This document shows, one piece after another, positions 1-64,000 of a stretch of 64,000 bases of DNA (its first letter is position 1; each line of letters opens with the position of its first letter). Location: contig NZ_PDKB01000006.1 of the NCBI RefSeq assembly GCF_003316695.1, forward strand, positions 1 to 64,000, written 5' to 3'. The notes beneath the pieces are model-generated. The model was given only the letters and a program-made list of their open reading frames with translations. It did no database searches and was not told the origin of the DNA. This stretch comes from Aliarcobacter vitoriensis (GTDB taxonomy: Bacteria; Campylobacterota; Campylobacteria; Campylobacterales; Arcobacteraceae). The position numbers were made by a program, and so were the translations under genes.

Positions 1-126
1 AGAAAACAAAGAAAACAAAGAAAACAAAGAAAACAAAGAAAACAAAGAAAACAAAGAAAACAAAGAAAACAAAGAAAACAAAGAAAACAAAGAAAACAAA
101 GAAAACAAAGAAAACAAAGAAAACAA
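1..126. repeat. 9-bp tandem repeat, 14 copies visible
   Basis: The unit AGAAAACAA repeats 14 times without a mismatch from the first base of the window to position 126. The left edge is cut off, so the true copy number is unknown. Because the unit is 9 bp, gain or loss of copies adds or removes three codons without changing frame. One frame reads Glu-Asn-Lys repeats and runs into a stop at 128-130; another reads Arg-Lys-Gln and runs directly into the ATG at 127. Confidence 0.97.
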
Positions 127-130
127 ATGA
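1..130 (+). CDS. C-terminal end of an upstream gene: (Glu-Asn-Lys)n tail
   Basis: In the second frame the tandem repeat reads GAA AAC AAA fourteen times (positions 2-127) and closes with TGA at 128-130. This looks like the C-terminus of a gene lying mainly left of the window, ending in a charged, hydrophilic tripeptide-repeat tail. Its stop overlaps the start of the next gene in an ATGA tetranucleotide at 127-130, the usual sign of translational coupling. The function of the protein body cannot be seen. The alternative is that the repeat is non-coding upstream DNA of the next gene. Confidence 0.55.
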   Translation, partial: ENKENKENKENKENKENKENKENKENKENKENKENKENKENK

Positions 131-786
131 TAAATTTAGACAATTTCAACAGTATTTTAAAAAAATCTTTAGACTTAAAATTTATTTTACTTTTATGCAA
201 CTATTTATTACTTTGTGAAATAATTTTTGTTCATTTTTTAAATATTAGTTTAATTAAACTTGAATCATATTTTGTAGAAAGTAATATTAAATATTTTTTA
301 TTATCATTCATAATTTTTGCATTTTATATGCAGCTTATGAAAATAGTAATTAAATCTATATTAATATATTTTAAAGAAGATTTAAGTTTTCCTGAAAAAG
401 GTTCATATTATGATGAAGATATTATACTTAAATATGCTCTACATAAAAAAAATATATTAGACTATAAATATATAAAAGCTTATAAAAAAGATTATAAAAA
501 TTACTATAATTCACTTATATATAGTATCATTTTAGGTGTTACAATAATTTTCAATTTTTATATAAATTATAAAGACTCAATAATATATATTTTTCATCAT
601 AATTATCCTATATGGGCTACAATTATTGGAATTTGTTTTATGTTATTTTTATGTGTAATATTTAAATTATTATTTCAAATAACTGACAAAATATATTATC
701 CAGAATTTGAAAAAAAATTACAAAAGGTAGAAAAGTCAAGCAGTCATACTCGTACAGTTGATAAAATCAAATCTTTCAATAATTAA
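127..786 (+). CDS. Small membrane protein of unknown function
   Basis: This is a 219-residue protein I do not recognise. Hydrophobic stretches at about residues 16-38, 55-80, 130-150 and 160-185 suggest four membrane segments, with a charged loop rich in Lys and Tyr between the second and third and a charged C-terminal tail. The ATG at 127 directly follows the tandem repeat and overlaps the stop of the repeat-tailed upstream gene, so no separate Shine-Dalgarno sequence is present and translation is probably coupled. It may be a partner of the upstream protein. It lies in the genomic island, before a candidate defence locus. Confidence 0.7.
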   Translation: MINLDNFNSILKKSLDLKFILLLCNYLLLCEIIFVHFLNISLIKLESYFVESNIKYFLLSFIIFAFYMQLMKIVIKSILIYFKEDLSFPEKGSYYDEDIILKYALHKKNILDYKYIKAYKKDYKNYYNSLIYSIILGVTIIFNFYINYKDSIIYIFHHNYPIWATIIGICFMLFLCVIFKLLFQITDKIYYPEFEKKLQKVEKSSSHTRTVDKIKSFNN

Positions 787-1060
787 ATATTTTTTCACAA
801 GAAAAAATCCTAAAATCTTTTTGAAAAAAAGTTTTAGTTAAAGAACTTCGTTAGAACAGAGTAAAAAAATGTTGTACATTTTTGGGGTGTTAGCCCCTAT
901 CTCTGCCATATATTAATATTTATTTATTCACTTAAGAATTTAATATAAATTAGTTAAATTTTAAAAATAACTATTTTGAGTAAAATAATATTCAATTTAT
1001 GATTTAAGATATTTATTGTATACTTAAGAAAGAATGAATGAATAAAAGGAAAGATTGATA
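787..1060. other. Intergenic stretch with a possible hairpin terminator
   Basis: No convincing gene is present in these 274 bp. Near 811-836 the sequences CTAAAATCTTTTT and AAAAAAGTTTTAG form an imperfect hairpin that could end transcription of the membrane-protein gene. A GGGG...CCCC mini-hairpin follows at about 882-895. A TATACT at 1019-1024 could be the -10 element for the next gene, but no good -35 is visible. Confidence 0.35.
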
Positions 1061-2791
1061 ATGATTTCAAATGAATTAAGACGTAGCTTGAAGTTAAATA
1101 TAGAATTTTATAAATCAATTAGAGAAGATTTACCTAATTTATTAGATAGTTCTAAAAAAGAAATTTTTAATATTTTGTTAATTCTTGAAAAATTAAACAA
1201 TGAAGATTCAGAAATAAACTATGATGAAGTTTTAAAGAAGATATTAGATTATCTTCGTGATTATTTTCATAAAATTCACGATTTATATAGAAGTAAATTG
1301 GAGAGCAACTATAAAAATATAAATAATTTATTAATAAATCTACATAAAATAATTGAAACAATTTTGGAAGATTTTGAAAAATCTGTAACGAAAAAAATTT
1401 ATGACGATTCATTTTATGATCTTGCAGAAAACTTATTAGAAGAATCTGAAATACGTATTGTTTATCCTGCTGTTAAAAAATATTTAGATGAAATATTAAC
1501 TAAAAAAGATGAATTTAATTTAAATGATCAAGATATTATTAATTTTTATGAACTTTTTATTAATAAAGTAAATGATTTTTATTTTGATTATTTATATGAT
1601 TTAGAGAAATTTGAAGAAATGTCTCTTGAAAGTAAAATTAATATTCTATATAAATATTTAAAAAATGAACTACCAGATTGGATATATGACTTAACTGAAT
1701 ATAAAGGAGAAAATGAATCTTCTGATGAAGAAAATATAAAAACAAAAAATTCAGAACCTTATGATGTAAGTAAAATAGATATTATAAACCAACCCTTTGA
1801 AGTTCAATCTTTATATAAAAAATATAAAAGAGAACCAAAAGAATTAGAATTATCTCCAGATTATCAAAGAAATTTTGTCTGGAATGGAAAAGAAAAAAGT
1901 AGACTAATAGAATCAATTATAATAAAAATACCTTTGCCTCTTTTTTATATAGATTCAAGAGATGAGGATAAATGGATTGTTATTGATGGTTTACAAAGAT
2001 TAACAACAATTTTTGATTTTATGGATGATAAATTTAAATTAACGAATATGGAATATTTAGATGGATTAAAAGGAAAAAAATTTTCTACTTTAGAAAGAAA
2101 ATATCAAAGAAGAATAGAAGATTTCTCCTTATTATGTAATTTAATTAGACCTAATACTCCACCAAAAATTGCATTCAATATTTTCCAAAGAATAAATACT
2201 TTAGGTAAAAAACTTGAAGTACAAGAATTGAGAAATGCTATGTATATTGGTAAATCTACACAATTATTAAATGAATTGATAAAAACAAAAGAATTTAAAG
2301 ATATTACTAGTAACAAAAGAAATTTTAAAAGAATGGATGATCAAGCTATCATATTGAGGTATTTATCATTTAAAATTTTTCCTTATGAAAATTATAATAA
2401 AAATGATATGAATGAATTTTTAGAAAATACAATGGAAAAAATTAATTCAATGAGTGAAATTGAAATAAGATCATTAAAAAATACTTTTATAGATTGTATG
2501 AAAAAATCAAAAATACTTTTTGATAAAAATTACTTTGCAAAACCATCTAAAGGAAAAGATACTTCAAATCCAATTAGTAAAACTTTATTTGAGTCAATAG
2601 GTTATTCTTTAGATAAGTATACAATTAATGATATTGAAAATAATAAACTAGAACTTAGAAAAAAAATATATGAATTATATGAAAATGAAGAATTTATATT
2701 AAAAACATCAGTTGCTACTAACAATCCACCCCAAGTTAATTATAGATTTAGTAAATTTCAAGAATTATTTAGAGAAGTAATAGGATATTAA
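1061..2791 (+). CDS. DUF262 (ParB-like nuclease superfamily) protein with long N-terminal extension
   Basis: The DUF262 hallmarks are visible: YQRNFVW near residue 270, SRLIESIIIKIPLP near 282 and DGLQRLTT near 311. DUF262 is the GmrS-type domain found in modification-dependent restriction enzymes and other phage-defence proteins; its DGQQR-like motif is linked to nucleotide binding or hydrolysis. Here it follows about 230 residues of acidic, mostly helical sequence, whereas many family members begin with the domain. No C-terminal DUF1524 HNH motif is evident. An upstream TTG at 1055 is possible, but the ATG at 1061 lies a better distance (10 nt) from AAGGA at 1046-1050. The next gene starts immediately after the stop, so the genes form an operon. 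Confidence 0.85.
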   Translation: MISNELRRSLKLNIEFYKSIREDLPNLLDSSKKEIFNILLILEKLNNEDSEINYDEVLKKILDYLRDYFHKIHDLYRSKLESNYKNINNLLINLHKIIETILEDFEKSVTKKIYDDSFYDLAENLLEESEIRIVYPAVKKYLDEILTKKDEFNLNDQDIINFYELFINKVNDFYFDYLYDLEKFEEMSLESKINILYKYLKNELPDWIYDLTEYKGENESSDEENIKTKNSEPYDVSKIDIINQPFEVQSLYKKYKREPKELELSPDYQRNFVWNGKEKSRLIESIIIKIPLPLFYIDSRDEDKWIVIDGLQRLTTIFDFMDDKFKLTNMEYLDGLKGKKFSTLERKYQRRIEDFSLLCNLIRPNTPPKIAFNIFQRINTLGKKLEVQELRNAMYIGKSTQLLNELIKTKEFKDITSNKRNFKRMDDQAIILRYLSFKIFPYENYNKNDMNEFLENTMEKINSMSEIEIRSLKNTFIDCMKKSKILFDKNYFAKPSKGKDTSNPISKTLFESIGYSLDKYTINDIENNKLELRKKIYELYENEEFILKTSVATNNPPQVNYRFSKFQELFREVIGY

Positions 2792-3937
2792 ATGAGAAAA
2801 TTAAAAATTAAAAATTTTAAATGTTTTATTGATAAAGAAATATCTTTATCCAATTTAACTGTACTTGCTGGTGGAAATGGTGCAGGAAAATCTACTGTAA
2901 TTCAAACATTTCTTTTATTTGCACAAAGTTTTAAAAGTTCTACAAGTTTAAATTTATCAAATAAATTATATTTGAATGATTATTATACAGAATTAGGAAA
3001 TTCAAAAAGTCTTTTAAATTATGATGCAAATAATGAAACAATTGAATTTGAATTTACCGATGATAATGATAAGAGTATTAATTTTAAATACAAGTATGAT
3101 GAAGAAATAGATTCAAATATTTTTGAATTATTAAATAAAGAAGAAGTAATAAGAAATCTAAAAGAAAGTAATGCTTTAAATTTTGTTAATTATTTTGAAT
3201 TTATTGGAGCTGATAGACTTGGACCAAAAACTTTTCATCATACTGATAAAAATTTTACTGAATTGAGGGTTGGAAAAATTGGAGAATACTCTGCATTAAT
3301 ATTTGAAAAACATAAAATGGAAATACTTCCAAATGGAAAGAATCTAAGAGATAATGTAAATGAAGTATTATCAAATATATTTGATTTTGTTAATATTGAC
3401 ACAGAGTTTAACAAAAAAGCAAATATTGCAATGTTTGAAATAAAAAATCATCCATTAAGTACAGAATATGAAAGCCCTGTTAATATGCCTTATGGTGTGA
3501 GTTATATTCTACCTATAATTATAAGTTGTTTAGTAAGACAAATTGATAAAACAAAAATTATAGAAAATTATCAATATAAACAAGAAGAAAATGAAATTAT
3601 AATTATTGAAAATCCAGAGGCACATCTTCATCCATCTGCTCAGTCAAAACTTGGATATTTTTTAGCAAAAATATCGAATCATATTCAAATTATTATAGAA
3701 ACACATAGTGAACACATTATAAACGGTATACGATTAGCTACTTTAGAAGATGATATAAATAATAATAATATTAGTATTAATTTCTTTTCCTCAAATAAAA
3801 AATCTTTTGAACCCAATATTCAAAATATTAAGATTGATCAATTTAGTGATTTAACTGATTGGCCTATTGGTTTTTTTGATCAACAAGAAGCAGATATTAG
3901 AGAAATATTTGAACATAGAAGAAAAAATAGAAAGTAG
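2792..3937 (+). CDS. AAA family ATPase with DUF3696-like C-terminus
   Basis: This 381-residue SMC/RecF/OLD-like ATPase has a Walker A motif GGNGAGKST at residues 27-35. A Walker B region with ENPEAHLHPSAQ lies near 272-284, and the ETHSEHIINGIR switch-histidine region near 303-314. The end, with GFFDQQEADI near 360-369, resembles the DUF3696 tail that often closes such ATPases in defence loci. The start codon directly abuts the stop of the DUF262 gene, so the two are co-translated. By analogy it would supply ATP-driven sensing or regulation of a nuclease partner. The exact activity is not determinable from sequence. Confidence 0.85.
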   Translation: MRKLKIKNFKCFIDKEISLSNLTVLAGGNGAGKSTVIQTFLLFAQSFKSSTSLNLSNKLYLNDYYTELGNSKSLLNYDANNETIEFEFTDDNDKSINFKYKYDEEIDSNIFELLNKEEVIRNLKESNALNFVNYFEFIGADRLGPKTFHHTDKNFTELRVGKIGEYSALIFEKHKMEILPNGKNLRDNVNEVLSNIFDFVNIDTEFNKKANIAMFEIKNHPLSTEYESPVNMPYGVSYILPIIISCLVRQIDKTKIIENYQYKQEENEIIIIENPEAHLHPSAQSKLGYFLAKISNHIQIIIETHSEHIINGIRLATLEDDINNNNISINFFSSNKKSFEPNIQNIKIDQFSDLTDWPIGFFDQQEADIREIFEHRRKNRK

Positions 3938-3942
3938 AGAAT

Positions 3943-4803
3943 ATGAATGTAAATTTTAATTTAGAAAGTTCTTCCTTTATAAACAGTAGTGAGGATTTAG
4001 ATTATATTTATAAAAGAATAGATGAATTAGATTTGTTATTTCAAAATATAGAAAAAATAAATAAACGAAAAATTGAACTGGATAGACCTAAAGATACTAT
4101 ATATAAAAATTTAGATATCTATGATCAATTATTTTATGAAAATAAACCAGTTAGTGATTTTATTTATGGTACATTAGATATAAGTAGTGATTATAAAAAA
4201 TTATTGAGAGCAATTATAGATAAATATACAACTTTTTATGAAAGAGGAACAGTAGATAAAAATATATTTTTTTATAATCGTGGAACAAATATTTATGATG
4301 AAAAAGATTTAAGAGATTTTTACCATAATTTCTTCAATACATTAAATAATGGAGAGAATTTTTTTTATGGTATAAAGATTCATTTTCCTAAATTAACATT
4401 AAGTGAAAATGTACAAAATACATTGTCAGCAATAGAAACTGATTTACCTAATTTTTCCATAAAAATTATTAAAACATTAGACTATTTGAGTAATAGAATT
4501 AAAGGTATTTTTGAAGATAAAAAAGATATCAGAGCCACTTTAGAAACATTAACTGAAGAAACTAGTTTTCATGCAAGTTTACAAGGTAAAAGTAAGGACT
4601 TATTAAATTTTGAATTTGAGTATATTGATAAAGAAAAAGTTAAAAAGAAAAAAACGATATGCTGTGATCCACATGTTAAATATAATAGGGGAGAAGTGTC
4701 AAAAGGAGATAAAGAATACTACAGATTATATTTCCAGATGGGAGATCCAGAGATAGATAATGGAAATATTTTAATTGGACATATTGGTAAACATATAGAA
4801 TAA
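3943..4803 (+). CDS. Unknown protein, third gene of the DUF262-AAA operon
   Basis: I do not recognise this 286-residue protein. It starts 5 bp after the ATPase stop, so it belongs to the same operon. The N-terminal two thirds are charged and predicted helical. The last about 60 residues are more distinctive, with a Cys-Cys-Asp-Pro-His stretch (ICCDPHVKY) and the ending IGHIGKHIE, which could be a small metal-binding or nuclease-like fold. Its 3' end overlaps the 3' end of the DndC-like gene on the other strand by 33 bp. The context suggests an accessory or effector subunit of a defence system. Confidence 0.7.
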   Translation: MNVNFNLESSSFINSSEDLDYIYKRIDELDLLFQNIEKINKRKIELDRPKDTIYKNLDIYDQLFYENKPVSDFIYGTLDISSDYKKLLRAIIDKYTTFYERGTVDKNIFFYNRGTNIYDEKDLRDFYHNFFNTLNNGENFFYGIKIHFPKLTLSENVQNTLSAIETDLPNFSIKIIKTLDYLSNRIKGIFEDKKDIRATLETLTEETSFHASLQGKSKDLLNFEFEYIDKEKVKKKKTICCDPHVKYNRGEVSKGDKEYYRLYFQMGDPEIDNGNILIGHIGKHIE

Positions 4804-6243
4804 GTTAATAAATTTAATGTCTATGTTTAGTTTTTTTTCTTTTTTCCATTCTTTTCTTATATGTCTTTCCTCTTTTTTTGAAGGGAAAAACTTATTTTCT
4901 ACTTTATCAGGATTTAGGATATATTGAATAGCAAATCTTTTTAAAGTAGCTATGTCAAACTCTTTTTTGATTTCTTTTTTATTTAATTTTTCTTTATAAA
5001 ATAGTTTGGCTTCTTTTATATTTTTTCTTTGATCTTGTGAAAGAGTAAATGTATGGTTATATTTTTTAGCAATTTTAAATGCTGTAAGATTTAGGTCTCC
5101 TTCTTCAATCCATCTATTTTGAATCAAAATAATTTCTTCTTTTGTGATAATTGTTTCTTTTAATTTAGATTGCAAGTCTAAAAGTCTTAGAAATGATTTT
5201 TTCCTTATCTTTAATATAAGACCTTTTGGCATAGTCATTCCATATTTAGAATTTAATTCATCACCTTTATTATAAAGATCTCTTCCTTGATGCCTATGAC
5301 TATACACATCTCTTGTTTTTTCCCAACCTTGTTGAGTAAGATTCCAAAACCAATCTCTATATTCTTTATATAAATCTATATTTTTATAACCACTTTGCAT
5401 AAGACCATCTAAACTCTTATCTTGATCTCTTACCATATAACATTGCCAGCAACCAAAACGAGAAACACCACAGCCGATCTTACCTTCTTCAATATGTTTA
5501 CCACCAGCACCAACAAAAGTACATTCTTTTGTATCTTTTCCACTTGCATCACTATATATTTTCCACAAGAAATCTATATTCATAAGCTCATTTGATTGTT
5601 TAAATAGATACTCCCATACATCTTTCGTACTCCAAAACTCAATAGGCATTAAATTACTTGCATTTTTATATCTATCGTTTAATTTTAGATCTGTATCTTT
5701 AACTGTTTTCTTTACTATTCTTGCTTCTCTTGAAAAGCTCTCATCTCTTCTAGTTCCAATAACAGATATAAATCTACCATCAGGAAAATTTTCTTTAATT
5801 TCTTTATCTATTGGAAATACTTTTAACTTATCAGTACACCATCTTAGTTGATTAGAAGGAGGAGGCATACCAACCCCAAGAAGTTGAACATTAAGTGTAT
5901 TTTTTATTTCAGGTTTTACTTCTTTTACTTTTATAGGTAATTTATGAAGATTTGCATAATCTTGTATTTTTTTTAATGAATCTTCAAGATGTTTTAATAC
6001 AGGAGGAAGTTCAGCTAAAGTATTTGAGTTTATTATTAATATTTCTTTATTTAATTTTTTATTCTTTTTAACTAAATTTTCAAGCATTTTAACAGTTAAA
6101 TAAACCAATACACTACTATCTTTTCCTCCACTATATGCAACACAAAATGGACGACTATCTGTTGTATAGTAATACTCTAACATTTGTAAAGCTTGTTGTT
6201 CTTTTTCTTCTATAGAAAAAAGTTTATATTCATTAAAATTCAT
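4771..6243 (-). CDS. DndC-like phosphorothioation sulfurtransferase (PAPS reductase superfamily)
   Basis: The PP-loop SGGKDSS at residues 38-44 and the GTRRDES...R motif near 163-173 are those of PAPS-reductase-like enzymes. Cys136 (RWCTDK) with Cys258, Cys265 and Cys268 (CGVSRFGCWQC) match the iron-sulfur ligand pattern of DndC, which activates DNA for sulfur insertion in DNA phosphorothioation. No dndA, B, D or E gene is adjacent in the window, so this is a solitary DndC-like protein, and its substrate may differ from classical Dnd. It converges on the DUF262-AAA operon and overlaps its last gene by 33 bp. No clear Shine-Dalgarno sequence precedes the ATG. Confidence 0.85.
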   Translation of the reverse strand: MNFNEYKLFSIEEKEQQALQMLEYYYTTDSRPFCVAYSGGKDSSVLVYLTVKMLENLVKKNKKLNKEILIINSNTLAELPPVLKHLEDSLKKIQDYANLHKLPIKVKEVKPEIKNTLNVQLLGVGMPPPSNQLRWCTDKLKVFPIDKEIKENFPDGRFISVIGTRRDESFSREARIVKKTVKDTDLKLNDRYKNASNLMPIEFWSTKDVWEYLFKQSNELMNIDFLWKIYSDASGKDTKECTFVGAGGKHIEEGKIGCGVSRFGCWQCYMVRDQDKSLDGLMQSGYKNIDLYKEYRDWFWNLTQQGWEKTRDVYSHRHQGRDLYNKGDELNSKYGMTMPKGLILKIRKKSFLRLLDLQSKLKETIITKEEIILIQNRWIEEGDLNLTAFKIAKKYNHTFTLSQDQRKNIKEAKLFYKEKLNKKEIKKEFDIATLKRFAIQYILNPDKVENKFFPSKKEERHIRKEWKKEKKLNIDIKFINLFYMFTNMSN

Positions 6244-6398
6244 AAGCGATTGTATCGAAGTCTTAATTAAAAATAGTATATTTTTTAATATTATAAATTA
6301 TTAATACTTATATTTATAATAAATATAACTTATTAAAATACTAAAAATACTTTCATTTAACAATCAAAGAATAATTTCATATACCTTTTAAATCTTAA

Positions 6399-6428
6399 TT
6401 GACAAAAAGATACTATATTTAGTATAAT
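6399..6428 (+). promoter_or_regulatory. Promoter and likely autoregulatory operator of the toxin-antitoxin operon
   Basis: TTGACA at 6399-6404 and TATAAT at 6423-6428 are separated by 18 bp, a near-consensus sigma-70 promoter. An inverted repeat, ATACTA-N4-TAGTAT, spans 6410-6425 and overlaps the -10 element. This is where Phd/YefM-type antitoxins usually bind to repress their own operon. The antitoxin ATG follows at 6455. Confidence 0.75.
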
Positions 6429-6454
6429 ATTTCATATTTAATTAAGGATATAAA

Positions 6455-6706
6455 ATGCAACCAATTTTAGCAAATTATAGTGCAAGTATAACAGAACTTA
6501 AAAAATCTCCTACACAATTACTAAATGAAGCAGATAATGAAGTTATAGCAATATTAAATCATAATATCCCTAGTGCTTATTTAGTTCCAAGTAAACTTTA
6601 TGAAAAAATGATGGATATTATAGATGATTATCATTTGTCATTAGAAGTTGGGAAAGCTTTAAATGATGGAGAAAAACCAATTAAAGTAAGTTTAGATGAC
6701 TTATAA
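6455..6706 (+). CDS. Type II antitoxin, Phd/YefM (StbD-like) family
   Basis: This 83-residue protein has the family N-terminus that binds DNA (ASITELKKSPTQLL near residues 10-23) followed by VIAILNHNIPSAYLVP, typical of StbD/YafN-type antitoxins. The C-terminal half (residues 55-83) would wrap and neutralise the toxin. It is the first gene of a two-gene operon with a strong promoter and an inverted-repeat operator. It overlaps the toxin gene by 11 bp, which fits coupled synthesis of antitoxin before toxin. Confidence 0.92.
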   Translation: MQPILANYSASITELKKSPTQLLNEADNEVIAILNHNIPSAYLVPSKLYEKMMDIIDDYHLSLEVGKALNDGEKPIKVSLDDL

Positions 6707-6980
6707 TCTTGAATTTAAACCTCAAGCTTTAAAAGAGTGGAGTAAATTAGGCTCAACGATAAAAGAACAATTTAAAAAGAAATTAGAAGAAAGACTAGAA
6801 AATCCCAAAGTAGAAAAAGATAAACTAAGTGGATATGAAAATCTCTATAAAATAAAACTAAAAACTGCTGGATATAGACTTGCTTATCAAGTTAAAGATG
6901 AAGAAATAGTTGTTTTAGTATTGAGTGTTGGAAAAAGGGAAAAAGATAAAATTTATAAGAATCTAAAAGATAGATTTTAA
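6696..6980 (+). CDS. Type II toxin, RelE/ParE (StbE-like) family
   Basis: This 94-residue protein has the RelE-fold pattern LEFKPQALKEWSKL at the N-terminus. It continues with KLSGYENLYKIKLKTAGYRLAYQV in the centre and VLVLSVGKREKDKIY near the end. StbE/RelE toxins usually cleave mRNA at the ribosome. The conserved Arg in the GYRL segment and the Lys/Arg-Glu near the C-terminus are present, so it looks intact. It lies in the genomic island and probably helps to maintain it. Confidence 0.92.
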   Translation: MTYNLEFKPQALKEWSKLGSTIKEQFKKKLEERLENPKVEKDKLSGYENLYKIKLKTAGYRLAYQVKDEEIVVLVLSVGKREKDKIYKNLKDRF

Positions 6981-7040
6981 ATATTTAAATAAGTAGAAAA
7001 ATTAAAAAAGTACAGCTTTTAGCTTGGGTGTGCTAGAAAT

Positions 7041-7050
7041 TTTGTGTCAA
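7041..7050. repeat. Candidate IS terminal-repeat core, left copy
   Basis: TTTGTGTCAA occurs here 31 bp upstream of a truncated transposase-like reading frame, and in inverted orientation at 9284-9293 and 9342-9351. The flank here (TCTGATAGAATT) loosely matches the flank of the 9342 copy (AGATTGATAATC). This fits terminal inverted repeats of an insertion sequence whose middle was replaced. The repeat is short and the family is not certain. Confidence 0.4.
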
Positions 7051-7081
7051 TCTGATAGAATTTATTCTAAAGGATTGAACA

Positions 7082-7153
7082 ATGAATCAAACACTTAATT
7101 TAACAGATGTACTTGAACAAATTAAAGCTAGTACAAAAATAGAGGTTATGTAA
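7082..7153 (+). pseudogene. 5' remnant of a gene, probably an IS transposase
   Basis: A 23-codon frame begins MNQTLNLTDVLEQIKAS and is preceded by an AAAGGA Shine-Dalgarno sequence about 7 nt upstream, so it looks like the real start of a gene. It stops abruptly at 7151-7153, where sequence of different character begins. The N-terminal sequence style and the flanking TTTGTGTCAA repeats suggest a transposase of the IS256 type, but this identification is an inference from a very short peptide. Confidence 0.4.
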
Positions 7154-7214
7154 TACCGCATTCAATTAAGCTAAAGATGTGTTGTCTATTGGAATGTTTA
7201 TTTACAGTTTTTTT

Positions 7215-8162
7215 CTACTGTTTACTTTCCGATATGTTATATATTGTCTTGTTTTTTCTAGTTTTAAAATCATTTTTTAAGGTTAAGAAATTATCCATAT
7301 TTGTGCCACCAGTAATACCCATACAATCCAATTCATCAATCATTACATCCAATATATCGATAGAAGCTAACTTGATAGATTCTAATAGTGATTCAATGCT
7401 TAAGCCAACAAAGTCACTACTTTTAATATACTCCAATCCATTAATAACGATGATATCCAAATTAAGCAGTCGGTATGATTCATTGTTGCTTTCAATTACA
7501 TAATTCTTATAGTATTCGTCATGAAAACTATCTTTAATTTCATCTAGAGTATGGTTTAATAGATGCCGTAATAGAGAATTATTTAGTAAGTTAGCACAAT
7601 AATCATGAATGTATAGGTATGCAAATGAAAAGTTTTCATTTTCTAATATTACCCGTGGTGCATAATCTTTCAACATATGGTTATGCTTTATATAGTTATT
7701 TAATACAAAGATTTCATGATTTTTTCCAATAAAGAAAAAACTCATATCTGATAAGTACCTAAACTTACATTTTTCATATAAATCAAAATCATATAGTTCA
7801 GGTCTATCAGTTTTACCTACTCCATATTTTTTCAATACTTTATCAACTAAATCATAATCACCTTTCTTTATCGGTTTGTAATCAATCTTTATATCAGGTT
7901 TAGATAAACCTATACGCTGTTGTATAACCCATGAATGATAATATTCTATAAGGACTGAAAAACTATTTATTAAAAAATCGACATTGTGTTCAAAATCAGT
8001 TAAACCGATATACCAAGTTTCTCTCGGCTTATCTAATTCAGACTCAACTTTTTTACATAAATCTTGAATTTTTTTAATTTGATATACCAATGACAATTCT
8101 ACGTCACAAACTTTCTCATACGTATTTTCTATATCATGTCTTTCTATTAAAGATAAAATCAT
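7215..8162 (-). CDS. Unknown protein in a foreign-looking segment
   Basis: I do not recognise this roughly 315-residue protein. It is soluble in appearance, largely helical, with no signal peptide or membrane segment, and has a Tyr/Asp-rich middle and a basic C-terminal tail. The start is ATG 8162 (AGGA 9 nt upstream) or GTG 8165. Its codons use more C and G than the island genes to the left. Together with the next gene it lies inside a split IS remnant, which suggests both arrived together. It is separated from that gene by an attC-like hairpin. Confidence 0.65.
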   Translation of the reverse strand: MILSLIERHDIENTYEKVCDVELSLVYQIKKIQDLCKKVESELDKPRETWYIGLTDFEHNVDFLINSFSVLIEYYHSWVIQQRIGLSKPDIKIDYKPIKKGDYDLVDKVLKKYGVGKTDRPELYDFDLYEKCKFRYLSDMSFFFIGKNHEIFVLNNYIKHNHMLKDYAPRVILENENFSFAYLYIHDYCANLLNNSLLRHLLNHTLDEIKDSFHDEYYKNYVIESNNESYRLLNLDIIVINGLEYIKSSDFVGLSIESLLESIKLASIDILDVMIDELDCMGITGGTNMDNFLTLKNDFKTRKNKTIYNISESKQ

Positions 8163-8180
8163 CACAAATTCCTATGGTAA

Positions 8181-8258
8181 GTTTAACTGCTAATGTTTAA
8201 AATGAACTAATAAATTACCCTGCACGGTAATTTTATTAGTTCTACTGATTTGTTATGT
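8181..8258 (-). other. Long hairpin, terminator or integron attC-like site
   Basis: Arms at 8204-8219 and 8226-8242 pair over 16 bp with one bulged base and a six-base loop (CTGCAC). Outside them lie GTTTAAC at 8181-8187 (GTTAAAC on the minus strand, fitting the GTTRRRY box) and GTTATGT at 8252-8258 (ACATAAC on the minus strand, a poor RYYYAAC box containing the upstream gene's stop). Total length and position, directly after a gene's stop codon, suit an attC site. Outer-arm pairing is weak, so a plain transcription terminator is the alternative. Confidence 0.4.
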
Positions 8259-9101
8259 ATCATGCCCAACCACATAGAAAGCTCTCCAATTCTTTGGAAA
8301 CTTATTATCAGCCCAAACTTGTTCAAATTTAGATTCTCCCCAAAAGTCATTTGTAACATAAAAGACAGCATAGTAAACATTGTAATCTTGATCACCATTA
8401 TAACCTTTTACATCTGCTGCAATTTGTTCTATTGTTGTTTTTAGTTTAGTTTCATCTTTTGCATATTTATATTCAATAGCAGCGCTTAATTCTGGAATTA
8501 AAATATCAGGTTTAAACTCTTTTGCTGTTTTGAGAAAGTTAGAAGATGCATTTTTTGATGTAGGAAATATTGACTCAAGGAGTATTTTTACTTCATTGTA
8601 TACTTGGGGTTCTGATGTTGGTTTTTTTCCCATTTTATAAATCACTGTTGCAGTGTTTTTTAAAATAGTTTCTAAATATTTAATTCCTGTTTGTTTAACG
8701 CTTAAGTCTTTTTTGAAAAAATCAAAAGGACTCAAGAAAGACCATAGCTCATGCAAATATTGACTATATATTTGTCCATTAAAAGGTTCAAAATCAATCC
8801 CGTTATATGCGTCAGTTGTATTGGGGAACTCACCAAACTTTTTTATAAAAACGTCTAAATAACTATTTAATTTCATCATGTCAAAATAGCAGATGATATG
8901 ATTATGTAGTGATTTAATCATGCTTTCATGAGAAAGATTCAATTGTTTATCTTCTTCGATCCACCAATCAGGTGGCGTTGATTTATTCAAATCGTGTTTT
9001 TGTCCAAATTGTTCGTGATTGAAAATTGTGTGCTGTAATTGTTCAAGTTCAGAAAACAATTTCAACATGTTGTGTTCTAAGTTAATTAGCTTGTCTTTCA
9101 A
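8253..9101 (-). CDS. PD-(D/E)XK nuclease-like protein
   Basis: In this 282-residue protein the pattern PDILIPELSAAIEYKYAKDE near residues 193-212 matches the PD...(E)xK catalytic core of restriction-endonuclease-like folds. It is followed by a helical IEQIAADVKGY segment and the hydrophobic strand YYAVFYVTNDFW. The N-terminal half is helical and may bind DNA or a partner. It starts with TTG at 9101 behind a strong AGGAG seven bases upstream. Codon choice (many CAC, AAC and CAG codons) is unlike the local genome and points to recent transfer. A restriction or other defence role is plausible; no methyltransferase is adjacent. Confidence 0.6.
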   Translation of the reverse strand: MKDKLINLEHNMLKLFSELEQLQHTIFNHEQFGQKHDLNKSTPPDWWIEEDKQLNLSHESMIKSLHNHIICYFDMMKLNSYLDVFIKKFGEFPNTTDAYNGIDFEPFNGQIYSQYLHELWSFLSPFDFFKKDLSVKQTGIKYLETILKNTATVIYKMGKKPTSEPQVYNEVKILLESIFPTSKNASSNFLKTAKEFKPDILIPELSAAIEYKYAKDETKLKTTIEQIAADVKGYNGDQDYNVYYAVFYVTNDFWGESKFEQVWADNKFPKNWRAFYVVGHDT

Positions 9102-9141
9102 AGTTTTTCTCCTATAGATACATACTATTAATTAAACATAC

Positions 9142-9171
9142 ATTATATACAACATAGTCTAAAATCAACAA
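9142..9171 (-). promoter_or_regulatory. Promoter of the nuclease-like gene
   Basis: Reading the minus strand, TTGTTG (9171-9166) and TATAAT (9147-9142) are 18 bp apart and lie about 40 bp upstream of the TTG start at 9101. The -10 is perfect and the -35 is fair. Confidence 0.55.
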
Positions 9172-9283
9172 ATAACATACACAAAAATATTATATATTGA
9201 AATAGTGAAAGCACTTTAAATAAGATAAATGTAAAAATTGTTCTAAAAATAAACTATAAAAACAAGTTCAACAAACTGTACTT

Positions 9284-9351
9284 TTGACACAAATTAGGAT
9301 TAGTAAGATTAAGTATGCCAAAACTCTAGGATTATCAATCTTTGACACAAA
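9284..9351. repeat. Two inverted copies of the candidate IS-end core
   Basis: TTGACACAAA occurs at 9284-9293 and again at 9342-9351, each the reverse complement of the TTTGTGTCAA at 7041-7050. The pair lies at the far side of the two foreign-looking genes, as expected if an IS element's right end survives here. No transposase C-terminus is recognisable in 9102-9376, so the element is heavily eroded if the reading is right. Confidence 0.35.
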
Positions 9352-9376
9352 GACTCTGAACAGTCTCTTTTTTATT

Positions 9377-10465
9377 CTATAATCCTAAATTAATAACCGC
9401 TTCTCGTCCACTATCAGGACTTAATTTAGCATATCTCAAAGTCATTTTTATATCTTTATGATTCATAAGCTTTTGAATTGTAAAGATGGGTGTTCCATTG
9501 ATAGCTAAATGACTTGCGAAAGTATGTCTTAATGTATGGATTACAACTTTATTTTTTCTATCATGTGTATCTATTCCATCATTAAAAAGATTGTCTAAAA
9601 TAGCTCTTAATCTCTTTTCAGGATTAGATGTAAAGATTTTGTCATTTAAAGATAGATTTTGAGTTCTAAGCTCTAATAAATACTTTAATTCATCTGTTAG
9701 AAAAGCTTTATAAGTTGAATTATTTTTAAAATCTTTTAAAGTTAAAAGATTGTGAGTAAAATCAATATCTTTTTTATGAATATTTAAAAGTGTTGCTAAT
9801 CTTCCACCAGTATTTAAAGCCAATTTAAAAAATAAATAAACTGTTTCATCTTCTTTTATTTCATAATATAAAGTTTGTATCTCCTCTTTAGTTAAAAATC
9901 TTTCTCTAGCATTATCAACATCAGAAAGATTTATATATTTAGTAAAATCATTTTTAATTAAATCGTTTTTCAAAGCATACTTAGTAATCGCTTTTAAAAT
10001 ATTTAGAATATTATTTATAGTTTTTGGAGCTAGTGGTTTCTTAGTTCTAATCCCATTTGTGGACTTTAAAACATTTGTAAATTTTAAAATATCATTTTTT
10101 GATAAGTTTTCTATATCGTAAGACTTAAAGAATGGTAATATATGAGTTTGATAATGTGATTTTATAGACCTAACTACATTATTTGAATTAAAATATTCAT
10201 TTGCTATTATTTCAATAGTTAAAATATTTCTTTTCTTTTTCATAGCAATAGCTGGTGGTTCTTCTCCATTTCTTTGCTTTGTAAGTATTTCATTTCTTTT
10301 TTGATTACAATAAGCTTCTCTTATACCCTCGCTAAATTTACCAATTTTTAACCAAATTTTTTTATTTGTATTCAATTCTTTATATGTGATATAATAAGTC
10401 TTATCAGCTTTTCCATTGGTTTGTGTTTCTCTAAAATATACTCCAGTTAGGTTAGTTTTTATCAT
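9377..10465 (-). CDS. Tyrosine site-specific integrase of the genomic island
   Basis: The catalytic residues of tyrosine recombinases are present in order: Arg in NTGGRLATLL (near residue 230), HTLRHTFASH (near 308-317), His in LMNHKDIKMT (near 336) and the nucleophile Tyr in LRYAKLS (near 345). The N-terminus resembles the arm-binding region of island and phage integrases, and a core-binding region precedes the catalytic domain. At 362 residues it is full length. It is transcribed away from the duplicated tRNA end 150 bp upstream, the usual integrase-att arrangement. It is the best candidate for inserting and excising the island. Confidence 0.93.
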   Translation of the reverse strand: MIKTNLTGVYFRETQTNGKADKTYYITYKELNTNKKIWLKIGKFSEGIREAYCNQKRNEILTKQRNGEEPPAIAMKKKRNILTIEIIANEYFNSNNVVRSIKSHYQTHILPFFKSYDIENLSKNDILKFTNVLKSTNGIRTKKPLAPKTINNILNILKAITKYALKNDLIKNDFTKYINLSDVDNARERFLTKEEIQTLYYEIKEDETVYLFFKLALNTGGRLATLLNIHKKDIDFTHNLLTLKDFKNNSTYKAFLTDELKYLLELRTQNLSLNDKIFTSNPEKRLRAILDNLFNDGIDTHDRKNKVVIHTLRHTFASHLAINGTPIFTIQKLMNHKDIKMTLRYAKLSPDSGREAVINLGL

Positions 10466-10530
10466 TTCATTTTATACCTTATTTATACCCATATAATGTG
10501 ATTATTGGATTTTATAAGTTTATTTGGATT

Positions 10531-10547
10531 TTGTCAAGACTTGACAA
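10531..10547. promoter_or_regulatory. Perfect 17-bp palindrome upstream of the integrase
   Basis: TTGTCAAG-A-CTTGACAA has perfect 8-bp arms. On the minus strand it contains TTGACA (10537-10532), which could be the -35 of the integrase promoter with TATAAA at 10516-10511 (a short 15-bp spacer). A second repeat, CAAATA (10545-10550) and TATTTG (10564-10569), lies beside it. Both could bind a repressor, an excisionase or the integrase arm domain. Confidence 0.5.
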
Positions 10548-10611
10548 ATAACCAATTTATGGCTATTTGTGAGCATTGTATTTTTTAAGATTTATTGTAA
10601 GATATATTTAT

Positions 10612-10639
10612 GTGAGTTCGAGTCCGACCAGCGGTACCA
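10612..10639 (+). other. Duplicated tRNA 3' end, island attachment site (attR)
   Basis: From about 10614 the sequence reads as the 3' part of a tRNA: T-loop TTCGAGT (10617-10623), T-stem and acceptor-stem 3' strands, and an encoded CCA at 10637-10639. No D-arm or anticodon arm precedes it, so it is a fragment, not a gene. Such a fragment beside an integrase is the classical footprint of integration into a tRNA gene. The intact tRNA should lie on the same strand at the other island end, left of the window. The isoacceptor cannot be read from this piece. Confidence 0.8.
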
Positions 10640-11290
10640 TTAAATTTTTATTAATAATTTATTATCTAGTTTATAAATAGTATTTGTTAGATTTACAATA
10701 AAAGTTTTATGATGAGATACGATAATCATAGATTTATTCAAAGAGTTTAATATATTTAAAATCTTTTTTTCACTCTCTTCATCTAAGGCATTGGTTGGTT
10801 CATCTAAAAGAAGAATTGTAGGATCATTTACCAAAATAGAAGATAATGCTACAAGTTTTTGTTCTCCTCCACTTAATTCAAATATTACTCTGTTTTCTAA
10901 ATGTAAAATATCTAATTTTTTTAATATTTCAATACTTTTTGTATAAGCTTCGTCTTTATTTAAACCTTTTACTCTAAGTGAAAACATAATATCTTCAATA
11001 ACTGTAATAGATAAGAAAAAACTACTTACATCTTGAGGTAAATAGCCTATATCATTTCTATATTTTTCATAGTCATTTTTATCCTTTACTAAATTATGGA
11101 AAAGATATATTTCTCCTTTATTTGGTCTTTCTAATCCAACAATCAATTTTAAAAGAGTAGATTTACCACAACCATTTGCACCAACTATTGCTATTTTTTC
11201 TTTATGACCTAAATCAAATGTTATATCTTCAAATAAAACTTTATCATCTTTTTTATATAAAATATTTTTTAAATTTAATGTACAACTCAT
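10640..11290 (-). CDS. nikO: Nickel ECF-type transporter ATPase NikO (CbiO family)
   Basis: This 216-residue ABC ATPase has Walker A GANGCGKST, signature LSGGEQ, Walker B ILLLDEPTNAL and the switch His in IVSHHK. It is the last gene of nikKMLQO and overlaps nikQ by 4 bp (ATGA). The subunit powers import of Ni2+ (or Co2+) through the NikM/NikQ membrane module. The adjacent hyp and hyd genes point to nickel for [NiFe] hydrogenase. Its stop codon lies one base from the tRNA-derived island boundary, so the island inserted right behind this operon without damaging it. Confidence 0.9.
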   Translation of the reverse strand: MSCTLNLKNILYKKDDKVLFEDITFDLGHKEKIAIVGANGCGKSTLLKLIVGLERPNKGEIYLFHNLVKDKNDYEKYRNDIGYLPQDVSSFFLSITVIEDIMFSLRVKGLNKDEAYTKSIEILKKLDILHLENRVIFELSGGEQKLVALSSILVNDPTILLLDEPTNALDEESEKKILNILNSLNKSMIIVSHHKTFIVNLTNTIYKLDNKLLIKI

Positions 11291-11931
11291 ATAAATGCCT
11301 TTAGAATTAAAGTTATAGAAATAAAAAAGATTAAAATAATATCATATTTACAAACTATAAAATCATCACTTAGAAAAATATCTCCTTGAAAATGTCGTAA
11401 TTCAAAAGTTGATTTCAAATTCATAGCTCTAGAAATACTTTTTACAAATAAAAGTCCAAAAATATTTCCAAAAGTTTTATAAGTAAACATATTGGTTTTC
11501 GCTTTAAAATTTCTTGTTATTAAAGAATTTTTTATATTCTGTATATCTAAACTTAATTCAAAAATCATCTTTACAGTAAAATATAAAGTTGATACAAATT
11601 TATTTGGGAATTTTAAAATATAACATCCTCTTACAATATCAAATCCATTTGAATTAGAAAATAGTAAAAGATTAAATAAAATTATCAAATTTACTCTAAT
11701 AAATAGATTTATAGCTTCATAAAAATTTGATTCTATATATAAAAATAATGATAAAACAAATATGAAAATATTTAAAAAGAATAGTTTCTTTAATATTTTA
11801 AAAAGATTATTAAAATTTATAATAAACAAAAAAACAATTGGAATTAAAAAATATATTTCAACATTTGAGAAACTTAAAAGTAAACTATATAAAAAAGCTA
11901 AAATCAAAGATATTGCAGGATTAAGATTCAA
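11287..11931 (-). CDS. nikQ: Nickel ECF-type transporter T component NikQ (CbiQ family)
   Basis: This 214-residue integral membrane protein has about five hydrophobic segments and a cytoplasmic Ala/Arg-containing region (FVKSISRAMNLKS near residue 155-167), where CbiQ-type proteins couple to the ATPase. It starts with TTG overlapping the nikL stop (TTGA) and ends overlapping the nikO start. It forms the transmembrane scaffold that links the substrate-binding NikM to NikO. Family assignment rests on topology, the coupling region and operon context. Confidence 0.85.
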   Translation of the reverse strand: MNLNPAISLILAFLYSLLLSFSNVEIYFLIPIVFLFIINFNNLFKILKKLFFLNIFIFVLSLFLYIESNFYEAINLFIRVNLIILFNLLLFSNSNGFDIVRGCYILKFPNKFVSTLYFTVKMIFELSLDIQNIKNSLITRNFKAKTNMFTYKTFGNIFGLLFVKSISRAMNLKSTFELRHFQGDIFLSDDFIVCKYDIILIFFISITLILKAFI

Positions 11932-12410
11932 TATTTTATTCTTTTTACAAATAAAAAAATTAAAAATATAAGTACTAAACCAAAAATAACTTTAAAGATT
12001 TCAAAATAGTTTAATTGTTCTTCTAAAACTATAATTTTATGTTTTAAAGCAATATTTTCTTCTTTTAATATATTTATCTCTAAATTTACATCATTATCTG
12101 ATAATAAACTATTGTTTAAAGTATTATCATTTTTTATCTCTTTTGATACAATATGACCTGATCCAGCATCAATTGTAACTTTTAACTCTTTTAAATATGT
12201 TTTAAAATTGTACTCTCCTTGTCTATCTAAAGTTCCATCAAAAATAATATTATTTTGATTATCTTCTATTTTAAATTGACAATTTATACAAGGCTTTGCA
12301 TTTGCAAAATATGAATTTATATAAAGATTATTATCTTGTAAATCTAAAAAAAGATTTATTTTGTGTGCAAATAAAATAATAGGAAATAAAAGTATAAGAA
12401 ATCTTAACAT
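11928..12410 (-). CDS. nikL: Nickel transport accessory protein NikL
   Basis: This 160-residue protein has a cleavable-looking N-terminal hydrophobic segment, a periplasmic beta-rich domain with a Cys-x2-Cys pair (CINC near residue 40) and an AGSGHI motif near 82. A coiled-coil stretch follows, and a single C-terminal membrane anchor (residues 137-156) ends in basic residues. This is the layout of NikL, an auxiliary component that replaces NikN in some ECF-type nickel importers. It overlaps nikM by 7 bp and nikQ by 4 bp. The cysteines may help metal capture, which is an inference. Confidence 0.78.
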   Translation of the reverse strand: MLRFLILLFPIILFAHKINLFLDLQDNNLYINSYFANAKPCINCQFKIEDNQNNIIFDGTLDRQGEYNFKTYLKELKVTIDAGSGHIVSKEIKNDNTLNNSLLSDNDVNLEINILKEENIALKHKIIVLEEQLNYFEIFKVIFGLVLIFLIFLFVKRIKY

Positions 12411-13009
12411 ATATTTGTACCTTTTAATAAATTTGGCATAATTTTTTTAATATATATAAGTAAAAATAGTGTAATTACACCTTCTAATATCATTGTTGGA
12501 ATATTTATAAGAAGTATAGAATATGCTACTTTTTCATATTCTTGTTTTGAAAATATAAGAAGTAAGAAAAGACTCAATGAAGCTATAAAAACTCCTAAAA
12601 ATCCAACTAAAAAAAATTTTATTTTTTCATTTACTCTTTTTAAAATCTCTAATTTAAAAAGTAAATATACACCATAGGAAGATACACCCATAATCAAAAT
12701 ATTTGCCCCAAGTGAACTAATCCCTCCGTATCCTAAAAGAAGTGCTTGTAAAATTAAAGCCAATGATATTGAAAATATTGATAAGTTACCTAAGAAGATT
12801 CCAATAAATCCTATAAGCATTAAATGTATTTGAGTAAATCCAAAAGGGATATGGATAAAAGAGGCAACAAAAAATAACGCACTGAAAGCTGCACTTAAAG
12901 ATATTTTTTCATTTGTAAGATTTTTAAAAGAATAAATTAAAAAGCCAAAAGAAACAATAGTAGAAACTATTGTTACTTCCAGACTTAAAACACCATCACT
13001 TATGTGCAT
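12404..13009 (-). CDS. nikM: Nickel ECF-type transporter substrate-binding component NikM
   Basis: The protein begins MHISDGVL, the signature of CbiM/NikM. In this family the N-terminal amine and His2 bind the metal deep in the membrane, so the start at 13009 is fixed by that motif. Six or seven hydrophobic segments follow across 201 residues. It gives the importer its specificity, and the neighbouring hydrogenase genes favour nickel over cobalt. It lies between nikK (7 bp upstream) and nikL (overlapping). Confidence 0.93.
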   Translation of the reverse strand: MHISDGVLSLEVTIVSTIVSFGFLIYSFKNLTNEKISLSAAFSALFFVASFIHIPFGFTQIHLMLIGFIGIFLGNLSIFSISLALILQALLLGYGGISSLGANILIMGVSSYGVYLLFKLEILKRVNEKIKFFLVGFLGVFIASLSLFLLLIFSKQEYEKVAYSILLINIPTMILEGVITLFLLIYIKKIMPNLLKGTNIC

Positions 13010-13016
13010 TTTTATC

Positions 13017-13739
13017 CTAATATGCTTTTATCCAAAGTAAAGCACCATTTTCAATTGGATATTTTTTACCTTTATACTCTTTTTCACCTTCTTCAATTAG
13101 TGCTGCAAATCCCCACCAACCTTTGTGATTCATAACAAAAGAAAAAACACCATTATCATCAGTCTTTACACTTTGAGTAATATGATTTTCAGTTGGAGCT
13201 TTTAATCCAAATTCATTGTATAACTCAACTTCTACTTGTACATTTGGCATAGCTTTTCCATCTTTTAGAACTTTTCCTTGAAAAATATTTCCAGAATATA
13301 AAGCAAAAGGTTTTGTAAGAGGAACAATTTCATACTCTAAACCAATTGGTTCATACCAACCATCTTCAACTCCAAAGGCACTTACAATTACTTTTGGAAC
13401 ATGACTTATAAATACTTCTTCAGCTTGTTCAAAATATGGTTCTGGTTGTACAAAAAACTGATAAACTCCTGGCTTTTTTATATCAAAATTTGTAGTCCAA
13501 GCTTTCTCTGAAAATTTTTTTATTTCAGTAATATTCAAAGAATTTTTTGTATCATTTACATAAAAACCTTTTGGCTTTTCCATATTCATTCCACTTTGTT
13601 CAAAAGGATGAATAAACATAGTTTCAATTTTTAAATTTGCATCTTTTTTATCAACAATATTATCTGTAGCTGGAATTAATGCTAAAAAATGGGCATTTGC
13701 ATACATTGCAAAACATAGAGCTAATAAGCTTTTCTTCAT
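13017..13739 (-). CDS. nikK: Periplasmic nickel-uptake protein NikK (DUF4198 family)
   Basis: This 240-residue protein has an N-terminal signal peptide ending near Ala-Asn-Ala-His (residues 13-17), then a beta-sandwich DUF4198 domain ending in LLWIKAY. The His after the signal cleavage site and HPFEQSGMNMEKPKG near residue 43-57 are candidate metal ligands. NikK is the extra periplasmic component of NikKMLQO importers, thought to deliver Ni2+ to NikM. It is the first gene of the nik operon: TATAAT lies about 20 bp upstream of its ATG, and the shared 20-bp motif at 13806-13825 lies further upstream. Confidence 0.85.
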   Translation of the reverse strand: MKKSLLALCFAMYANAHFLALIPATDNIVDKKDANLKIETMFIHPFEQSGMNMEKPKGFYVNDTKNSLNITEIKKFSEKAWTTNFDIKKPGVYQFFVQPEPYFEQAEEVFISHVPKVIVSAFGVEDGWYEPIGLEYEIVPLTKPFALYSGNIFQGKVLKDGKAMPNVQVEVELYNEFGLKAPTENHITQSVKTDDNGVFSFVMNHKGWWGFAALIEEGEKEYKGKKYPIENGALLWIKAY

Positions 13740-13805
13740 ATGTATCCTTTTATTTTTTAAAAATTATATCTTCCAATTATTTATGTAAAGTAAATTTTAG
13801 TATTT

Positions 13806-13825
13806 CTTATGTATTTTTAGAACAA
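13806..13825 (+). promoter_or_regulatory. Shared hydrogenase-regulon motif, copy 1 (upstream of nikK)
   Basis: CTTATGTATTTTTAGAACAA matches the motif at 22388-22407 in 19 of 20 positions and that at 37084-37103 (minus strand) in 16 of 20. It lies between hypA and nikK, 67-87 bp upstream of nikK and just upstream of its likely -35/-10 region, where an activator would bind. TTAGAAC here also pairs with GTTCTAA at 13836-13842, giving a 7-bp dyad with a 12-bp gap. Confidence 0.5.
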
Positions 13826-13827
13826 TA

Positions 13828-14169
13828 TTAATCTAGTTCTAAACTCATAAGATACATATCTTCTCCATCAGTTACTTTTAAATTTGTACTTTGACACTTT
13901 GGACAAGAAAATTCATGCTTTTCTAAAGTTGATTTTGTTTGGCAATCATGACATAAAATCTCAATTTTCTGGACATTTATCAAAAATTGTGCATCATGAC
14001 AAATGGTTTGTTCTTTAAAAGTATCAAAAGCAGTTTGAAGAAGATCTGGCTCAACTCCACTTAAAACTCCAATTTTTACAACTACTTTTGTAACTTTTTT
14101 TGCTTCATTTTGTCTTGCATGTTCTTCACAGCTTTCTAATAGTGATTGAACGATTGAATACTCGTGCAT
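13828..14169 (-). CDS. hypA: Hydrogenase nickel-insertion protein HypA
   Basis: HypA binds Ni2+ through its N-terminal Met-His-Glu and delivers it to the hydrogenase large subunit together with HypB. That motif (MHEYSIVQ) fixes the start at ATG 14169, inside the TAATG that ends hypE; an upstream TTG two codons earlier would bury the essential His2 and is unlikely. The zinc-binding motif CHDCQ...CPKCQ (near residues 72-93) is intact, and the length of 113 residues is standard. The protein may also serve urease-type nickel enzymes, but none is seen here. Confidence 0.95.
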   Translation of the reverse strand: MHEYSIVQSLLESCEEHARQNEAKKVTKVVVKIGVLSGVEPDLLQTAFDTFKEQTICHDAQFLINVQKIEILCHDCQTKSTLEKHEFSCPKCQSTNLKVTDGEDMYLMSLELD

Positions 14170-15167
14170 TAGCAAATCCTTGGAAGTAGTTCACCAGTTG
14201 GAGTATCTAAAAATCTTTTTGTTCCCCAAGAACTATTTAATATAACTCTTTGTGGATATTGTTGTGTTACTTTTCCAATAATACAGGCATTTTTTGCCTC
14301 TTCAAACTTATGTAAAATTTCTATTGCTTTTAAAGCATCATCTTTAGGAATTGCTAAAACAAAAGTTCCTTCATTTGCTAAATTTGTTGCTTCAAAACCT
14401 AACATTTCACAAACTCCTTTCACCTCATCACTTATTGGAATAATCTCTTCATCTACTTCTATGCAAATATTTGACTGTTTTGCCCACTCATTTAAAACAG
14501 CACTTACTCCACCTCTTGTTGCATCTCTTAAAGCAGTTATTTTAACACCACCATCAATAAGTGCTTTTACTTGTGGATATAAAGAGTTACAATCACTTTT
14601 TAAATTTGAGTTTAGTTCTATTCCCTCACGTGCTGTAAATATAGTAGCACCATGAGAGCCAATATCACGGCTTACAAGTATTAAATCATCTTGTGTTATA
14701 TTGTTTGAGCTAATTCCACTATAAAGAACTTCTCCTATTCCAGTTGTATTTATAAATATTTTATCAACTGCGCCCCTTGGCACTACTTTTGTATCACCAC
14801 TTACAATAATTGCTTCATTTTTGGCTAACTCTTCTTTCATAGAGTTTACTATGATTTCAAGTTGCTCCACTTCAAAACCTTCTTCAATGATAACTGAACA
14901 AGTAAGATATTTTGGCTTTGCGCCCATCATTGCTAAATCATTGCAAGTTCCACAAATGGCAAGTTTTCCTATATTTGCTCCACTAAAAAAAAGTGGACTT
15001 ACTGTAAAAGAATCTGTACTAAAAGCAAGTTTTCCATTTTCTATAATCGCAGCATCTTCACAATTTTGCAAAATATCATTTTTAAAGGCTTTATAAAACA
15101 CTTTAGATATAAGTTCATTGTTTTCAAGTCCACCATTTCCATGTGCTAAAGTAACTGTTTTCGTCAT
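14169..15167 (-). CDS. hypE: Hydrogenase maturation protein HypE
   Basis: HypE dehydrates the carbamoyl group that HypF places on its C-terminal Cys, producing the thiocyanate used to make the Fe-bound CN ligands. The protein ends PRIC, so the essential C-terminal cysteine is present. The PurM/AIR-synthase fold is recognisable from LAHGNGGLENNEL at the start, ISGDTKVVPRG near 144-154 and DATRGG in the middle. At 332 residues it is full length. It abuts the mazG-like gene (no spacer) and is coupled to hypA by TAATG. Confidence 0.96.
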   Translation of the reverse strand: MTKTVTLAHGNGGLENNELISKVFYKAFKNDILQNCEDAAIIENGKLAFSTDSFTVSPLFFSGANIGKLAICGTCNDLAMMGAKPKYLTCSVIIEEGFEVEQLEIIVNSMKEELAKNEAIIVSGDTKVVPRGAVDKIFINTTGIGEVLYSGISSNNITQDDLILVSRDIGSHGATIFTAREGIELNSNLKSDCNSLYPQVKALIDGGVKITALRDATRGGVSAVLNEWAKQSNICIEVDEEIIPISDEVKGVCEMLGFEATNLANEGTFVLAIPKDDALKAIEILHKFEEAKNACIIGKVTQQYPQRVILNSSWGTKRFLDTPTGELLPRIC

Positions 15168-15524
15168 CTATTTATCTTCTCTACTTTTACTATATTTTTT
15201 ACTTCCACCTTGCGAAGTTTCAGCTGGATATTTAGCTTCATTTTTTGTCATTTTATTTAATATAGCATCTTCTAAATCTATATTTAATTTCATACAAATT
15301 CGTATAAGATAAATAGCAATATCTGCAACTTCTTCTTTTGTATGAGCTAAGACATCTTCTGGTAAATTTTGTGATTCTTCAAAATTTAGCCATTGAAAAA
15401 TCTCATTTAGCTCTCCCACTTCACCATTTAGAGCCATAACTAGATTTTTTGGATTATGAAAACTTTCCCAATTTCTATCATCACTAAATTTTTGAATTCT
15501 TGCTTTTATTTTTTCTATATCCAT
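15168..15524 (-). CDS. MazG-like nucleotide pyrophosphohydrolase
   Basis: This 118-residue protein has the all-alpha NTP-PPase motifs EVGELNEIFQWL (near residue 34-45) and EEVADIAIYLIRI (near 65-77), whose acidic residues bind Mg2+. Such MazG/dCTPase-like enzymes hydrolyse non-canonical or excess NTPs. It has no known part in hydrogenase maturation, yet it sits immediately upstream of hypE in the same transcription unit and belongs to the block inserted between hypD and hypE. The Lys-rich tail after residue 100 looks disordered. Confidence 0.88.
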   Translation of the reverse strand: MDIEKIKARIQKFSDDRNWESFHNPKNLVMALNGEVGELNEIFQWLNFEESQNLPEDVLAHTKEEVADIAIYLIRICMKLNIDLEDAILNKMTKNEAKYPAETSQGGSKKYSKSREDK

Positions 15525-15533
15525 AAAAATCCT

Positions 15534-16412
15534 TTATTCATAATATTTACAAAGAGCTTGTGTTCCTAAATCTCCATCACCATTCTTTTCCAAAGCTTCA
15601 TACATCTCTAAAACATCATTTAATACTTTCAAATTTGGAACTTCACTTGCAGCAATTTTTAAATCTTTTACCATATGTTTTATATAAAATCCTGGTTCAA
15701 ACTCTTTATTTAACATCTTAGGAGCATTATTTGTAAGATGAAAACTCTGAGCTGCACCATTACTTATACTTTTAAGCATTGTAGGTAAATCTAGCCCTAC
15801 TTTTTTACCATAAGCTATGGCTTCACTAACTCCTGCCATAACTCCTGCTATTGCTATTTGATTTGACATCTTAGTATGTTGTCCACTTCCTGAACTTCCA
15901 GCATAAACAATAGTTGTTCCTAAACTTTCAAAAATCTCTTTGCATGATTCAAAATCTTTTTGTTCTCCACCAACCATTATAGATAAAGTTGCATTTTTTG
16001 CACCAATATCTCCACCTGAAACTGGAGCATCTAAAGCTTTTAAACCTTTTTGTTTTGCAATTTCGTGAATTTTTATAGATAGACTTGGAGTTGTAGTTGT
16101 CATATCTATCAAATATGTACCTTCTGAAGCACTATTTATAATACCATCTGACGAGAAATATACCTCTTCCACATCTTTTGGATAACCAACTATTGTAATA
16201 ACTGCATCTTTATTTCTTACACACTCTTTTATACTTTCACAAAAAATAGCACCCTCTTTTATAGTTTCTTCTACTTTTTGTCTGTTTCGTGCATAAATAC
16301 TTACCTCAAAACCTTTTTTTAGCAAATTTGAAACCATAAATTTCCCTATAACTCCAACACCAATAAATGCTATTTTTTTACCTGCAAGCAGGATTTCGCT
16401 TTGCTTCATCAT
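15534..16412 (-). CDS. NAD(P)-dependent beta-hydroxyacid dehydrogenase (GarR / 3-hydroxyisobutyrate dehydrogenase family)
   Basis: The Rossmann motif IGVGVIGKFM lies near residues 16-25. The substrate signature DAPVSGGDIGAKNATLSIMVGG lies near 127-148 and the catalytic-Lys segment HTKMSNQIAIAG near 178-190. The length of 292 residues is typical. Members reduce or oxidise short beta-hydroxy acids such as tartronate semialdehyde or 3-hydroxyisobutyrate; the substrate cannot be told here. It lies in the non-hyp block with 9-bp spacing on both sides, so it is co-transcribed with hypE. Confidence 0.88.
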   Translation of the reverse strand: MMKQSEILLAGKKIAFIGVGVIGKFMVSNLLKKGFEVSIYARNRQKVEETIKEGAIFCESIKECVRNKDAVITIVGYPKDVEEVYFSSDGIINSASEGTYLIDMTTTTPSLSIKIHEIAKQKGLKALDAPVSGGDIGAKNATLSIMVGGEQKDFESCKEIFESLGTTIVYAGSSGSGQHTKMSNQIAIAGVMAGVSEAIAYGKKVGLDLPTMLKSISNGAAQSFHLTNNAPKMLNKEFEPGFYIKHMVKDLKIAASEVPNLKVLNDVLEMYEALEKNGDGDLGTQALCKYYE

Positions 16413-16421
16413 AAATCTCTC

Positions 16422-17252
16422 CTATTTATTTTCTAATAAATTTTTTGCATTTTTATTTGTTACTACTTTTTTGCCAGTTTTTGCTTCAAGCTCTTCTTTT
16501 GCTACTTTTGCAACATTTCCACCTTGAATTGCAACATCATAACTTTCATTAAAATCTTTTGGATTGACTGCTTCACTTATATCTTTTGTTGAAGCTTCTG
16601 CTAACATATTTAAAATAAGCTCTGTATTTGTCATATTATCTCTAAGATTCTCTTTTTTGAGTCCTTTTAAGATTTTATACTCTTTTGTAGTTTTATCTGC
16701 CCAAGTTTTTGTAATAATATCTGTCAAAGTTGCAAACTCTTGCCCCTCTTTTACTCCAACTCTTTTCCATTCATCTGTTAATTCTTTTCGTATTTCTATA
16801 CTTTTTAATCTTTGATTTATCCAATTTTGACTATATCCAAGTTCTAAATATTGTTTTAAAGCTCTATCAATACTAAGTTCTGGGTCACTCATCTCATCTA
16901 ATCGTTCTTTTCCTACTTTTGCTAACCAAAGCTTAAAAGGCTCTGCTTTTGGTGAAGGAATAGACTGAATAAGCCTAAATAGCTGTTCAGTATCTGCTAC
17001 ATCTGTAAATCTTAATTTCCCATCACTTGCTTTTAATTTCAACTGGTGACAATTTGTCACCGTTTCATTTCCTTCTTCTTTTAGCCGTTGTTTTAATTTA
17101 TTCCAATACTTTCTAGCTGTTTGAAAATCTTTACTATCAACAAGTATTTCAATAACATCAACGATTGAAATATACCATTTCTCTTCATTTTCATCCCAAA
17201 GAGTTCGTACCTTTTTATCTTCAAAGATTTTGATTGCTTCTTGTGATTTCAT
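16422..17252 (-). CDS. Bro-N domain protein (phage antirepressor / DinD-like)
   Basis: This 276-residue protein has an N-terminal Bro-N-like domain: VRTLWDENEEKWYISIVDVIEIL (residues 16-38), ARKYWNKLKQRL, and the DVADTEQLFRLIQSIPSPKAEPFKLWLA stretch common in phage antirepressors. The C-terminal half is helical and Lys-rich with VAKEELEAKTGKKVV near the end, also common in this chromosomal group. DNA binding is likely; the target is unknown. It lies 3 bp upstream of the mcrB stop in the transcription direction, so it may be linked to the restriction genes rather than to hydrogenase maturation. Confidence 0.8.
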   Translation of the reverse strand: MKSQEAIKIFEDKKVRTLWDENEEKWYISIVDVIEILVDSKDFQTARKYWNKLKQRLKEEGNETVTNCHQLKLKASDGKLRFTDVADTEQLFRLIQSIPSPKAEPFKLWLAKVGKERLDEMSDPELSIDRALKQYLELGYSQNWINQRLKSIEIRKELTDEWKRVGVKEGQEFATLTDIITKTWADKTTKEYKILKGLKKENLRDNMTNTELILNMLAEASTKDISEAVNPKDFNESYDVAIQGGNVAKVAKEELEAKTGKKVVTNKNAKNLLENK

Positions 17253-17254
17253 AA

Positions 17255-18955
17255 TTACTCTTTTATATTTAAAATATATAAAGCTTCTTTATACTTTTTA
17301 TCATCACCATAAAAATACTCTTCAAGTAAAGGTTTTATTTTGTACTCTTTTACAAATTCTAAATCTAAACCTTGCATAAAATAACTATGTCCTAATTGAT
17401 AATCTTCTCCTAAATTATTTGTTATAAACTCATTTAATTTTGAAAATAATTCTTTTGCAATATCTGGAACTAAATCTATATTTGGTTCCATTTTTAAAAA
17501 TGTAAATCTTCTTCTTAAAGCTATATCAATAGTTGCAATAGATTTATCTGTACTATTCATAGTAGCTATAATATAAAGGTTTGAAGGAATTTTAAATTTC
17601 TCTTTTGAATAAGGAAGAGTTACTTCATAATCATCTCTTTTATCTTCTTCTATAAGAGTTATTAGTTCTCCAAAAATTTTAGAGATATTTCCTCTATTTA
17701 TTTCATCTATTACTATATAGAAGTTTTTTAACTCACTCTTTTCTACTTTAGATTTATTTTTTAATTTTAACAATTCTTCTAATAATGGATTATAATATGG
17801 TGCTAAACCACCATTTATAATATTATTTGTACCTTCATAATACATTTTTTCTAAAGTTTTTAAAGATAAAGTATGAGATTTATCACCATTTTGTTTCTCA
17901 AAATAAATAGTTTTATCATTATAATCATAAATATTATAGAAGCTATTATTTCTTTTTAAATCAATTTTTACATTTTCCTGATTTTCAATTTTCTCTTTTA
18001 ATATTAAATTTAAAGCATCATTAAATAATATTTCCTTATTATCAACTGATTTAAATAAATTTATTTTAGCATCATCACATAGTATTTTAAATATTCCATC
18101 TTCTAACTTTATATTTCCATTATCTTGAGGTCTAAATCCCTCAATAAAATCTTCATAAGAGTAGCTTTGATGAAAAGTTACAAACTCAAGTCTATTCTCT
18201 TTTTCTATATTTTTAAAAACTGAACTATCAAAATTATCTGTATTTTCATTTTTTGAAATAGTATCAAATATAGTTTTTTCATCACTACCATTTTCTATCA
18301 TAGTAATTAATCTTTTATAATTATGAGTTTTACCAACTCCTGGAGCGCCATAAAGCATAATATTTTTTGTTTTTAATTCTATTTTCATATTTTCTTCTTT
18401 ATCTTTTATTATTCTTGGCTTCATTTCTATTTTATTAAGTAAATCTTGAAATTCTTTTTCTGAAATAAAGTATTCTTTTTCTAAACCATATTTTATTATT
18501 AAAGAATCTATTCTAACTTTAACATCAGAAATAAAATATAATAAATTCTTTTCTAAAGATTCATTCAAAGTATATTGAAATTTACATTGATGAATTCTCT
18601 CAACAATAACTTTATCTGATTTTTCCAAATATTCGTTAATTTCATCATAAAAAGTTTTTTCATTACCCTGAATATTATTAAAAACTATCTCAATATATTG
18701 TTTATTCTCAGTATATACAAATCCTATTGTTTGCGTATGGTTGTTAGTATCTACTTTTTTATATAATGGTACAAAAATATAATTTTCATTACCTTGAAAA
18801 GTATACCCTTTACAAAGTCTACAATTCAAATGATTATTTTCTATATCATTATGCTTTTTCCTTGGTAGAAAAACAAAAGTAGTATGCTCTTTTTTATATT
18901 TTAATAAAAAATTAAATATCTCTTGATGTTTATTAATTAATTCTTGTTCATTCAT
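17255..18955 (-). CDS. mcrB: McrB-type AAA+ GTPase of a modification-dependent restriction system
   Basis: The AAA+ core has Walker A GAPGVGKT at residues 203-210, FHQSYSYEDFIEGFRP, Walker B with VIDEINRGNISKIFGELITL, and MNSTDKSIATIDIALRRRF with the arginine finger. These are McrB hallmarks. McrB uses GTP to translocate DNA and activates the McrC nuclease after recognising modified cytosine. The N-terminal about 190 residues, with Cys pairs NCRLCKG near 44-50, would be the specificity domain and do not resemble the classical E. coli one. It overlaps mcrC by 8 bp. Confidence 0.93.
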   Translation of the reverse strand: MNEQELINKHQEIFNFLLKYKKEHTTFVFLPRKKHNDIENNHLNCRLCKGYTFQGNENYIFVPLYKKVDTNNHTQTIGFVYTENKQYIEIVFNNIQGNEKTFYDEINEYLEKSDKVIVERIHQCKFQYTLNESLEKNLLYFISDVKVRIDSLIIKYGLEKEYFISEKEFQDLLNKIEMKPRIIKDKEENMKIELKTKNIMLYGAPGVGKTHNYKRLITMIENGSDEKTIFDTISKNENTDNFDSSVFKNIEKENRLEFVTFHQSYSYEDFIEGFRPQDNGNIKLEDGIFKILCDDAKINLFKSVDNKEILFNDALNLILKEKIENQENVKIDLKRNNSFYNIYDYNDKTIYFEKQNGDKSHTLSLKTLEKMYYEGTNNIINGGLAPYYNPLLEELLKLKNKSKVEKSELKNFYIVIDEINRGNISKIFGELITLIEEDKRDDYEVTLPYSKEKFKIPSNLYIIATMNSTDKSIATIDIALRRRFTFLKMEPNIDLVPDIAKELFSKLNEFITNNLGEDYQLGHSYFMQGLDLEFVKEYKIKPLLEEYFYGDDKKYKEALYILNIKE

Positions 18956-20099
18956 TTAATTTTTCCACCCTTTTTATAATTTCACTAATATAATCTTTAT
19001 AATTATTCCCACCAAAATCTAAATCAATAGTTTTTATCTTTAAATTTACTTCTTTATAATCTTTACCAAAAACCAAATCAAAACTAAAATTTTCCAAATG
19101 TTTTGGATATAAGAGCATTACATTTCCGATATTATAATTTATACCATAACTAAAAACTTGAAGTTTATCACTTTGTTTTATATCATTTAAGCTATTTAGT
19201 TTTTTATATTTTGTATCTATTATTTTATTTTTTAGTATTATATCTGGCTTTAAAGTTAAATCACCAAAATTATTTTTATTTTGTATTTTAACTGAATTAT
19301 CTAACTCTTTAAAAATTCTAGCTATAAACTGTTCAAACAATATATTCATATCAAACAAAAAAGCAAAAGATTTTTTATCTTTTTTAAAATTTGGAATAAG
19401 TTGTTTCAAAAGCAAAATAGCTATTTCAAAACTTTTTTTAAATCTTTGATTTTGTCTATTAAAATGGATATTTTCAAGTTTATTCATATCAAATTGTCTA
19501 TACTCAACTTCATCGAAAATTAGCTCACACTGTTTTGAAAGTTTTTTATCTTTTACAAATTTTTGAAGATATTTTACGCTATATAAAAAGAACTGATTTA
19601 GGCTGTTATTTGGAGTAAATTCATCATACTCACAATAAATCTTATCTTTTGTAAAGTTATATTTTAGATTTTCATTTATTAGATATTTACCTTTTAAGAC
19701 TGGAAGATTATCTTGCTCTAAAATATACTCTTTATATAAACCTTTTTTTAGTTCATTTAAAAGATTTGAAGCAAACATCTGTACAAAAACTTCTAAAATA
19801 GAGTGTTCTTGATTGGCACAACTTGCTATTTGTTCATTTGATAATTTTACATCATAAGCATACATTAACATATAGATAAAAATATTTAGATTTTGTTCAG
19901 CATTATGATTTGCAATTTTTGGCAAGATATAAAAATCTTGACTGTCAAAATTTAAAATCCCACAATACTGTCTAGCTTTTAGAATTTTCCAATCAAGTTT
20001 AAAATATTGATGAAGTGAAGAATTATCTATAATATGTGTTCTTAATTCTTTATAGTTTTCTTCTTTTATTTCTTCATATTCATATATTGTATTTTGCAT
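18948..20099 (-). CDS. mcrC: McrC nuclease subunit
   Basis: This 383-residue protein has the McrC nuclease core KPDIILKNKIIDTKYKKL near residues 284-301. Asp286, Asp295 and Lys297 fit the PD-(D/E)XK site that cuts DNA once McrB has translocated. The N-terminal part, with KARQYCGIL and ILPKIANHN, is the McrB-interacting domain. It sits 8 bp downstream of the hypD stop, so it is transcribed from the hyp promoter unless it has its own. Together with mcrB it forms a complete type IV restriction system. Confidence 0.92.
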   Translation of the reverse strand: MQNTIYEYEEIKEENYKELRTHIIDNSSLHQYFKLDWKILKARQYCGILNFDSQDFYILPKIANHNAEQNLNIFIYMLMYAYDVKLSNEQIASCANQEHSILEVFVQMFASNLLNELKKGLYKEYILEQDNLPVLKGKYLINENLKYNFTKDKIYCEYDEFTPNNSLNQFFLYSVKYLQKFVKDKKLSKQCELIFDEVEYRQFDMNKLENIHFNRQNQRFKKSFEIAILLLKQLIPNFKKDKKSFAFLFDMNILFEQFIARIFKELDNSVKIQNKNNFGDLTLKPDIILKNKIIDTKYKKLNSLNDIKQSDKLQVFSYGINYNIGNVMLLYPKHLENFSFDLVFGKDYKEVNLKIKTIDLDFGGNNYKDYISEIIKRVEKLNE

Positions 20100-20107
20100 T
20101 TACTATT

Positions 20108-21232
20108 TTACAACAAATTCCCATATTTATAGTAAGCACTACAAGCACCTTCTGAGCTCACCATACAAGAGCCTATTGGATTTGCTGGAGTGCATACATT
20201 TCCAAATATTTTACAATCAGTTGGTTTTGCTACACCTTTAAGTATTTGGGGACATTTACAAGCTTTATTCTCTTTTACTTCAACAGTAGGTAAAATCTCT
20301 TTATAAACCATTTTTGCATTATATTTATAAAACTCATCTTTTAGCTCATATCCACTATTTTCTACCTCTCCAATTCCTCTAAATTTAAAAGGAACTTTTT
20401 TAAAGTATTTATTTATAAGTTCTTGAGCTTTTATATTTCCATCATAAGAAACAAGTCTTTTATACTCTATTTCTAAATCACTTCTATTTTCTTTAAACTG
20501 TTTTACTATCATAGAGATACTTTGCATAACATCAACAGGTTCAAATCCACTTACAACCACTGGTTTATCATAAGTCAAAGGAAATTCTTCATATATTTTA
20601 CTTCCACTTATCACACTAACATGCGATGGTCCTAAAAAAGCATCTATTTTACAATTTTCATCTTGTACTAAAACTCTCATTACTTCTGGAACTGTTATAT
20701 GATTTATATGAAATAAAATATTTTTTATATTCTTAGATATTACTTGATTCAATAAAGTACAAGTCATTGGAGTTGTTGTTTCAAAACCTATTGCAAAAAA
20801 TATGATAGTTTTATCTTTGTTTTCATCTGCTATTTTTAGACAATCAAGTGGAGAATAAACAAATCTTACATCAGCACCTTCGCTTCTTGCTTTTTGTAAA
20901 CTTCCTTTACTTCCTGGAACTTTTATCATATCTCCAAGTGTCACTAAAATTACATCTTTTTGCAAACTTAACTCATAAGCACTATCAATTCTATCTTTTG
21001 GCATAACACAAACTGGACATCCTGGTCCATGAATAAAGTTTATTTTTTTATTTAAAAGTTGTGGTATTCCATACTTCATAATTGTATGAGTATGCCCACC
21101 ACAAACTTCCATAATATTTATAGTTTTAGGGTAATCTCTTAAATCTTCATCTATTAGTTTTTGATAAGCTTTTATAACTTTTGCATCTCTAAAACCATCA
21201 TACAAATCTTTTAATTGTAGCTCTTTTTTCAT
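20108..21232 (-). CDS. hypD: Hydrogenase maturation protein HypD
   Basis: HypD holds the Fe(CN)2CO unit with HypC during cofactor assembly. The conserved blocks CGGHTH (near residue 45) and GPGCPVCVMP (near 72-81) are present. The C-terminal cysteine-rich region (CKCPQIL...TDCKIFGNVCTPANPIGSCMVSSEGAC) that binds the [4Fe-4S] cluster is also intact. ATG 21232, two bases after the hypC stop, is a better start than the TTG at 21238. After hypD the transcript continues into mcrC, not hypE as in compact hyp operons. Confidence 0.96.
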   Translation of the reverse strand: MKKELQLKDLYDGFRDAKVIKAYQKLIDEDLRDYPKTINIMEVCGGHTHTIMKYGIPQLLNKKINFIHGPGCPVCVMPKDRIDSAYELSLQKDVILVTLGDMIKVPGSKGSLQKARSEGADVRFVYSPLDCLKIADENKDKTIIFFAIGFETTTPMTCTLLNQVISKNIKNILFHINHITVPEVMRVLVQDENCKIDAFLGPSHVSVISGSKIYEEFPLTYDKPVVVSGFEPVDVMQSISMIVKQFKENRSDLEIEYKRLVSYDGNIKAQELINKYFKKVPFKFRGIGEVENSGYELKDEFYKYNAKMVYKEILPTVEVKENKACKCPQILKGVAKPTDCKIFGNVCTPANPIGSCMVSSEGACSAYYKYGNLL

Positions 21233-21234
21233 AA

Positions 21235-21501
21235 TCAACCATTTTCTTCAATCATTGCTAGTCTATCCTCTTCTTCCATTTTATCTATGATTTCTTGATA
21301 AACTTTGAGTGATTCTAAAGCATACTCTTCATCTATTTTATTCATAGCAAAACCAATATGAATTAAAACATAATCTCCAATTTGAACTTCTTGATCTATT
21401 AAATCTAAACTTGCACTTCTTTCAACTCCCATAGTATCAACTATACAGGAATTCATCTCTTTATCTATACTTTTTATTTTTGATGGTATTGATAAACACA
21501 T
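21235..21501 (-). CDS. hypC: Hydrogenase assembly chaperone HypC
   Basis: This 88-residue protein begins MCLSIPSKI. Cys2, exposed after Met removal, and the conserved His in YVLIHIGFAM (near residue 47-56) carry the iron-cyanide unit and contact the hydrogenase large subunit. The OB-fold length and the acidic C-terminal tail are typical. It lies 4 bp from hypB and 2 bp from hypD, a standard hypBCD order. Confidence 0.95.
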   Translation of the reverse strand: MCLSIPSKIKSIDKEMNSCIVDTMGVERSASLDLIDQEVQIGDYVLIHIGFAMNKIDEEYALESLKVYQEIIDKMEEEDRLAMIEENG

Positions 21502-21505
21502 TGAG

Positions 21506-22309
21506 TTATCTCATCTTTCTTTTAAAATTTATCCAATCAACAACTGCCTTTAGCGATTCTTTATCTTTTATAGAAACTTCCAAAATATCAACATTTGGTT
21601 TTAGCTTTCTTGCAACTGCTTTTTCTTTTTCTAAATCATATTCAAAATATGGCAAAAGGTCAGTTTTTGTAAAAAGTATCAAATCTGCACATCTAAACAT
21701 AACTGGATATTTTGCTATTTTATCTTCACCTTCTGGAACTGAAACCAATACAATATTTAAGTGAGTTCCCACATCATAAGAAGCTGGGCAAACTAAATTT
21801 CCTACATTTTCCACAAAACAAACATCAATATCATCTAAAGATAAATCATGTAAACCTTTATGAACCATAAATGCATCAAGATGACAAGCACTTCCTGTTT
21901 GTATTTGAACAGCTGGAATTCCTTTTGCTTTTAGTCTATCTGCATCTTTTGAAGTTTCCAAATCACCTTCAACAACACCAAATTTAAAATCTGCAATTTG
22001 GCTTAAATGCTCTAAAAGTGTAGTTTTTCCACTTCCTGGACTACTCATCAAATTTATTCCTAAAACTTTGTGACTGTCAAAATGTGCTCTATTATGTGCT
22101 GCTTCATGGTCATTTTTATCTAATATTTTTTGAATTACTGAAATTGTTTTTGCATCATTTAATTGTGGATTATGATGAAGTGTTTCATGAGCTGCTTGAT
22201 GTGAATGAGAATGATTTTCGTGATGATGTCCATGCTCATGTGAATGGTCATGTTCGTGATGATGATTATGTTCTTTTCCTGCTATTGTACAACCGCAATC
22301 TTTACACAT
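21506..22309 (-). CDS. hypB: Hydrogenase nickel-insertion GTPase HypB with His-rich tail
   Basis: HypB is the GTPase partner of HypA in nickel insertion. The high-affinity nickel motif CKDCGC sits at residues 2-7. A long His/Glu/Asp-rich stretch (about residues 14-46, with some 15 His) is likely for nickel storage. The GTPase core has SSPGSGKTTLLEHL, the VEGDLETSKDADRL segment, FVENVGNLVCP with a metal-binding Cys, and TKTDLLPYF. It is the first gene of hypBCD and faces a divergent HTH gene across a 115-bp promoter region holding the shared 20-bp motif. Confidence 0.96.
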   Translation of the reverse strand: MCKDCGCTIAGKEHNHHHEHDHSHEHGHHHENHSHSHQAAHETLHHNPQLNDAKTISVIQKILDKNDHEAAHNRAHFDSHKVLGINLMSSPGSGKTTLLEHLSQIADFKFGVVEGDLETSKDADRLKAKGIPAVQIQTGSACHLDAFMVHKGLHDLSLDDIDVCFVENVGNLVCPASYDVGTHLNIVLVSVPEGEDKIAKYPVMFRCADLILFTKTDLLPYFEYDLEKEKAVARKLKPNVDILEVSIKDKESLKAVVDWINFKRKMR

Positions 22310-22387
22310 ATTTTTTTCCTTTTAAACTCTATATTTTTGTGAAGTTTAACCCAAAAAATCTAAATCTTATATAATAACTTTAAAGCA

Positions 22388-22414
22388 CTTATATATTTTT
22401 AGAACAAATTTGTT
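22388..22414 (+). promoter_or_regulatory. Shared hydrogenase-regulon motif, copy 2, with palindrome
   Basis: CTTATATATTTTTAGAACAA (22388-22407) is nearly identical to the copy upstream of nikK and similar to that upstream of hydA2. It runs into a perfect 12-bp palindrome, AACAAATTTGTT (22403-22414). The site lies between divergent hypB (start 22309) and the zinc-ribbon/HTH gene (ATG 22425), ending only 10 bp before the latter. Such a position suits autoregulation of that gene plus control of hypBCD. Confidence 0.5.
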
Positions 22415-22424
22415 AGAATATTGT

Positions 22425-23060
22425 ATGAATTGTCCAAATTGTGAAAATAATAGTTTTTATGTATTAGCTGATGATTACATAAAATGTAAAAAATGTGCAA
22501 AAAAACTATCTCTAAAAAAACTTGAAAAAGATAGATTAATCATAGAAAAATTCTGTGAAGATAAAAATGCACTTCAAACAGCAAAAGAATTGAACTTAAA
22601 CTATAAAACTGTAAAAGATAGATTTGATTTACTTAGAAAAAAAATAGCTATTTATTTAGAAGAAGAGTATCAAAATTCAATAAAAGATTACAGCGAATAT
22701 GAAGAGTTTTACTATATAAAAGAGCGAGAAAAGCATAAAAAAAGAAAATCTCTAAGTGAAGCTATCAATATTATAGGTTTTTACTCAAATGGAAGAGTTT
22801 ATACCTTACTTATGCCAAAAGTTGGAAATCGTGCTTTTGATATAGAAGATGGATTTATTCAATATCTAAATTGGTATAAAATTCATTCACAAAACTCTCA
22901 TCAAACAAAACTAAATGAATTTTGGAAATTTTTAGAATCAAACTTGAGAAAATATAAAGGGGTAAATGAAGATAACTTTTTCTACTATTTAAAAGAGCAA
23001 GAGTTTAAGTTTAACTATATTAAGAGTGAACAACTAGAAACATTAAATAATATTGTTTAA
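22425..23060 (+). CDS. Zinc-ribbon / helix-turn-helix protein, candidate regulator of the hydrogenase cluster
   Basis: The protein starts MNCPNCENN and has a second Cys pair CKKC near residue 22-25, forming a zinc ribbon. A helix-turn-helix-like segment follows (ALQTAKELNLNYKTVKDRFDLL, near 46-67), then an acidic, aromatic-rich domain. The layout recalls IS1/IS1595-type transposase N-termini, and it may be a domesticated relative acting as a DNA-binding regulator. An upstream TTG at 22410 is possible, but it would fall in the operator-like palindrome, so ATG 22425 is preferred. It is the only plus-strand gene in the cluster and overlaps the hypF 3' end by 18 bp. The regulatory role is inferred from position. 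Confidence 0.7.
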   Translation: MNCPNCENNSFYVLADDYIKCKKCAKKLSLKKLEKDRLIIEKFCEDKNALQTAKELNLNYKTVKDRFDLLRKKIAIYLEEEYQNSIKDYSEYEEFYYIKEREKHKKRKSLSEAINIIGFYSNGRVYTLLMPKVGNRAFDIEDGFIQYLNWYKIHSQNSHQTKLNEFWKFLESNLRKYKGVNEDNFFYYLKEQEFKFNYIKSEQLETLNNIV

Positions 23061-25292
23061 ATGATATATCTGTCCAAGACTTATACATTCATCATTTGGA
23101 CTATATTTTTCATTGATATAAAACTCTATATTTTCATCTTCAAATCTTTCTATAATTAACTCCAACAAAGTTTTATTTTGAAAAACTCCACCACTTAACA
23201 CAACAGGTAAAGAGTAAGATTTTGTAATATCAAATATGATATTTACCAAAGTATTTATAAATTTTGAAGCTATTTTTATTTTGTCATTATCAAAAATAAT
23301 CTCTTTTATCATAAGTTTTATATCTATTTCATCTTCTAAAATCTCATAATTGTAAAAATCTTTTATATTTTTATCATAAAGACTTTCAATCAAAAGCCCA
23401 CTTTCTCCTTCATATTCTTGAATATGTAAAATATTTCCTAATGATGCAACTGCATCAAATAATCTTCCAATCGAACTACAAAATGGAGAATTTAAACCTT
23501 TTTTCCACATTGTATATAATACTTTTATATCATTACTATTATACATATTTATTATTGGAATGTCTAAATTTAATACTTCATCTAAAGAATATATTTCAAA
23601 AAGTAAAGATAAAGCAACTCTTTTAGGCTCTTTTATAGCTATTTCTCCACCTAAAAGTTTAAAATATTTTAGATGTTTAACTCTTTCATACTTTTTAGCA
23701 TTTGCTATAAAAAATTCTCCACCCCAAATATTTCCATCATCTCCATATCCAGTTCCATCGAAAGCAATTCCTAAAACATCTTTCGTTAGTGAATATTCAG
23801 CCATTACAGATAAAATATGTGCATAATGATGTTGAATCTGTACAAATTGTATTGATTGATTTTCTTCTTTTAATTTCATAGCATATTTTGTACTTTCATA
23901 ATTTGGATGTTTATCACAAACTATAACTTCAGGTTTAAATTCATAAAAATTCTCAAAATTTTTAATAGTATTTTTATAATTATCTATTGTTAAAATTGAG
24001 TTTAAATCACCTAAATATGGAGAAGTTACAATATTGTTCCCAAAAGCTAAACTAATGGTAGATTTTTGATTTGCTCCTAAAGCTAAGATATTTTTATTGA
24101 AACTTTTTTCAACACTATTTAAAATTGGAGCATATCCTCTTGAAATTCTAAGTTTTACTAATCTATTTCCAATAATTTGAACAATAGAATCATCACAACT
24201 ATTTACAATATCTCTATTATAATCTAACACAAAATCCACCAAACCATAAAGTTTTAAAAAAATTTCTTCTTTATTTGTCATAATAGGCTCATTTTTTAAA
24301 TTTGCACTTGTTGCAATAATGGGATTTTTTAAGTTTTTAAAAATTAAATATTGCAATCCTGTATTTGGTAAGAAGCAACCTATTTTATCTATATTTGGAG
24401 CTATAAATTGTGATAAATTTGTATTCTTTTTTTTTCTTAAAAGAACGATTGGTTTTTCTTTAGAAGTTAAAATCTTTTCTTCTTTAAAATCTATGTTTGT
24501 ATATTGTTTAATACTATTTATATTATTAAACATAACTGCAAAAGGTTTTGTTGGTCTATTTTTAATAACCCTTAATTTACTAACAACTTTATCATTCGTT
24601 GCATCACAAACTATATGAAATCCACCCATACCTTTTAATGCAATAATATATCCTTGTTTAATTAAACTAGCTGTTTGCTCTATGGCTTTAAAATTGCATT
24701 CTAATATATCACTATTTATATTATACAAAGCCATATTTGGACCACATTCTTCACAAGCAATAGGCTCTGCATGATATCTTCTATTTAAAGGATTTTTATA
24801 TTCATCTTCACATTTTTTACATAATTTAAACTTACTCATAGAAGTATTAACTCTATCATAAGGAATTGTTTTGATGATTGAATATCTAGGACCACAATTT
24901 GTACAGTTTGTTAAACTATAACTATATCTAAAGTTATCAATATTATCTATATCCTTGATACAATCATCACAAATTGCTATATCAGGAGAGATAATAGTAG
25001 TTTTATTTTTTGAACTTGAACTTTGAATAATTTCAAAGTTTTTGTATTCTTTTATTTTGTTATTTTTTTCTATTTTTATATTAGTGATTTTTGCTAAAAC
25101 TGGAGGATTTGATTTGATTTCATTTATAAAATTTTCTATATTTTTTTGTGTAGAATAGACATCTATTTCTACTCCATTTTCATCATTTTTAACCCAACCT
25201 TTTATATCATATTTGATAGCTAGATTGTAAATAAATGGACGAAAACCAACACCTTGAACAACTCCAAAAATAGATATTTTCTTGTTTATCAT
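23043..25292 (-). CDS. hypF: Carbamoyltransferase HypF
   Basis: HypF makes the carbamoyl group that becomes the CN ligands of the [NiFe] site. Domains in order are acylphosphatase (GVVQGVGFRPFIYN, residues 10-23), two HypF zinc fingers (CDDC-x18-CTNC and CKKC...CEEC), a YrdC-like domain (ALKGMGGFHIVCDA and RPTKPFAVM), and a Kae1-like domain with QHHYAHILSVMAEY and SGGVFQN. At about 749 residues it is full length. ATG 25292 is preferred over GTG 25295. It lies 30 bp downstream of hydE1 in transcription order. Confidence 0.97.
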   Translation of the reverse strand: MINKKISIFGVVQGVGFRPFIYNLAIKYDIKGWVKNDENGVEIDVYSTQKNIENFINEIKSNPPVLAKITNIKIEKNNKIKEYKNFEIIQSSSSKNKTTIISPDIAICDDCIKDIDNIDNFRYSYSLTNCTNCGPRYSIIKTIPYDRVNTSMSKFKLCKKCEDEYKNPLNRRYHAEPIACEECGPNMALYNINSDILECNFKAIEQTASLIKQGYIIALKGMGGFHIVCDATNDKVVSKLRVIKNRPTKPFAVMFNNINSIKQYTNIDFKEEKILTSKEKPIVLLRKKKNTNLSQFIAPNIDKIGCFLPNTGLQYLIFKNLKNPIIATSANLKNEPIMTNKEEIFLKLYGLVDFVLDYNRDIVNSCDDSIVQIIGNRLVKLRISRGYAPILNSVEKSFNKNILALGANQKSTISLAFGNNIVTSPYLGDLNSILTIDNYKNTIKNFENFYEFKPEVIVCDKHPNYESTKYAMKLKEENQSIQFVQIQHHYAHILSVMAEYSLTKDVLGIAFDGTGYGDDGNIWGGEFFIANAKKYERVKHLKYFKLLGGEIAIKEPKRVALSLLFEIYSLDEVLNLDIPIINMYNSNDIKVLYTMWKKGLNSPFCSSIGRLFDAVASLGNILHIQEYEGESGLLIESLYDKNIKDFYNYEILEDEIDIKLMIKEIIFDNDKIKIASKFINTLVNIIFDITKSYSLPVVLSGGVFQNKTLLELIIERFEDENIEFYINEKYSPNDECISLGQIYHLNNII

Positions 25293-25325
25293 CACTCTTC
25301 TTTTTATATAAGTTTAAAACTATAC

Positions 25326-26945
25326 CTATTTTTGAATGACAAACTCTTTATTGTAGTAGATTTTGAAGTTTTTTGTTATACTTTTTTCAACAAGTTGATT
25401 AAATCTGATATTTGCAAACATATCACCACATAAACTAATACCATCGAGATCATAACTATTATGTAAAATATCAACTTCATTGGCTATAAAGTGTGCAAAA
25501 CTCTCGATAAATCCTAAGCTAATAGTTTCTTCATCAACACCTGCAAGTTTAAAACTCATGGCTGTTTTTATAAGTGGTAAATAGTCAAATTTTCTATTAA
25601 ATACTTTTTTACTATCAAAGATTTTATAGTCAATTCTAGGTCCTTTTTCAAGTAATGAATTTGTAGCATTTACGACTACATCTTCTTCAAAATTTAGCAC
25701 TATTTTTGCTATTTGCCAATATGTAAAGAATGATTTTTTTGAAAAATCTATCTTTGTGTTTAATACTTTTTCATAATCATTTTTAAACTTTTCTTCATAG
25801 TTTTTTAGAAGTTTTTGTCCTTTTATATCTTTTTTTATACTTTCAAAAACTTCATTTATTGAAGCTGGAATATATAAATCTTCTAAAATATCAACTAATC
25901 CATTTTGTGAGTAATAAGAGATTTTATCATCATTTAAAAAGCTAATATAAAAGTTCATAATAGACTTCTCAAATAATTCATTTTCAGCTAAAACAGTCAT
26001 GAATTGGGCTTTATCTTTTTCTTTAAACTTACTAAAAACAGTATCTAGCTTTTTTGGATAAGAAATCGAGTTTAAAATGAGTTTTTTATTATCAAAACAT
26101 ACTATTTTAGGAATATCCAAAAAGATATTATTACTATTTTTTACATCTAAAAAATAGTTAGATTTAGCACTTTTATCTTCAATATTTAAAAAATCAATAT
26201 TTAATTTTTTGAGTTCTAAGCATAGTAGATATAAAGTCAAATCATTTGCAAATCGCAAATCTATTTTCTCTTTTTTGATACTATGTTTTAGTTTATATAT
26301 CTCATTTATTTTAAACTCAATTTGTGGCTTTTCTATACTTGCAAGTGCTACAATAGAAGTTGCATTTTCTACAATCAAAGTATTGATATTTTCTAAATTT
26401 GTAACCAATAACTCTTTATGATTTTCTATATCTTTAACTTTTGAAAAGACAAAAGTTCCACTTAAAGTTTTTATTTTGATTTTTTTATCTTCATTTATTA
26501 GTTGGCTTAACTTCTCAAAAAGTTTTTTATGTGATTTTATCTCTTCATTTTCAAAAATAAAAGTTGCATTCTCAAAACTTTTACAAACTTCACAAGATTT
26601 AAAAGCATTATAATAATCCAAACTTTTTTCATCTTCAACTTCTTTTAGGCAAGTTGGACAAAAAGATATGATTTTATCATCATAAACAGTAGTTGAATCC
26701 TCTTTTGGTAAATTTTCAACTACTTCAACTTCAATACCATAATAAAAAATTGATATAGGAATATATAAAGATAAAGTTGAAGAAAACTCTTCTAAAATCT
26801 GTTCATTTGCTTGCATATATAAACAAATAAAATCAAGTTCTTGATATATTTTATAGCTACAATCGAACTTCTTTGAAGCAAAATCCAAAAACTTTACTAA
26901 AGTTTTATCACTTGATTTATAGGTAAATTTAAACTTTAGGACCAT
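25326..26945 (-). CDS. hydE: HydE, HypF-like hydrogenase accessory protein, copy 1
   Basis: This 539-residue protein follows the protease gene in the Wolinella/Helicobacter hydABCDE order. It looks like a degenerate HypF: a zinc finger C-x2-C-x18-C-x2-C at Cys96, Cys99, Cys118 and Cys121 has exactly the HypF spacing, and near the C-terminus GVDEETISLGFIESFAHFIANEV and ISLCGDMFANIRFNQL echo the HypF Kae1-like end. The Kae1 HxxxH motif is not visible, so transferase activity is doubtful. HydE is known in epsilonproteobacteria as needed for hydrogenase maturation. It overlaps hydD1 by 17 bp. Confidence 0.8.
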   Translation of the reverse strand: MVLKFKFTYKSSDKTLVKFLDFASKKFDCSYKIYQELDFICLYMQANEQILEEFSSTLSLYIPISIFYYGIEVEVVENLPKEDSTTVYDDKIISFCPTCLKEVEDEKSLDYYNAFKSCEVCKSFENATFIFENEEIKSHKKLFEKLSQLINEDKKIKIKTLSGTFVFSKVKDIENHKELLVTNLENINTLIVENATSIVALASIEKPQIEFKINEIYKLKHSIKKEKIDLRFANDLTLYLLCLELKKLNIDFLNIEDKSAKSNYFLDVKNSNNIFLDIPKIVCFDNKKLILNSISYPKKLDTVFSKFKEKDKAQFMTVLAENELFEKSIMNFYISFLNDDKISYYSQNGLVDILEDLYIPASINEVFESIKKDIKGQKLLKNYEEKFKNDYEKVLNTKIDFSKKSFFTYWQIAKIVLNFEEDVVVNATNSLLEKGPRIDYKIFDSKKVFNRKFDYLPLIKTAMSFKLAGVDEETISLGFIESFAHFIANEVDILHNSYDLDGISLCGDMFANIRFNQLVEKSITKNFKIYYNKEFVIQK

Positions 26946-27489
26946 TTATAATATCTCTTTTAAAAGAAACCAAAGCTATGTTTCTTATATCAACTTCTTT
27001 TATTTGTTTTACTGTAACTTCAAGTTTTAAAAGATGGTCAATTATGACTTTTTCCATAGTTTTTGAAGCTTGTATAATTTCACTGCTTAACTCAAAAGTA
27101 GTATCATCTGTAACTCTTTTAGGAATTACTCCTAAAATATGCGTTGTAGGTAAATCTTTATTCATATCAATCATATTTAATGTTTGAAGCATCTCAACTT
27201 CGTGAGCACTTCCTTGCCAGTTTATATTTGAAGGAACTTTTTTAAAATCAAAGAAAAAAACATCTCCAGCTTTTGAATTTATTGCATCAATACAATCAAT
27301 AATCAAAACTTCATCATACTTTACAATTTCCGGAATCAATCTTTGAGCTAAAGTTCCACCATCAACTAAACTTACACTATTTTTTTGCGATATAAACTCA
27401 TACTTTTCATCTAAATAGTGAATAAAATGTGCACCAATCCCTTCATCTTGAAATAGGATATTTCCTATTCCTAAAATCAAGATATTCAT
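26929..27489 (-). CDS. hydD: Hydrogenase maturation protease HydD, copy 1
   Basis: HydD clips the C-terminal peptide of the large subunit after nickel insertion. This 186-residue protein starts ILGIGNILFQDEGIGAHF. The conserved metal-binding acidic residues are in FQDEG (near 14-18) and IIDCIDA (near 63-69), and a His is near HEVE (about 95), as in HyaD/HupD. It directly follows hydC1 and overlaps hydE1 by 17 bp. Its likely substrate is HydB1, where cleavage would follow the His of DPCIACAVH. Confidence 0.92.
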   Translation of the reverse strand: MNILILGIGNILFQDEGIGAHFIHYLDEKYEFISQKNSVSLVDGGTLAQRLIPEIVKYDEVLIIDCIDAINSKAGDVFFFDFKKVPSNINWQGSAHEVEMLQTLNMIDMNKDLPTTHILGVIPKRVTDDTTFELSSEIIQASKTMEKVIIDHLLKLEVTVKQIKEVDIRNIALVSFKRDIINGPKV

Positions 27490-28154
27490 TATTTATGGTC
27501 TTCCCATTTATATCCAGAGATAATAGAGTCCATATCCCCTTTTTTTCCATAAACAGAGTTGAAAACAACCAAATAAATATGAATAGGCAAAAATATTATA
27601 AAAATCCACATACAAATATGATGAATTTCTCTAACCATAGCTAATCCACCCATTAAAACCTCTATGGGTCTTAGAACATCGTATAAAAACCCACCTAATC
27701 CTTCATGGTAAACATGAATATGTAAAATCAATCCAGTCAAAGAAATAAGTATCAAAGATATATAAATTCCAGAATATGCCATAAATTGTAGTGGATTATA
27801 AACACCTTTTATATGAGTATGTTCACCTATTAAAATATAATACTTTATCTGTTTTATCCACATTTTTGGTGAAATAAAATCAAAAAAAGATATTCTTTCT
27901 TTTTTACTTTCTCTATCAAAAAAGAATAAATACATTTTTCCAATAGTTACACAAATCAATAAAAATCCAAAAATAATATGCCAACTTCTCATCAAAGCAT
28001 TTAAAAAGTTTGTTGGTTCACCTCCATTTAAAGAAGGAGATATAAATGGATATGCTAAATAAAATCCAGTAAAAGTCAAAACTGTTATAGCAAGCATTCT
28101 AAGCCAGTGAGTAATCCTTAGCCATAAAGAGTATTCATAATGTTTTTTTATCAT
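27489..28154 (-). CDS. hydC: Hydrogenase cytochrome b subunit HydC, copy 1
   Basis: This 221-residue integral membrane protein has four hydrophobic segments and heme-ligand histidines in SLWLRITHWLRML (near 9-21), SWHIIFGFLL (near 53) and the C-terminal HHICMWIFIIFLPIHIYLVV. It carries electrons from the HydA iron-sulfur chain to the menaquinone pool and anchors the periplasm-facing dimer. It lies 17 bp downstream of hydB1 and touches the hydD1 start. Confidence 0.93.
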   Translation of the reverse strand: MIKKHYEYSLWLRITHWLRMLAITVLTFTGFYLAYPFISPSLNGGEPTNFLNALMRSWHIIFGFLLICVTIGKMYLFFFDRESKKERISFFDFISPKMWIKQIKYYILIGEHTHIKGVYNPLQFMAYSGIYISLILISLTGLILHIHVYHEGLGGFLYDVLRPIEVLMGGLAMVREIHHICMWIFIIFLPIHIYLVVFNSVYGKKGDMDSIISGYKWEDHK

Positions 28155-28171
28155 ATTTGCTCCAATTTATA

Positions 28172-29902
28172 TTAGCAAGAAAAACCATATAATGGATCTA
28201 CTTTGTATGTTCCTAAGTCATTACCTTTTTTATCCATAACATGAACTGCACAAGCAATACAAGGGTCAAAACTGTGTATTATTCTGATAATTTCAAGAGG
28301 TTGAGAAATATCTTGAACTTTTAAACCAACTAAATTTGCTTCATAAGGTCCCATTTGTCCTTTTGCATCTATTGGTCCAGCATTCCAAGTTGAAGGAACA
28401 ACGGCTTGATAATTTTCAACAACTCCATTTTTTATTCTAATCCAGTGAGACAACATTCCTCTTGGAACATCACCTATAAATCTTCCTCTATATTCTTTAT
28501 CTTTATCTATTTTATAAGAAGTAAAAGTTATCTCATCTACTTTTAGGTTTTCAATTAGAGTATGAAAGGCTTCTAAACCATATTTAGCAACTGCTTTTAC
28601 TTGTAACATTCTAGCTGCTGTTCTTCCTAAAGTAGTAAATAAAGCACTTTTTGGTAAACCAGTTTTTTGTAAAAACTCATCTACAATTGGAACTATTTTT
28701 TTATTTCCTTTTGCATAAGATATCAAAATACAAGCCAATGGTCCAACTTCAATAGCTTTTCCATCATATCTTGGAGATTTAATCCAAGTATATTTTCCTT
28801 TTTCATCTATAACTTTAGAATGAACTTTTTCTCCATCCATTCCAATTGTATCCATATCTCTTAATCCTGTATATTTAGGGTTTGTTTTACCTTCATATGG
28901 ATGAAGTGCTTCATTATTTTCATACCAAGAGTGAGTTGCTTCTTCTGTTATTAAATCTTCATTTATATCGAATACTTTAGATAAATCTCCATCAAAAATA
29001 ATCCCAGAATCAAATAAAAACTCTGTTTTATTCAATCTCATCTCTTCATGTGCCATAAAGTTCATAACTCCAGCTGGTCTAGTTACAGATAACTCATCTT
29101 TAAATACACCAGCAGCCATTATAATATCCGCTTGATAAGCATTTTCTATAAACTCTGCCCCAACTTTAAATAAAGTTAGATATTCTCCCATTCTTGAAGG
29201 ATCTAATAAATCCATAATACATGTAACTCCACCAACAGTTAAACTTTGTGGATGTGGTTGTTTTCCACCAAAAATAGCCATAAGTTTTGCTAAATCTCTT
29301 TGAACTTCTAAAGCTTTTAAATAGTGACTTAATAAAATCAAGTTTTGCTCAGGAGATAATCTATAAGTTTTATGTCCCCAATAAGCATTTGCAAATGGTC
29401 CTAATTGTCCTTTTTCTACAAACTCTTTAACTCTTGTTTTTACTTTTTTTAAGTCATTTTCTCCAGTTGCTATTGGAAAGTCTGAGTATTTAAAAGCTTC
29501 TTTTGAAGCTTTTTGCTCATCTGCATCAAGTGCTGCAACAACATCAACCCAATCAAGTCCATGTAGATGATAAAAATGTACAATATGGTCATGCATAAAT
29601 AAAGCCATATTCATCAAACTTCTTGTAAGTTTTGCATTTATAGGAGGAATTATTCCTAAAGCATCTTCAACAGCTTCAATCCCTGCTCTATAATGAGAAA
29701 ATGTACAAACTCCGCAAATTCTTTGCATCAAAAAACCTGCATCTCTTGGGTCTCTATTTTTTACTATTGTTTCTAAACCTCTCCATAAAGTTGATGATGA
29801 ATATGCTTTTTGAATCACATTATTTTCATCAACTTCAACTTCTATTCGCAAATGTCCTTCTATTCTTGTAATTGGGTCTATTATAACTCTTTTATTTGAC
29901 AT
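28172..29902 (-). CDS. hydB: [NiFe] hydrogenase large subunit HydB, copy 1
   Basis: The active-site cysteines are in RICGVC (N-terminal L1 motif) and DPCIACAVH (C-terminal L2 motif). The peptide after the final His (VMDKKGN... ending YGFSC) would be removed by HydD. The protein starts IDPITRIEGHLRIE. The frame extends upstream to 29965, but ATG 29902, one base after the hydA1 stop and 10 nt from AAGGA, gives the standard start (MSNKRVIIDP). It is full length at about 576 residues. With HydA1 and HydC1 it forms a membrane-bound, H2-oxidising enzyme. Confidence 0.97.
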   Translation of the reverse strand: MSNKRVIIDPITRIEGHLRIEVEVDENNVIQKAYSSSTLWRGLETIVKNRDPRDAGFLMQRICGVCTFSHYRAGIEAVEDALGIIPPINAKLTRSLMNMALFMHDHIVHFYHLHGLDWVDVVAALDADEQKASKEAFKYSDFPIATGENDLKKVKTRVKEFVEKGQLGPFANAYWGHKTYRLSPEQNLILLSHYLKALEVQRDLAKLMAIFGGKQPHPQSLTVGGVTCIMDLLDPSRMGEYLTLFKVGAEFIENAYQADIIMAAGVFKDELSVTRPAGVMNFMAHEEMRLNKTEFLFDSGIIFDGDLSKVFDINEDLITEEATHSWYENNEALHPYEGKTNPKYTGLRDMDTIGMDGEKVHSKVIDEKGKYTWIKSPRYDGKAIEVGPLACILISYAKGNKKIVPIVDEFLQKTGLPKSALFTTLGRTAARMLQVKAVAKYGLEAFHTLIENLKVDEITFTSYKIDKDKEYRGRFIGDVPRGMLSHWIRIKNGVVENYQAVVPSTWNAGPIDAKGQMGPYEANLVGLKVQDISQPLEIIRIIHSFDPCIACAVHVMDKKGNDLGTYKVDPLYGFSC

Positions 29903-29903
29903 T

Positions 29904-31070
29904 TTATTCATTTCCTTGCGAATCTTTTGGGTTTTTAAATCTTGAAATAGCAGCATGTGCAGCAATACCTATTCCAGTTAGAGTTAGTAATCCAACTCCT
30001 ATTTTATCAGCTGTTGCATCAGCACCTAAACCTTTAAATACTGTATTATACAGTCTATTTGCAACTGGTTCTTCAAAAGGTCCCATAGTATCCCAAAAGT
30101 TTGGTTCACTGCAACCAATACACCCATGTCCTGCTTGAATAGGCCAAGAAGTATGAGAATTGAACTTATTTTTTGAACAGTTATTAAAAGTATATGGTCC
30201 TTTACAACCTACTTTATATAAACAGTATCCTTTTTTTGCACCTTCATCTCCAAACTCTTCTACAAACTCACCAGCGTCAAAATGCCCTCTTCTTTCACAT
30301 AAATCGTGAATTCTCAATCCATAAGCCCATTTTGGTCTATTGTAAGCATCAAGAGACGGTAAAGTTCCATAAAGTATATAATGAAGTAAAGTTCCAACTA
30401 TATTTTTTTCACTTGGAGGACAGCCTGGAACATTTATTACTAATTTATCTGTAACATTTGATAAAGCTTTTGCACCAGTTGGATTTGGAATAGCTGCTTG
30501 AACTCCACCAAAAGATGAACAAGTTCCTATTGCAAATATTGCTAAAGCATTGTTTGAAGCATCAATTGCTGATTGTTCTCCTGTTTTTCCATGCCCACCA
30601 ATAGTTAAGAAAGTAGCATTTTCTCCTGTTGGAATCCCACCTTCAACCATTAAAATATATCTTCCTTTATATTTTTCAATAGCTGATTCAAGATTGTGTT
30701 CAGCTTGCCATCCAGCTGCTGCCATCAAAGTTTCATGATACTCTAAAGATATATAATCGAAAATTAATGAATCAATAGTTGGAGCATCCGTTCTAAGTAA
30801 TGATTCACTACATCCTGTACATTCAGCCATATGAAGCCAAATAATAGGTAGTCTATCACTTAAAGAGGCTGCTTTTGCAACTAAAGGAGTAAAAGTTGCA
30901 GGAAGTGCTAACATAGCAGTCATTGCTGTAGCCCATTTCATAAAATCTCTTCTTGAGATACCTTTTTCTTCCAAATGAGAATCTATAGATTTTTCTTCTT
31001 TAAATCTTGGTAGTTTTTCTAAATCTAATAATCTATTAGATAATTTTTCATAGAGTTTTTTATTTTTCAA
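29904..31070 (-). CDS. hydA: [NiFe] hydrogenase small subunit HydA, copy 1
   Basis: A Tat signal (SRRDFMKW at residues 39-46 plus a hydrophobic stretch) directs export of the folded heterodimer. Proximal-cluster ligands are canonical: Cys84 and Cys87 in ECTGCSES, then GTCSSFGG and PGCPPSE. The distal and medial motifs CERRGHFD, CLYKVGCKGP, FNNC and GCIGCSEP follow, and a C-terminal membrane anchor lies near 352-375. It starts with TTG at 31070 behind AAGG; no ATG is available before the Tat motif. A 72-bp spacer separates it from hydE2. Confidence 0.96.
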   Translation of the reverse strand: MKNKKLYEKLSNRLLDLEKLPRFKEEKSIDSHLEEKGISRRDFMKWATAMTAMLALPATFTPLVAKAASLSDRLPIIWLHMAECTGCSESLLRTDAPTIDSLIFDYISLEYHETLMAAAGWQAEHNLESAIEKYKGRYILMVEGGIPTGENATFLTIGGHGKTGEQSAIDASNNALAIFAIGTCSSFGGVQAAIPNPTGAKALSNVTDKLVINVPGCPPSEKNIVGTLLHYILYGTLPSLDAYNRPKWAYGLRIHDLCERRGHFDAGEFVEEFGDEGAKKGYCLYKVGCKGPYTFNNCSKNKFNSHTSWPIQAGHGCIGCSEPNFWDTMGPFEEPVANRLYNTVFKGLGADATADKIGVGLLTLTGIGIAAHAAISRFKNPKDSQGNE

Positions 31071-31090
31071 GTGCGACCTTTTTAAATAAT

Positions 31091-31111
31091 ATATGGTTTA
31101 TTCTACCATAT
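31091..31111. promoter_or_regulatory. Inverted repeat between hydE2 and hydA1
   Basis: ATATGGT and ACCATAT form 7-bp perfect arms around a 7-nt loop in the 72-bp gap between the two hydrogenase operons. It ends 21 bp upstream of the hydA1 start. It could be a weak attenuator for the upstream operon or an operator for hydA1. On the minus strand TATAAG lies at about 31120-31115. Confidence 0.45.
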
Positions 31112-31142
31112 TTATCTTATATACTCTCTTGTTTATGGATTT

Positions 31143-32642
31143 CTAATAATCTAAAGGATACTCTTTTGGTAAAATTAGATTGTGATTTTTACTTAACTCT
31201 TTTAAAACTTTATTTAAAATTAATCTGTTTGCAAAAATATCTCCACAAAGAACTATATCTTTTGCTTTTATTTGTCTTGCTATCTCTTTTGAATATTCGA
31301 CAATAAATTCTCCTAAAAATTCATAAAATGAGTAAGCTAATGTTTCATTATCAACATCAGCCATTTTATATGACATTATTGATTGAATAATTTTTCTATA
31401 ATCTAAATAATTTTTATCTTCAACTTTATTAATTTTCATATCAATTTGAACACCATTAGAATAGCTACTACTTAATGCCAACTCTTCAAATTCGAGAATA
31501 TTATTTAAACCTAAAACTTTTGCACAAATTTCGATGATAGAACCAAATGAATTCAAGTTTGATAATTTTTGATTTAAAATATCAGGGTATTTTTTTATAA
31601 AATTATCTATCAATCTTTTAGAATTTTCATCAATAGATGAAATATCTTTAAAAACTTTATCAATACAATTGTCTATTTCTGGAACATATATAACTCTTTT
31701 TTCTTTTCCATTTGAAGTGTTTATATCTACAAAACTATTTTTTGAGCTTTGTGAAAAATATACTCCAATAGTTGAAATATTCTCTTTTGATTCATAAGAA
31801 ATAATTGACTTATATATATTTGGGAAAGAGTTAAAATACTCTTTTTTTGTATTAAAAACTTTTTTTAAAGCAAAATCATATTTAGGAAAAAGTATTTTTT
31901 CGTCACTTATAACAATATTTTTATCATTATTATTTATAGCTTTTAACTCTTTTTCATCACTTGTATATAAAATATAATCTATATTTTGTTTAGATAAAGC
32001 TTGCGAGAGAAGTAACATATCTTTATTATTTGGTAATCTTGTATAAATATATTTTGAATTTGAAATATTTAAGTATTCATCTTGAAGCTTTAATCTTACA
32101 AGAGGTCTTTCAATAGAACATAACAAAGCTAAATCAGAGTCATCGATTTTTACAATATTACTTATTTTATTACTATTACAAATTAAAAGTTTAATCTCTT
32201 CATTATTTATTTTCAATTCTTCTAAAATTTCTTTATTTGGTAAAAATATTTTTATATTTTTATATTCAACAACTTCATTTTTAGATAATTTTATTATATT
32301 ATCTAAAAAATCAAAGTAATTATCTTCTAAAATTTCATTTATTTTTTTTAGTGTTAAAATCTCGAAATTTGGTTTGATATTAAAATCCTTTATCTCTTCC
32401 AAATTTTCATCAAAATTATCAATAACATAAGATTTTGATATAAACATAGAAATAGGAAGGTTTTTTTCTAAAGTAGTAAAGAATTCTTCTATTTTCTCAC
32501 TACTATCTTCAAAAATTATAAGAATAAATCCAAAATATTGTTTTGTGAATGCTTTTATATTATCTTCAACTATTAATTCATCAATTAATTTTTTAAAATA
32601 TAAAGCTGTTGAATTAAATTCAATTTTATAGATTAATTTCAT
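31143..32642 (-). CDS. hydE: HydE paralogue, copy 2, lacking the zinc finger
   Basis: This protein of about 499 residues follows hydD2 just as copy 1 follows hydD1. The C-terminal region aligns by eye with copy 1 (YKMADVDNETLAYSFYEFLGEFIVE and IVLCGDIFANRLILNKVL versus its FKLAGVDEETISLGFIESF and ISLCGDMFANIRFNQL). The C-x2-C-x18-C-x2-C zinc finger of copy 1 is absent; the matching region (about residues 80-110) has no cysteine. ATG 32642 gives a 17-bp overlap with hydD2, exactly as in copy 1, so it is preferred to the upstream ATG at 32660. The N-terminal half is rich in Asn, Lys and Ile and poorly conserved. Confidence 0.75.
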   Translation of the reverse strand: MKLIYKIEFNSTALYFKKLIDELIVEDNIKAFTKQYFGFILIIFEDSSEKIEEFFTTLEKNLPISMFISKSYVIDNFDENLEEIKDFNIKPNFEILTLKKINEILEDNYFDFLDNIIKLSKNEVVEYKNIKIFLPNKEILEELKINNEEIKLLICNSNKISNIVKIDDSDLALLCSIERPLVRLKLQDEYLNISNSKYIYTRLPNNKDMLLLSQALSKQNIDYILYTSDEKELKAINNNDKNIVISDEKILFPKYDFALKKVFNTKKEYFNSFPNIYKSIISYESKENISTIGVYFSQSSKNSFVDINTSNGKEKRVIYVPEIDNCIDKVFKDISSIDENSKRLIDNFIKKYPDILNQKLSNLNSFGSIIEICAKVLGLNNILEFEELALSSSYSNGVQIDMKINKVEDKNYLDYRKIIQSIMSYKMADVDNETLAYSFYEFLGEFIVEYSKEIARQIKAKDIVLCGDIFANRLILNKVLKELSKNHNLILPKEYPLDY

Positions 32643-33213
32643 GAGTAAAATCCTCTTCATTTGGAATTCTACTTAAATGTGTACCATTGTAGCTTCCTAT
32701 CATACTTTTTACTATATCACTAACACTTATCTCATCTTTTTTTGAATATGAAAAACCTAAATCTTCAATTTCTTTCAATGCAGTTTTTATAAAAAGAGGA
32801 AAAAATTCTTCCATTTTTTGAGTAAGACCTATTTCTACGCTCTGTATATCTTGAGGAACTATACCTATGATTGTTACATTTGCATGAGAATCTAATACAG
32901 AAACTATCTCTAACATTTCAATAATTTCTACTTCATGAGCAGTTTTTCTATATTTTCCAAGTCCTAATAAAACATCACTGGGAAGTTTAAAAATAGATCC
33001 AACTTCATCTTCAATAGATACAGTATCTAAGATAATGACATTATCATAATCTTGAAAATATGCCATTAGCTTAAATCCTAATGTTCCACCATCAATTATC
33101 TCTAAATCACTACTAATATTATAGTTTTGCTTTATATATTCACTTGCATAAATACCTATACCCTCATCTTTAAAGAGCATATTACCAACACCAATTACAA
33201 TAGATTTTTTCAT
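32626..33213 (-). CDS. hydD: Hydrogenase maturation protease HydD, copy 2
   Basis: The protein starts KKSIVIGVGNMLFKDEGIGIYA. The acidic metal ligands in KDEG and the IILDTV stretch are as in HyaD-type peptidases, with a His in KTAHEVEIIEML. ATG 33213 is chosen over TTG 33231 because it matches the start of copy 1. It is 195 residues with a short C-terminal extension relative to copy 1. Its expected substrate is HydB2 (cut after DPCIACAVH). It follows hydC2 by 33 bp. Confidence 0.9.
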   Translation of the reverse strand: MKKSIVIGVGNMLFKDEGIGIYASEYIKQNYNISSDLEIIDGGTLGFKLMAYFQDYDNVIILDTVSIEDEVGSIFKLPSDVLLGLGKYRKTAHEVEIIEMLEIVSVLDSHANVTIIGIVPQDIQSVEIGLTQKMEEFFPLFIKTALKEIEDLGFSYSKKDEISVSDIVKSMIGSYNGTHLSRIPNEEDFTHEINL

Positions 33214-33246
33214 ATAAAGTTTAAGAGTCAAGCTTTCGCTTAACTC

Positions 33247-33948
33247 TTATTTCTCCTCTTCTTTTACAAATTTGCTTCCACCAAAAACAATAGCAATATC
33301 ACCTTCTTTCCAGAATATTGTTCTCCAAACTTGATAGTAAATATGAAACATAACCCATACTAAAATAAAATACATAGTATAATGATGAGCTATTCTAACT
33401 CCCATATTTCCACCAAAAACATATAAAGTCCAATCCGTAACTAAGTGAAGCATTGCTGGCCACCAAGTACCAATAGAACTCTCTCCAGAAGCTAATCCAT
33501 GAACATATAATTGAAGTCCTGTAAACAACATAAACCCTAACAATAGATGGAATATTGTAAAAAATACAATATTAAAGCTATCACTATGGGCTGAATTAAA
33601 TTTTTTTCTTCTATTTAATGTTATTAAATTTAAAAATACCTCAAAAAATTCAACAAGATTTGTTTTTGTTGGAATTAGCTTTTTATATGGTTTTTCAAAC
33701 CTAGAAAAAAAGTATAAATATCCAACTAAAACAGCTGTTACATCAAAGATAATAGCAACTATAAAGTGTGCCCATCTATTCCAAGCCATTACATATTTAT
33801 CTACAGCTGGGTCAGCTATAAATGTTTGATAATATGGATGTCCAATATACAGTCCAGTAACTACTGCAATTATCATACTAAAGAATGTTACCCAATGCAC
33901 TATTCTCATAGTTTTAGTCATTCTTTTTACTTCTATATTTTTTGCCAT
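33247..33948 (-). CDS. hydC: Hydrogenase cytochrome b subunit HydC, copy 2
   Basis: This 233-residue membrane protein has four segments. Heme-ligand candidates are in MRIVHWVTFFSM (near 14-25), WNRWAHFIVAIIFD (near 54-67), FTIFHLLLGFM (near 133) and MGVRIAHHYTMYFILVWVMFHIYYQVW near the end. It passes electrons from HydA2 to menaquinone. It lies 10 bp downstream of hydB2. It is clearly diverged from copy 1, so the duplication is not recent. Confidence 0.93.
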   Translation of the reverse strand: MAKNIEVKRMTKTMRIVHWVTFFSMIIAVVTGLYIGHPYYQTFIADPAVDKYVMAWNRWAHFIVAIIFDVTAVLVGYLYFFSRFEKPYKKLIPTKTNLVEFFEVFLNLITLNRRKKFNSAHSDSFNIVFFTIFHLLLGFMLFTGLQLYVHGLASGESSIGTWWPAMLHLVTDWTLYVFGGNMGVRIAHHYTMYFILVWVMFHIYYQVWRTIFWKEGDIAIVFGGSKFVKEEEK

Positions 33949-33958
33949 AAGTTACTCC

Positions 33959-35683
33959 TTAAATTGGATTTACTTTATATACACCAAGTTCTTTACCATT
34001 TGTATCTATGATATGAACAGCACAAGCAATACACGGATCAAAACTATGAATAGTTCTTAAAATTTCTAAAGGTTGATCTGGATTTGCTACCTTTGTACCA
34101 ATCAATGATGATTCATAAGCACCTAATCTTCCCTTATAATCCCTAGGAGCTGCATTCCACGTTGAGGGAACAACCGCTTGATAATTTTCTACTTTTCCAT
34201 CTTTTATTTTTACCCAATGTCCTAATGCACCTCTAGGAGCCTCTTCAAGCCCTATTCCTTTTGCATCTTTTGCAACATTATTAAAATCAAACTCTGTCCA
34301 AGTTGATAAATCTCCATGTGCAACATTTAAAGCTAACTCATCTACCCATTCCATCATAATATCAGCCATAAGCTCGCTTTCTATTGCACGTGCTGCTGTT
34401 CTTCCAACTGTTGAAAATAATACATTTGCAGGAAGATTTGCATTTGTTAAAAAATTTGTAACATATTTTTTGATTCTTTCATCATTACTTGCATATCCTA
34501 CAATCATTCTAGCAAGAGGACCAACTTCCATTCTCTCATCGTCATAAAGAGGTGATTTAATCCAAGAATATTTATTTTTTGTATCTAAATATGCAATATT
34601 ATCTTCTTTCTTACCAAAACCTGTATAATTTGGCTTAGTAACTCCATCATATGGATGTAAATTTGTATTACCTTCATACCAAGCATGAGTTACATCTTCT
34701 GTTATTTTAGTTTCATCTACTTCAAAAACTTTAGTTAAATCTCTATTTTTTACAATTCCTGATGGAAAAAGTTTTGAAGAGTTATAAAATGGTAAATCAT
34801 CTAATCTAAACCCACCATAAGACATATAGTTTCCTACACCTCCACCAATTCCTTCTAAAGCTTCATCAGCATACATAGTTCCAGCCATATAAACATCACT
34901 TAAATATGCTTCCTTTGTAAATTTCTGACCTCTTTTTAAAATTTGTTTAAATTCTGCAATTCTTGCAGGATTTTTAATATCTTGAACACATGTAACTCCA
35001 CCAACAACAAAAGATTGTGGGTGTGGGTTTTTACCACCAAAAATAGCCATCATTTTTGCTAAATCTCTTTGTAATTCAAGTGCATCAAGATAATGAGAAA
35101 GTCCAATTAAGTTTTGTTCAGGAGTAAGTTTAAACCCTTTTGAACCCCAGTAAGCATTTCCAAAAATCCCTAGTCTTCCTTGTTTTACATATTTTGTAAC
35201 CCTTTCTTGAACTTGAGCATATACATCTTCATTTGCATTCCATGGTCTTTGCCCTGATATTTTTGCCCACTTTTGAGCTTCAACAACAGTTGCCTTAGGA
35301 TCAGCTTTAAGTGCTTCTGTTATATCAACCCAATCAAGTGCATGTAAATGGTAAAAATGAACAATATGATCATGAAGGTATAAAGCACCTTGTATAAGGT
35401 TTCTAACTAACCTTGCATTTTTTGGAATAGTTACATTAAAAGCATGTTCAACTGCTTCAATACTTCTTTGATAATGTGTTCCTGTACAAACTCCACAAAT
35501 CCTCATAGCTAAAAGTCCACAATCTCTTGGATCTCTTCCTTTTAGTATTTCTTCAATTCCTCTAAACATTGTTGAAGAAGAATAAGCATCTGTTACAACA
35601 TTGTTTTCATCTATAATTGCTTCAATTCTAAGATGTCCTTCAATTCTTGTAATTGGATCAATTACTAAATGTTTTTTTGCCAT
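33959..35683 (-). CDS. hydB: [NiFe] hydrogenase large subunit HydB, copy 2
   Basis: This 574-residue protein has active-site motifs RICGVCTGTH and DPCIACAVH. The cleavable C-terminal peptide is shorter than in copy 1 and ends VNPI. It starts MAKKHLVIDPITRIEGHLRIE, with the stop of hydA2 overlapping the start. Sequence similarity to copy 1 is high around the active site but the proteins are distinct throughout. It would form a second membrane-bound enzyme with HydA2 and HydC2. Confidence 0.97.
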   Translation of the reverse strand: MAKKHLVIDPITRIEGHLRIEAIIDENNVVTDAYSSSTMFRGIEEILKGRDPRDCGLLAMRICGVCTGTHYQRSIEAVEHAFNVTIPKNARLVRNLIQGALYLHDHIVHFYHLHALDWVDITEALKADPKATVVEAQKWAKISGQRPWNANEDVYAQVQERVTKYVKQGRLGIFGNAYWGSKGFKLTPEQNLIGLSHYLDALELQRDLAKMMAIFGGKNPHPQSFVVGGVTCVQDIKNPARIAEFKQILKRGQKFTKEAYLSDVYMAGTMYADEALEGIGGGVGNYMSYGGFRLDDLPFYNSSKLFPSGIVKNRDLTKVFEVDETKITEDVTHAWYEGNTNLHPYDGVTKPNYTGFGKKEDNIAYLDTKNKYSWIKSPLYDDERMEVGPLARMIVGYASNDERIKKYVTNFLTNANLPANVLFSTVGRTAARAIESELMADIMMEWVDELALNVAHGDLSTWTEFDFNNVAKDAKGIGLEEAPRGALGHWVKIKDGKVENYQAVVPSTWNAAPRDYKGRLGAYESSLIGTKVANPDQPLEILRTIHSFDPCIACAVHIIDTNGKELGVYKVNPI

Positions 35684-36918
35684 TATTTTTCTTCTCCTTC
35701 ATTTGATTTTTTACCAGCAATGATACTTGCAACAGCATGAACTCCAATACCAACAGCAGTTGCTGTTAATAATCCTAGTCCAAATTCATCAACAGTTTTT
35801 TCAACTCCACCTGTTGGAGCTTTTATTCGTGCAGTTGCCATTGGTCTTTCATAAGCATATTTATCCCAAAAATCTGGCTCACTACACCCAATACAGCCTC
35901 TACCAACACCAATAGGCCAATTGATACCATCATTATATCTTATGATTGAGCAGTTATTAAATGTCATAGGTCCTTTACAACCGACTTTATATAGACACCA
36001 ATTGTTTTTAGCCCCTTCATCTCCCCACTCTTCAACAAACTCGCCAGCATCAAAATGAGCTCTTCTTTCACAGTTATCATGAATTCTATAACCAAATGCA
36101 AACTTAGGTCGTAAAAGTGAATCAAGTTCTGGAATTTGTCCAGTTAAAACATAATGTAAGATTACTCCAACCATATTTGCTGGATTTGCAGGACAAGCTG
36201 GAATATTTACTATTGGTTTTCCTTTTACTAAATCCATAACACCAACAGCACCTGTTGGATTAGGAGCAGCAGCTGGAACTCCACCAAAGGTAGCACATGT
36301 ACCAACAGCAACAATAGCTGCTGCATCTTTTGATATTCTCATTAGATGTTCATGGAAAGTTTCTCCCATAGCACCAATCGTACCATATTGACCATTCATA
36401 GCCATAGGAATTGAACCTTCTACAAAAAGTAAATATTTACCTTTAAAGTGTTCAACTGCTTCTTCAAGTTGTTTATCAGCATCATGTCCAGCAGCTGCTT
36501 GCAATGCTTCATGAAATTCCAAACTTAAAACATCAAACAGCAAATCATCAACTGTTGGAGCGGAACTTCTTAAAAGTGCTTCAGAATTTCCAGCACAGTC
36601 TTGTAACTCTAGCCAAATAACAGGTACTCTATTCATAAGCTCAGTAGCTTCTGCTACAAGTGGAGCAAACATAGGAGGAAGCATAAGAGTAGCAGTTGTT
36701 GCACTCACCCACTTCATAAAATCCCTTCTATTTATTCCTTCACTCTCTATAATATCTAGCATATCAATATTTTTAAGTGGTGTTTCTTCTCTTAAAGCTT
36801 TTAATCTATTTTTTGATTTTTCAAATAATAAGTTATAATACTCATCACCTTTATTTGTATTTACTCTCGTTGATTTTTGAGTAAATACTTCCCTTACTCT
36901 ATCCATTGAATCAGTCAT
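35683..36918 (-). CDS. hydA: [NiFe] hydrogenase small subunit HydA, copy 2, with altered proximal-cluster motif
   Basis: This 411-residue protein has a Tat signal (NRRDFMKW at 63-70) and a C-terminal membrane anchor near 379-400. The proximal motif reads DCAGNSEA: Cys108 is kept but the second cysteine is Asn111 (codon AAT, 36586-36588). The other two proximal ligands are present (GTCATFGG and PACPAN), as are the distal and medial motifs (CERRAHFD, CLYKVGCKGP, FNNC, GCIGCSEP). Changing Cys to Asn needs two base changes, so a single read error is unlikely. A strong GGAGG precedes the ATG. The gene heads the whole minus-strand supercluster. Confidence 0.95.
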   Translation of the reverse strand: MTDSMDRVREVFTQKSTRVNTNKGDEYYNLLFEKSKNRLKALREETPLKNIDMLDIIESEGINRRDFMKWVSATTATLMLPPMFAPLVAEATELMNRVPVIWLELQDCAGNSEALLRSSAPTVDDLLFDVLSLEFHEALQAAAGHDADKQLEEAVEHFKGKYLLFVEGSIPMAMNGQYGTIGAMGETFHEHLMRISKDAAAIVAVGTCATFGGVPAAAPNPTGAVGVMDLVKGKPIVNIPACPANPANMVGVILHYVLTGQIPELDSLLRPKFAFGYRIHDNCERRAHFDAGEFVEEWGDEGAKNNWCLYKVGCKGPMTFNNCSIIRYNDGINWPIGVGRGCIGCSEPDFWDKYAYERPMATARIKAPTGGVEKTVDEFGLGLLTATAVGIGVHAVASIIAGKKSNEGEEK

Positions 36919-37083
36919 ATCTGTTCCTCCTACAAATAAATATCTGTATCTAAAAGATAATCCTTTAATACTTATACAATACTTAATGTTTTTTTTGGAA
37001 AAGAGTGAAAATTTAATATATTAAAGATTTTTTAATTTTTGGTAAAAAAATATTTCCGATTTTATCGAATATGAATATTTATC

Positions 37084-37103
37084 TTGTTCTAATTTTATAT
37101 AAG
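37084..37103 (-). promoter_or_regulatory. Shared hydrogenase-regulon motif, copy 3 (upstream of hydA2)
   Basis: On the minus strand this reads CTTATATAAAATTAGAACAA, matching copy 2 in 17 of 20 positions. It lies 166-185 bp upstream of the hydA2 ATG in the 225-bp gap before that gene, which otherwise holds only AT-rich DNA, a short dyad CGAT-TTT-ATCG at 37057-37067, and a possible TATAAG -10 near 36978. Its orientation relative to the gene is opposite to that at nikK and hypB. Confidence 0.45.
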
Positions 37104-37143
37104 AAATATTAAAATTAAGTTTTTTTTTAGTTTTGTTACAGTT

Positions 37144-37725
37144 TTACTCAAATTTGTTTAAGTTTTTAAAAAACTCATCCAAATTTATATCTATTTCATC
37201 ATTAGTTATTCCATCTTGCAATGCACCTTTTTTTACACTACTTTTAAAAAGCCTTTCTATACTACCATCTTCAAAAATAGTATATACAAAATAGCTATTT
37301 TGTGAATTATCATCTAATCTTAAAGCTTTTATAAAAGAACCATCAGAATCATTTATTAAAGGAATTTTTGAAGTTTGATACATTTTTTCAAGTTCACCAT
37401 TTATAGCTATTTGTTTAATCAACCAAGGAGTATTTGATATATTTGCAACTAAAACTATATTTTTATTTGTTTTTTTATACAAATCTTTAAAAATAGCTAA
37501 AGAATCATGATTTAATACAATTATGTAACTTTGTTCACTATTTTTAAAAAGTTCATCTTTTTTTGTATATGGATTTTTACCTATAACATCAAAAAAATTA
37601 GGAATATCATTTAAACTTAACTCTTGTTTTATATCATCTTCATTACTAAAATCTGGAATTGTCAAATAAACTAACAACGCAAATCCTACTAAACCTAAAA
37701 AAACTACTTTTATTGTATTTTTCAT
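37144..37725 (-). CDS. Membrane-anchored protein of unknown function
   Basis: From ATG 37725 (MKNTIKVVFLG) the protein has one N-terminal hydrophobic segment (about residues 5-23) and then an extracytoplasmic domain of about 170 residues. The frame is open further upstream to 37785, but that would remove the signal from the N-terminus. The sequence SYIIVLNHDSLAIFKDLYKKTNKNIVLVANISNTPWLI has the look of a thioredoxin-like fold without a CxxC. It starts just after the FAD-oxidoreductase stop, so the two are co-transcribed. A role cannot be assigned. Confidence 0.75.
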   Translation of the reverse strand: MKNTIKVVFLGLVGFALLVYLTIPDFSNEDDIKQELSLNDIPNFFDVIGKNPYTKKDELFKNSEQSYIIVLNHDSLAIFKDLYKKTNKNIVLVANISNTPWLIKQIAINGELEKMYQTSKIPLINDSDGSFIKALRLDDNSQNSYFVYTIFEDGSIERLFKSSVKKGALQDGITNDEIDINLDEFFKNLNKFE

Positions 37726-37726
37726 T

Positions 37727-38887
37727 TTAATCCTTATATTTTTTTGCCCATCGTGAAAATAATCTATAGTTTGTAATATTATCATCTAATATCTTATTAT
37801 TTATTACAAACTCTACCAAATTTGAAGCCAAATAGAGTGAAAGTACAAAGCCTCTTCCTCCTACACCATTTAAAGTGTAAATATTTTCATAAAGTACTAA
37901 ATTTTCATTTTTAATGTGTGTACCATTTTTGATATGAGGATATTTTTCAAAACTTTTTTTGCTATCAACTAAAGTTCCAACCATAGGTAAATAATCTATG
38001 CTAGAAGCTCTTGAGCCTATTTTTATATCAATAACTTCAATATCTTCTAGCTTTTTTATATCATTTGCTTTTTTTAAAAGTTCCTCTGTATCATTGTTTA
38101 TTATTTCTAAAGTTTTTTTATTGTGTTTTATATTATTTATATTTTTAAGTTTCAAATTATATGAAGTATCTTCCATATTTTCTTTGAATCTGTGGTGTGT
38201 TGCTCCAATAGAGATAAAATTTTTACCGTTTTTAGGAATACTTTTTGATAATGAACACTCTTTATGGTAATTTATATCTATTTTTGTAGAACTCAAAATA
38301 TCTATTTTTTGTCCCCAAACTGCTCTTATATCAAAATATTCTTCATTTATTAAAGATATATCTGCACCTGTAGATAAAAATAACTTTTTTGCTTCAATTT
38401 CATCATTTATTATCCATAAATCATCTTTTTTTTCTATTTTTAAAACATCATAATTGAATAATTTTTCTACATCTTTAGATAATTTTTTACATATTTCATA
38501 AGAGCTAACAACACTTCCAATATCAAAAAAATAGCCATCTTCAAAAGCCTTAAAATCAAAATCCATATGAGGAATATAACTTTTAAATTTATCAAAATCT
38601 TCTTGATTCTTTGGAATTCTACAAGTTCCAGAATTTTGAAAATATTCAGCAAAATCTTTTTTATAAATTTCCAAAGAGAATTTTAAAGCTTTTGTAACCA
38701 AAGATTTAAACTCATTTGGTTTTCCTAAAAGTGGAGATAAAAATGCTCCAGCAGCTCCACTTGCTCCGAAAGCAACATCACTATTTTTATCTATCAATAA
38801 AATATTTTTTGAATATTGTTTTAAAAAATAAGATAAAGAGCATCCACAAATTCCTGCTCCAATAATTATATAGTCATACTTTTTCAT
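37727..38887 (-). CDS. FAD-dependent oxidoreductase, DAO family (MnmC C-domain-like)
   Basis: The dinucleotide motif IIGAGICGCSLSYFL lies at residues 7-21 and an acidic ribose-binding residue follows in LLIDKNSD. The GASGAAGAFLSPLLGKP segment (near 42-58) and the C-terminal GVGGRGFVLSLYLAS are as in the oxidoreductase half of MnmC, which helps to modify tRNA wobble uridine. Standalone versions lacking the methyltransferase half are found in this phylum. Glycine-oxidase-like activity is the alternative. At 386 residues it is full length for the single domain. Confidence 0.8.
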   Translation of the reverse strand: MKKYDYIIIGAGICGCSLSYFLKQYSKNILLIDKNSDVAFGASGAAGAFLSPLLGKPNEFKSLVTKALKFSLEIYKKDFAEYFQNSGTCRIPKNQEDFDKFKSYIPHMDFDFKAFEDGYFFDIGSVVSSYEICKKLSKDVEKLFNYDVLKIEKKDDLWIINDEIEAKKLFLSTGADISLINEEYFDIRAVWGQKIDILSSTKIDINYHKECSLSKSIPKNGKNFISIGATHHRFKENMEDTSYNLKLKNINNIKHNKKTLEIINNDTEELLKKANDIKKLEDIEVIDIKIGSRASSIDYLPMVGTLVDSKKSFEKYPHIKNGTHIKNENLVLYENIYTLNGVGGRGFVLSLYLASNLVEFVINNKILDDNITNYRLFSRWAKKYKD

Positions 38888-38968
38888 AAAAAAGAGTATA
38901 TCTAAATTTCATAAAGTAATTTTTAAATATTACTCGATAAAATACAATATTATTTTAAAAGGTAGTTT

Positions 38969-39331
38969 ATGAAAATTTTGGTAACTGATGATTCAAAAAT
39001 AGCAAGAAAAATGGTTATAAGGACTATAGAAGAAGCACTAGGTCAAGAATATCAAATTCTTGAAGCACAAAATGGACAAGAAGCATTGGATTTATATAAA
39101 GAACATAAACCAAATATAACTTTTATGGATTTAACAATGCCTATTATGAATGGTTTTGACTCTTTAAAATATATAAAAGAGTTTGATAAAGAGGCAAAAG
39201 TTATAATAATTTCAGCAGATATTCAAAAACAAGCTATCGATAGAGCTATAGAACTTGGTGCATTTAATTTTATAAAAAAACCTATTGATATTACAAAAAT
39301 GCAACAAATATTAAATAAACTAGTATTTTAG
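38969..39331 (+). CDS. Single-domain response regulator (CheY-like)
   Basis: This 120-residue receiver domain alone has the acidic pair in VTDDSKIAR (residues 4-12), the phosphoacceptor Asp in TFMDLTMPIMNGF (near 54), the Thr/Ser switch in IIISAD and the conserved Lys in FIKKPID (near 104). With no output domain it acts by protein contact or as a phosphate relay. It is the first gene of a three-gene unit with a CheC phosphatase (7 bp downstream) and a histidine kinase. A small dyad (AGTAAT...ATTACT, 38915-38934) lies upstream. Confidence 0.92.
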   Translation: MKILVTDDSKIARKMVIRTIEEALGQEYQILEAQNGQEALDLYKEHKPNITFMDLTMPIMNGFDSLKYIKEFDKEAKVIIISADIQKQAIDRAIELGAFNFIKKPIDITKMQQILNKLVF

Positions 39332-39338
39332 GCTAAAA

Positions 39339-39956
39339 ATGGAATCAAATATAATACTAACAGAAGACGAAATAGATTGCCTTCAAGAACTCATGAATGT
39401 TGCTTATGGTAGTGCAACAGCTGCAATTACTGAAATTTTAGATGCTTTTGCAAGATTAAGTATTCCAAAAATAAAAATTATAGATGCTTCAAAATTACAA
39501 GAACATTTATCAAATGAATTAAATCTTGAAAATGAGCATCTAATTGCTCTTCAACAAATAAATGGTCGTTTAAGTGGTGAAAATATGTTTTTAATTGATA
39601 AAAAATCTGCAATTAATATGGCATATAAATTTGGATTAAATGAAGATGAAATAACAGATGAAGATATTTGTGATATAACTTTAGAAATAACAAATGTTCT
39701 ATCATCATCAACTATTAGTAAACTAGCTGAAGATATAGAAACAAATGTTTCCTTTTCAGCACCAACAATAAAAGTTGTAAATTCAATGAAACAATTGAAT
39801 AATCTTTTTATAAATAACTATGAAAAAGTTATTATAATATCTACAAAATTAGAGTTTGAAGATTTAAACATTCATGGAGAATTATTTATATTAACAACTG
39901 ACAACTCTATTCTTTTTATAAAAGATAAACTAAATAAAATTTTGGATGAACTTTGA
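39339..39956 (+). CDS. cheC: CheC-type CheY-P phosphatase
   Basis: This 205-residue protein has both copies of the CheC/CheX/FliY active-site motif ExxN-x22-P: Glu17-Asn20 with Pro43, and EITN with Pro 23 residues after its Asn (near 133-159). Two intact motifs indicate an active two-site phosphatase. Its likely substrate is the receiver protein encoded just upstream. No other chemotaxis genes are nearby, so this is not a flagellar operon. It overlaps the kinase start (TTG 39953) by 4 bp. Confidence 0.88.
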   Translation: MESNIILTEDEIDCLQELMNVAYGSATAAITEILDAFARLSIPKIKIIDASKLQEHLSNELNLENEHLIALQQINGRLSGENMFLIDKKSAINMAYKFGLNEDEITDEDICDITLEITNVLSSSTISKLAEDIETNVSFSAPTIKVVNSMKQLNNLFINNYEKVIIISTKLEFEDLNIHGELFILTTDNSILFIKDKLNKILDEL

Positions 39957-41449
39957 AAATAAAAGATACTAGATGTGATATCATCACAAATACAGTTGAT
40001 AATGGAATTATAGTACTAAACAAAGATTTAACTGTTATATTTTGGAATAAATGGCTTGAACTAAGAACAGGAATTAGTAGTTCAGCAATTGTAGATAAAA
40101 ATATTTTATCTTTTTATTCAAATATAGATGAAAAAAGATTAAAAAGAAAAATAATTACTTCTCTAAAACTTAATTCACCTACTTTTTATACTCCTCAGAC
40201 AAATGATTATCTTATAAACATAGAGTTAAAAAATGTTGCTGATAAAGTATTTAACCAAATGCAACAAAGCATAACAATAGCACCTTTAGATATTGAAAAT
40301 GAGCTAGTTGTTTTGTATATTTATGATGTAACACTATTGAGTGAAATCAACTTTAAATTAAAAGTTGCAAAAGAAGAACTGAATGAGAAAAATGAAGAGC
40401 TAAGACTTATTTTAGATGCTACAATGGAAGCTATTATTATTTTTAAAGATGACAAAGTAGTTGATTGCAATAAAATTGCAGTTGAACTTTTAAATAAAGA
40501 TATTAAATTTGATTTAATAAATAAAAATTTTAATGAAATAATTTTTGATAAATATATCTGCGAAAAATCAAATAAAAATAGTATTGAAACTGTAATAATT
40601 AGGGACGATGGTAGCAAATTTAGTGCAGTTATAAATGTAAAAGATGCTTTTATAAATAAGCAAATTTTTAAAATTCTGACTATTATTGATATAGAAGATA
40701 TAAAAAGAAAAGAAAATCTCATGGCTGAACAATCAAAATTAGCAGCAATGGGAGAAATGATAGCAAATATTGCACACCAATGGAGGCAACCTTTAAATAT
40801 TATATCTATTACTGCGTCTAATATTAAACTTAAAAATGATTTGGATAATTTGGATAGTGATAGTTTAAAAGACTCATTAAAACTTATTTTAAAGACAACT
40901 GAACACCTTTCAAATACAATTGATACTTTTAATGATTTTCTTAAAATACATAAAGATAAATCTTTATTTAATGTAAATGAAAATATTAAAAATAGTATAA
41001 CTTTAGTAGAAGATTTTTTTAGAAACTTCAATATAGAAATAATCTTAGATTTAGAAGATAATATCTATGTTTATAATGTAGAAAATGAATTTTCTCAAGC
41101 AATAATAAATATTCTTAATAATGCAAAAGATGCCTTAAACTTAAATATAAAAGAAGATGATACAAGAATCATCAAAGTTAGTACAAAAAAAGTTGGAAAT
41201 TTTGTTGAAATTTCAATTTTAGATAATGCATCTGGAATAAAAGCTGATATTATTGATAAAATTTTTGAACCTTACTTCACAACAAAACATCAATATCAAG
41301 GAACAGGACTTGGTTTATATATGACTAGAAAGATTATAAATCAGAGTATGGGTGGAGATATTAGTGTGAAAAATATTAAGTTTATGCATAATAATATTGT
41401 ATGCAAAGGTGCTATATTTAAAATAACTCTTCCTTATAAAGTTGATTGA
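39953..41449 (+). CDS. Cytoplasmic PAS-domain sensor histidine kinase
   Basis: Two PAS-like regions (about residues 10-120 and 150-250) precede the HisKA-type box NIAHQWRQPLN with phosphoacceptor His275. The ATPase domain has N-box IINILNNAKDAL, DNASGIKADI, FEPYFTTK and GTGLGLYMTRKII. There is no membrane segment, so it senses a cytoplasmic signal. It starts with TTG overlapping the cheC stop (TTGA), which implies coupled translation. It is the likely kinase for the receiver protein at 38969, with CheC as the off switch. Confidence 0.92.
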   Translation: MKIKDTRCDIITNTVDNGIIVLNKDLTVIFWNKWLELRTGISSSAIVDKNILSFYSNIDEKRLKRKIITSLKLNSPTFYTPQTNDYLINIELKNVADKVFNQMQQSITIAPLDIENELVVLYIYDVTLLSEINFKLKVAKEELNEKNEELRLILDATMEAIIIFKDDKVVDCNKIAVELLNKDIKFDLINKNFNEIIFDKYICEKSNKNSIETVIIRDDGSKFSAVINVKDAFINKQIFKILTIIDIEDIKRKENLMAEQSKLAAMGEMIANIAHQWRQPLNIISITASNIKLKNDLDNLDSDSLKDSLKLILKTTEHLSNTIDTFNDFLKIHKDKSLFNVNENIKNSITLVEDFFRNFNIEIILDLEDNIYVYNVENEFSQAIINILNNAKDALNLNIKEDDTRIIKVSTKKVGNFVEISILDNASGIKADIIDKIFEPYFTTKHQYQGTGLGLYMTRKIINQSMGGDISVKNIKFMHNNIVCKGAIFKITLPYKVD

Positions 41450-41475
41450 CATTGACTCAACCTTTTTGATATAAT
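41441..41475 (+). promoter_or_regulatory. cbpA-hspR promoter with HAIR-like HspR operator
   Basis: TTGACA (41446-41451) and TATAAT (41470-41475) are 18 bp apart. GTTGATT (41441-41447), a 7-bp gap and ACTCAAC (41455-41461) match the HspR-associated inverted repeat CTTGAGT-N7-ACTCAAG in spacing and 11 of 14 bases. The operator covers the -35 element and overlaps the last codons of the histidine-kinase gene. HspR encoded by the same operon is the expected repressor. Confidence 0.75.
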
Positions 41476-41518
41476 TAAATTCTAAAATTTGAATAATTTA
41501 TTAGAATAGGAAGAAAAT

Positions 41519-42382
41519 ATGGCAAAAAGTTTATATGAAACATTAGAAGTTAGTGAAAATGCAACTGCTGAAGAGATAAAAAAAGCTTATAGAAAACTTG
41601 CAAGAAAATATCATCCAGATGTAAATAAAGACCCAAAAGCTGAAGATAAATTTAAAGAGATAAATGCAGCTTATGAAGTTTTAAGTAATCCAGAAAAGAA
41701 ACAACAATATGACCAATATGGTGATTCTATGTTTGGTGGACAAAATTTTAGTGATTTTGCACGGAGCCAAGGACAAGGTGTTGATTTAGATGAGATTCTA
41801 AGACAGATGTTTGGTGGAGCTGGTGGATTTGGTGGTGGTTTTAGTAGAGGTGGATTTGGAAATTTTGGTTTTGATGAACCAGATTTAGATACAAATGCTC
41901 AAGTTACAATACCTTTTGATATATCAATTCTTGGTGGTAAACAACATATATCTTTAAGCAATGACTCTTTTGATGTAAAAATACCAGAAGGAATTGAAAG
42001 TGGTCAAAAGATACGAGCAAAAGGAAAAGGAAAATCATATCAAGGACAAAAAGGTGATTTAATCCTTAAAATAAATGTATCTCCAAGTAACGAATACACA
42101 AGAGAAGGCGATACATTGACAAAATATTTTGATGTCCCTTTAAAAACTGCACTTTTTGGTGGTAAAATAGATATAAAAACAATTCATAAAGATATTACAT
42201 TAAAAGTCCCTCAAGATACTAAGCAAAATCAAAAATTTAGAGTAAAAGAGCTTGGAGTTTTAAATAGAAAAAGTGGAATAAAAGGAGATTTATATCTCAA
42301 AGCAAATATTGTTTTACCAAAACTTGAAGAATTAGATGATAGTTTAGTAAAAATAATGGAAGAGAAACTTCCAAATAACTAA
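41519..42382 (+). CDS. cbpA: Co-chaperone CbpA / DnaJ-family protein
   Basis: A J domain (residues 4-68) has the HPD motif in [10 protein letters not shown] that stimulates DnaK ATPase. A Gly/Phe-rich linker (about 78-118) follows, then two C-terminal substrate-binding subdomains; there is no Cys-rich zinc domain, which separates it from DnaJ proper. The length of 287 residues is typical of CbpA. It is co-transcribed with hspR 16 bp downstream from a HAIR-controlled promoter, the heat-shock arrangement of Campylobacter and Helicobacter. Confidence 0.94.
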
Positions 42383-42397
42383 AAGGAGTTTTGAGAA

Positions 42398-42784
42398 ATG
42401 GAAAAGAATAGTTATATAGAACCTGTATATTTAATATCAGCTGTTGCAGAAATTTTAAATATTCATCCACAAACCCTAAGACAATATGAGAGAGAAGGTT
42501 TAATAAAACCGAGCCGTACAAATGGTAAAATAAGACTTTATTCACAAAAAGATATAAATCACATAAAATATGTTTTAACTTTAACAAGAGAATTAGGAGT
42601 AAATATTGCTGGTGTTGATATTATCTTACAATTAAACAAAAAAATAGAAGATTTAGAAAATGAAGTTGAAATATATAAAAATAAAATACAAAATATCAAC
42701 TCTCTAAGTGTAGTACCTGATAAAAAAGCTTTAGTTGTACAGAAAAGTTCTTTTGAAATGGTGATTATAAAGAATAGTAAGTAA
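42398..42784 (+). CDS. hspR: Heat-shock repressor HspR (MerR family)
   Basis: This 128-residue protein has the MerR-type winged HTH: ISAVAEILNIHPQTLRQYEREGLIKPSRTNG and RLYSQKDINHIKYVLTLTRELGVNIAGV, the HspR signature. A coiled-coil dimerisation helix (residues 82-105) and a short tail follow. It represses chaperone genes, usually with DnaK as co-repressor, by binding HAIR elements; one overlaps its own operon promoter. AGGAG lies 8 bp before the ATG. Confidence 0.95.
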   Translation: MEKNSYIEPVYLISAVAEILNIHPQTLRQYEREGLIKPSRTNGKIRLYSQKDINHIKYVLTLTRELGVNIAGVDIILQLNKKIEDLENEVEIYKNKIQNINSLSVVPDKKALVVQKSSFEMVIIKNSK

Positions 42785-42799
42785 TTTTTACTTACTATT
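42773..42799. terminator. Bidirectional terminator between hspR and the DUF475 gene
   Basis: AATAGTAAGTAA (42773-42784) and TTACTTACTATT (42788-42799) form a perfect 12-bp stem with a TTT loop. The stem contains the stop codons of both convergent genes. It is flanked by A/T runs, though not a long U tract on either side. Confidence 0.7.
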
Positions 42800-43865
42800 T
42801 CCCATCTAAAATAAATTGTCTATTTTTATAGATTGAGTGAATGAATGCCAATGTTATAGGAACAATAGCAAAAGTTGTTATAAGCATTGGTGGTAAATGG
42901 TAAAAAATTTGAACCAACATAGATAAAGCTAAAAGCCCAATACTCCACATAGCTCCATGTTCTAAATAGATATATTTTGAAACAACTTCTCGTTCAACCA
43001 TATATATTGTAAGACTTCTAACTGCCATTGCTCCAACACCAAGACCTAACATTATAATAACAATATTTTGAGTAATAGCAAATGCTCCTAAAACTCCATC
43101 AAGAGAAAAACTCATATCGATAAGTTCAAGATACATAAAAGATACAAAGCCACCACTTAATTTTGTAACATCTGCACCTGCTTCTTCATCTTCATTTCTA
43201 CTTTCAATAACACCTTTTAAAAGTTCTATTAAATAAAAAGCAATAACTCCAATAATCATTGGAACCAAAATTTCCAACTTATTTACAGTTACCATTTTAT
43301 CACCCATCACGACTTCATTTGGGGCAATATACGTGATACCTAACATTAAAAACATTATAAAAAGTGCTTTTATATCACCTACTTTTGAAAGTTTAACTGC
43401 AAAATTTTCAATACTTTTTATCCAGTGAATATCTTTATTTTCATCAAATAAAAACTTTAAAAATAGCATCAAAAGGAACATTCCACCAAAGGACATAATA
43501 ACGTGATGAGAATTTTGTATAATCTTTTCATATTCAACTGGATTATTAACTGCAAGATCAAAAGAATCAATAAATCCCATAGAAGTTGAAAAATATACTA
43601 TTAAAATAGGAAATACAAATCTAACACCAAAAACGGCTATTAGCATTCCCCAAATAAGAAATCTTCTTCTCCAAACAAGAGCCATCGTAGCCAAAATAGT
43701 AGCATTTACAACAGCATTATCAAATGATAAACTCAATTCCAAAACTGAAAGTATCGTCCCTTGATAAACTGCAAAGAATCCACCATACAAAAATAATAGA
43801 ATAGTTGCTACAAACCAAACTGCAAAGAAACCATAAAAATATGAAATAATTGGTTTTTGTTTCAA
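42795..43865 (-). CDS. DUF475 (TerC-like) integral membrane protein
   Basis: This 356-residue protein has about nine membrane segments and the family hallmarks LELSLSFDNAVVNATILA (near 41-58) and LELIDMSFSLDGVLGAFAIT (near 241-260), whose Asp residues recall the TerC/YkoY metal-exporter fold. TerC relatives export Mn2+ or contribute to tellurite resistance; the DUF475 substrate is not settled. The 5' end faces the short-peptide gene and the XRE regulator region. Confidence 0.85.
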   Translation of the reverse strand: MKQKPIISYFYGFFAVWFVATILLFLYGGFFAVYQGTILSVLELSLSFDNAVVNATILATMALVWRRRFLIWGMLIAVFGVRFVFPILIVYFSTSMGFIDSFDLAVNNPVEYEKIIQNSHHVIMSFGGMFLLMLFLKFLFDENKDIHWIKSIENFAVKLSKVGDIKALFIMFLMLGITYIAPNEVVMGDKMVTVNKLEILVPMIIGVIAFYLIELLKGVIESRNEDEEAGADVTKLSGGFVSFMYLELIDMSFSLDGVLGAFAITQNIVIIMLGLGVGAMAVRSLTIYMVEREVVSKYIYLEHGAMWSIGLLALSMLVQIFYHLPPMLITTFAIVPITLAFIHSIYKNRQFILDGK

Positions 43866-43925
43866 ATTAATCCCTTAAAATTTTTTTGCTATTGTATCTA
43901 AAATTTTTAAATTTAATGATTGCAT

Positions 43926-44003
43926 TCAAATTTTTCTAGAAAAAAACATATAAACACCAATAATAAGAATTTGAAATATCACTATAAAAAATGTTGCTTC
44001 CAT
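43926..44003 (-). CDS. 25-residue hydrophobic small protein
   Basis: An ATG at 44003, six bases behind a near-perfect AGGTGG (44015-44010), opens a 25-codon frame beginning MEATFFIVIFQILIIGVYMF and ending SRKI before TGA. The peptide is one hydrophobic helix with a basic end, the look of a small membrane protein that modulates a larger one. It lies upstream of and in the same direction as the DUF475 gene (60 bp away), and divergent from the XRE regulator. I do not recognise a family. Confidence 0.6.
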   Translation of the reverse strand: MEATFFIVIFQILIIGVYMFFSRKI

Positions 44004-44079
44004 AATTAACCACCTATAATAAAACAAAAAGTCAATAAAACACGTTTTAATTGCATTTTAACCTTATTTATTAACATAA

Positions 44080-44144
44080 ACACTACATTTGTAGCTTGAT
44101 TATGAATTATTACATAACTATACTTAACACTTCAAATGTAGTGT
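44080..44144 (+). promoter_or_regulatory. Promoter of the XRE gene bracketed by a 12-bp inverted repeat
   Basis: TTGATT (44096-44101) and TATACT (44119-44124) are 17 bp apart. ACACTACATTTG (44080-44091) and its exact reverse complement CAAATGTAGTGT (44133-44144) flank the promoter, one upstream of the -35 and one near the transcription start and the gene start. Centre-to-centre distance is 53 bp, close to five helical turns, which would allow looping by a bound repressor. Confidence 0.75.
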
Positions 44145-44151
44145 GGATAAA

Positions 44152-44397
44152 ATGAATAAAGAAATAAATGAGTTAAGTTCTGATGAACTTTATATGTTAA
44201 TTGGTAGGAATGTTGCTAAACTTAGAAGCAAAGCCAATATGAGTCAATTAGAACTATCTTTAGAAATGGGGAATAAATCTTCTAGTCTTGTTTCTGCTGC
44301 TGAATTATATGCTAATAAAAGAAAATTTAATATTGCTCAATTACATAAAATAGCAAAAATACTTAATATTGATATTTGTGAATTTTTTAAAAAATAA
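44152..44397 (+). CDS. XRE-family HTH transcriptional regulator
   Basis: From ATG 44152 this 81-residue protein is essentially one HTH domain: IGRNVAKLRSKANMSQLELSLEMG, SSLVSAAELYANKRKFNIAQLHKIAKIL and DICEFF. GTG 44143 is an alternative start but would lie inside the right arm of the inverted repeat. No strong Shine-Dalgarno sequence is seen, and the leader would be short. It probably represses its own gene through the 12-bp repeat, and possibly the divergent short-peptide/DUF475 genes. An HTH with no sensor domain suggests that a partner or its own level provides the signal. Confidence 0.88.
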   Translation: MNKEINELSSDELYMLIGRNVAKLRSKANMSQLELSLEMGNKSSSLVSAAELYANKRKFNIAQLHKIAKILNIDICEFFKK

Positions 44398-44526
44398 TTA
44401 TTAAATATTTATAAAAGAATACTCATATCTAATAGCTTAAGCATATATACAATATAATGGAAATAAACAATACGATACTTTTCAGCTATTTTTAAGCAAA
44501 AAATATATCGATTAAATTTTAATTTA

Positions 44527-44533
44527 CCCCCCC
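44527..44533 (+). repeat. Homopolymeric C7 tract upstream of the ABC-F gene
   Basis: Seven consecutive C occur just upstream of the uup-like gene in otherwise very AT-rich DNA. The tract ends 5 bp before an in-frame ATG at 44539. Poly-C/G tracts are mutable in Campylobacterota; here a length change would alter spacing in the leader, not the reading frame, if translation starts at TTG 44560. Confidence 0.6.
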
Positions 44534-44559
44534 ATAAAATGGGAATACAGGATTTCTAT

Positions 44560-46506
44560 TTGGCACTAATCGACCTTCAAAATATTTCAAAACAATATGA
44601 TATAAAAGTTATTTTAAAAGATGCAAATTTTACTTTAAATAGTGGGCAAAGAGTTGCAGTTATTGGACAAAATGGGCAAGGAAAATCAACACTATTTAAG
44701 ATTATTATGAAAACCGTTGAACCAGATGGTGGAGAAATGGCTATTGATAGATCTATAAAAATAGAGATGCTTGACCAACAACCAAAATTTGCTTCAAATT
44801 TATCTGTAAGAGATGCAATTGAAAATCAACTTGTTGAGCTTAAAAGTGCAAAAAACGAGTATGAAAATATCACAAATAAGTTGATTACAGAGTATGAGAA
44901 TGAAGAACTTTTAAGAAAACAAAGTGATTTAGCATCATTCTTAGAGTTTCACAATGCTTGGGATTTAGACAATATGATAGAACGAGTTTTAGTTGAATTT
45001 CAACTAAAACAGTATGAGTTTAAAGATGTAAATATGCTAAGTGGTGGAGAACAGCGTCGAGTTAGCTTGGCTGGATTGATACTAAAAAAACCTGATGTTT
45101 TACTTCTTGATGAACCTACAAACCACCTTGATGTTTATATGGTTGAGTTTTTAGAACAACTTTTATTAAAAAATAACTTCACATTGCTTTTTATATCTCA
45201 CGATAGATATTTTATAGACAATATTGCAACAAGTGTAGTAGAAGTTGATGGTGGAGAGCTAAGACGTTTTAATGGTGGATATTCTTCATATTTAGAGCAA
45301 AAATCACAAATTTTATCAAATATGCAAAAAGAGCATGAAAACCTCCTAAGAATGGTAAAACAAGAAGCACACTGGATGCAACACGGAGTAACTGCAAGAC
45401 GAAAAAGGAATGAAAGAAGAAAAGCAGAATATTTTGATTTAAAGCAAAAAGCAAAATCAAATCCAGCAGCAATAAGAAAAATGAGTTTGGAACTTCAAAG
45501 AGAGCAAAAAAGTTTTAATAGTGAAGAAAAACAACAAAATAGAAAAAAAATGCTTTACGAACTAGACAATGTTTATAAAACTTTGGGTGAAAAAGAGTTA
45601 ATCAAAGATTTTACAACTAGAATCTTACAAAAAGACACTATTGCAATAGTTGGTCCAAATGGTACTGGAAAATCAACACTTCTTAAAATATTTATGGAAA
45701 AACTAAAAGTTGATAAAGGAAACTTCAAAAAAGGTGATTTTCAAATAGGTTATTTTGACCAACAAAGAGAAATGCTTGATGATAATAAAACTATTATGGA
45801 GATTTTTTGCCCAAATGGTGGAGATAGAGTAATTCTTGATGATGGAAGGAATATGCATGTTTTTGGCTACTTAAAAAACTTTTTATTTCCAAAAGAATAT
45901 TTAGATAAGAAAGTTGGAGTTTTAAGTGGTGGAGAAAAAAATCGTGTTGCTTTGGCACTTCTTTTTACTAAAAGAGTTGATTGTATGATTTTAGATGAAC
46001 CTACAAATGATTTAGATATTCCTACAATAAATATTTTAGAAGAGTATTTGCAAAACTTTCAAGGTGCTTTGATATTTGTTTCTCATGATAGATATTTTGT
46101 AGATAAAATTGCAAAAAAACTTTTTGTATTTACTGGAAATGGACATATTATGGAAAGCTTTCAACCATATAGTGAATATTTAGAAATTGAAAAAGAGTTA
46201 AAGGAACTTGATTCTTTAGAGGTTGAAATCGCAAAAGAAAAAAATAGTGTAAAAACTGTAACTGAAACAAAAAAACAAACAAAATTATCATATAAAGACC
46301 AAAGAGAATATAATAATCTACCAAAAGAAATAGAAGATTTGGAAAAAATAATAAAAGAATTAAATGATTGCTTAGCCAATCCAAAATGTTATGAACAAAA
46401 AGGAATCATTACTTTATCGACTGAGCTTGAAAAAACTAAAGAAATTTATGAACAAAAAGTAGATAGATTTTTAGAAATTGAAGAGCTAATAGAAAGTTTT
46501 AACTAA
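44560..46506 (+). CDS. uup: ABC-F family ATPase, Uup-like
   Basis: Two ABC domains occur in one chain: Walker A GQNGQGKST with LSGGEQRR and LLLDEPTNHLD, then GPNGTGKST with LSGGEKNR and MILDEPTNDLD. A linker between them contains MLRMVKQEAHWMQHGVTARRKRNERR-like basic sequence, and a C-terminal coiled coil (about residues 560-648) is typical of Uup. ABC-F proteins act on ribosomes; Uup is also linked to DNA-element excision and ribosome assembly. TTG 44560 (MALIDLQNISKQY) behind AGGA fits family starts better than ATG 44539. Confidence 0.9.
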   Translation: MALIDLQNISKQYDIKVILKDANFTLNSGQRVAVIGQNGQGKSTLFKIIMKTVEPDGGEMAIDRSIKIEMLDQQPKFASNLSVRDAIENQLVELKSAKNEYENITNKLITEYENEELLRKQSDLASFLEFHNAWDLDNMIERVLVEFQLKQYEFKDVNMLSGGEQRRVSLAGLILKKPDVLLLDEPTNHLDVYMVEFLEQLLLKNNFTLLFISHDRYFIDNIATSVVEVDGGELRRFNGGYSSYLEQKSQILSNMQKEHENLLRMVKQEAHWMQHGVTARRKRNERRKAEYFDLKQKAKSNPAAIRKMSLELQREQKSFNSEEKQQNRKKMLYELDNVYKTLGEKELIKDFTTRILQKDTIAIVGPNGTGKSTLLKIFMEKLKVDKGNFKKGDFQIGYFDQQREMLDDNKTIMEIFCPNGGDRVILDDGRNMHVFGYLKNFLFPKEYLDKKVGVLSGGEKNRVALALLFTKRVDCMILDEPTNDLDIPTINILEEYLQNFQGALIFVSHDRYFVDKIAKKLFVFTGNGHIMESFQPYSEYLEIEKELKELDSLEVEIAKEKNSVKTVTETKKQTKLSYKDQREYNNLPKEIEDLEKIIKELNDCLANPKCYEQKGIITLSTELEKTKEIYEQKVDRFLEIEELIESFN

Positions 46507-46542
46507 AAAATAATATAATAAAATCTTTAAAAAGGAAATAAT

Positions 46543-46986
46543 ATGAGTTTAAAAGAAAAATTAAGTGAAGATTTAAAACAAGCAATGAGAGATAAAGAAG
46601 TTGTGAAAAGAGATTCAATTCGGGCAATTAACACAATGATAAAGCAAATTGAAGTAGATGAAAGAAGAGTGTTAGACGATAGTGAAGTTATAAAGCTAAT
46701 CCAAAAAGGTATAAAACAAAGAGAAGAAGCAATAGCTCAATATAGTGCAGCTTCAAGAGATGATTTAGTTCAAAAAGAGCAAGAACAAGTTGATATTTTT
46801 ATACAATACTTACCAAAACAACTAAGTGATACTGAACTTGAAATTGGAATGAAAGAAATTATAAGTGAAGTTGGAGCAACAAATATAAAAGATATGGGTA
46901 AAGTTATGGGTGCAGCTTCAAAAAAATTTGCTGGTGTTGCTGATGGGAAAAGAATAAATGAGATGGTTAAAAAACTTTTAGCTTAA
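46543..46986 (+). CDS. GatB/YqeY domain protein
   Basis: This 147-residue protein of the YqeY family has LKQAMRDKEVVKRDSIRAINTMIKQ at the start and the GatB-tail-like region KDMGKVMGAASKKFAGVADGKRINEMVKKLL at the end. The family resembles the tRNA-binding tail of the GatB subunit of tRNA amidotransferase. The function of the standalone protein is uncertain, possibly tRNA-related. It has an AAGGA ribosome site and lies 36 bp after uup. Confidence 0.92.
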   Translation: MSLKEKLSEDLKQAMRDKEVVKRDSIRAINTMIKQIEVDERRVLDDSEVIKLIQKGIKQREEAIAQYSAASRDDLVQKEQEQVDIFIQYLPKQLSDTELEIGMKEIISEVGATNIKDMGKVMGAASKKFAGVADGKRINEMVKKLLA

Positions 46987-47019
46987 TGCTATTTATCTAA
47001 AGTTTTAAAGGGGAAACCA

Positions 47020-47961
47020 GTGGATAAATATGCAAATAAGTATATAACATTTACAATAAATGATGACAATGGTATAAAACAATTAAAGATAAAGAGAAAA
47101 CCTTTTTTTTATACTATATATACTATTCTCATAAGTTCTATACTCTTGGTTTGCTCTTTTATTTTTGTGAATATAGTATTGGTTCAAGTGGATAAAGATA
47201 GACTTTCCATAGAACTCGAGTTAGTTGAATTCCAAAGAATAAATGAAGAACTTAATACTCTTATAAATCAGACTCAAATGGAGCTTCACGAGAAAAAAGA
47301 AGAAATTAGTGAAGCAACAGATTATCTTACTAAAATAGAGTCAATTATTGGTTTATCAACAGAAAATGAACTCCCTTTAAAACAAAGAGTTGATATAGCA
47401 AGACTTGATTCAGAACAAAGAACAACTCTCTTACAATTAATTCCTAGTGGTTCTCCTATGGAGAAAATAGAAATTTCTAGCTATTTTGGATATAGACATC
47501 ACCCAATTTTAAATAAAAAAGCTTTACATTTAGGAATTGATTTAAGAGCACCTATTGGAACTCCTGTTTATGCTACAGCAGATGGGATAGTAGAAAGTGC
47601 TACATTTGATAAATATAATGGAAATTTAATAACTCTTCAGCACATTTATGGTTTTAAGTCTTATTATGCTCATTTAAATAAAACTGTAGTAGAATCAGGA
47701 ACTTTTGTTAAAAAAGGTGATTTAATAGCATATTCAGGCAATACAGGTATGAGTAGTGGACCTCATTTACACTATGAGGTACGTTTTTTATCAAAATCAT
47801 TAAATCCACTTACATTTGTAAAATGGGATATAACAAATTATACAGAAATATTTGAAAAGGAAACAGAAATATCATGGGAATCTTTAGTAACAGCAATCAA
47901 TCATATCAAAATACAAGATCCGACTCCTCAACTACAATTATCACTGCAGGAACCCAAATAA
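47020..47961 (+). CDS. M23 family peptidoglycan endopeptidase (Csd1-like)
   Basis: This 313-residue protein has one membrane anchor (residues 28-52), a coiled coil (about 58-112) and a LytM domain. The zinc ligands are in YRHHPILNKKALHLGIDLR (near 160-178) and GPHLHYEVR (near 246-254). It cuts peptide crosslinks in the periplasm. A homologous gene next to a bactofilin gene is the csd1-ccmA pair that sets helical cell shape in Helicobacter. It starts with GTG 47020 behind AAAGGGG and overlaps the bactofilin gene by 88 bp. Confidence 0.9.
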   Translation: MDKYANKYITFTINDDNGIKQLKIKRKPFFYTIYTILISSILLVCSFIFVNIVLVQVDKDRLSIELELVEFQRINEELNTLINQTQMELHEKKEEISEATDYLTKIESIIGLSTENELPLKQRVDIARLDSEQRTTLLQLIPSGSPMEKIEISSYFGYRHHPILNKKALHLGIDLRAPIGTPVYATADGIVESATFDKYNGNLITLQHIYGFKSYYAHLNKTVVESGTFVKKGDLIAYSGNTGMSSGPHLHYEVRFLSKSLNPLTFVKWDITNYTEIFEKETEISWESLVTAINHIKIQDPTPQLQLSLQEPK

Positions 47962-48338
47962 AAGGTGATATAAAATTAGCTTGTAATTTATATATAGATG
48001 GCTATTTTGAAGGAAACATTATCTCTGAACAAGAGATAAATATAGGTAAAGAAGGTAAAATAAAAGGTGAAATAACAGCTTTAAGAGTTGTAGTACAAGG
48101 CTTAGCCGAAGGTTCAATAAATGCTTCAAGAGTTGATATAAAACCTGATGGGAAAGTAATAGGATCTGTTGTTTCAGAAGAATTTGTGATAGAAGCAAAA
48201 GGTCTTTTTGAAGGAAATAGTTCTGTTAAAAAATCATCTATAAATAACCTTAATGAAAAAGAAAACTCTAAAATAGAAAAAGATTTAGAAGAAGCTAGTA
48301 ATGCGTCAATAGATATAAATTCAGAGAATAAAATTTAA
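47874..48338 (+). CDS. ccmA: Bactofilin (CcmA-like cytoskeletal protein)
   Basis: The bactofilin beta-helix is visible as short Gly/Val repeats: GTQIKGDIKLACNLYIDGYFEGNI, INIGKEGKIKGEITALRVVVQGLAEGSI and VDIKPDGKVIGSVVSEEFVIEAKGLFEG. It has a flexible N-terminus and a charged C-terminal tail. It polymerises without nucleotides and recruits peptidoglycan enzymes to shape the cell. The start at ATG 47874 lies deep inside the M23 gene in another frame, so the two are tightly coupled. A start nearer 47940 would shorten the N-terminal tail but keep the fold. Confidence 0.92.
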   Translation: MGIFSNSNQSYQNTRSDSSTTIITAGTQIKGDIKLACNLYIDGYFEGNIISEQEINIGKEGKIKGEITALRVVVQGLAEGSINASRVDIKPDGKVIGSVVSEEFVIEAKGLFEGNSSVKKSSINNLNEKENSKIEKDLEEASNASIDINSENKI

Positions 48339-48433
48339 TTAAATTTATATTTTTATTATTTTAGATATAATTTCGAGCTTAGATTAGTATATAATCTGAG
48401 ATTGAAATAAATTATTATTTTTTAAGGTAAAAT

Positions 48434-49549
48434 ATGAAAAACTTTTTAAGTCAATTAAATGAAATAGAATACAATGAAGCTATTACAAATAATATTGACT
48501 CTTTAGAAAAACTTATTCAACTTCTTTTAAAAAGAATTCACCCACATAATATAGATGTTATAGTAGATATTTTAAAACAATCAATTACTCCATCAATCAG
48601 TCAAGACAATGATAATAGTATAGATATTTTATTTGATGAAATAAAAAAGAATCCAAAACTTATTTTTGAAAAAAATATACAAATAAAAATAGAAAAACTT
48701 ATTATTCAAAGATTTGAAAAAGATAAAAAATTAGTTATTCAAAAAACAGAAGATATATCAAAACTTGTTTTACTTATGGAAGAGTATTTTAATGAAGCTA
48801 TTTTTAGTAGTGGAACTGGTTCTAAAAATGTTTTAAATATAAAAGAAAAAATAGTATCAATGAATATTAAAAATGGTGGTATTGAAGTTTTAGAACAATT
48901 AAAAAAAGAACTTGTTTCAGCTGCTACATCTATAGAACAAGAGATGAATAATGTAACAAATAAACTCGAAAGTGGAAAGTCTAAAATAGAAGAACTTGAA
49001 GAAAAAATAAGTAGTTTAGAAAATGAATTAAATAGAACAAAAGCTGAAAATAGAAAAGATTTTTTAACTCAAGTTCTTACAAGAAAATCTTTTAACGAAG
49101 AGATAATAAAAATAGAAAGTTCATATAATAGATTAAAAACTCAATATGCAGTAGTATTTTTTGACATTGATTTTTTTAAAAAAGTAAACGATACTTATGG
49201 TCATGAATGTGGAGATGTAGTTCTTTCAACTTTTGGAAAAATCTTAGATAAAAGTATAAGAGATCATGACTTAGTAGGTCGTTACGGTGGAGAAGAATTT
49301 ATTGCTGTTGTACATTTTAATCTTGATAGAGAACTTTTAATGTTCTTAAAAAGAATAAAAACTATTGTTACAGAAAATAGTTTTATATACCAAGATAAAA
49401 AAATAAAACTCACATTCTCAGCTGGAGTTGCTATACGAAATAAATATCCAACTTATGAAAATACGGTACAAAAGGCTGATAATTTACTTTATAGAGCGAA
49501 ACAAAGTGGTAGAAATAAAATTTTATTAGATAATGGAGTTGAGATTTAA
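48434..49549 (+). CDS. Diguanylate cyclase (GGDEF domain)
   Basis: A predicted helical N-terminal region (about 200 residues, ending in a coiled coil near 165-207) precedes a GGDEF domain. The catalytic motif is GGEEF at 285-289, and the RxxD inhibition site (RDHD at 276-279) lies exactly five residues before it, so product inhibition is likely. No EAL domain or membrane segment is present. It makes the second messenger c-di-GMP. A TATAAT at 48390-48395 is its probable -10. The 3' end overlaps the convergent exonuclease gene by 4 bp. Confidence 0.94.
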   Translation: MKNFLSQLNEIEYNEAITNNIDSLEKLIQLLLKRIHPHNIDVIVDILKQSITPSISQDNDNSIDILFDEIKKNPKLIFEKNIQIKIEKLIIQRFEKDKKLVIQKTEDISKLVLLMEEYFNEAIFSSGTGSKNVLNIKEKIVSMNIKNGGIEVLEQLKKELVSAATSIEQEMNNVTNKLESGKSKIEELEEKISSLENELNRTKAENRKDFLTQVLTRKSFNEEIIKIESSYNRLKTQYAVVFFDIDFFKKVNDTYGHECGDVVLSTFGKILDKSIRDHDLVGRYGGEEFIAVVHFNLDRELLMFLKRIKTIVTENSFIYQDKKIKLTFSAGVAIRNKYPTYENTVQKADNLLYRAKQSGRNKILLDNGVEI

Positions 49550-50058
49550 AAAAAATTCATCTTTTTTAAAATCTCATAAGTTTTTGTAACATCATAAGTT
49601 GCACTATGGTATTTTGAGGAATCAAATTCTATACCATAGTAATTACAAACTTCATCTAATTTTGGATTTTTTAGCCGTCCTATTTTATCATATACTTTTA
49701 CTATATTTTTATTTTCTTTCATAGTACAAATATGTTTTTTGAAATTCACTCTTTTATCTATATGCCTCAATTCAAAGTCTATATTATGAGCTATTAAAAC
49801 TTCACTATTTTTACAAAATTCTTCAAAATCCAAATCTTGAGCAAAATATGAACTATAACTTTTATCTTTTCTATAATCTAAAATAAGCTCTGGAGTTAAT
49901 CTATGAATGGCATAAGAATGTATATTTAATGGATACCTAGAAAGATAATATCTATGAAATTTATCTAATATATTAAATTTTGTATCTATTTTTACTGCTG
50001 CAATTTCAAAAATATCACCAATATTATGTGTATTCGTCTCAAAATCCAAAATTATCAT
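49546..50058 (-). CDS. 3'-5' exonuclease of the DnaQ/DEDDh type
   Basis: This 170-residue protein has Exo I IILDFETN (Asp and Glu near residues 4-6), Exo II in VLIAHNIDFELRHID and Exo III YHSATYDVTKTYEI with the catalytic His and Asp. The small size and absence of other domains suggest an RNA- or DNA-trimming exonuclease rather than a polymerase subunit. It is coupled to the upstream tautomerase gene by an ATGA overlap. Confidence 0.88.
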   Translation of the reverse strand: MIILDFETNTHNIGDIFEIAAVKIDTKFNILDKFHRYYLSRYPLNIHSYAIHRLTPELILDYRKDKSYSSYFAQDLDFEEFCKNSEVLIAHNIDFELRHIDKRVNFKKHICTMKENKNIVKVYDKIGRLKNPKLDEVCNYYGIEFDSSKYHSATYDVTKTYEILKKMNFF

Positions 50059-50270
50059 TTTATTTTTTGTTGTTCTCTTATTTTTGTAACAGATTTTCCA
50101 CCAATATAATAATTGTCTGTACTATGTTCTTCTATTAAAACAACAGCATTTGAAGATGGGCGATTAAATATTTTACTAAAAGTTTCACTTATACTTTTTG
50201 CCAACTCTTCTTTTTGTTCTAATGTTGCTCCACCATCTTCTTTTGTCATTTTTACACTGATTATAGGCAT
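50055..50270 (-). CDS. 4-oxalocrotonate tautomerase family protein
   Basis: The protein starts MPIISVKMT; Pro2 becomes the N-terminal catalytic base after Met removal. The ALVIEEH-like strand (NAVVLIEEHSTDNYYIGGKSV) and the 71-residue length are family-typical. Members catalyse keto-enol tautomerisation of small acids; the physiological substrate is unknown. It is divergent from a LysR regulator across a 91-bp region with a dyad, a classical regulator-target pair. Confidence 0.9.
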   Translation of the reverse strand: MPIISVKMTKEDGGATLEQKEELAKSISETFSKIFNRPSSNAVVLIEEHSTDNYYIGGKSVTKIREQQKIK

Positions 50271-50298
50271 TTAATCTCCTTTTTAATTTTAATTATAA

Positions 50299-50315
50299 TA
50301 TCATTAAAAATGATA
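50299..50315. promoter_or_regulatory. LysR-type operator between tautomerase and LysR genes
   Basis: TATCATT-AAA-AATGATA is a perfect 7-bp dyad with a 3-bp centre, and it contains the T-N11-A pattern of LysR-type binding sites. It sits in the middle of the divergent promoter region. Confidence 0.6.
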
Positions 50316-50361
50316 CTATGTCAAATATAAAATTATGATTTATAATATAAGGAAAAGTGAT

Positions 50362-51189
50362 ATGGACTCAAATTTATTAAAAATTTTTGTAGAAGTTACA
50401 AATGAAAAAAGTATATCTAAAGCTGCTATAAATCTAGGTTTTGCACAATCAAATGTAACTTCAAGAATAAAACAATTAGAGAAAGTAATAGGAAGTTATT
50501 TATTTCACAGAGTTCCAAAAGGTGTAATCTTGACAAAAGAAGGTGAGAAATTATACTCTTATGCAGTAGAAATTGTAAAAAAAATTGAAATTGCAAACTT
50601 TGAGATGCAAAATATTCACAATCAAAAACATTTAATTATTGGTTCAACAGAATCAAATGCAAGTACAAGATTAATTCCTTTTTTACTTCAATTAAATAAA
50701 GATTTTCCAAATATGAGTTTAGAACTCATAACAAACACAACAAAAGATACTATAAAAAATCTTTTAGAATATAAGGTTGATATTGCATTTATAAGTGGTA
50801 AACCACAAAATGATGAGATAATTATTATAAATAAAATTGAGGAAAATATAGTTTTAGTTGAGCCAAAAGATAAAAAATGCCCTAATATTTTTTTATCATT
50901 TAAAAATGGTTGTGCATATAATGATTTTGGGAAAAACTACTTAAAAGAATTTTTAAGTCAAGAATATAAACATTTAGAATTTGGAAATTATGAAACAATT
51001 TTAGGCTGTGTAAAAGCTGGTATGGGTAAAAGTATTTTACCACTTAGTATAATAGAAAAACTAAATTATAAAAATGATTTAAATATTAAAAAGATTCCCA
51101 AAAATGTATTAAATATCCCTACTTTCTTAGTTTGTAGAAAAGATTATATTCCTAGAATTAAAAAGTATTTAGAAGACTTTAAATTCTAG
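50362..51189 (+). CDS. LysR-family transcriptional regulator
   Basis: The N-terminal winged HTH is typical: DSNLLKIFVEVTNEKSISKAAINLGFAQSNVTSRIKQLEK. A periplasmic-binding-like effector domain follows (about residues 90-275). ATG 50362, eight bases behind AAGGA, gives the standard LysR start (MDSNLLKIF); a start at 50335 would add nine residues with no ribosome site. Its likely targets are itself and the divergent tautomerase-exonuclease operon. The effector is unknown. Confidence 0.93.
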   Translation: MDSNLLKIFVEVTNEKSISKAAINLGFAQSNVTSRIKQLEKVIGSYLFHRVPKGVILTKEGEKLYSYAVEIVKKIEIANFEMQNIHNQKHLIIGSTESNASTRLIPFLLQLNKDFPNMSLELITNTTKDTIKNLLEYKVDIAFISGKPQNDEIIIINKIEENIVLVEPKDKKCPNIFLSFKNGCAYNDFGKNYLKEFLSQEYKHLEFGNYETILGCVKAGMGKSILPLSIIEKLNYKNDLNIKKIPKNVLNIPTFLVCRKDYIPRIKKYLEDFKF

Positions 51190-51198
51190 GATACTTAT

Positions 51199-51990
51199 TT
51201 ATTTCCAAGAGTTTTTAAACTTTAAAAGTTCATTTTTTATAGAAGGAACTCTCATAAAATGTTCTCCAATTAAAAAAGAATCTGCCCCAATACCATGAAG
51301 TCTCTTTATAACTTCAATATCACTTACACCAGACTCCGCAACAATAATTTTATCTCTTGGGATAAGTGGGATTAATTTATCACAAAGAGTCATATCCATC
51401 TCAAAAGTTTTAAGATTTCTATGATTTATCCCTATAATATCTGCACCACATTTTAAAGATTTCTCTAAATCTTCTAAGTCATGAATTTCAACTAAAACTT
51501 CTAAATCCAAACTTCTTGCATAGCTATATAAAGAGTTTAATTCATCTTGATTTAAAGCTTTTGCTATAAGTAGTACAAAATCTGCTCCATAAACCAAAGC
51601 TTCAGCGATTTGATATTTATCAACTATAAAATCTTTTCTAAGTAAAGGGATATTCGTAAATTTCTTAATCTCTTTCAAATAATTTAAATCACCTAAAAAA
51701 AAGTGTGATTCAGTCAATACTGAAATAGCATTTGCTCCATTATCATTATATTCTTTTGCAATTGAAATTGGGTCAAAATTTTCTTTTATGATACCTTTAC
51801 TCGGACTTGCTTTTTTTACTTCAGCAATTATTCTTATAGGTTCATCTTTTGAAGACTTTAAAAAACTCTTAACATCTTTTGTTTTATATGAACCTTCTTT
51901 TATTTTTAATTCAAGTTCTTCTAAACTTATAGTTTGTTTTCTTAAATTCAAATCTTCTATTGTTTTATTTATAATTTTTTCTAAAATCAC
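51199..51990 (-). CDS. trpC: Indole-3-glycerol phosphate synthase
   Basis: TrpC closes the indole ring in tryptophan synthesis. The TIM-barrel motifs are [19 protein letters not shown] (catalytic Lys, near 57-75), [43 protein letters not shown] and VAESGV. The length of 263 residues is standard. It starts with GTG overlapping the stop of the upstream TPR lipoprotein gene (GTGA). It is apart from the other trp genes, except that trpF occurs separately at 58191. Confidence 0.96.
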
Positions 51991-53291
51991 TTCTTACACT
52001 CCTTTATTTTTTCCCAATGAAATTTTATCTCTTCATCTTCCAAACCTATTTCATCAACTATTTGTTTCATATTTTTAAAAGCTTCTTTACAATTTTTAAT
52101 TTTATACTCACCCCATGCTAAAGTATCTATAAAAGCAATATTTGTTGGATCTTGTTCCAAGGCTTTCTTAACTAAAATTAACCCCTTATTTATATCAATA
52201 TCATAATCAATCAACAAATATGCTAAATAATTTTGATATATCGGGTTAGTTGAAGTTTCTAAAATTGTATCAAACTTTTTAATTACACTATTAAGTGAAC
52301 TTTTTTTATCTTCTGCTAACTCAAACTCAATTATTGCTTGTTGTCCTAAATAATCAATATTTGAACTACTTTTATACAGCTTATCTAATAACTCATAAGC
52401 TTTTTGTATTTGATTTGTTCTTTTATAAAGTTCTAAAAGTAAATCATCTTCAATATTATTTTGTTCTAAAAATAATATTAATTCATTCACCTCAAAATTT
52501 TGAAACATAAATCCAACAGTTTTATTTAATTGTAAAGCATCTTCACTATTTTTATAATACAAAAACATATCTTTTAGAAGATTTTTTATATTATCTTTTT
52601 GTCCTAAACTATCATAAAAAGCCAACAACTGCAAAGCTATATTTAAGTTATATTCACTTTTTGGAAGATAATCTTTTAAGTTCTTTATAGCCTCTTCTTT
52701 TTTATTTAAATTAAAAAATTCCAAACTTGTTATTGTTTGCATAACAGTAACAGATGCTTCATATTTTAAAGCCTCTTGTAAAGCACTATAAGAATTATTA
52801 AATTCTCCTTTTGAAGCATAAATAGCTCCTAAAAGTTCATAATTTATACTACTTTTATAAAGATTTGTTAATTTTAAAGCCTCTTCTAAAGCTTTATCAT
52901 AATCTTCAAGTCTAAGTAGTGCAAAACCATAAAGTCGTATTAATAATTCTTCTTCTTTTATATTTGGAAGTAAATATTTTTCTATCTGTTCTTTTACAGC
53001 TTCATAATCTTGAAATTGAGTCGCAATAGTGGTGTATTGTGCTAAATACTCATATTTATTTGTATTTTCAAAAAGCTTCAGATATATATCTCCTGCTGTT
53101 TCATACATTCTGATATTTTCCATTTCTAAAGCATACATAACATAATAATCTTCAAAATCAAAGGGTTTTGATTCAACTTGTATAAACTCTTTTACTTTTT
53201 TCTCTTCATTAATAGTTTGCTCTTTTAAACTACAAGATGCAAAAAAACTTATTATAAAAAAATATACTAAATATCTCTTATAGCTGGGCAC
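51987..53291 (-). CDS. TPR-repeat lipoprotein
   Basis: A short signal peptide ends in a lipobox-like SFFASC (Cys about residue 20), followed by roughly 410 residues of helical hairpins with TPR character, such as [41 protein letters not shown]-type segments. Outer-membrane or inner-membrane lipid anchoring depends on sorting that I cannot read. TPR proteins scaffold complexes. It starts with GTG and overlaps the YkgJ-family gene by 25 bp. A specific role is unknown. Confidence 0.82.
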
Positions 53292-53656
53292 TCTTTGTAT
53301 ACCTCTTCAATATTATTTTTAAAATAGTCCCAAAAAGGGAAAGTCCTACACTGCACTGGTCGATATTCATAAATCGAGCATTGTCGTTTACTTAAATCAA
53401 AAAAACAACAAGCAAAACTATTTTTGCCTAATTTTACCTCTTTTATACTATATTTATACCCTTCTTTAAAAAGGTATCTCTCTTTTAATTCTTCAACATC
53501 CATTTTTAAATAATTTGATAAATTTTCAATTTCAATTTTATTTATCCAAATATATCCGCTTTCTCCTATACAGCAATTTCCTTGACAAATACCACAAACA
53601 GAAGGTTTAAAAGTAAAATTATATCCATCTTTTTTTATTAAATCACTCAAAATCAA
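53267..53656 (-). CDS. YkgJ-family cysteine-cluster protein
   Basis: This 129-residue protein has the conserved cysteine pattern CGICQGNCC near the N-terminus. CCFFDLSKRQCSIYEYRPVQCRTFPFW in the second half is the YkgJ/Fe-S-cluster-like signature, probably binding zinc or iron. The start is TTG 53656 (or TTG two codons later). It sits in a tight run with trmN6 upstream (14-bp overlap) and the TPR lipoprotein downstream. The function is not established. Confidence 0.88.
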   Translation of the reverse strand: MILSDLIKKDGYNFTFKPSVCGICQGNCCIGESGYIWINKIEIENLSNYLKMDVEELKERYLFKEGYKYSIKEVKLGKNSFACCFFDLSKRQCSIYEYRPVQCRTFPFWDYFKNNIEEVYKECPAIRDI

Positions 53657-54359
53657 CCTTTATACTATGTGTTCTTATATGTTTATAAATATCTTCAACT
53701 TCTTTTGTAAAATTTGAATTTTCATCAAAAACTATTAATGGCTTTAAAATTTTCAATAAAGATTTAGAATTCTTTTTTGCATAAACTAATACTAAACTAG
53801 CCTCTTTTTTAGCTTTTGGATACACAAATTGTAAGGCTTCTATATTAAAACTAAACTCATTTAAAAATAAAATAATCTCATTTAATTGTTTGCTATCATA
53901 ACAAAAAAACAATTTTCCATCATTTTTTAAAATATTAGAACTTCTATATATAAAATTTCTTAATGGCATTGAACTATTGTATCTTGCAATTTTTAAAGAT
54001 TCATTCTCACTTTTTATTACATTTTGATGATAAAATGGTGGATTTGAAACACAAAAATCGAATTTTTTATCAAATTCTAAATCTAAAAAAGATCCTTTAT
54101 ACAAATTTGCATAAATTTTATTTGTTTTTGCATTTTGTTGTGAAAAAAACTGAAAGCTTTTTTGTATTTCACACTGATTTAGAATCAATTTTTTATAATT
54201 ATTAGCAAGTAAAAGCCCTAAAATACCGCTTCCACTTCCAATGTCTAAAATATCACCATTAATATTTTTATATTTTTCTAAACATTTACAAATAAAATTA
54301 AACAAAAAATGTGTATCGCTGTTATAACAGTATCCATTTCTAGGTTGATATAAAACCAA
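53643..54359 (-). CDS. Class I methyltransferase, TrmN6/YfiC-like
   Basis: The SAM-binding motif ILDIGSGSGILGLLLA (near 37-52) and the N6-adenine/N5-glutamine signature NPPFYH (near 110-115) are present. The start LYQPRNGYCYNSDTHFL resembles that of tRNA1(Val) A37 N6-methyltransferase (YfiC/TrmN6). It uses TTG 54359 behind AAGGA. At 238 residues it is full length. It is divergent from the oor operon across 141 bp. Confidence 0.85.
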   Translation of the reverse strand: MVLYQPRNGYCYNSDTHFLFNFICKCLEKYKNINGDILDIGSGSGILGLLLANNYKKLILNQCEIQKSFQFFSQQNAKTNKIYANLYKGSFLDLEFDKKFDFCVSNPPFYHQNVIKSENESLKIARYNSSMPLRNFIYRSSNILKNDGKLFFCYDSKQLNEIILFLNEFSFNIEALQFVYPKAKKEASLVLVYAKKNSKSLLKILKPLIVFDENSNFTKEVEDIYKHIRTHSIKVDFE

Positions 54360-54380
54360 AAAGCGTCCTTTTTTAAAATC

Positions 54381-54397
54381 TTTAGATTATATCTAAA
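54381..54397. promoter_or_regulatory. Dyad in the trmN6-oorD divergent region
   Basis: TTTAGAT-TAT-ATCTAAA is a perfect 7-bp inverted repeat lying about 22 bp upstream of the trmN6-like start and 104 bp upstream of oorD. It could be an operator. No consensus sigma-70 promoter for oorD is certain; TATTAT near 54440 is a candidate -10. Confidence 0.4.
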
Positions 54398-54500
54398 ATA
54401 TTCAAATAATCTCTTTTAGTAAAATAAGGAAAGTTATAGTATTATACACGCTAAATTATATATTTTATAAAATTTAATTATATTTCAATTAAGGAAAATT

Positions 54501-54830
54501 ATGTCAAATATTGAAGCTCCTTTAAATATCCCTGTTTGGGTAGATGAAAGTAGATGTAAGGCTTGTGATAGATGTGTATCAGTATGCCCTGCTGGAGTTT
54601 TAGGAATGCGACAAGATATTCATTCAACATTGGGTTCTATGGCAACAGTTGTACATCCAGAAGCATGTATAGGTTGTAATGATTGTGAATTATCTTGTCC
54701 AGATTTTGCAATCTTTGTATCAGATAAAAAAGAGTTTAAATTTGCAAAATTATCTTCTGAAGCAAAAGAAAGACAAGAAAAAATCATAAGTAACAATTAT
54801 AAAATTTTAGATGAAGATAAAAAGGTTTAA
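54501..54830 (+). CDS. oorD: 2-oxoglutarate:acceptor oxidoreductase ferredoxin-like subunit OorD
   Basis: This 109-residue protein has two [4Fe-4S] motifs: CKACDRCVSVCP (near 19-30) and CIGCNDCELSCP (near 51-62). It passes electrons from the OorAB catalytic core. The oorDABC order is the hallmark of epsilonproteobacteria, in which this enzyme replaces 2-oxoglutarate dehydrogenase and feeds the oxidative or reductive TCA cycle. It is 2 bp from oorA. Confidence 0.95.
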   Translation: MSNIEAPLNIPVWVDESRCKACDRCVSVCPAGVLGMRQDIHSTLGSMATVVHPEACIGCNDCELSCPDFAIFVSDKKEFKFAKLSSEAKERQEKIISNNYKILDEDKKV

Positions 54831-54832
54831 TA

Positions 54833-55963
54833 ATGGCAAGAGAGCTAATATCAACAGGAAATGAGTTAGCAGCATTAGCGGCTGTTGACTCGAAATGTGA
54901 GTTTTTTGGTGGATATCCTATAACTCCATCAAGTGAAATAATGCATGAACTATCATCAGCTTTACCAGCAAATGGTGGAGTATCTATACAAATGGAAGAT
55001 GAAATATCTGGTATTTGTACAGCATTAGGTGCATCAATGTCAGGTAAAAGAGCTATGACTGCATCATCAGGACCTGGAATTTCTTTGAAATCTGAAAATT
55101 TAGGTCTTGGTTATATAGCTGAAGTTCCTTTAGTGGTTGTAAACGTTATGAGAGGAGGACCATCAACAGGTCTTCCTACTAGAGTTGCACAAGGTGATAT
55201 TTTACAAGCAAAAAATCCAACTCATGGAGATGTAAAATCTATCACTTTAGTACCTGGTAATTTATCAGAATGTTACACTGAAATTGCAAGAGCTTTTAAT
55301 CTTGCAGATAGATTTATGCAACCTGTATTTGTATTACTTGATGAAACTATAGGACATATGGCTGGTAAAGCTACAATTCCTGATTTAGAAGAAATACAAA
55401 AAAATATAGTTTTTAGAAAAAGATTTGATGGTGATAAGAAAGACTACAAACCTTACGGTGTAGGAGCTGATGAACCAGCTGTTTTAAATCCTATGTTTGA
55501 AGGCTACAGATACCATTTTACAGGACTTCACCATGGACCAACAGGGCACCCAACTGAAGATGCTGATGTTTGTGCTGCTTTGATGAACAGATTATTTACA
55601 AAAGTAGATGCCCATCTTGATGAATTAGAGTTAAATGAAGAATATCTATTAGATGATGCTGAGATTATGATTATTGCTTATGGTTCTGTTTCATTAGCTG
55701 TAAAAGAGGCTATAAATAGACTAAGACGTGAAGGAATAAAAATTGGTATGTTCAGACCAAAAACAATTTGGCCAAGCCCAGCAAAAAGGCTAGATGAACT
55801 TGTAAATAAATTTGATAAAGTTTTAGTAACTGAACTTAATATGGGACAATATACTCAAGAAATACAAAGAGTTTCTGGAAGAAGAGAGTTTGATACACTT
55901 TTAAAAGCAAATGGAAGACCACTTTCTCCGCTAGAAATTATTGAAAAAGTAAAAGGAATGTAA
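54833..55963 (+). CDS. oorA: 2-oxoglutarate:acceptor oxidoreductase alpha subunit OorA
   Basis: This 376-residue protein has the pyruvate:ferredoxin-oxidoreductase alpha fold: ALAAVDSKCEFFGGYPITPSSEI at the start, ASSGPGISLKSENLGLGY, VMRGGPSTGLPTRVAQGD and a C-terminal transketolase-like region. It binds substrate and CoA with OorB. It is 1 bp from oorB. Confidence 0.96.
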   Translation: MARELISTGNELAALAAVDSKCEFFGGYPITPSSEIMHELSSALPANGGVSIQMEDEISGICTALGASMSGKRAMTASSGPGISLKSENLGLGYIAEVPLVVVNVMRGGPSTGLPTRVAQGDILQAKNPTHGDVKSITLVPGNLSECYTEIARAFNLADRFMQPVFVLLDETIGHMAGKATIPDLEEIQKNIVFRKRFDGDKKDYKPYGVGADEPAVLNPMFEGYRYHFTGLHHGPTGHPTEDADVCAALMNRLFTKVDAHLDELELNEEYLLDDAEIMIIAYGSVSLAVKEAINRLRREGIKIGMFRPKTIWPSPAKRLDELVNKFDKVLVTELNMGQYTQEIQRVSGRREFDTLLKANGRPLSPLEIIEKVKGM

Positions 55964-55964
55964 T

Positions 55965-56798
55965 ATGGCGTTTAATTATGATGAATATTTAAGAACTGAT
56001 AAAATGCCAACTTTATGGTGTTGGGGCTGTGGTGATGGAGTTATTTTAAAATCTTTAATTAGAGCCATAGATAAACTTGGTTGGAATATGGATGATGTTT
56101 GTGTTGTTTCTGGAATTGGTTGTTCTGGAAGATTTAGTTCATATATAAACTGTAATACTGTTCATACAACACATGGAAGAACTTTAGCTTATGCAACTGG
56201 AATAAAACTAGCAAACCCAAATAAAAAAGTAATTGTGGTTGGTGGAGATGGAGATGGTTTAGCTATTGGTGGAAATCATACGATTCATGCAAGTAGAAGA
56301 AATATAGATTTAACATATTTGGTAATCAATAACTTTATTTATGGCCTAACAAATTCTCAAACAAGCCCAACAACTCCAAAAGGTATGTGGACTGTAACTA
56401 TGGATAAAGGAAATATAGACCCAACTTTTGATGCTTGTAAATTAGTTGAAGCAGCAGGAGCTAGTTTTATTGCTAGAGAAACTATGATTGATCCAAAAAA
56501 ACTAGAAAAGTCTTTAGTAAAAGCTATGGAACATAAAGGTTTTTCATTTGTTGAAGTTTTCTCAAATTGCCATGTTAATCTAGGTAGAAAAAATAAAATG
56601 GCAAGTGCTATGGCTAATTTAGAGTGGATTGACTCTATTTCAATTGCTAAAACAAAATTTGAAATGCTTGATGATGAGCAAAAAATAGGAAAATTTCCAA
56701 CAGGAGTCTTAAAACAAGATGAAACTGCATTGGAATATTGTGAAGCTTATGAAAAAGTTAAAGAAGCACAAAGAACAAAAACTATGGTAAAACTATAA
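55965..56798 (+). CDS. oorB: 2-oxoglutarate:acceptor oxidoreductase beta subunit OorB
   Basis: This is the thiamine-diphosphate-binding subunit. The ThDP motif GGDGDGLAIGGNH...NN (near 88-122) is present, with WCWGCGDG and SGIGCSGRFSSY at the start. The cysteines there fit an extra iron-sulfur ligand set. The length of 277 residues is standard. With OorA it decarboxylates 2-oxoglutarate to succinyl-CoA, and the reverse reaction fixes CO2. Confidence 0.96.
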   Translation: MAFNYDEYLRTDKMPTLWCWGCGDGVILKSLIRAIDKLGWNMDDVCVVSGIGCSGRFSSYINCNTVHTTHGRTLAYATGIKLANPNKKVIVVGGDGDGLAIGGNHTIHASRRNIDLTYLVINNFIYGLTNSQTSPTTPKGMWTVTMDKGNIDPTFDACKLVEAAGASFIARETMIDPKKLEKSLVKAMEHKGFSFVEVFSNCHVNLGRKNKMASAMANLEWIDSISIAKTKFEMLDDEQKIGKFPTGVLKQDETALEYCEAYEKVKEAQRTKTMVKL

Positions 56799-56810
56799 GG
56801 ATAATGTATT

Positions 56811-57380
56811 ATGGCAAATAACAGAACTTTAATGAGATTTACAGGAGTTGGAGGACAAGGAGTTTTACTTGCAGGAGAGATTTTTGCTGCTGCTAAAATA
56901 AATAATGGTGGATTTGGACTAAAAACTGCAACTTATACTTCGCAAGTAAGAGGTGGTCCAACAGTTGTTGATATAACACTTCAAGATGAAGAAATAATAT
57001 ATCCTTATGCAAATGATGGAGAGATAGATTTTATGCTCTCTGTTGCACAAATTTCTTTTGATTTATTTAAAAATGGAGTAAAAGATGGTGCAACCATTGT
57101 AATAGAACCAAACCTAGTTAGACCAAATGAAGAAGATAAAAAAAGATGGAATATTATAGAAATTCCTATCATCACTGTTGCAAAAGAAGAGGTTGGAAAT
57201 GTAATCACACAATCTATATTAGCTTTAGCAATAGCAAACTACTTTACTGGGGAAACTATTCCAAAAGAAGTATTAAGACAGACTATGCTTTCTAAGATTC
57301 CTGCAAAACTTCATGATATGAACAATAAAGCTTATGATTTAGGTTATAAGTATGCAAAAGAGATAGATAATAGAGCTTAA
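56811..57380 (+). CDS. oorC: 2-oxoglutarate:acceptor oxidoreductase gamma subunit OorC
   Basis: This 189-residue protein starts with FTGVGGQGVLLAGEIFAAA, the gamma-subunit signature, and continues TYTSQVRGGPTVVDI. It completes the four-subunit enzyme. A terminator hairpin straddles its stop codon. Confidence 0.95.
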   Translation: MANNRTLMRFTGVGGQGVLLAGEIFAAAKINNGGFGLKTATYTSQVRGGPTVVDITLQDEEIIYPYANDGEIDFMLSVAQISFDLFKNGVKDGATIVIEPNLVRPNEEDKKRWNIIEIPIITVAKEEVGNVITQSILALAIANYFTGETIPKEVLRQTMLSKIPAKLHDMNNKAYDLGYKYAKEIDNRA

Positions 57381-57390
57381 AGGCTCTATT
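57369..57390 (+). terminator. Terminator of the oor operon
   Basis: AATAGAGC (57369-57376) and GCTCTATT (57383-57390) form an 8-bp perfect stem with loop TTAAAG, containing the oorC stop. A T-rich run (TATTTACTTTT) follows. On the other strand it could also end transcription of the convergent exonuclease gene. Confidence 0.7.
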
Positions 57391-58204
57391 TATTTACTTT
57401 TCTAATAATATTATCACTTTTAGAAAAAGTTATTAAATCTTCTACATTTTCTATGTTCTTAAGGTCTAAACTCTGTAAACATTTCTCAAAAATAATTTTT
57501 GTTGTGAGTGCATCAAAATAAGCTCTATGGTGATTTTCTACATCTATATTCAAAAGTTCTTTTAAGGTACTAAGTCCATATTTATCAGATTGTATAGTTC
57601 TTTTTGACAAATCGATGGTACAAATCTTTCTATTTAAAAGTTTTCCTAAATTATATTTTTCAAAACTATCAGATATAAAAGTATAGTCGAATTTTATATC
57701 ATGAGCAACAAAAACATCATCACCTAAAAACTCTTTAAAATCTTTTAAAACTTTTTCTATTGTAGGAGCTGTTTCAAGCATAGCAAGAGTAATTTTTGTA
57801 ACTTCTTGAATATAAGGTGGTATATCTTTTGCAAAAACTAAAGAATCAAATTTATCTATAATTTCTCCATTTTTGTATTTGACAGCTCCAAGTTCAATTA
57901 TTTGAAAACCTTTTTTTGGGGTCCCCCCATTTGTTTCTATATCTACAAAACAAAAAGTTTGTTCATTTATAGAAGTTTGTGTAGTTTTTAAAAATACAGA
58001 ATCATTTTTTATATCAAGTGGAAAGCCATTTATAAGCAAAAGTTCAAACTCTAATTCACTATTTTCATAAAATTTATCACTAGATTCTTCTAAAAGTGAT
58101 AAAAAATCTTCGTATGGTATAGGCTCTTTTTTAAGTCTTCTTATAATATCCAAAAACGTAATTTTTGTTGGCTTAAGTATATATTTTCTTTTATAAGATT
58201 TCAT
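57386..58204 (-). CDS. DnaQ-like 3'-5' exonuclease with N-terminal extension
   Basis: This 272-residue protein has a DEDDh exonuclease domain at about residues 80-255: FCFVDIETNGG (Exo I), VFVAHDIKFDYTFI (Exo II) and HRAYFDALTT (Exo III with His and Asp). About 75 residues precede it and may form a winged-helix region. It is probably a repair or editing exonuclease rather than the polymerase III epsilon subunit, but this cannot be settled. The coding strand contains G6 (codons GGG GGG) and A7 runs close together (57917-57928 region). Confidence 0.85.
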   Translation of the reverse strand: MKSYKRKYILKPTKITFLDIIRRLKKEPIPYEDFLSLLEESSDKFYENSELEFELLLINGFPLDIKNDSVFLKTTQTSINEQTFCFVDIETNGGTPKKGFQIIELGAVKYKNGEIIDKFDSLVFAKDIPPYIQEVTKITLAMLETAPTIEKVLKDFKEFLGDDVFVAHDIKFDYTFISDSFEKYNLGKLLNRKICTIDLSKRTIQSDKYGLSTLKELLNIDVENHHRAYFDALTTKIIFEKCLQSLDLKNIENVEDLITFSKSDNIIRKVNK

Positions 58205-58784
58205 AAGCTGCTTTTACAAAGTTTATCATTTTTTGTATATCTTTTTTGCCTTTTTCTTTTTCAACAGAACTACTTACATCAACTCCAAAAAAGCCAAAAC
58301 CATTTAACTCTTTTAGATTATCACTACTTAGTCCACCAGCTAAAATAAACTTAGAACAATTAATATCTTTAAATAAATCTAAACAAAGTCGCTTTCCTTT
58401 ACCACCAAAACCATCTACAAAGGCATCAATCAAATAGTAATTTTCATCTAAATTTTGTAAATCATCTTTATTTTTTACTCTTAAAACTTTTATATATTTT
58501 ACTTTTAATTTTGTATAATCCAAAATATTTTCATCATCTATAATTTGTGCTAAATGCATTTTTGATTTCTCACAAACTTCATTTATAAAATCTACATTTT
58601 CATTTACAAAAAGACCAACAGTTTGTATAAATGGTGGTAATTTTTCAACAATATATAGTGCATTTTCTGGTGTTATATATCTAGGAGATGGCTTGTAATA
58701 AACAAATCCTAAAGCACTTGCACCAGCCTTTACAGCATCAAGAGAATCAGTTACATTTGTAATTCCACAAATCTTTACTCTCAT
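58191..58784 (-). CDS. trpF: Phosphoribosylanthranilate isomerase
   Basis: TrpF catalyses the Amadori rearrangement before TrpC in tryptophan synthesis. It starts VKICGITNVTDSLDAV with the catalytic Cys, and has ALGFVYYKPSPRYI, the catalytic Asp region YLIDAFVDGFGGKGKR, and LAGGLSSDNL with GVDVSSSVE near the end. The length of 197 residues is typical. It overlaps rpe by 4 bp and the downstream exonuclease by 14 bp. Confidence 0.96.
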   Translation of the reverse strand: MRVKICGITNVTDSLDAVKAGASALGFVYYKPSPRYITPENALYIVEKLPPFIQTVGLFVNENVDFINEVCEKSKMHLAQIIDDENILDYTKLKVKYIKVLRVKNKDDLQNLDENYYLIDAFVDGFGGKGKRLCLDLFKDINCSKFILAGGLSSDNLKELNGFGFFGVDVSSSVEKEKGKKDIQKMINFVKAAYEIL

Positions 58785-59422
58785 ATTTGAAGACTCTTTA
58801 TTGCTTTTGTATAATCATCACTTCCAAAAATGTAACTTCCAGCAACAACTACATCAACTCCAGCATTTTTAAGTTCATAAATATTTTTATCACTCACCCC
58901 TCCATCAACTTCAATTAAACAGGCTGGATTTCTTTTATTTATAAGGTCTTTTAATTTTTTTGCTTTTTCAAGAACAGTTGGAATAAACTTTTGTCCACCA
59001 AAACCTGGATTAACAGACATCAATAAAACCATATCTAAATCTTCTAATAAATACTCTATATCCTCAACTCTTGTATGTGGATTTAGCGTTATAGCTGGAC
59101 ATATGCCTAAACTTCTAATTTTTTGTATAAGTCTATGTGGATGTTTTTCACTTTCAATATGAAAAGATAGATATTTTGGTTTTAATGGAGCAAATAAATC
59201 TACAAAAAAATTGTTATTTTCAACCATCAAATGAATATCAAGAGGTTTAGTTGCTACTTTTGAAACTGGTTCTACAACAACTGGTCCAATAGTCAAATTT
59301 GGTACATAATGCCCATCCATAACATCAATATGAACTAAATCACATCCAGCATCACAAATAGCTTTTATATCTCTTGCTAAATTACCAAAATCAGCAGATA
59401 AAATTGATGGAGCAACAAGCAT
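58781..59422 (-). CDS. rpe: Ribulose-phosphate 3-epimerase
   Basis: This TIM-barrel enzyme of 213 residues interconverts ribulose-5-phosphate and xylulose-5-phosphate. Motifs are APSILSADFGNLARDI, HIDVMDGHYVPNLTIGP (metal His/Asp), DIHLMV, VLLMSVNPGFGGQKFI and EVDGGV. It is the first gene of rpe-trpF-exonuclease. Confidence 0.97.
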   Translation of the reverse strand: MLVAPSILSADFGNLARDIKAICDAGCDLVHIDVMDGHYVPNLTIGPVVVEPVSKVATKPLDIHLMVENNNFFVDLFAPLKPKYLSFHIESEKHPHRLIQKIRSLGICPAITLNPHTRVEDIEYLLEDLDMVLLMSVNPGFGGQKFIPTVLEKAKKLKDLINKRNPACLIEVDGGVSDKNIYELKNAGVDVVVAGSYIFGSDDYTKAIKSLQI

Positions 59423-59526
59423 TTATAACCTTTTTTTTCTAAATTTTGGTGATTATATCATTTAATCTCTTTTATAAAGTATAAACCAAAATTTAAGTAA
59501 AATCTAGAAAAACATAAAGAAAAAAT

Positions 59527-60510
59527 ATGAAAAAAATGCTATTTACATTAATTTTTGCTATTTGTTATGCAAATAATACAGAACTTCTTGAAAAAGCTCA
59601 AGAACTTGAGGAAGCAAAAGATTATAAAGGTGCTATGCTAATCTATAAGCAAATTGCAAAAGAAAATAGTCAAAAAGTTTTGGAAAAGAATATCTTAGAA
59701 ACTAATAATTTAGAAAATTTCAAAAAAGAGATTTTTGTAGAAAATATAGATAAAACAGAAGACCAAGAAACAAATGATAATTTAGAACAATTAGTTACCA
59801 AAGATTTTGGAATTTATCCATATAAAAAGAATTATTTTTTACCAGCAACTTATACTTTTAACGATATTAATGGAAGAGATAAATTTGAAACTTCTTTTCA
59901 AATAAGTTTAGAAAAACCTATTTCGCATAATTTCTTTGGATTTGGAGAAATTTTTAGTTTAGCCTATACTCAAAAATCTTTTTGGCAGACAGCAGAAGAT
60001 TCCGCTCCATTTAGAGAATCAAATTATGAACCAGAATTTTTTGTTCAAGTTCCAATTAATAACAAATATTTAAAGTTATCTAAACTTTCAATTATGCACT
60101 CTTCAAATGGCAAAAGTGGAGATGAATCTCGTTCATTAAATAGAATATATCTTCAAAATATTTTACAGTTTGGGAATATTTTTATAACACCAAGAATTTG
60201 GTATAGAATCCCAGAAAATTCAAAAAATGATGATAACAAAGACTTTTATAAATATTATGGTTATGGTGATTTAAATATTCTATACGCTCATAAAAAACAC
60301 ACTTTTGAGTTGCTTTTAAGAGATAATTTAAGATTTGATAGTTCAAATAAAGGTGCAGTTGAATTTAATTGGAGCTTTCCTTTACCAGAATTTATTGCTT
60401 CAAAGAATACTTTTGGTATTTTCCAAGTATTTCATGGATATGGACAAAGTTTAATGGATTACGATAGAGAAGTTACGAATATTGGTTTAGGTTTAGTATT
60501 TTCAAGGTAA
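59527..60510 (+). CDS. pldA: Outer-membrane phospholipase A
   Basis: A signal peptide (MKKMLFTLIFAICYA) is followed by a helical, acidic region (about 20-95) and then the OMPLA beta barrel. Motifs include YTQKSFWQ, SAPFRESNYEPEFFVQ and the catalytic segment MHSSNGKSGDESRSLNR (near 197-213), which holds the His and Ser of the active site and the downstream Asn. It hydrolyses outer-membrane phospholipids. The roughly 75-residue N-terminal extension before the barrel is long compared with E. coli PldA but common in this phylum. Confidence 0.93.
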   Translation: MKKMLFTLIFAICYANNTELLEKAQELEEAKDYKGAMLIYKQIAKENSQKVLEKNILETNNLENFKKEIFVENIDKTEDQETNDNLEQLVTKDFGIYPYKKNYFLPATYTFNDINGRDKFETSFQISLEKPISHNFFGFGEIFSLAYTQKSFWQTAEDSAPFRESNYEPEFFVQVPINNKYLKLSKLSIMHSSNGKSGDESRSLNRIYLQNILQFGNIFITPRIWYRIPENSKNDDNKDFYKYYGYGDLNILYAHKKHTFELLLRDNLRFDSSNKGAVEFNWSFPLPEFIASKNTFGIFQVFHGYGQSLMDYDREVTNIGLGLVFSR

Positions 60511-60521
60511 TTAAACCCTAA

Positions 60522-60554
60522 TTTTAAGTAAAACAAAACTTGTTTTACTTAAAA
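60522..60554. terminator. Bidirectional terminator between pldA and guaB
   Basis: TTTTAAGTAAAACAA (60522-60536) and TTGTTTTACTTAAAA (60540-60554) form a perfect 15-bp stem with a 3-nt loop (AAC). Each strand ends in an A/T run. It serves both convergent genes. Confidence 0.85.
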
Positions 60555-60557
60555 ATT

Positions 60558-62012
<1,455 letters not shown>

Positions 62013-62021
62013 CTATTTTAT

Positions 62022-63380
62022 TTATTTAGTATAATTTACAGCTTTTTCCATAGATAAAGCACCATCAAATAAAGTTTGTTCTTCAAAACTATTAGCTATT
62101 AATTGTAATCCTATTGGTAAATTTTCTTTATCTTTTGCAACAGGTAAGCTAATAGCTGGTAATCCAGCAAGATTTATAGCTATTGTATATAAATCAGTTA
62201 AATACATATCTAAAGCTGAACTATAAGCTCCAAATTTTGGAGCAGTTGTTGGAGCAACAGGAGATAAAATCAAATCTGCACTTTCAAATATCTTATCAAA
62301 CTCAGATTTTATAAGACTTCTAATCTTTTGTGCTTTTATATAATAAGCATCATAATACCCTGAACTTAATACAAATGATCCAACCATAATTCTTTTTTGT
62401 ACTTCATATCCAAAACCTTGAGATTTTGTTTCTACATACATATCTTTTAGTCCAGTATCACCTTTTCTAGTTCCAAATCGAACTCCATCAAATCTAGCTA
62501 AATTTGCACTAGCTTCTGCACTTGCAATAATATAATATGTTGAAATAATTTTATTTGTATCTATCATATTTGTGTGAATAATTTTATGCCCTTGCTCTTC
62601 TAAAAGTTTAACTGTTTTATTAAAAGCATTTTTTATATCATCATTTGCTTGTTCAACAAAATTATCAATTACAGCTATTGTAAATTTTTTATTTGAATCT
62701 AATTTTGGAGTAACTTTTTCATAAGATATATTTGCACTTGTAGAATCTTTTTCATCATATCCAGCAATAATATCATATAAGATTGCTGCATCTTCAACAT
62801 TTTGAGTTATTGGACCACATTGATCTAAAGATGAAGAGTATGCAACTATTCCATATCTTGAAACTCTTCCATAAGTTGGCTTCATACCAACACAACCACA
62901 ATAAGCAGCTGGTTGTCTAATACTTCCACCAGTATCAGTACCTAATGCAGCAATAGCCAATCCACCAGAAACAGCAGCAGCACTTCCTCCACTACTTCCT
63001 CCTGGGATTCTTGAGTTATCAATAGGATTTAAAGTTTTTCCATGACAAGAACTTTCTGTTGAACTTCCCATTGCAAATTCATCCATATTTGTAAATCCAA
63101 ATGGACTTAATCCAGCATTTTTTAATTTTTCAATCACTGTAGCATTATATGGAGCAATGTAATTTTTTAAAATATTACTTGAACACGTTAGCTCCCAATC
63201 TTTAACATTTATATTATTTTTAATTGCTATTGGAATACCTGAACCACTTTTATTAATATCTTTATTCTCTAATTGCTCAACATAAGCACCTATATTACTA
63301 TTTTTGATTTTTGAAGCTAAATCTTCTCTTAATTTTTCTATTTCATCACTTTGTAAACTTAGTGCTTCTTTCAATGTCAT
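62022..63380 (-). CDS. gatA: Glutamyl-tRNA(Gln)/aspartyl-tRNA(Asn) amidotransferase subunit A
   Basis: This 452-residue amidase has the Ser-cisSer-Lys triad: Lys in IPIAIKNNINVKD (near 50-62) and the serines in IPGGSSGGSAAAVSGG and GTDTGGSIRQPAAYCG. It releases ammonia from glutamine for transamidation of mischarged tRNA. gatB and gatC are not in the window. It starts behind AGGAGA at 63380. Confidence 0.97.
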   Translation of the reverse strand: MTLKEALSLQSDEIEKLREDLASKIKNSNIGAYVEQLENKDINKSGSGIPIAIKNNINVKDWELTCSSNILKNYIAPYNATVIEKLKNAGLSPFGFTNMDEFAMGSSTESSCHGKTLNPIDNSRIPGGSSGGSAAAVSGGLAIAALGTDTGGSIRQPAAYCGCVGMKPTYGRVSRYGIVAYSSSLDQCGPITQNVEDAAILYDIIAGYDEKDSTSANISYEKVTPKLDSNKKFTIAVIDNFVEQANDDIKNAFNKTVKLLEEQGHKIIHTNMIDTNKIISTYYIIASAEASANLARFDGVRFGTRKGDTGLKDMYVETKSQGFGYEVQKRIMVGSFVLSSGYYDAYYIKAQKIRSLIKSEFDKIFESADLILSPVAPTTAPKFGAYSSALDMYLTDLYTIAINLAGLPAISLPVAKDKENLPIGLQLIANSFEEQTLFDGALSMEKAVNYTK

Positions 63381-63490
63381 ATATTAGTTCTCCTATGGTT
63401 TTTAGGTGTAGTAAACGGCTGATTATATCAAATAATGTATAAAAAAAAGGTAAATAAAAATTTTTAGGATAATTTGAAAATTTATGAATA

Positions 63491-63517
63491 AAAAAAGGGA
63501 TAGAAAACCTACCCCTT
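63491..63517 (-). terminator. Rho-independent terminator of the rpoA-rplQ operon
   Basis: On the minus strand AAGGGGTAG and CTATCCCTT pair over 9 bp with one G-U pair around the loop GTTTT, followed directly by six T. It lies 22 bp after the rplQ stop. Confidence 0.88.
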
Positions 63518-63539
63518 AAAAGAAATATATTTTTATATA

Positions 63540-63890
63540 TTAGATAAAAGAGATAAATGCCATAGCAGTTGCATCACCTTTTCTAATTCTAGTTTTAATT
63601 ATAGAAGTATATCCACCATTTCTACCTACGTATTTTGGTGCAATTTCATTAATTAATTTTTTTGTAGCTTCTTTTGATTGTAACTCTGCAAATACATATC
63701 TGTGTGTATTTAAATCTGCATTTCTTGCAGTAGTTACTAATTTTTCAATATATCTTTTTAATTCTTTTGCTTTTGGAACAGTTGTTTCGATTTTCTCTCT
63801 TTCAATAATAGCAATTGCTAAATTCTTTAACAATGCTTTTCTATGAGCAGAAGTTCTATTTAACTTTCTATATCCGTGCTTATGTCTCAT
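63540..63890 (-). CDS. rplQ: 50S ribosomal protein L17 (bL17)
   Basis: This 116-residue protein starts [20 protein letters not shown], the unmistakable bL17 N-terminus, and has [30 protein letters not shown] at the end. It is the last gene of the rpoA operon and is followed by a terminator. Confidence 0.98.
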
Positions 63891-63904
63891 ATTAAACCCT
63901 TATT

Positions 63905-64000
63905 TTATGCTTTTAGTTGCTCTAATTTTCTTCTTAAAGAAGATGCAACATTCTCTGGAAGTGTATTTTCTACTGGATATCCTAATGATTCAAGCTTATC
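63905..64000 (-). CDS. rpoA: RNA polymerase alpha subunit, C-terminal end (partial)
   Basis: Only the last 31 codons and the stop lie in the window. They read DKLESLGYPVENTLPENVAS...RRKLEQLKA, the end of the alpha C-terminal domain. The gene continues beyond the right edge. It is 14 bp upstream of rplQ, as in the conserved ribosomal-protein operon. Confidence 0.93.
   Translation of the reverse strand, partial: DKLESLGYPVENTLPENVASSLRRKLEQLKA

Follow-up and report, generated by a model that had tools for sequence, protein, structure and literature searches.

The nickel-import and hydrogenase genes of Aliarcobacter vitoriensis share a 20-bp motif in three intergenic regions, which raises the question of whether this motif is a genuine operator and, if so, which protein would bind it and with what effect on transcription. 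We addressed this question in a 64,000-nucleotide stretch of contig NZ_PDKB01000006.1 (hereafter the window), in the whole genome of this organism, in its relatives, and in a larger set of loci and genomes from the phylum.

Three copies of the motif in the window

The initial annotation had listed the three 20-mers with their coordinates and strands and had reported that copies 1 and 2 agree in 19 of 20 bases and copies 3 and 2 in 17 of 20. All of these statements were found to be correct when checked against the sequence (Table 1). Each of the nik, hyp, and hyd units is preceded by one copy, and copy 2 is also located before the divergent gene at 22425. Some gene names in these units were given by similarity and position, and the hydA2...hypF run is probably one long transcription unit, judging from gene order.

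Table 1. Putative operator copies, genes, and predicted promoter hexamers in the window.
Feature	Position	Strand	Description
Putative operator copy 1	13806..13825	+	CTTATGTATTTTTAGAACAA; precedes nikK (- strand), 67 bp to nikK start; exact match
Putative operator copy 2	22388..22407	+	CTTATATATTTTTAGAACAA; between hypB (-) and regulator gene (+); exact match; arrangement kept in relatives
Putative operator copy 3	37084..37103	-	CTTATATAAAATTAGAACAA; 166 bp before hydA2, on the gene's own strand; exact match
nikK	13017..13739	-	leads nickel importer nikKMLQO (10640-13739); DUF4198 3.3e-47; adjoining nikM CbiM-type; CbiQ and ABC ATPase
Predicted nikK -10 hexamer TATAAT	13763..13768	-	37 bp from operator
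hypB	21506..22309	-	leads hypB-C-D...E-A unit (13828-22309); TIGR00073 1.2e-82; HypA found
Predicted hypB -10 hexamer TAAACT	22343..22348	-	39 bp from operator
Candidate regulator gene, 211 aa	22425..23060	+	CxxC..CxxC zinc ribbon, helix-turn-helix, putative IS1595-type transposase remnant
Predicted regulator-gene -10 hexamer TAGAAT	22414..22419	+	6 bp from operator
hydA2-B2-C2...hydA1-B1-C1...hypF	23043..36918	-	two [NiFe] hydrogenases and maturation genes
Predicted hydA2 -10 hexamer TAAAAT	37059..37064	-	19 bp from operator

When the whole 2.43-Mb genome was scanned with the 20-mer pattern, only the three copies were recovered as exact matches; allowing a single mismatch added 1 place, and allowing two added 11 more. 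Thus, the long motif does not match random places equally often. At up to three mismatches, 6 pattern matches were found in the window versus 2.87 expected, a number that was reached by 4 of 100 shuffles, so the window taken alone is weak evidence. At the same threshold, no clear excess was observed in the genome (74+66 matches to the pattern versus 53+67 to the reversed pattern). Only the long motif is therefore informative, which bears out the earlier remark that the long version matters and that its core recurs by chance.

Several additional features were observed in and around these units. At 13826-13860, in the 3' end of hypA, an imperfect second copy of the motif (CTTATGAGTTTAGAACTA) was seen by eye on the other strand; it faces the nikK operator, so that copy 1 resembles a loose dyad. 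Candidate defence genes are located at 1055-6243, beside the nik locus (NsnA, 8e-122; NsnB, 2.8e-95; NsnC, 2.1e-41; and a DndC-like gene, 5.6e-78), and a phage-type integrase is encoded at 9377-10465. The region 16422-20099 of the hyp unit, lying between hypD and a MazG-like gene, contains a Bro-N/PDC-S13 gene and a McrBC-type restriction pair (AAA_5 at 17255-18955; McrBC at 18948-20099, 7e-56). Beside the hydrogenase operons, the genes at 25326-26945 and 31143-32660 have weak HypF_C_2-like C-terminal ends (5.6e-4, which is below the cut-off, and 7.7e-12, respectively).

Conservation of the motif in relatives and across the phylum

In relatives, the motif takes the form CTTATRTANTTTTRGRACNA. 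Within the stretches compared around their regulator genes, it is found at set places before nikK, hypB, and hydA as well as before the regulator gene itself. The 23 nikK sites (20 distinct) are 67-84 bp from the gene and always on the opposite strand. The 46 hypB sites (39 distinct) are also on the opposite strand, at 71-122 bp except for four at 193-230 bp, and the sites of the regulator gene are on the strand of the gene at 2-43 bp, with two exceptions at 86 and 103 bp; all of these distances run to the first aligned residue, which shifts a few of them by some codons. Same-strand copies before hydA2 lie at 157-205 bp in 9 regions and at 143-174 bp in 7 more. The strand of the hydA sites differs from lineage to lineage, with 9 on the strand of the gene and 4 on the opposite one, which counts against the explanation favoured below.

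The site is also kept when its target operons have been relocated, before nikK in G018, G027, G008, G006, and G014, and before hydA in 7 genomes (G004, G008, G014, G017, G022, G026, and G030). In G004, G010, and G011, hypB and the regulator gene are separated and each has a site of its own; in G014 and G018, the sole site around the regulator gene is that of hypB. Moreover, the regulator gene has moved beside nikK in G028 and is present as a second copy in G032, and the site accompanies it.

A scan of the phylum using the family alignment, short peptide patterns, and named genomes resulted in 72 regulator loci, with nothing certain for other phyla. All sequence titles that name a group point to Campylobacterota; three others read just "bacterium", and one carries the label Helicobacter pylori PMSS1. 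The contig with this last label (L205) has the regulator beside hypB at 41% identity, and the label appears doubtful for a metagenome bin. The flanks of the 72 loci contain hyp genes in 66 cases, nik genes in 2 more, and neither in 4.

A first matrix was constructed from 35 site lines of relatives after removal of duplicates, nearly all of them from the genus and three from outside it. At 12 bits or more, it detected 77 sites in the 72 loci, and the reversed control gave 21. A regulon gene is present no more than 260 bp away from 65 of these sites, and the other 12 are away from any regulon gene. Only 51 of the 72 loci have a site scoring 12 bits or more in the 260 bp that precede the regulator gene, on its strand, and several loci (such as L170, L174, L177, and L187) have no site near this gene. 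When the training genomes were set aside, the remaining 60 loci gave 46 sites scoring 15 bits or more, 40 of which are at expected promoters and 6 elsewhere, versus 2 in the reversed-sequence control; this result settles the observation as real. Shared ancestry inflates every one of these counts. A second matrix was built from the finds of the first, and its near-invariant columns (C1, T3, T7, G15, A17, and C18) are therefore in part a product of selection. In L245 and L246, which belong to a genus that also has NikR, the best site in each 20-kb locus (14.0 and 17.0 bits, respectively) is located between the regulator gene and hypB. With the phylum pattern at up to one mismatch in 150 genomes, 47 sites were obtained in the 39 genomes carrying the regulator (control 16) and 50 in the 111 others (control 33), which implies that many sites are background at this threshold.

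The motif is thus kept in relatives and across much of the phylum, and together with the non-random distribution of its long form in the genome, this supports the proposal of the initial annotation that it is a regulon operator. We conclude that the 20-mer is very likely a real operator of a nickel-import/[NiFe]-hydrogenase regulon. A chance resemblance in AT-rich DNA, to which the mildly unusual window count and the lack of a clear genome excess at three mismatches might point, appears extremely improbable given that place, strand, and spacing are conserved over many genera.

Two further types of sites were noted in relatives. Those recurrent one-mismatch sites that were inspected fall within long reading frames (L228, L229, L230, L239, and L247). 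An intergenic site in G009 (L148:9833-9852, CTTATATATGTTTAGAACGA) has an identical 20-mer in G024 and is distant from any known target.

Nickel importers next to the site

For the 73 sites that score 14 bits or more, the opposite-strand neighbours were sorted by short sequence signatures, resulting in 41 importers, 19 hypB, 2 hydA, and 2 unsorted genes, with none found in 9 cases. The importers comprise a 213-aa NicO-like family (22), NikM/CbiM (8), HupE/UreJ (6), nikK (3), and HoxN/NixA-type NiCoT (2). Ten representatives were compared with Pfam, which gave matches to HupE_UreJ (1.1e-37 and 3.5e-38), NicO (5.4e-89, a 341-aa protein), CbiM (8.5e-61), DUF4198 (twice), and Peripla_BP_2 (twice). 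For the 213-aa family, the NicO match was weak (1.7e-4, below the cut-off, for L183) and L150 matched no Pfam family, so the naming of this family rests on the HAFGPDHL signature, which we take to be a mark of NicO-like identity. A periplasmic binding protein to which no substrate was assigned is the divergent neighbour of a site in both G031 and G089. As judged from these neighbours, the site keeps roughly one distance and one relative strand before non-homologous importer families.

Urease is apparently no target. In the 15 family genomes that have a second, UreG-like match to the HypB model (E below 1e-20; presumably UreG), no site with up to one mismatch was seen by eye within 80 kb on the same contig.

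Promoter geometry and the predicted mode of action

We also examined the distance between the motif and a -10-like hexamer, defined as TAnnnT with at least 4 of 6 matches to TATAAT. Such a hexamer lies 35-39 bp from the motif in 63 of 63 distinct promoters (20/20 for nikK, 4/4 for nikM, and 39/39 for hypB). In the named-genome set, it begins 36-40 bp beyond the motif in 58 of 62 distinct target promoters, the four misses being 2 HupE and 2 hydA promoters; the counts for other 5-bp windows are 56 (start 34), 29 (start 38), and 3-29 (remaining even-numbered windows). At opposite-strand hydA promoters, the hexamer is at 49 bp in 3 of 4 cases, that is, 11 bp or one helix turn further, and at same-strand hydA2 promoters it is found at 15-19 bp in only 4 of 9. 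The promoter of the regulator gene itself has the hexamer at 5-8 bp in 44 of 64 distinct cases and at 15-19 bp in 10 of 64. Sequence comparison shows an operator with defined target genes and orientation and a fixed distance to a -10-like hexamer.

The TTTTRGRAC stretch of the motif, which we take to be similar to the TTGGAAC-type -24 box, might suggest a sigma-54 promoter element in place of an operator. We rejected this candidate: GG-N10-GC occurs in none of 121 distinct site contexts, GC is present within 1 bp of the -12 place in 9 of 121, and sigma-70-like -10 hexamers are present, which leaves a sigma-54 element hardly conceivable.

With these spacings, most targets would have the operator centred near -60, and at the regulator promoter it would lie over the -35/spacer region. 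A position near -60 is usual for an activator that contacts the RNA polymerase alpha subunit, and CRP at -61.5 in E. coli is an example of such a class I activator promoter. The importer and hypB promoters share with this class an upstream site near -60 at a constant distance from the -10 hexamer; the candidate regulator, however, has no homology to CRP, and its role as an activator is predicted. Given this position, the bound protein would most likely activate transcription of the importers and hypB, and given the location of the operator over the -35/spacer region of its own promoter, it would most likely repress its own gene. Overall, the regulator is predicted, at somewhat better than even confidence, to act as an activator.

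The same protein could in principle repress the importer, hyp, and hyd genes, for instance when it is nickel-loaded, as NikR often does. Its targets are what would be expected for a nickel regulator, its own gene has the site over the core promoter, and NikR represses nikABCDE in E. coli (PMC2667541). However, at importers and hypB the site precedes the -35 region and keeps a constant distance of 36-40 bp to the -10 hexamer, and since a steric repressor needs no such spacing, we consider repression of these genes rather unlikely.

Origin of the candidate regulator

The candidate regulator encoded at 22425-23060 consists of a CxxC...CxxC motif, a helix-turn-helix (HTH), and a C-terminal part. 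No Pfam family was matched at 0.001, and its matches to NF033547 (IS1595 transposase; 5.2e-6, 26.5 bits versus a cut-off of 75) and PF12760 (18.5 versus a cut-off of 25.4) are below threshold. The similarity to NF033547 is nonetheless clear, since 15 of 16 members of the regulator family reach E 0.1, the best of them 2.9e-9. In a comparison of profiles, a genuine 224-aa IS1595 transposase was aligned over 179 columns (98.4%), and the zinc ribbon and HTH could be aligned to another transposase over 77 columns (81.9%).

Catalytic residues were compared with those of four transposases in an alignment of 54 sequences, which contains the window protein and 53 of the 72 loci (L160, L195, and L200 were omitted because of internal stops, and L190 was end-trimmed). 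The first position is D in 30 rows and E in 24, the second Asp is missing in all 54, the third position is N in 26, and the following K is replaced in all 54. The three omitted loci are metagenome-derived, and their regulator frames (L160:10001-10627, L195:10001-10639, and L200:10001-10648) represent either broken genes or assembly errors.

An AF2 model of the protein (pLDDT 83.8, pTM 0.78) gave a weak structural match to the ISCth4 transposase (Z 7.1, 171 residues, rmsd 6.1), followed at about Z 5-6 by integrase cores and HTH domains, whose similarity may reflect no more than a common arrangement. Foldseek returned no match at E<=0.001, and no relative was found by sequence among solved structures at E up to 1.

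The regulator is best described as a descendant of an IS1595-type transposase whose catalytic site has been lost. Its zinc ribbon, HTH, and C-terminal LKECEFRFN-type sequence are homologous to those of IS1595-family transposases; in contrast to them, it has neither the second Asp nor the Lys, stays beside hypB, and scores below the family cut-offs. In a terminal-repeat comparison, only imperfect AT-rich repeats were found to flank the regulator gene, and true IS1595-type elements of the phylum have clear repeats in L224 and L241-L244 and none clear in L222 and L223. The possibility that the operator is a fossil terminal repeat of the ancestral insertion sequence was rejected, because the ends of five IS1595-type elements (L224, L241-L244) show no convincing likeness to the motif.

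Co-distribution of the regulator, HypB, and NikR

Among 60 relatives, the regulator was detected in 39, HypB above the cut-off in 49, and both in 38; a 40th weak match to the regulator, in G038, is a true transposase. In 36 of 39 genomes with the regulator, its gene and hypB are divergent and no more than 10 kb apart. In the 150 phylum genomes, 51 match the regulator, of which 39 (E 1.9e-24 or better) were counted as carriers and 12 weaker ones were taken as transposases or pieces (4 of them inspected). NikR is present in 57 of these genomes, and both proteins co-occur in 4 (G055, G153, G167, and G187, all of one genus). Fisher tests on such co-distribution disregard kinship. The two genes are immediate neighbours in G055, G167, and G187 and about 5 kb apart in G153. 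The NikR C-terminal domain (PF08753) has no match in the genome of A. vitoriensis itself, and NikR was found in none of 37 family genomes, some of them incomplete, and in 7 of the 60 relatives, one of which also has the regulator. In G040, G042, G046, G056, and G059, HypB is present and neither the regulator nor NikR was found.

It is likely that the operator is bound by this linked, transposase-derived protein, the candidate binder of the initial annotation, as suggested by its linkage, its apparent autoregulatory site, its DNA-binding domain, and its co-distribution. Another, unlinked protein might bind instead, with the gene at 22425 being merely a target of a real regulon. Binding by the 22425 protein is something that we infer; G008 has the site without any regulator gene found (its hypB runs to the contig edge), and a strong site before the regulator gene is absent in 21 of 72 loci. 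On the other hand, this gene encodes a zinc ribbon and HTH, is kept beside hypB in 36 of 39 genomes, and moved together with the site in G028 and, as a second copy, in G032. An unlinked binder is therefore regarded as quite improbable.

Discussion

The explanation that we favour, and hold to be probable, is that a transposase-derived activator controls the nickel-import and [NiFe]-hydrogenase genes and represses its own gene. The 22425-23060 protein would bind the 20-mer before the nik, hyp, and hyd units. The signal, at a guess, would be the nickel need of hydrogenase assembly, either as low nickel or as the maturation state. A point against this explanation is that a study of Sulfurospirillum multivorans found constitutive expression of its main hydrogenase (PMC5357620). 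A search of titles and abstracts in the open literature, with preprints and most subscription papers outside its scope, revealed no paper describing this regulator or site.

In these lineages, the regulator would do the work of NikR. Both regulons have nickel importers and [NiFe]-hydrogenase genes as targets and show apparent autoregulation, and the comparison of genomes places operators before both types of genes, as in a NikR regulon. However, the two proteins are unrelated, the site of the regulator is an asymmetric 20-bp sequence, and urease is seemingly not one of its targets.

Mobile-element proteins have become transcription factors elsewhere, and nuclease-dead relatives of TnpB are transposon-protein-derived regulators of this kind. 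Plant FHY3/FAR1 are a further example (PMC13306707). Unlike those, the candidate described here would be a relative of DDE-type IS1595 transposases in bacteria that is tied to nickel and hydrogenase genes. With regard to its history, we lean slightly towards a scenario in which an IS1595-type transposase was tamed early in Campylobacterota and came to serve as master activator both for nickel import and for the assembly of [NiFe] hydrogenases. Kept divergent from hypB, it would have retained one 20-bp site that captures each acquired importer, and it would fill the place that NikR holds in other families, with both being present in one genus.

This study provides a candidate regulator, its DNA site, a list of targets, and a promoter geometry, which are directly testable. 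If true, it would also clearly exemplify, in bacteria, how a DDE-type transposase can become a regulator whose operator accompanies nickel importers of non-homologous families.
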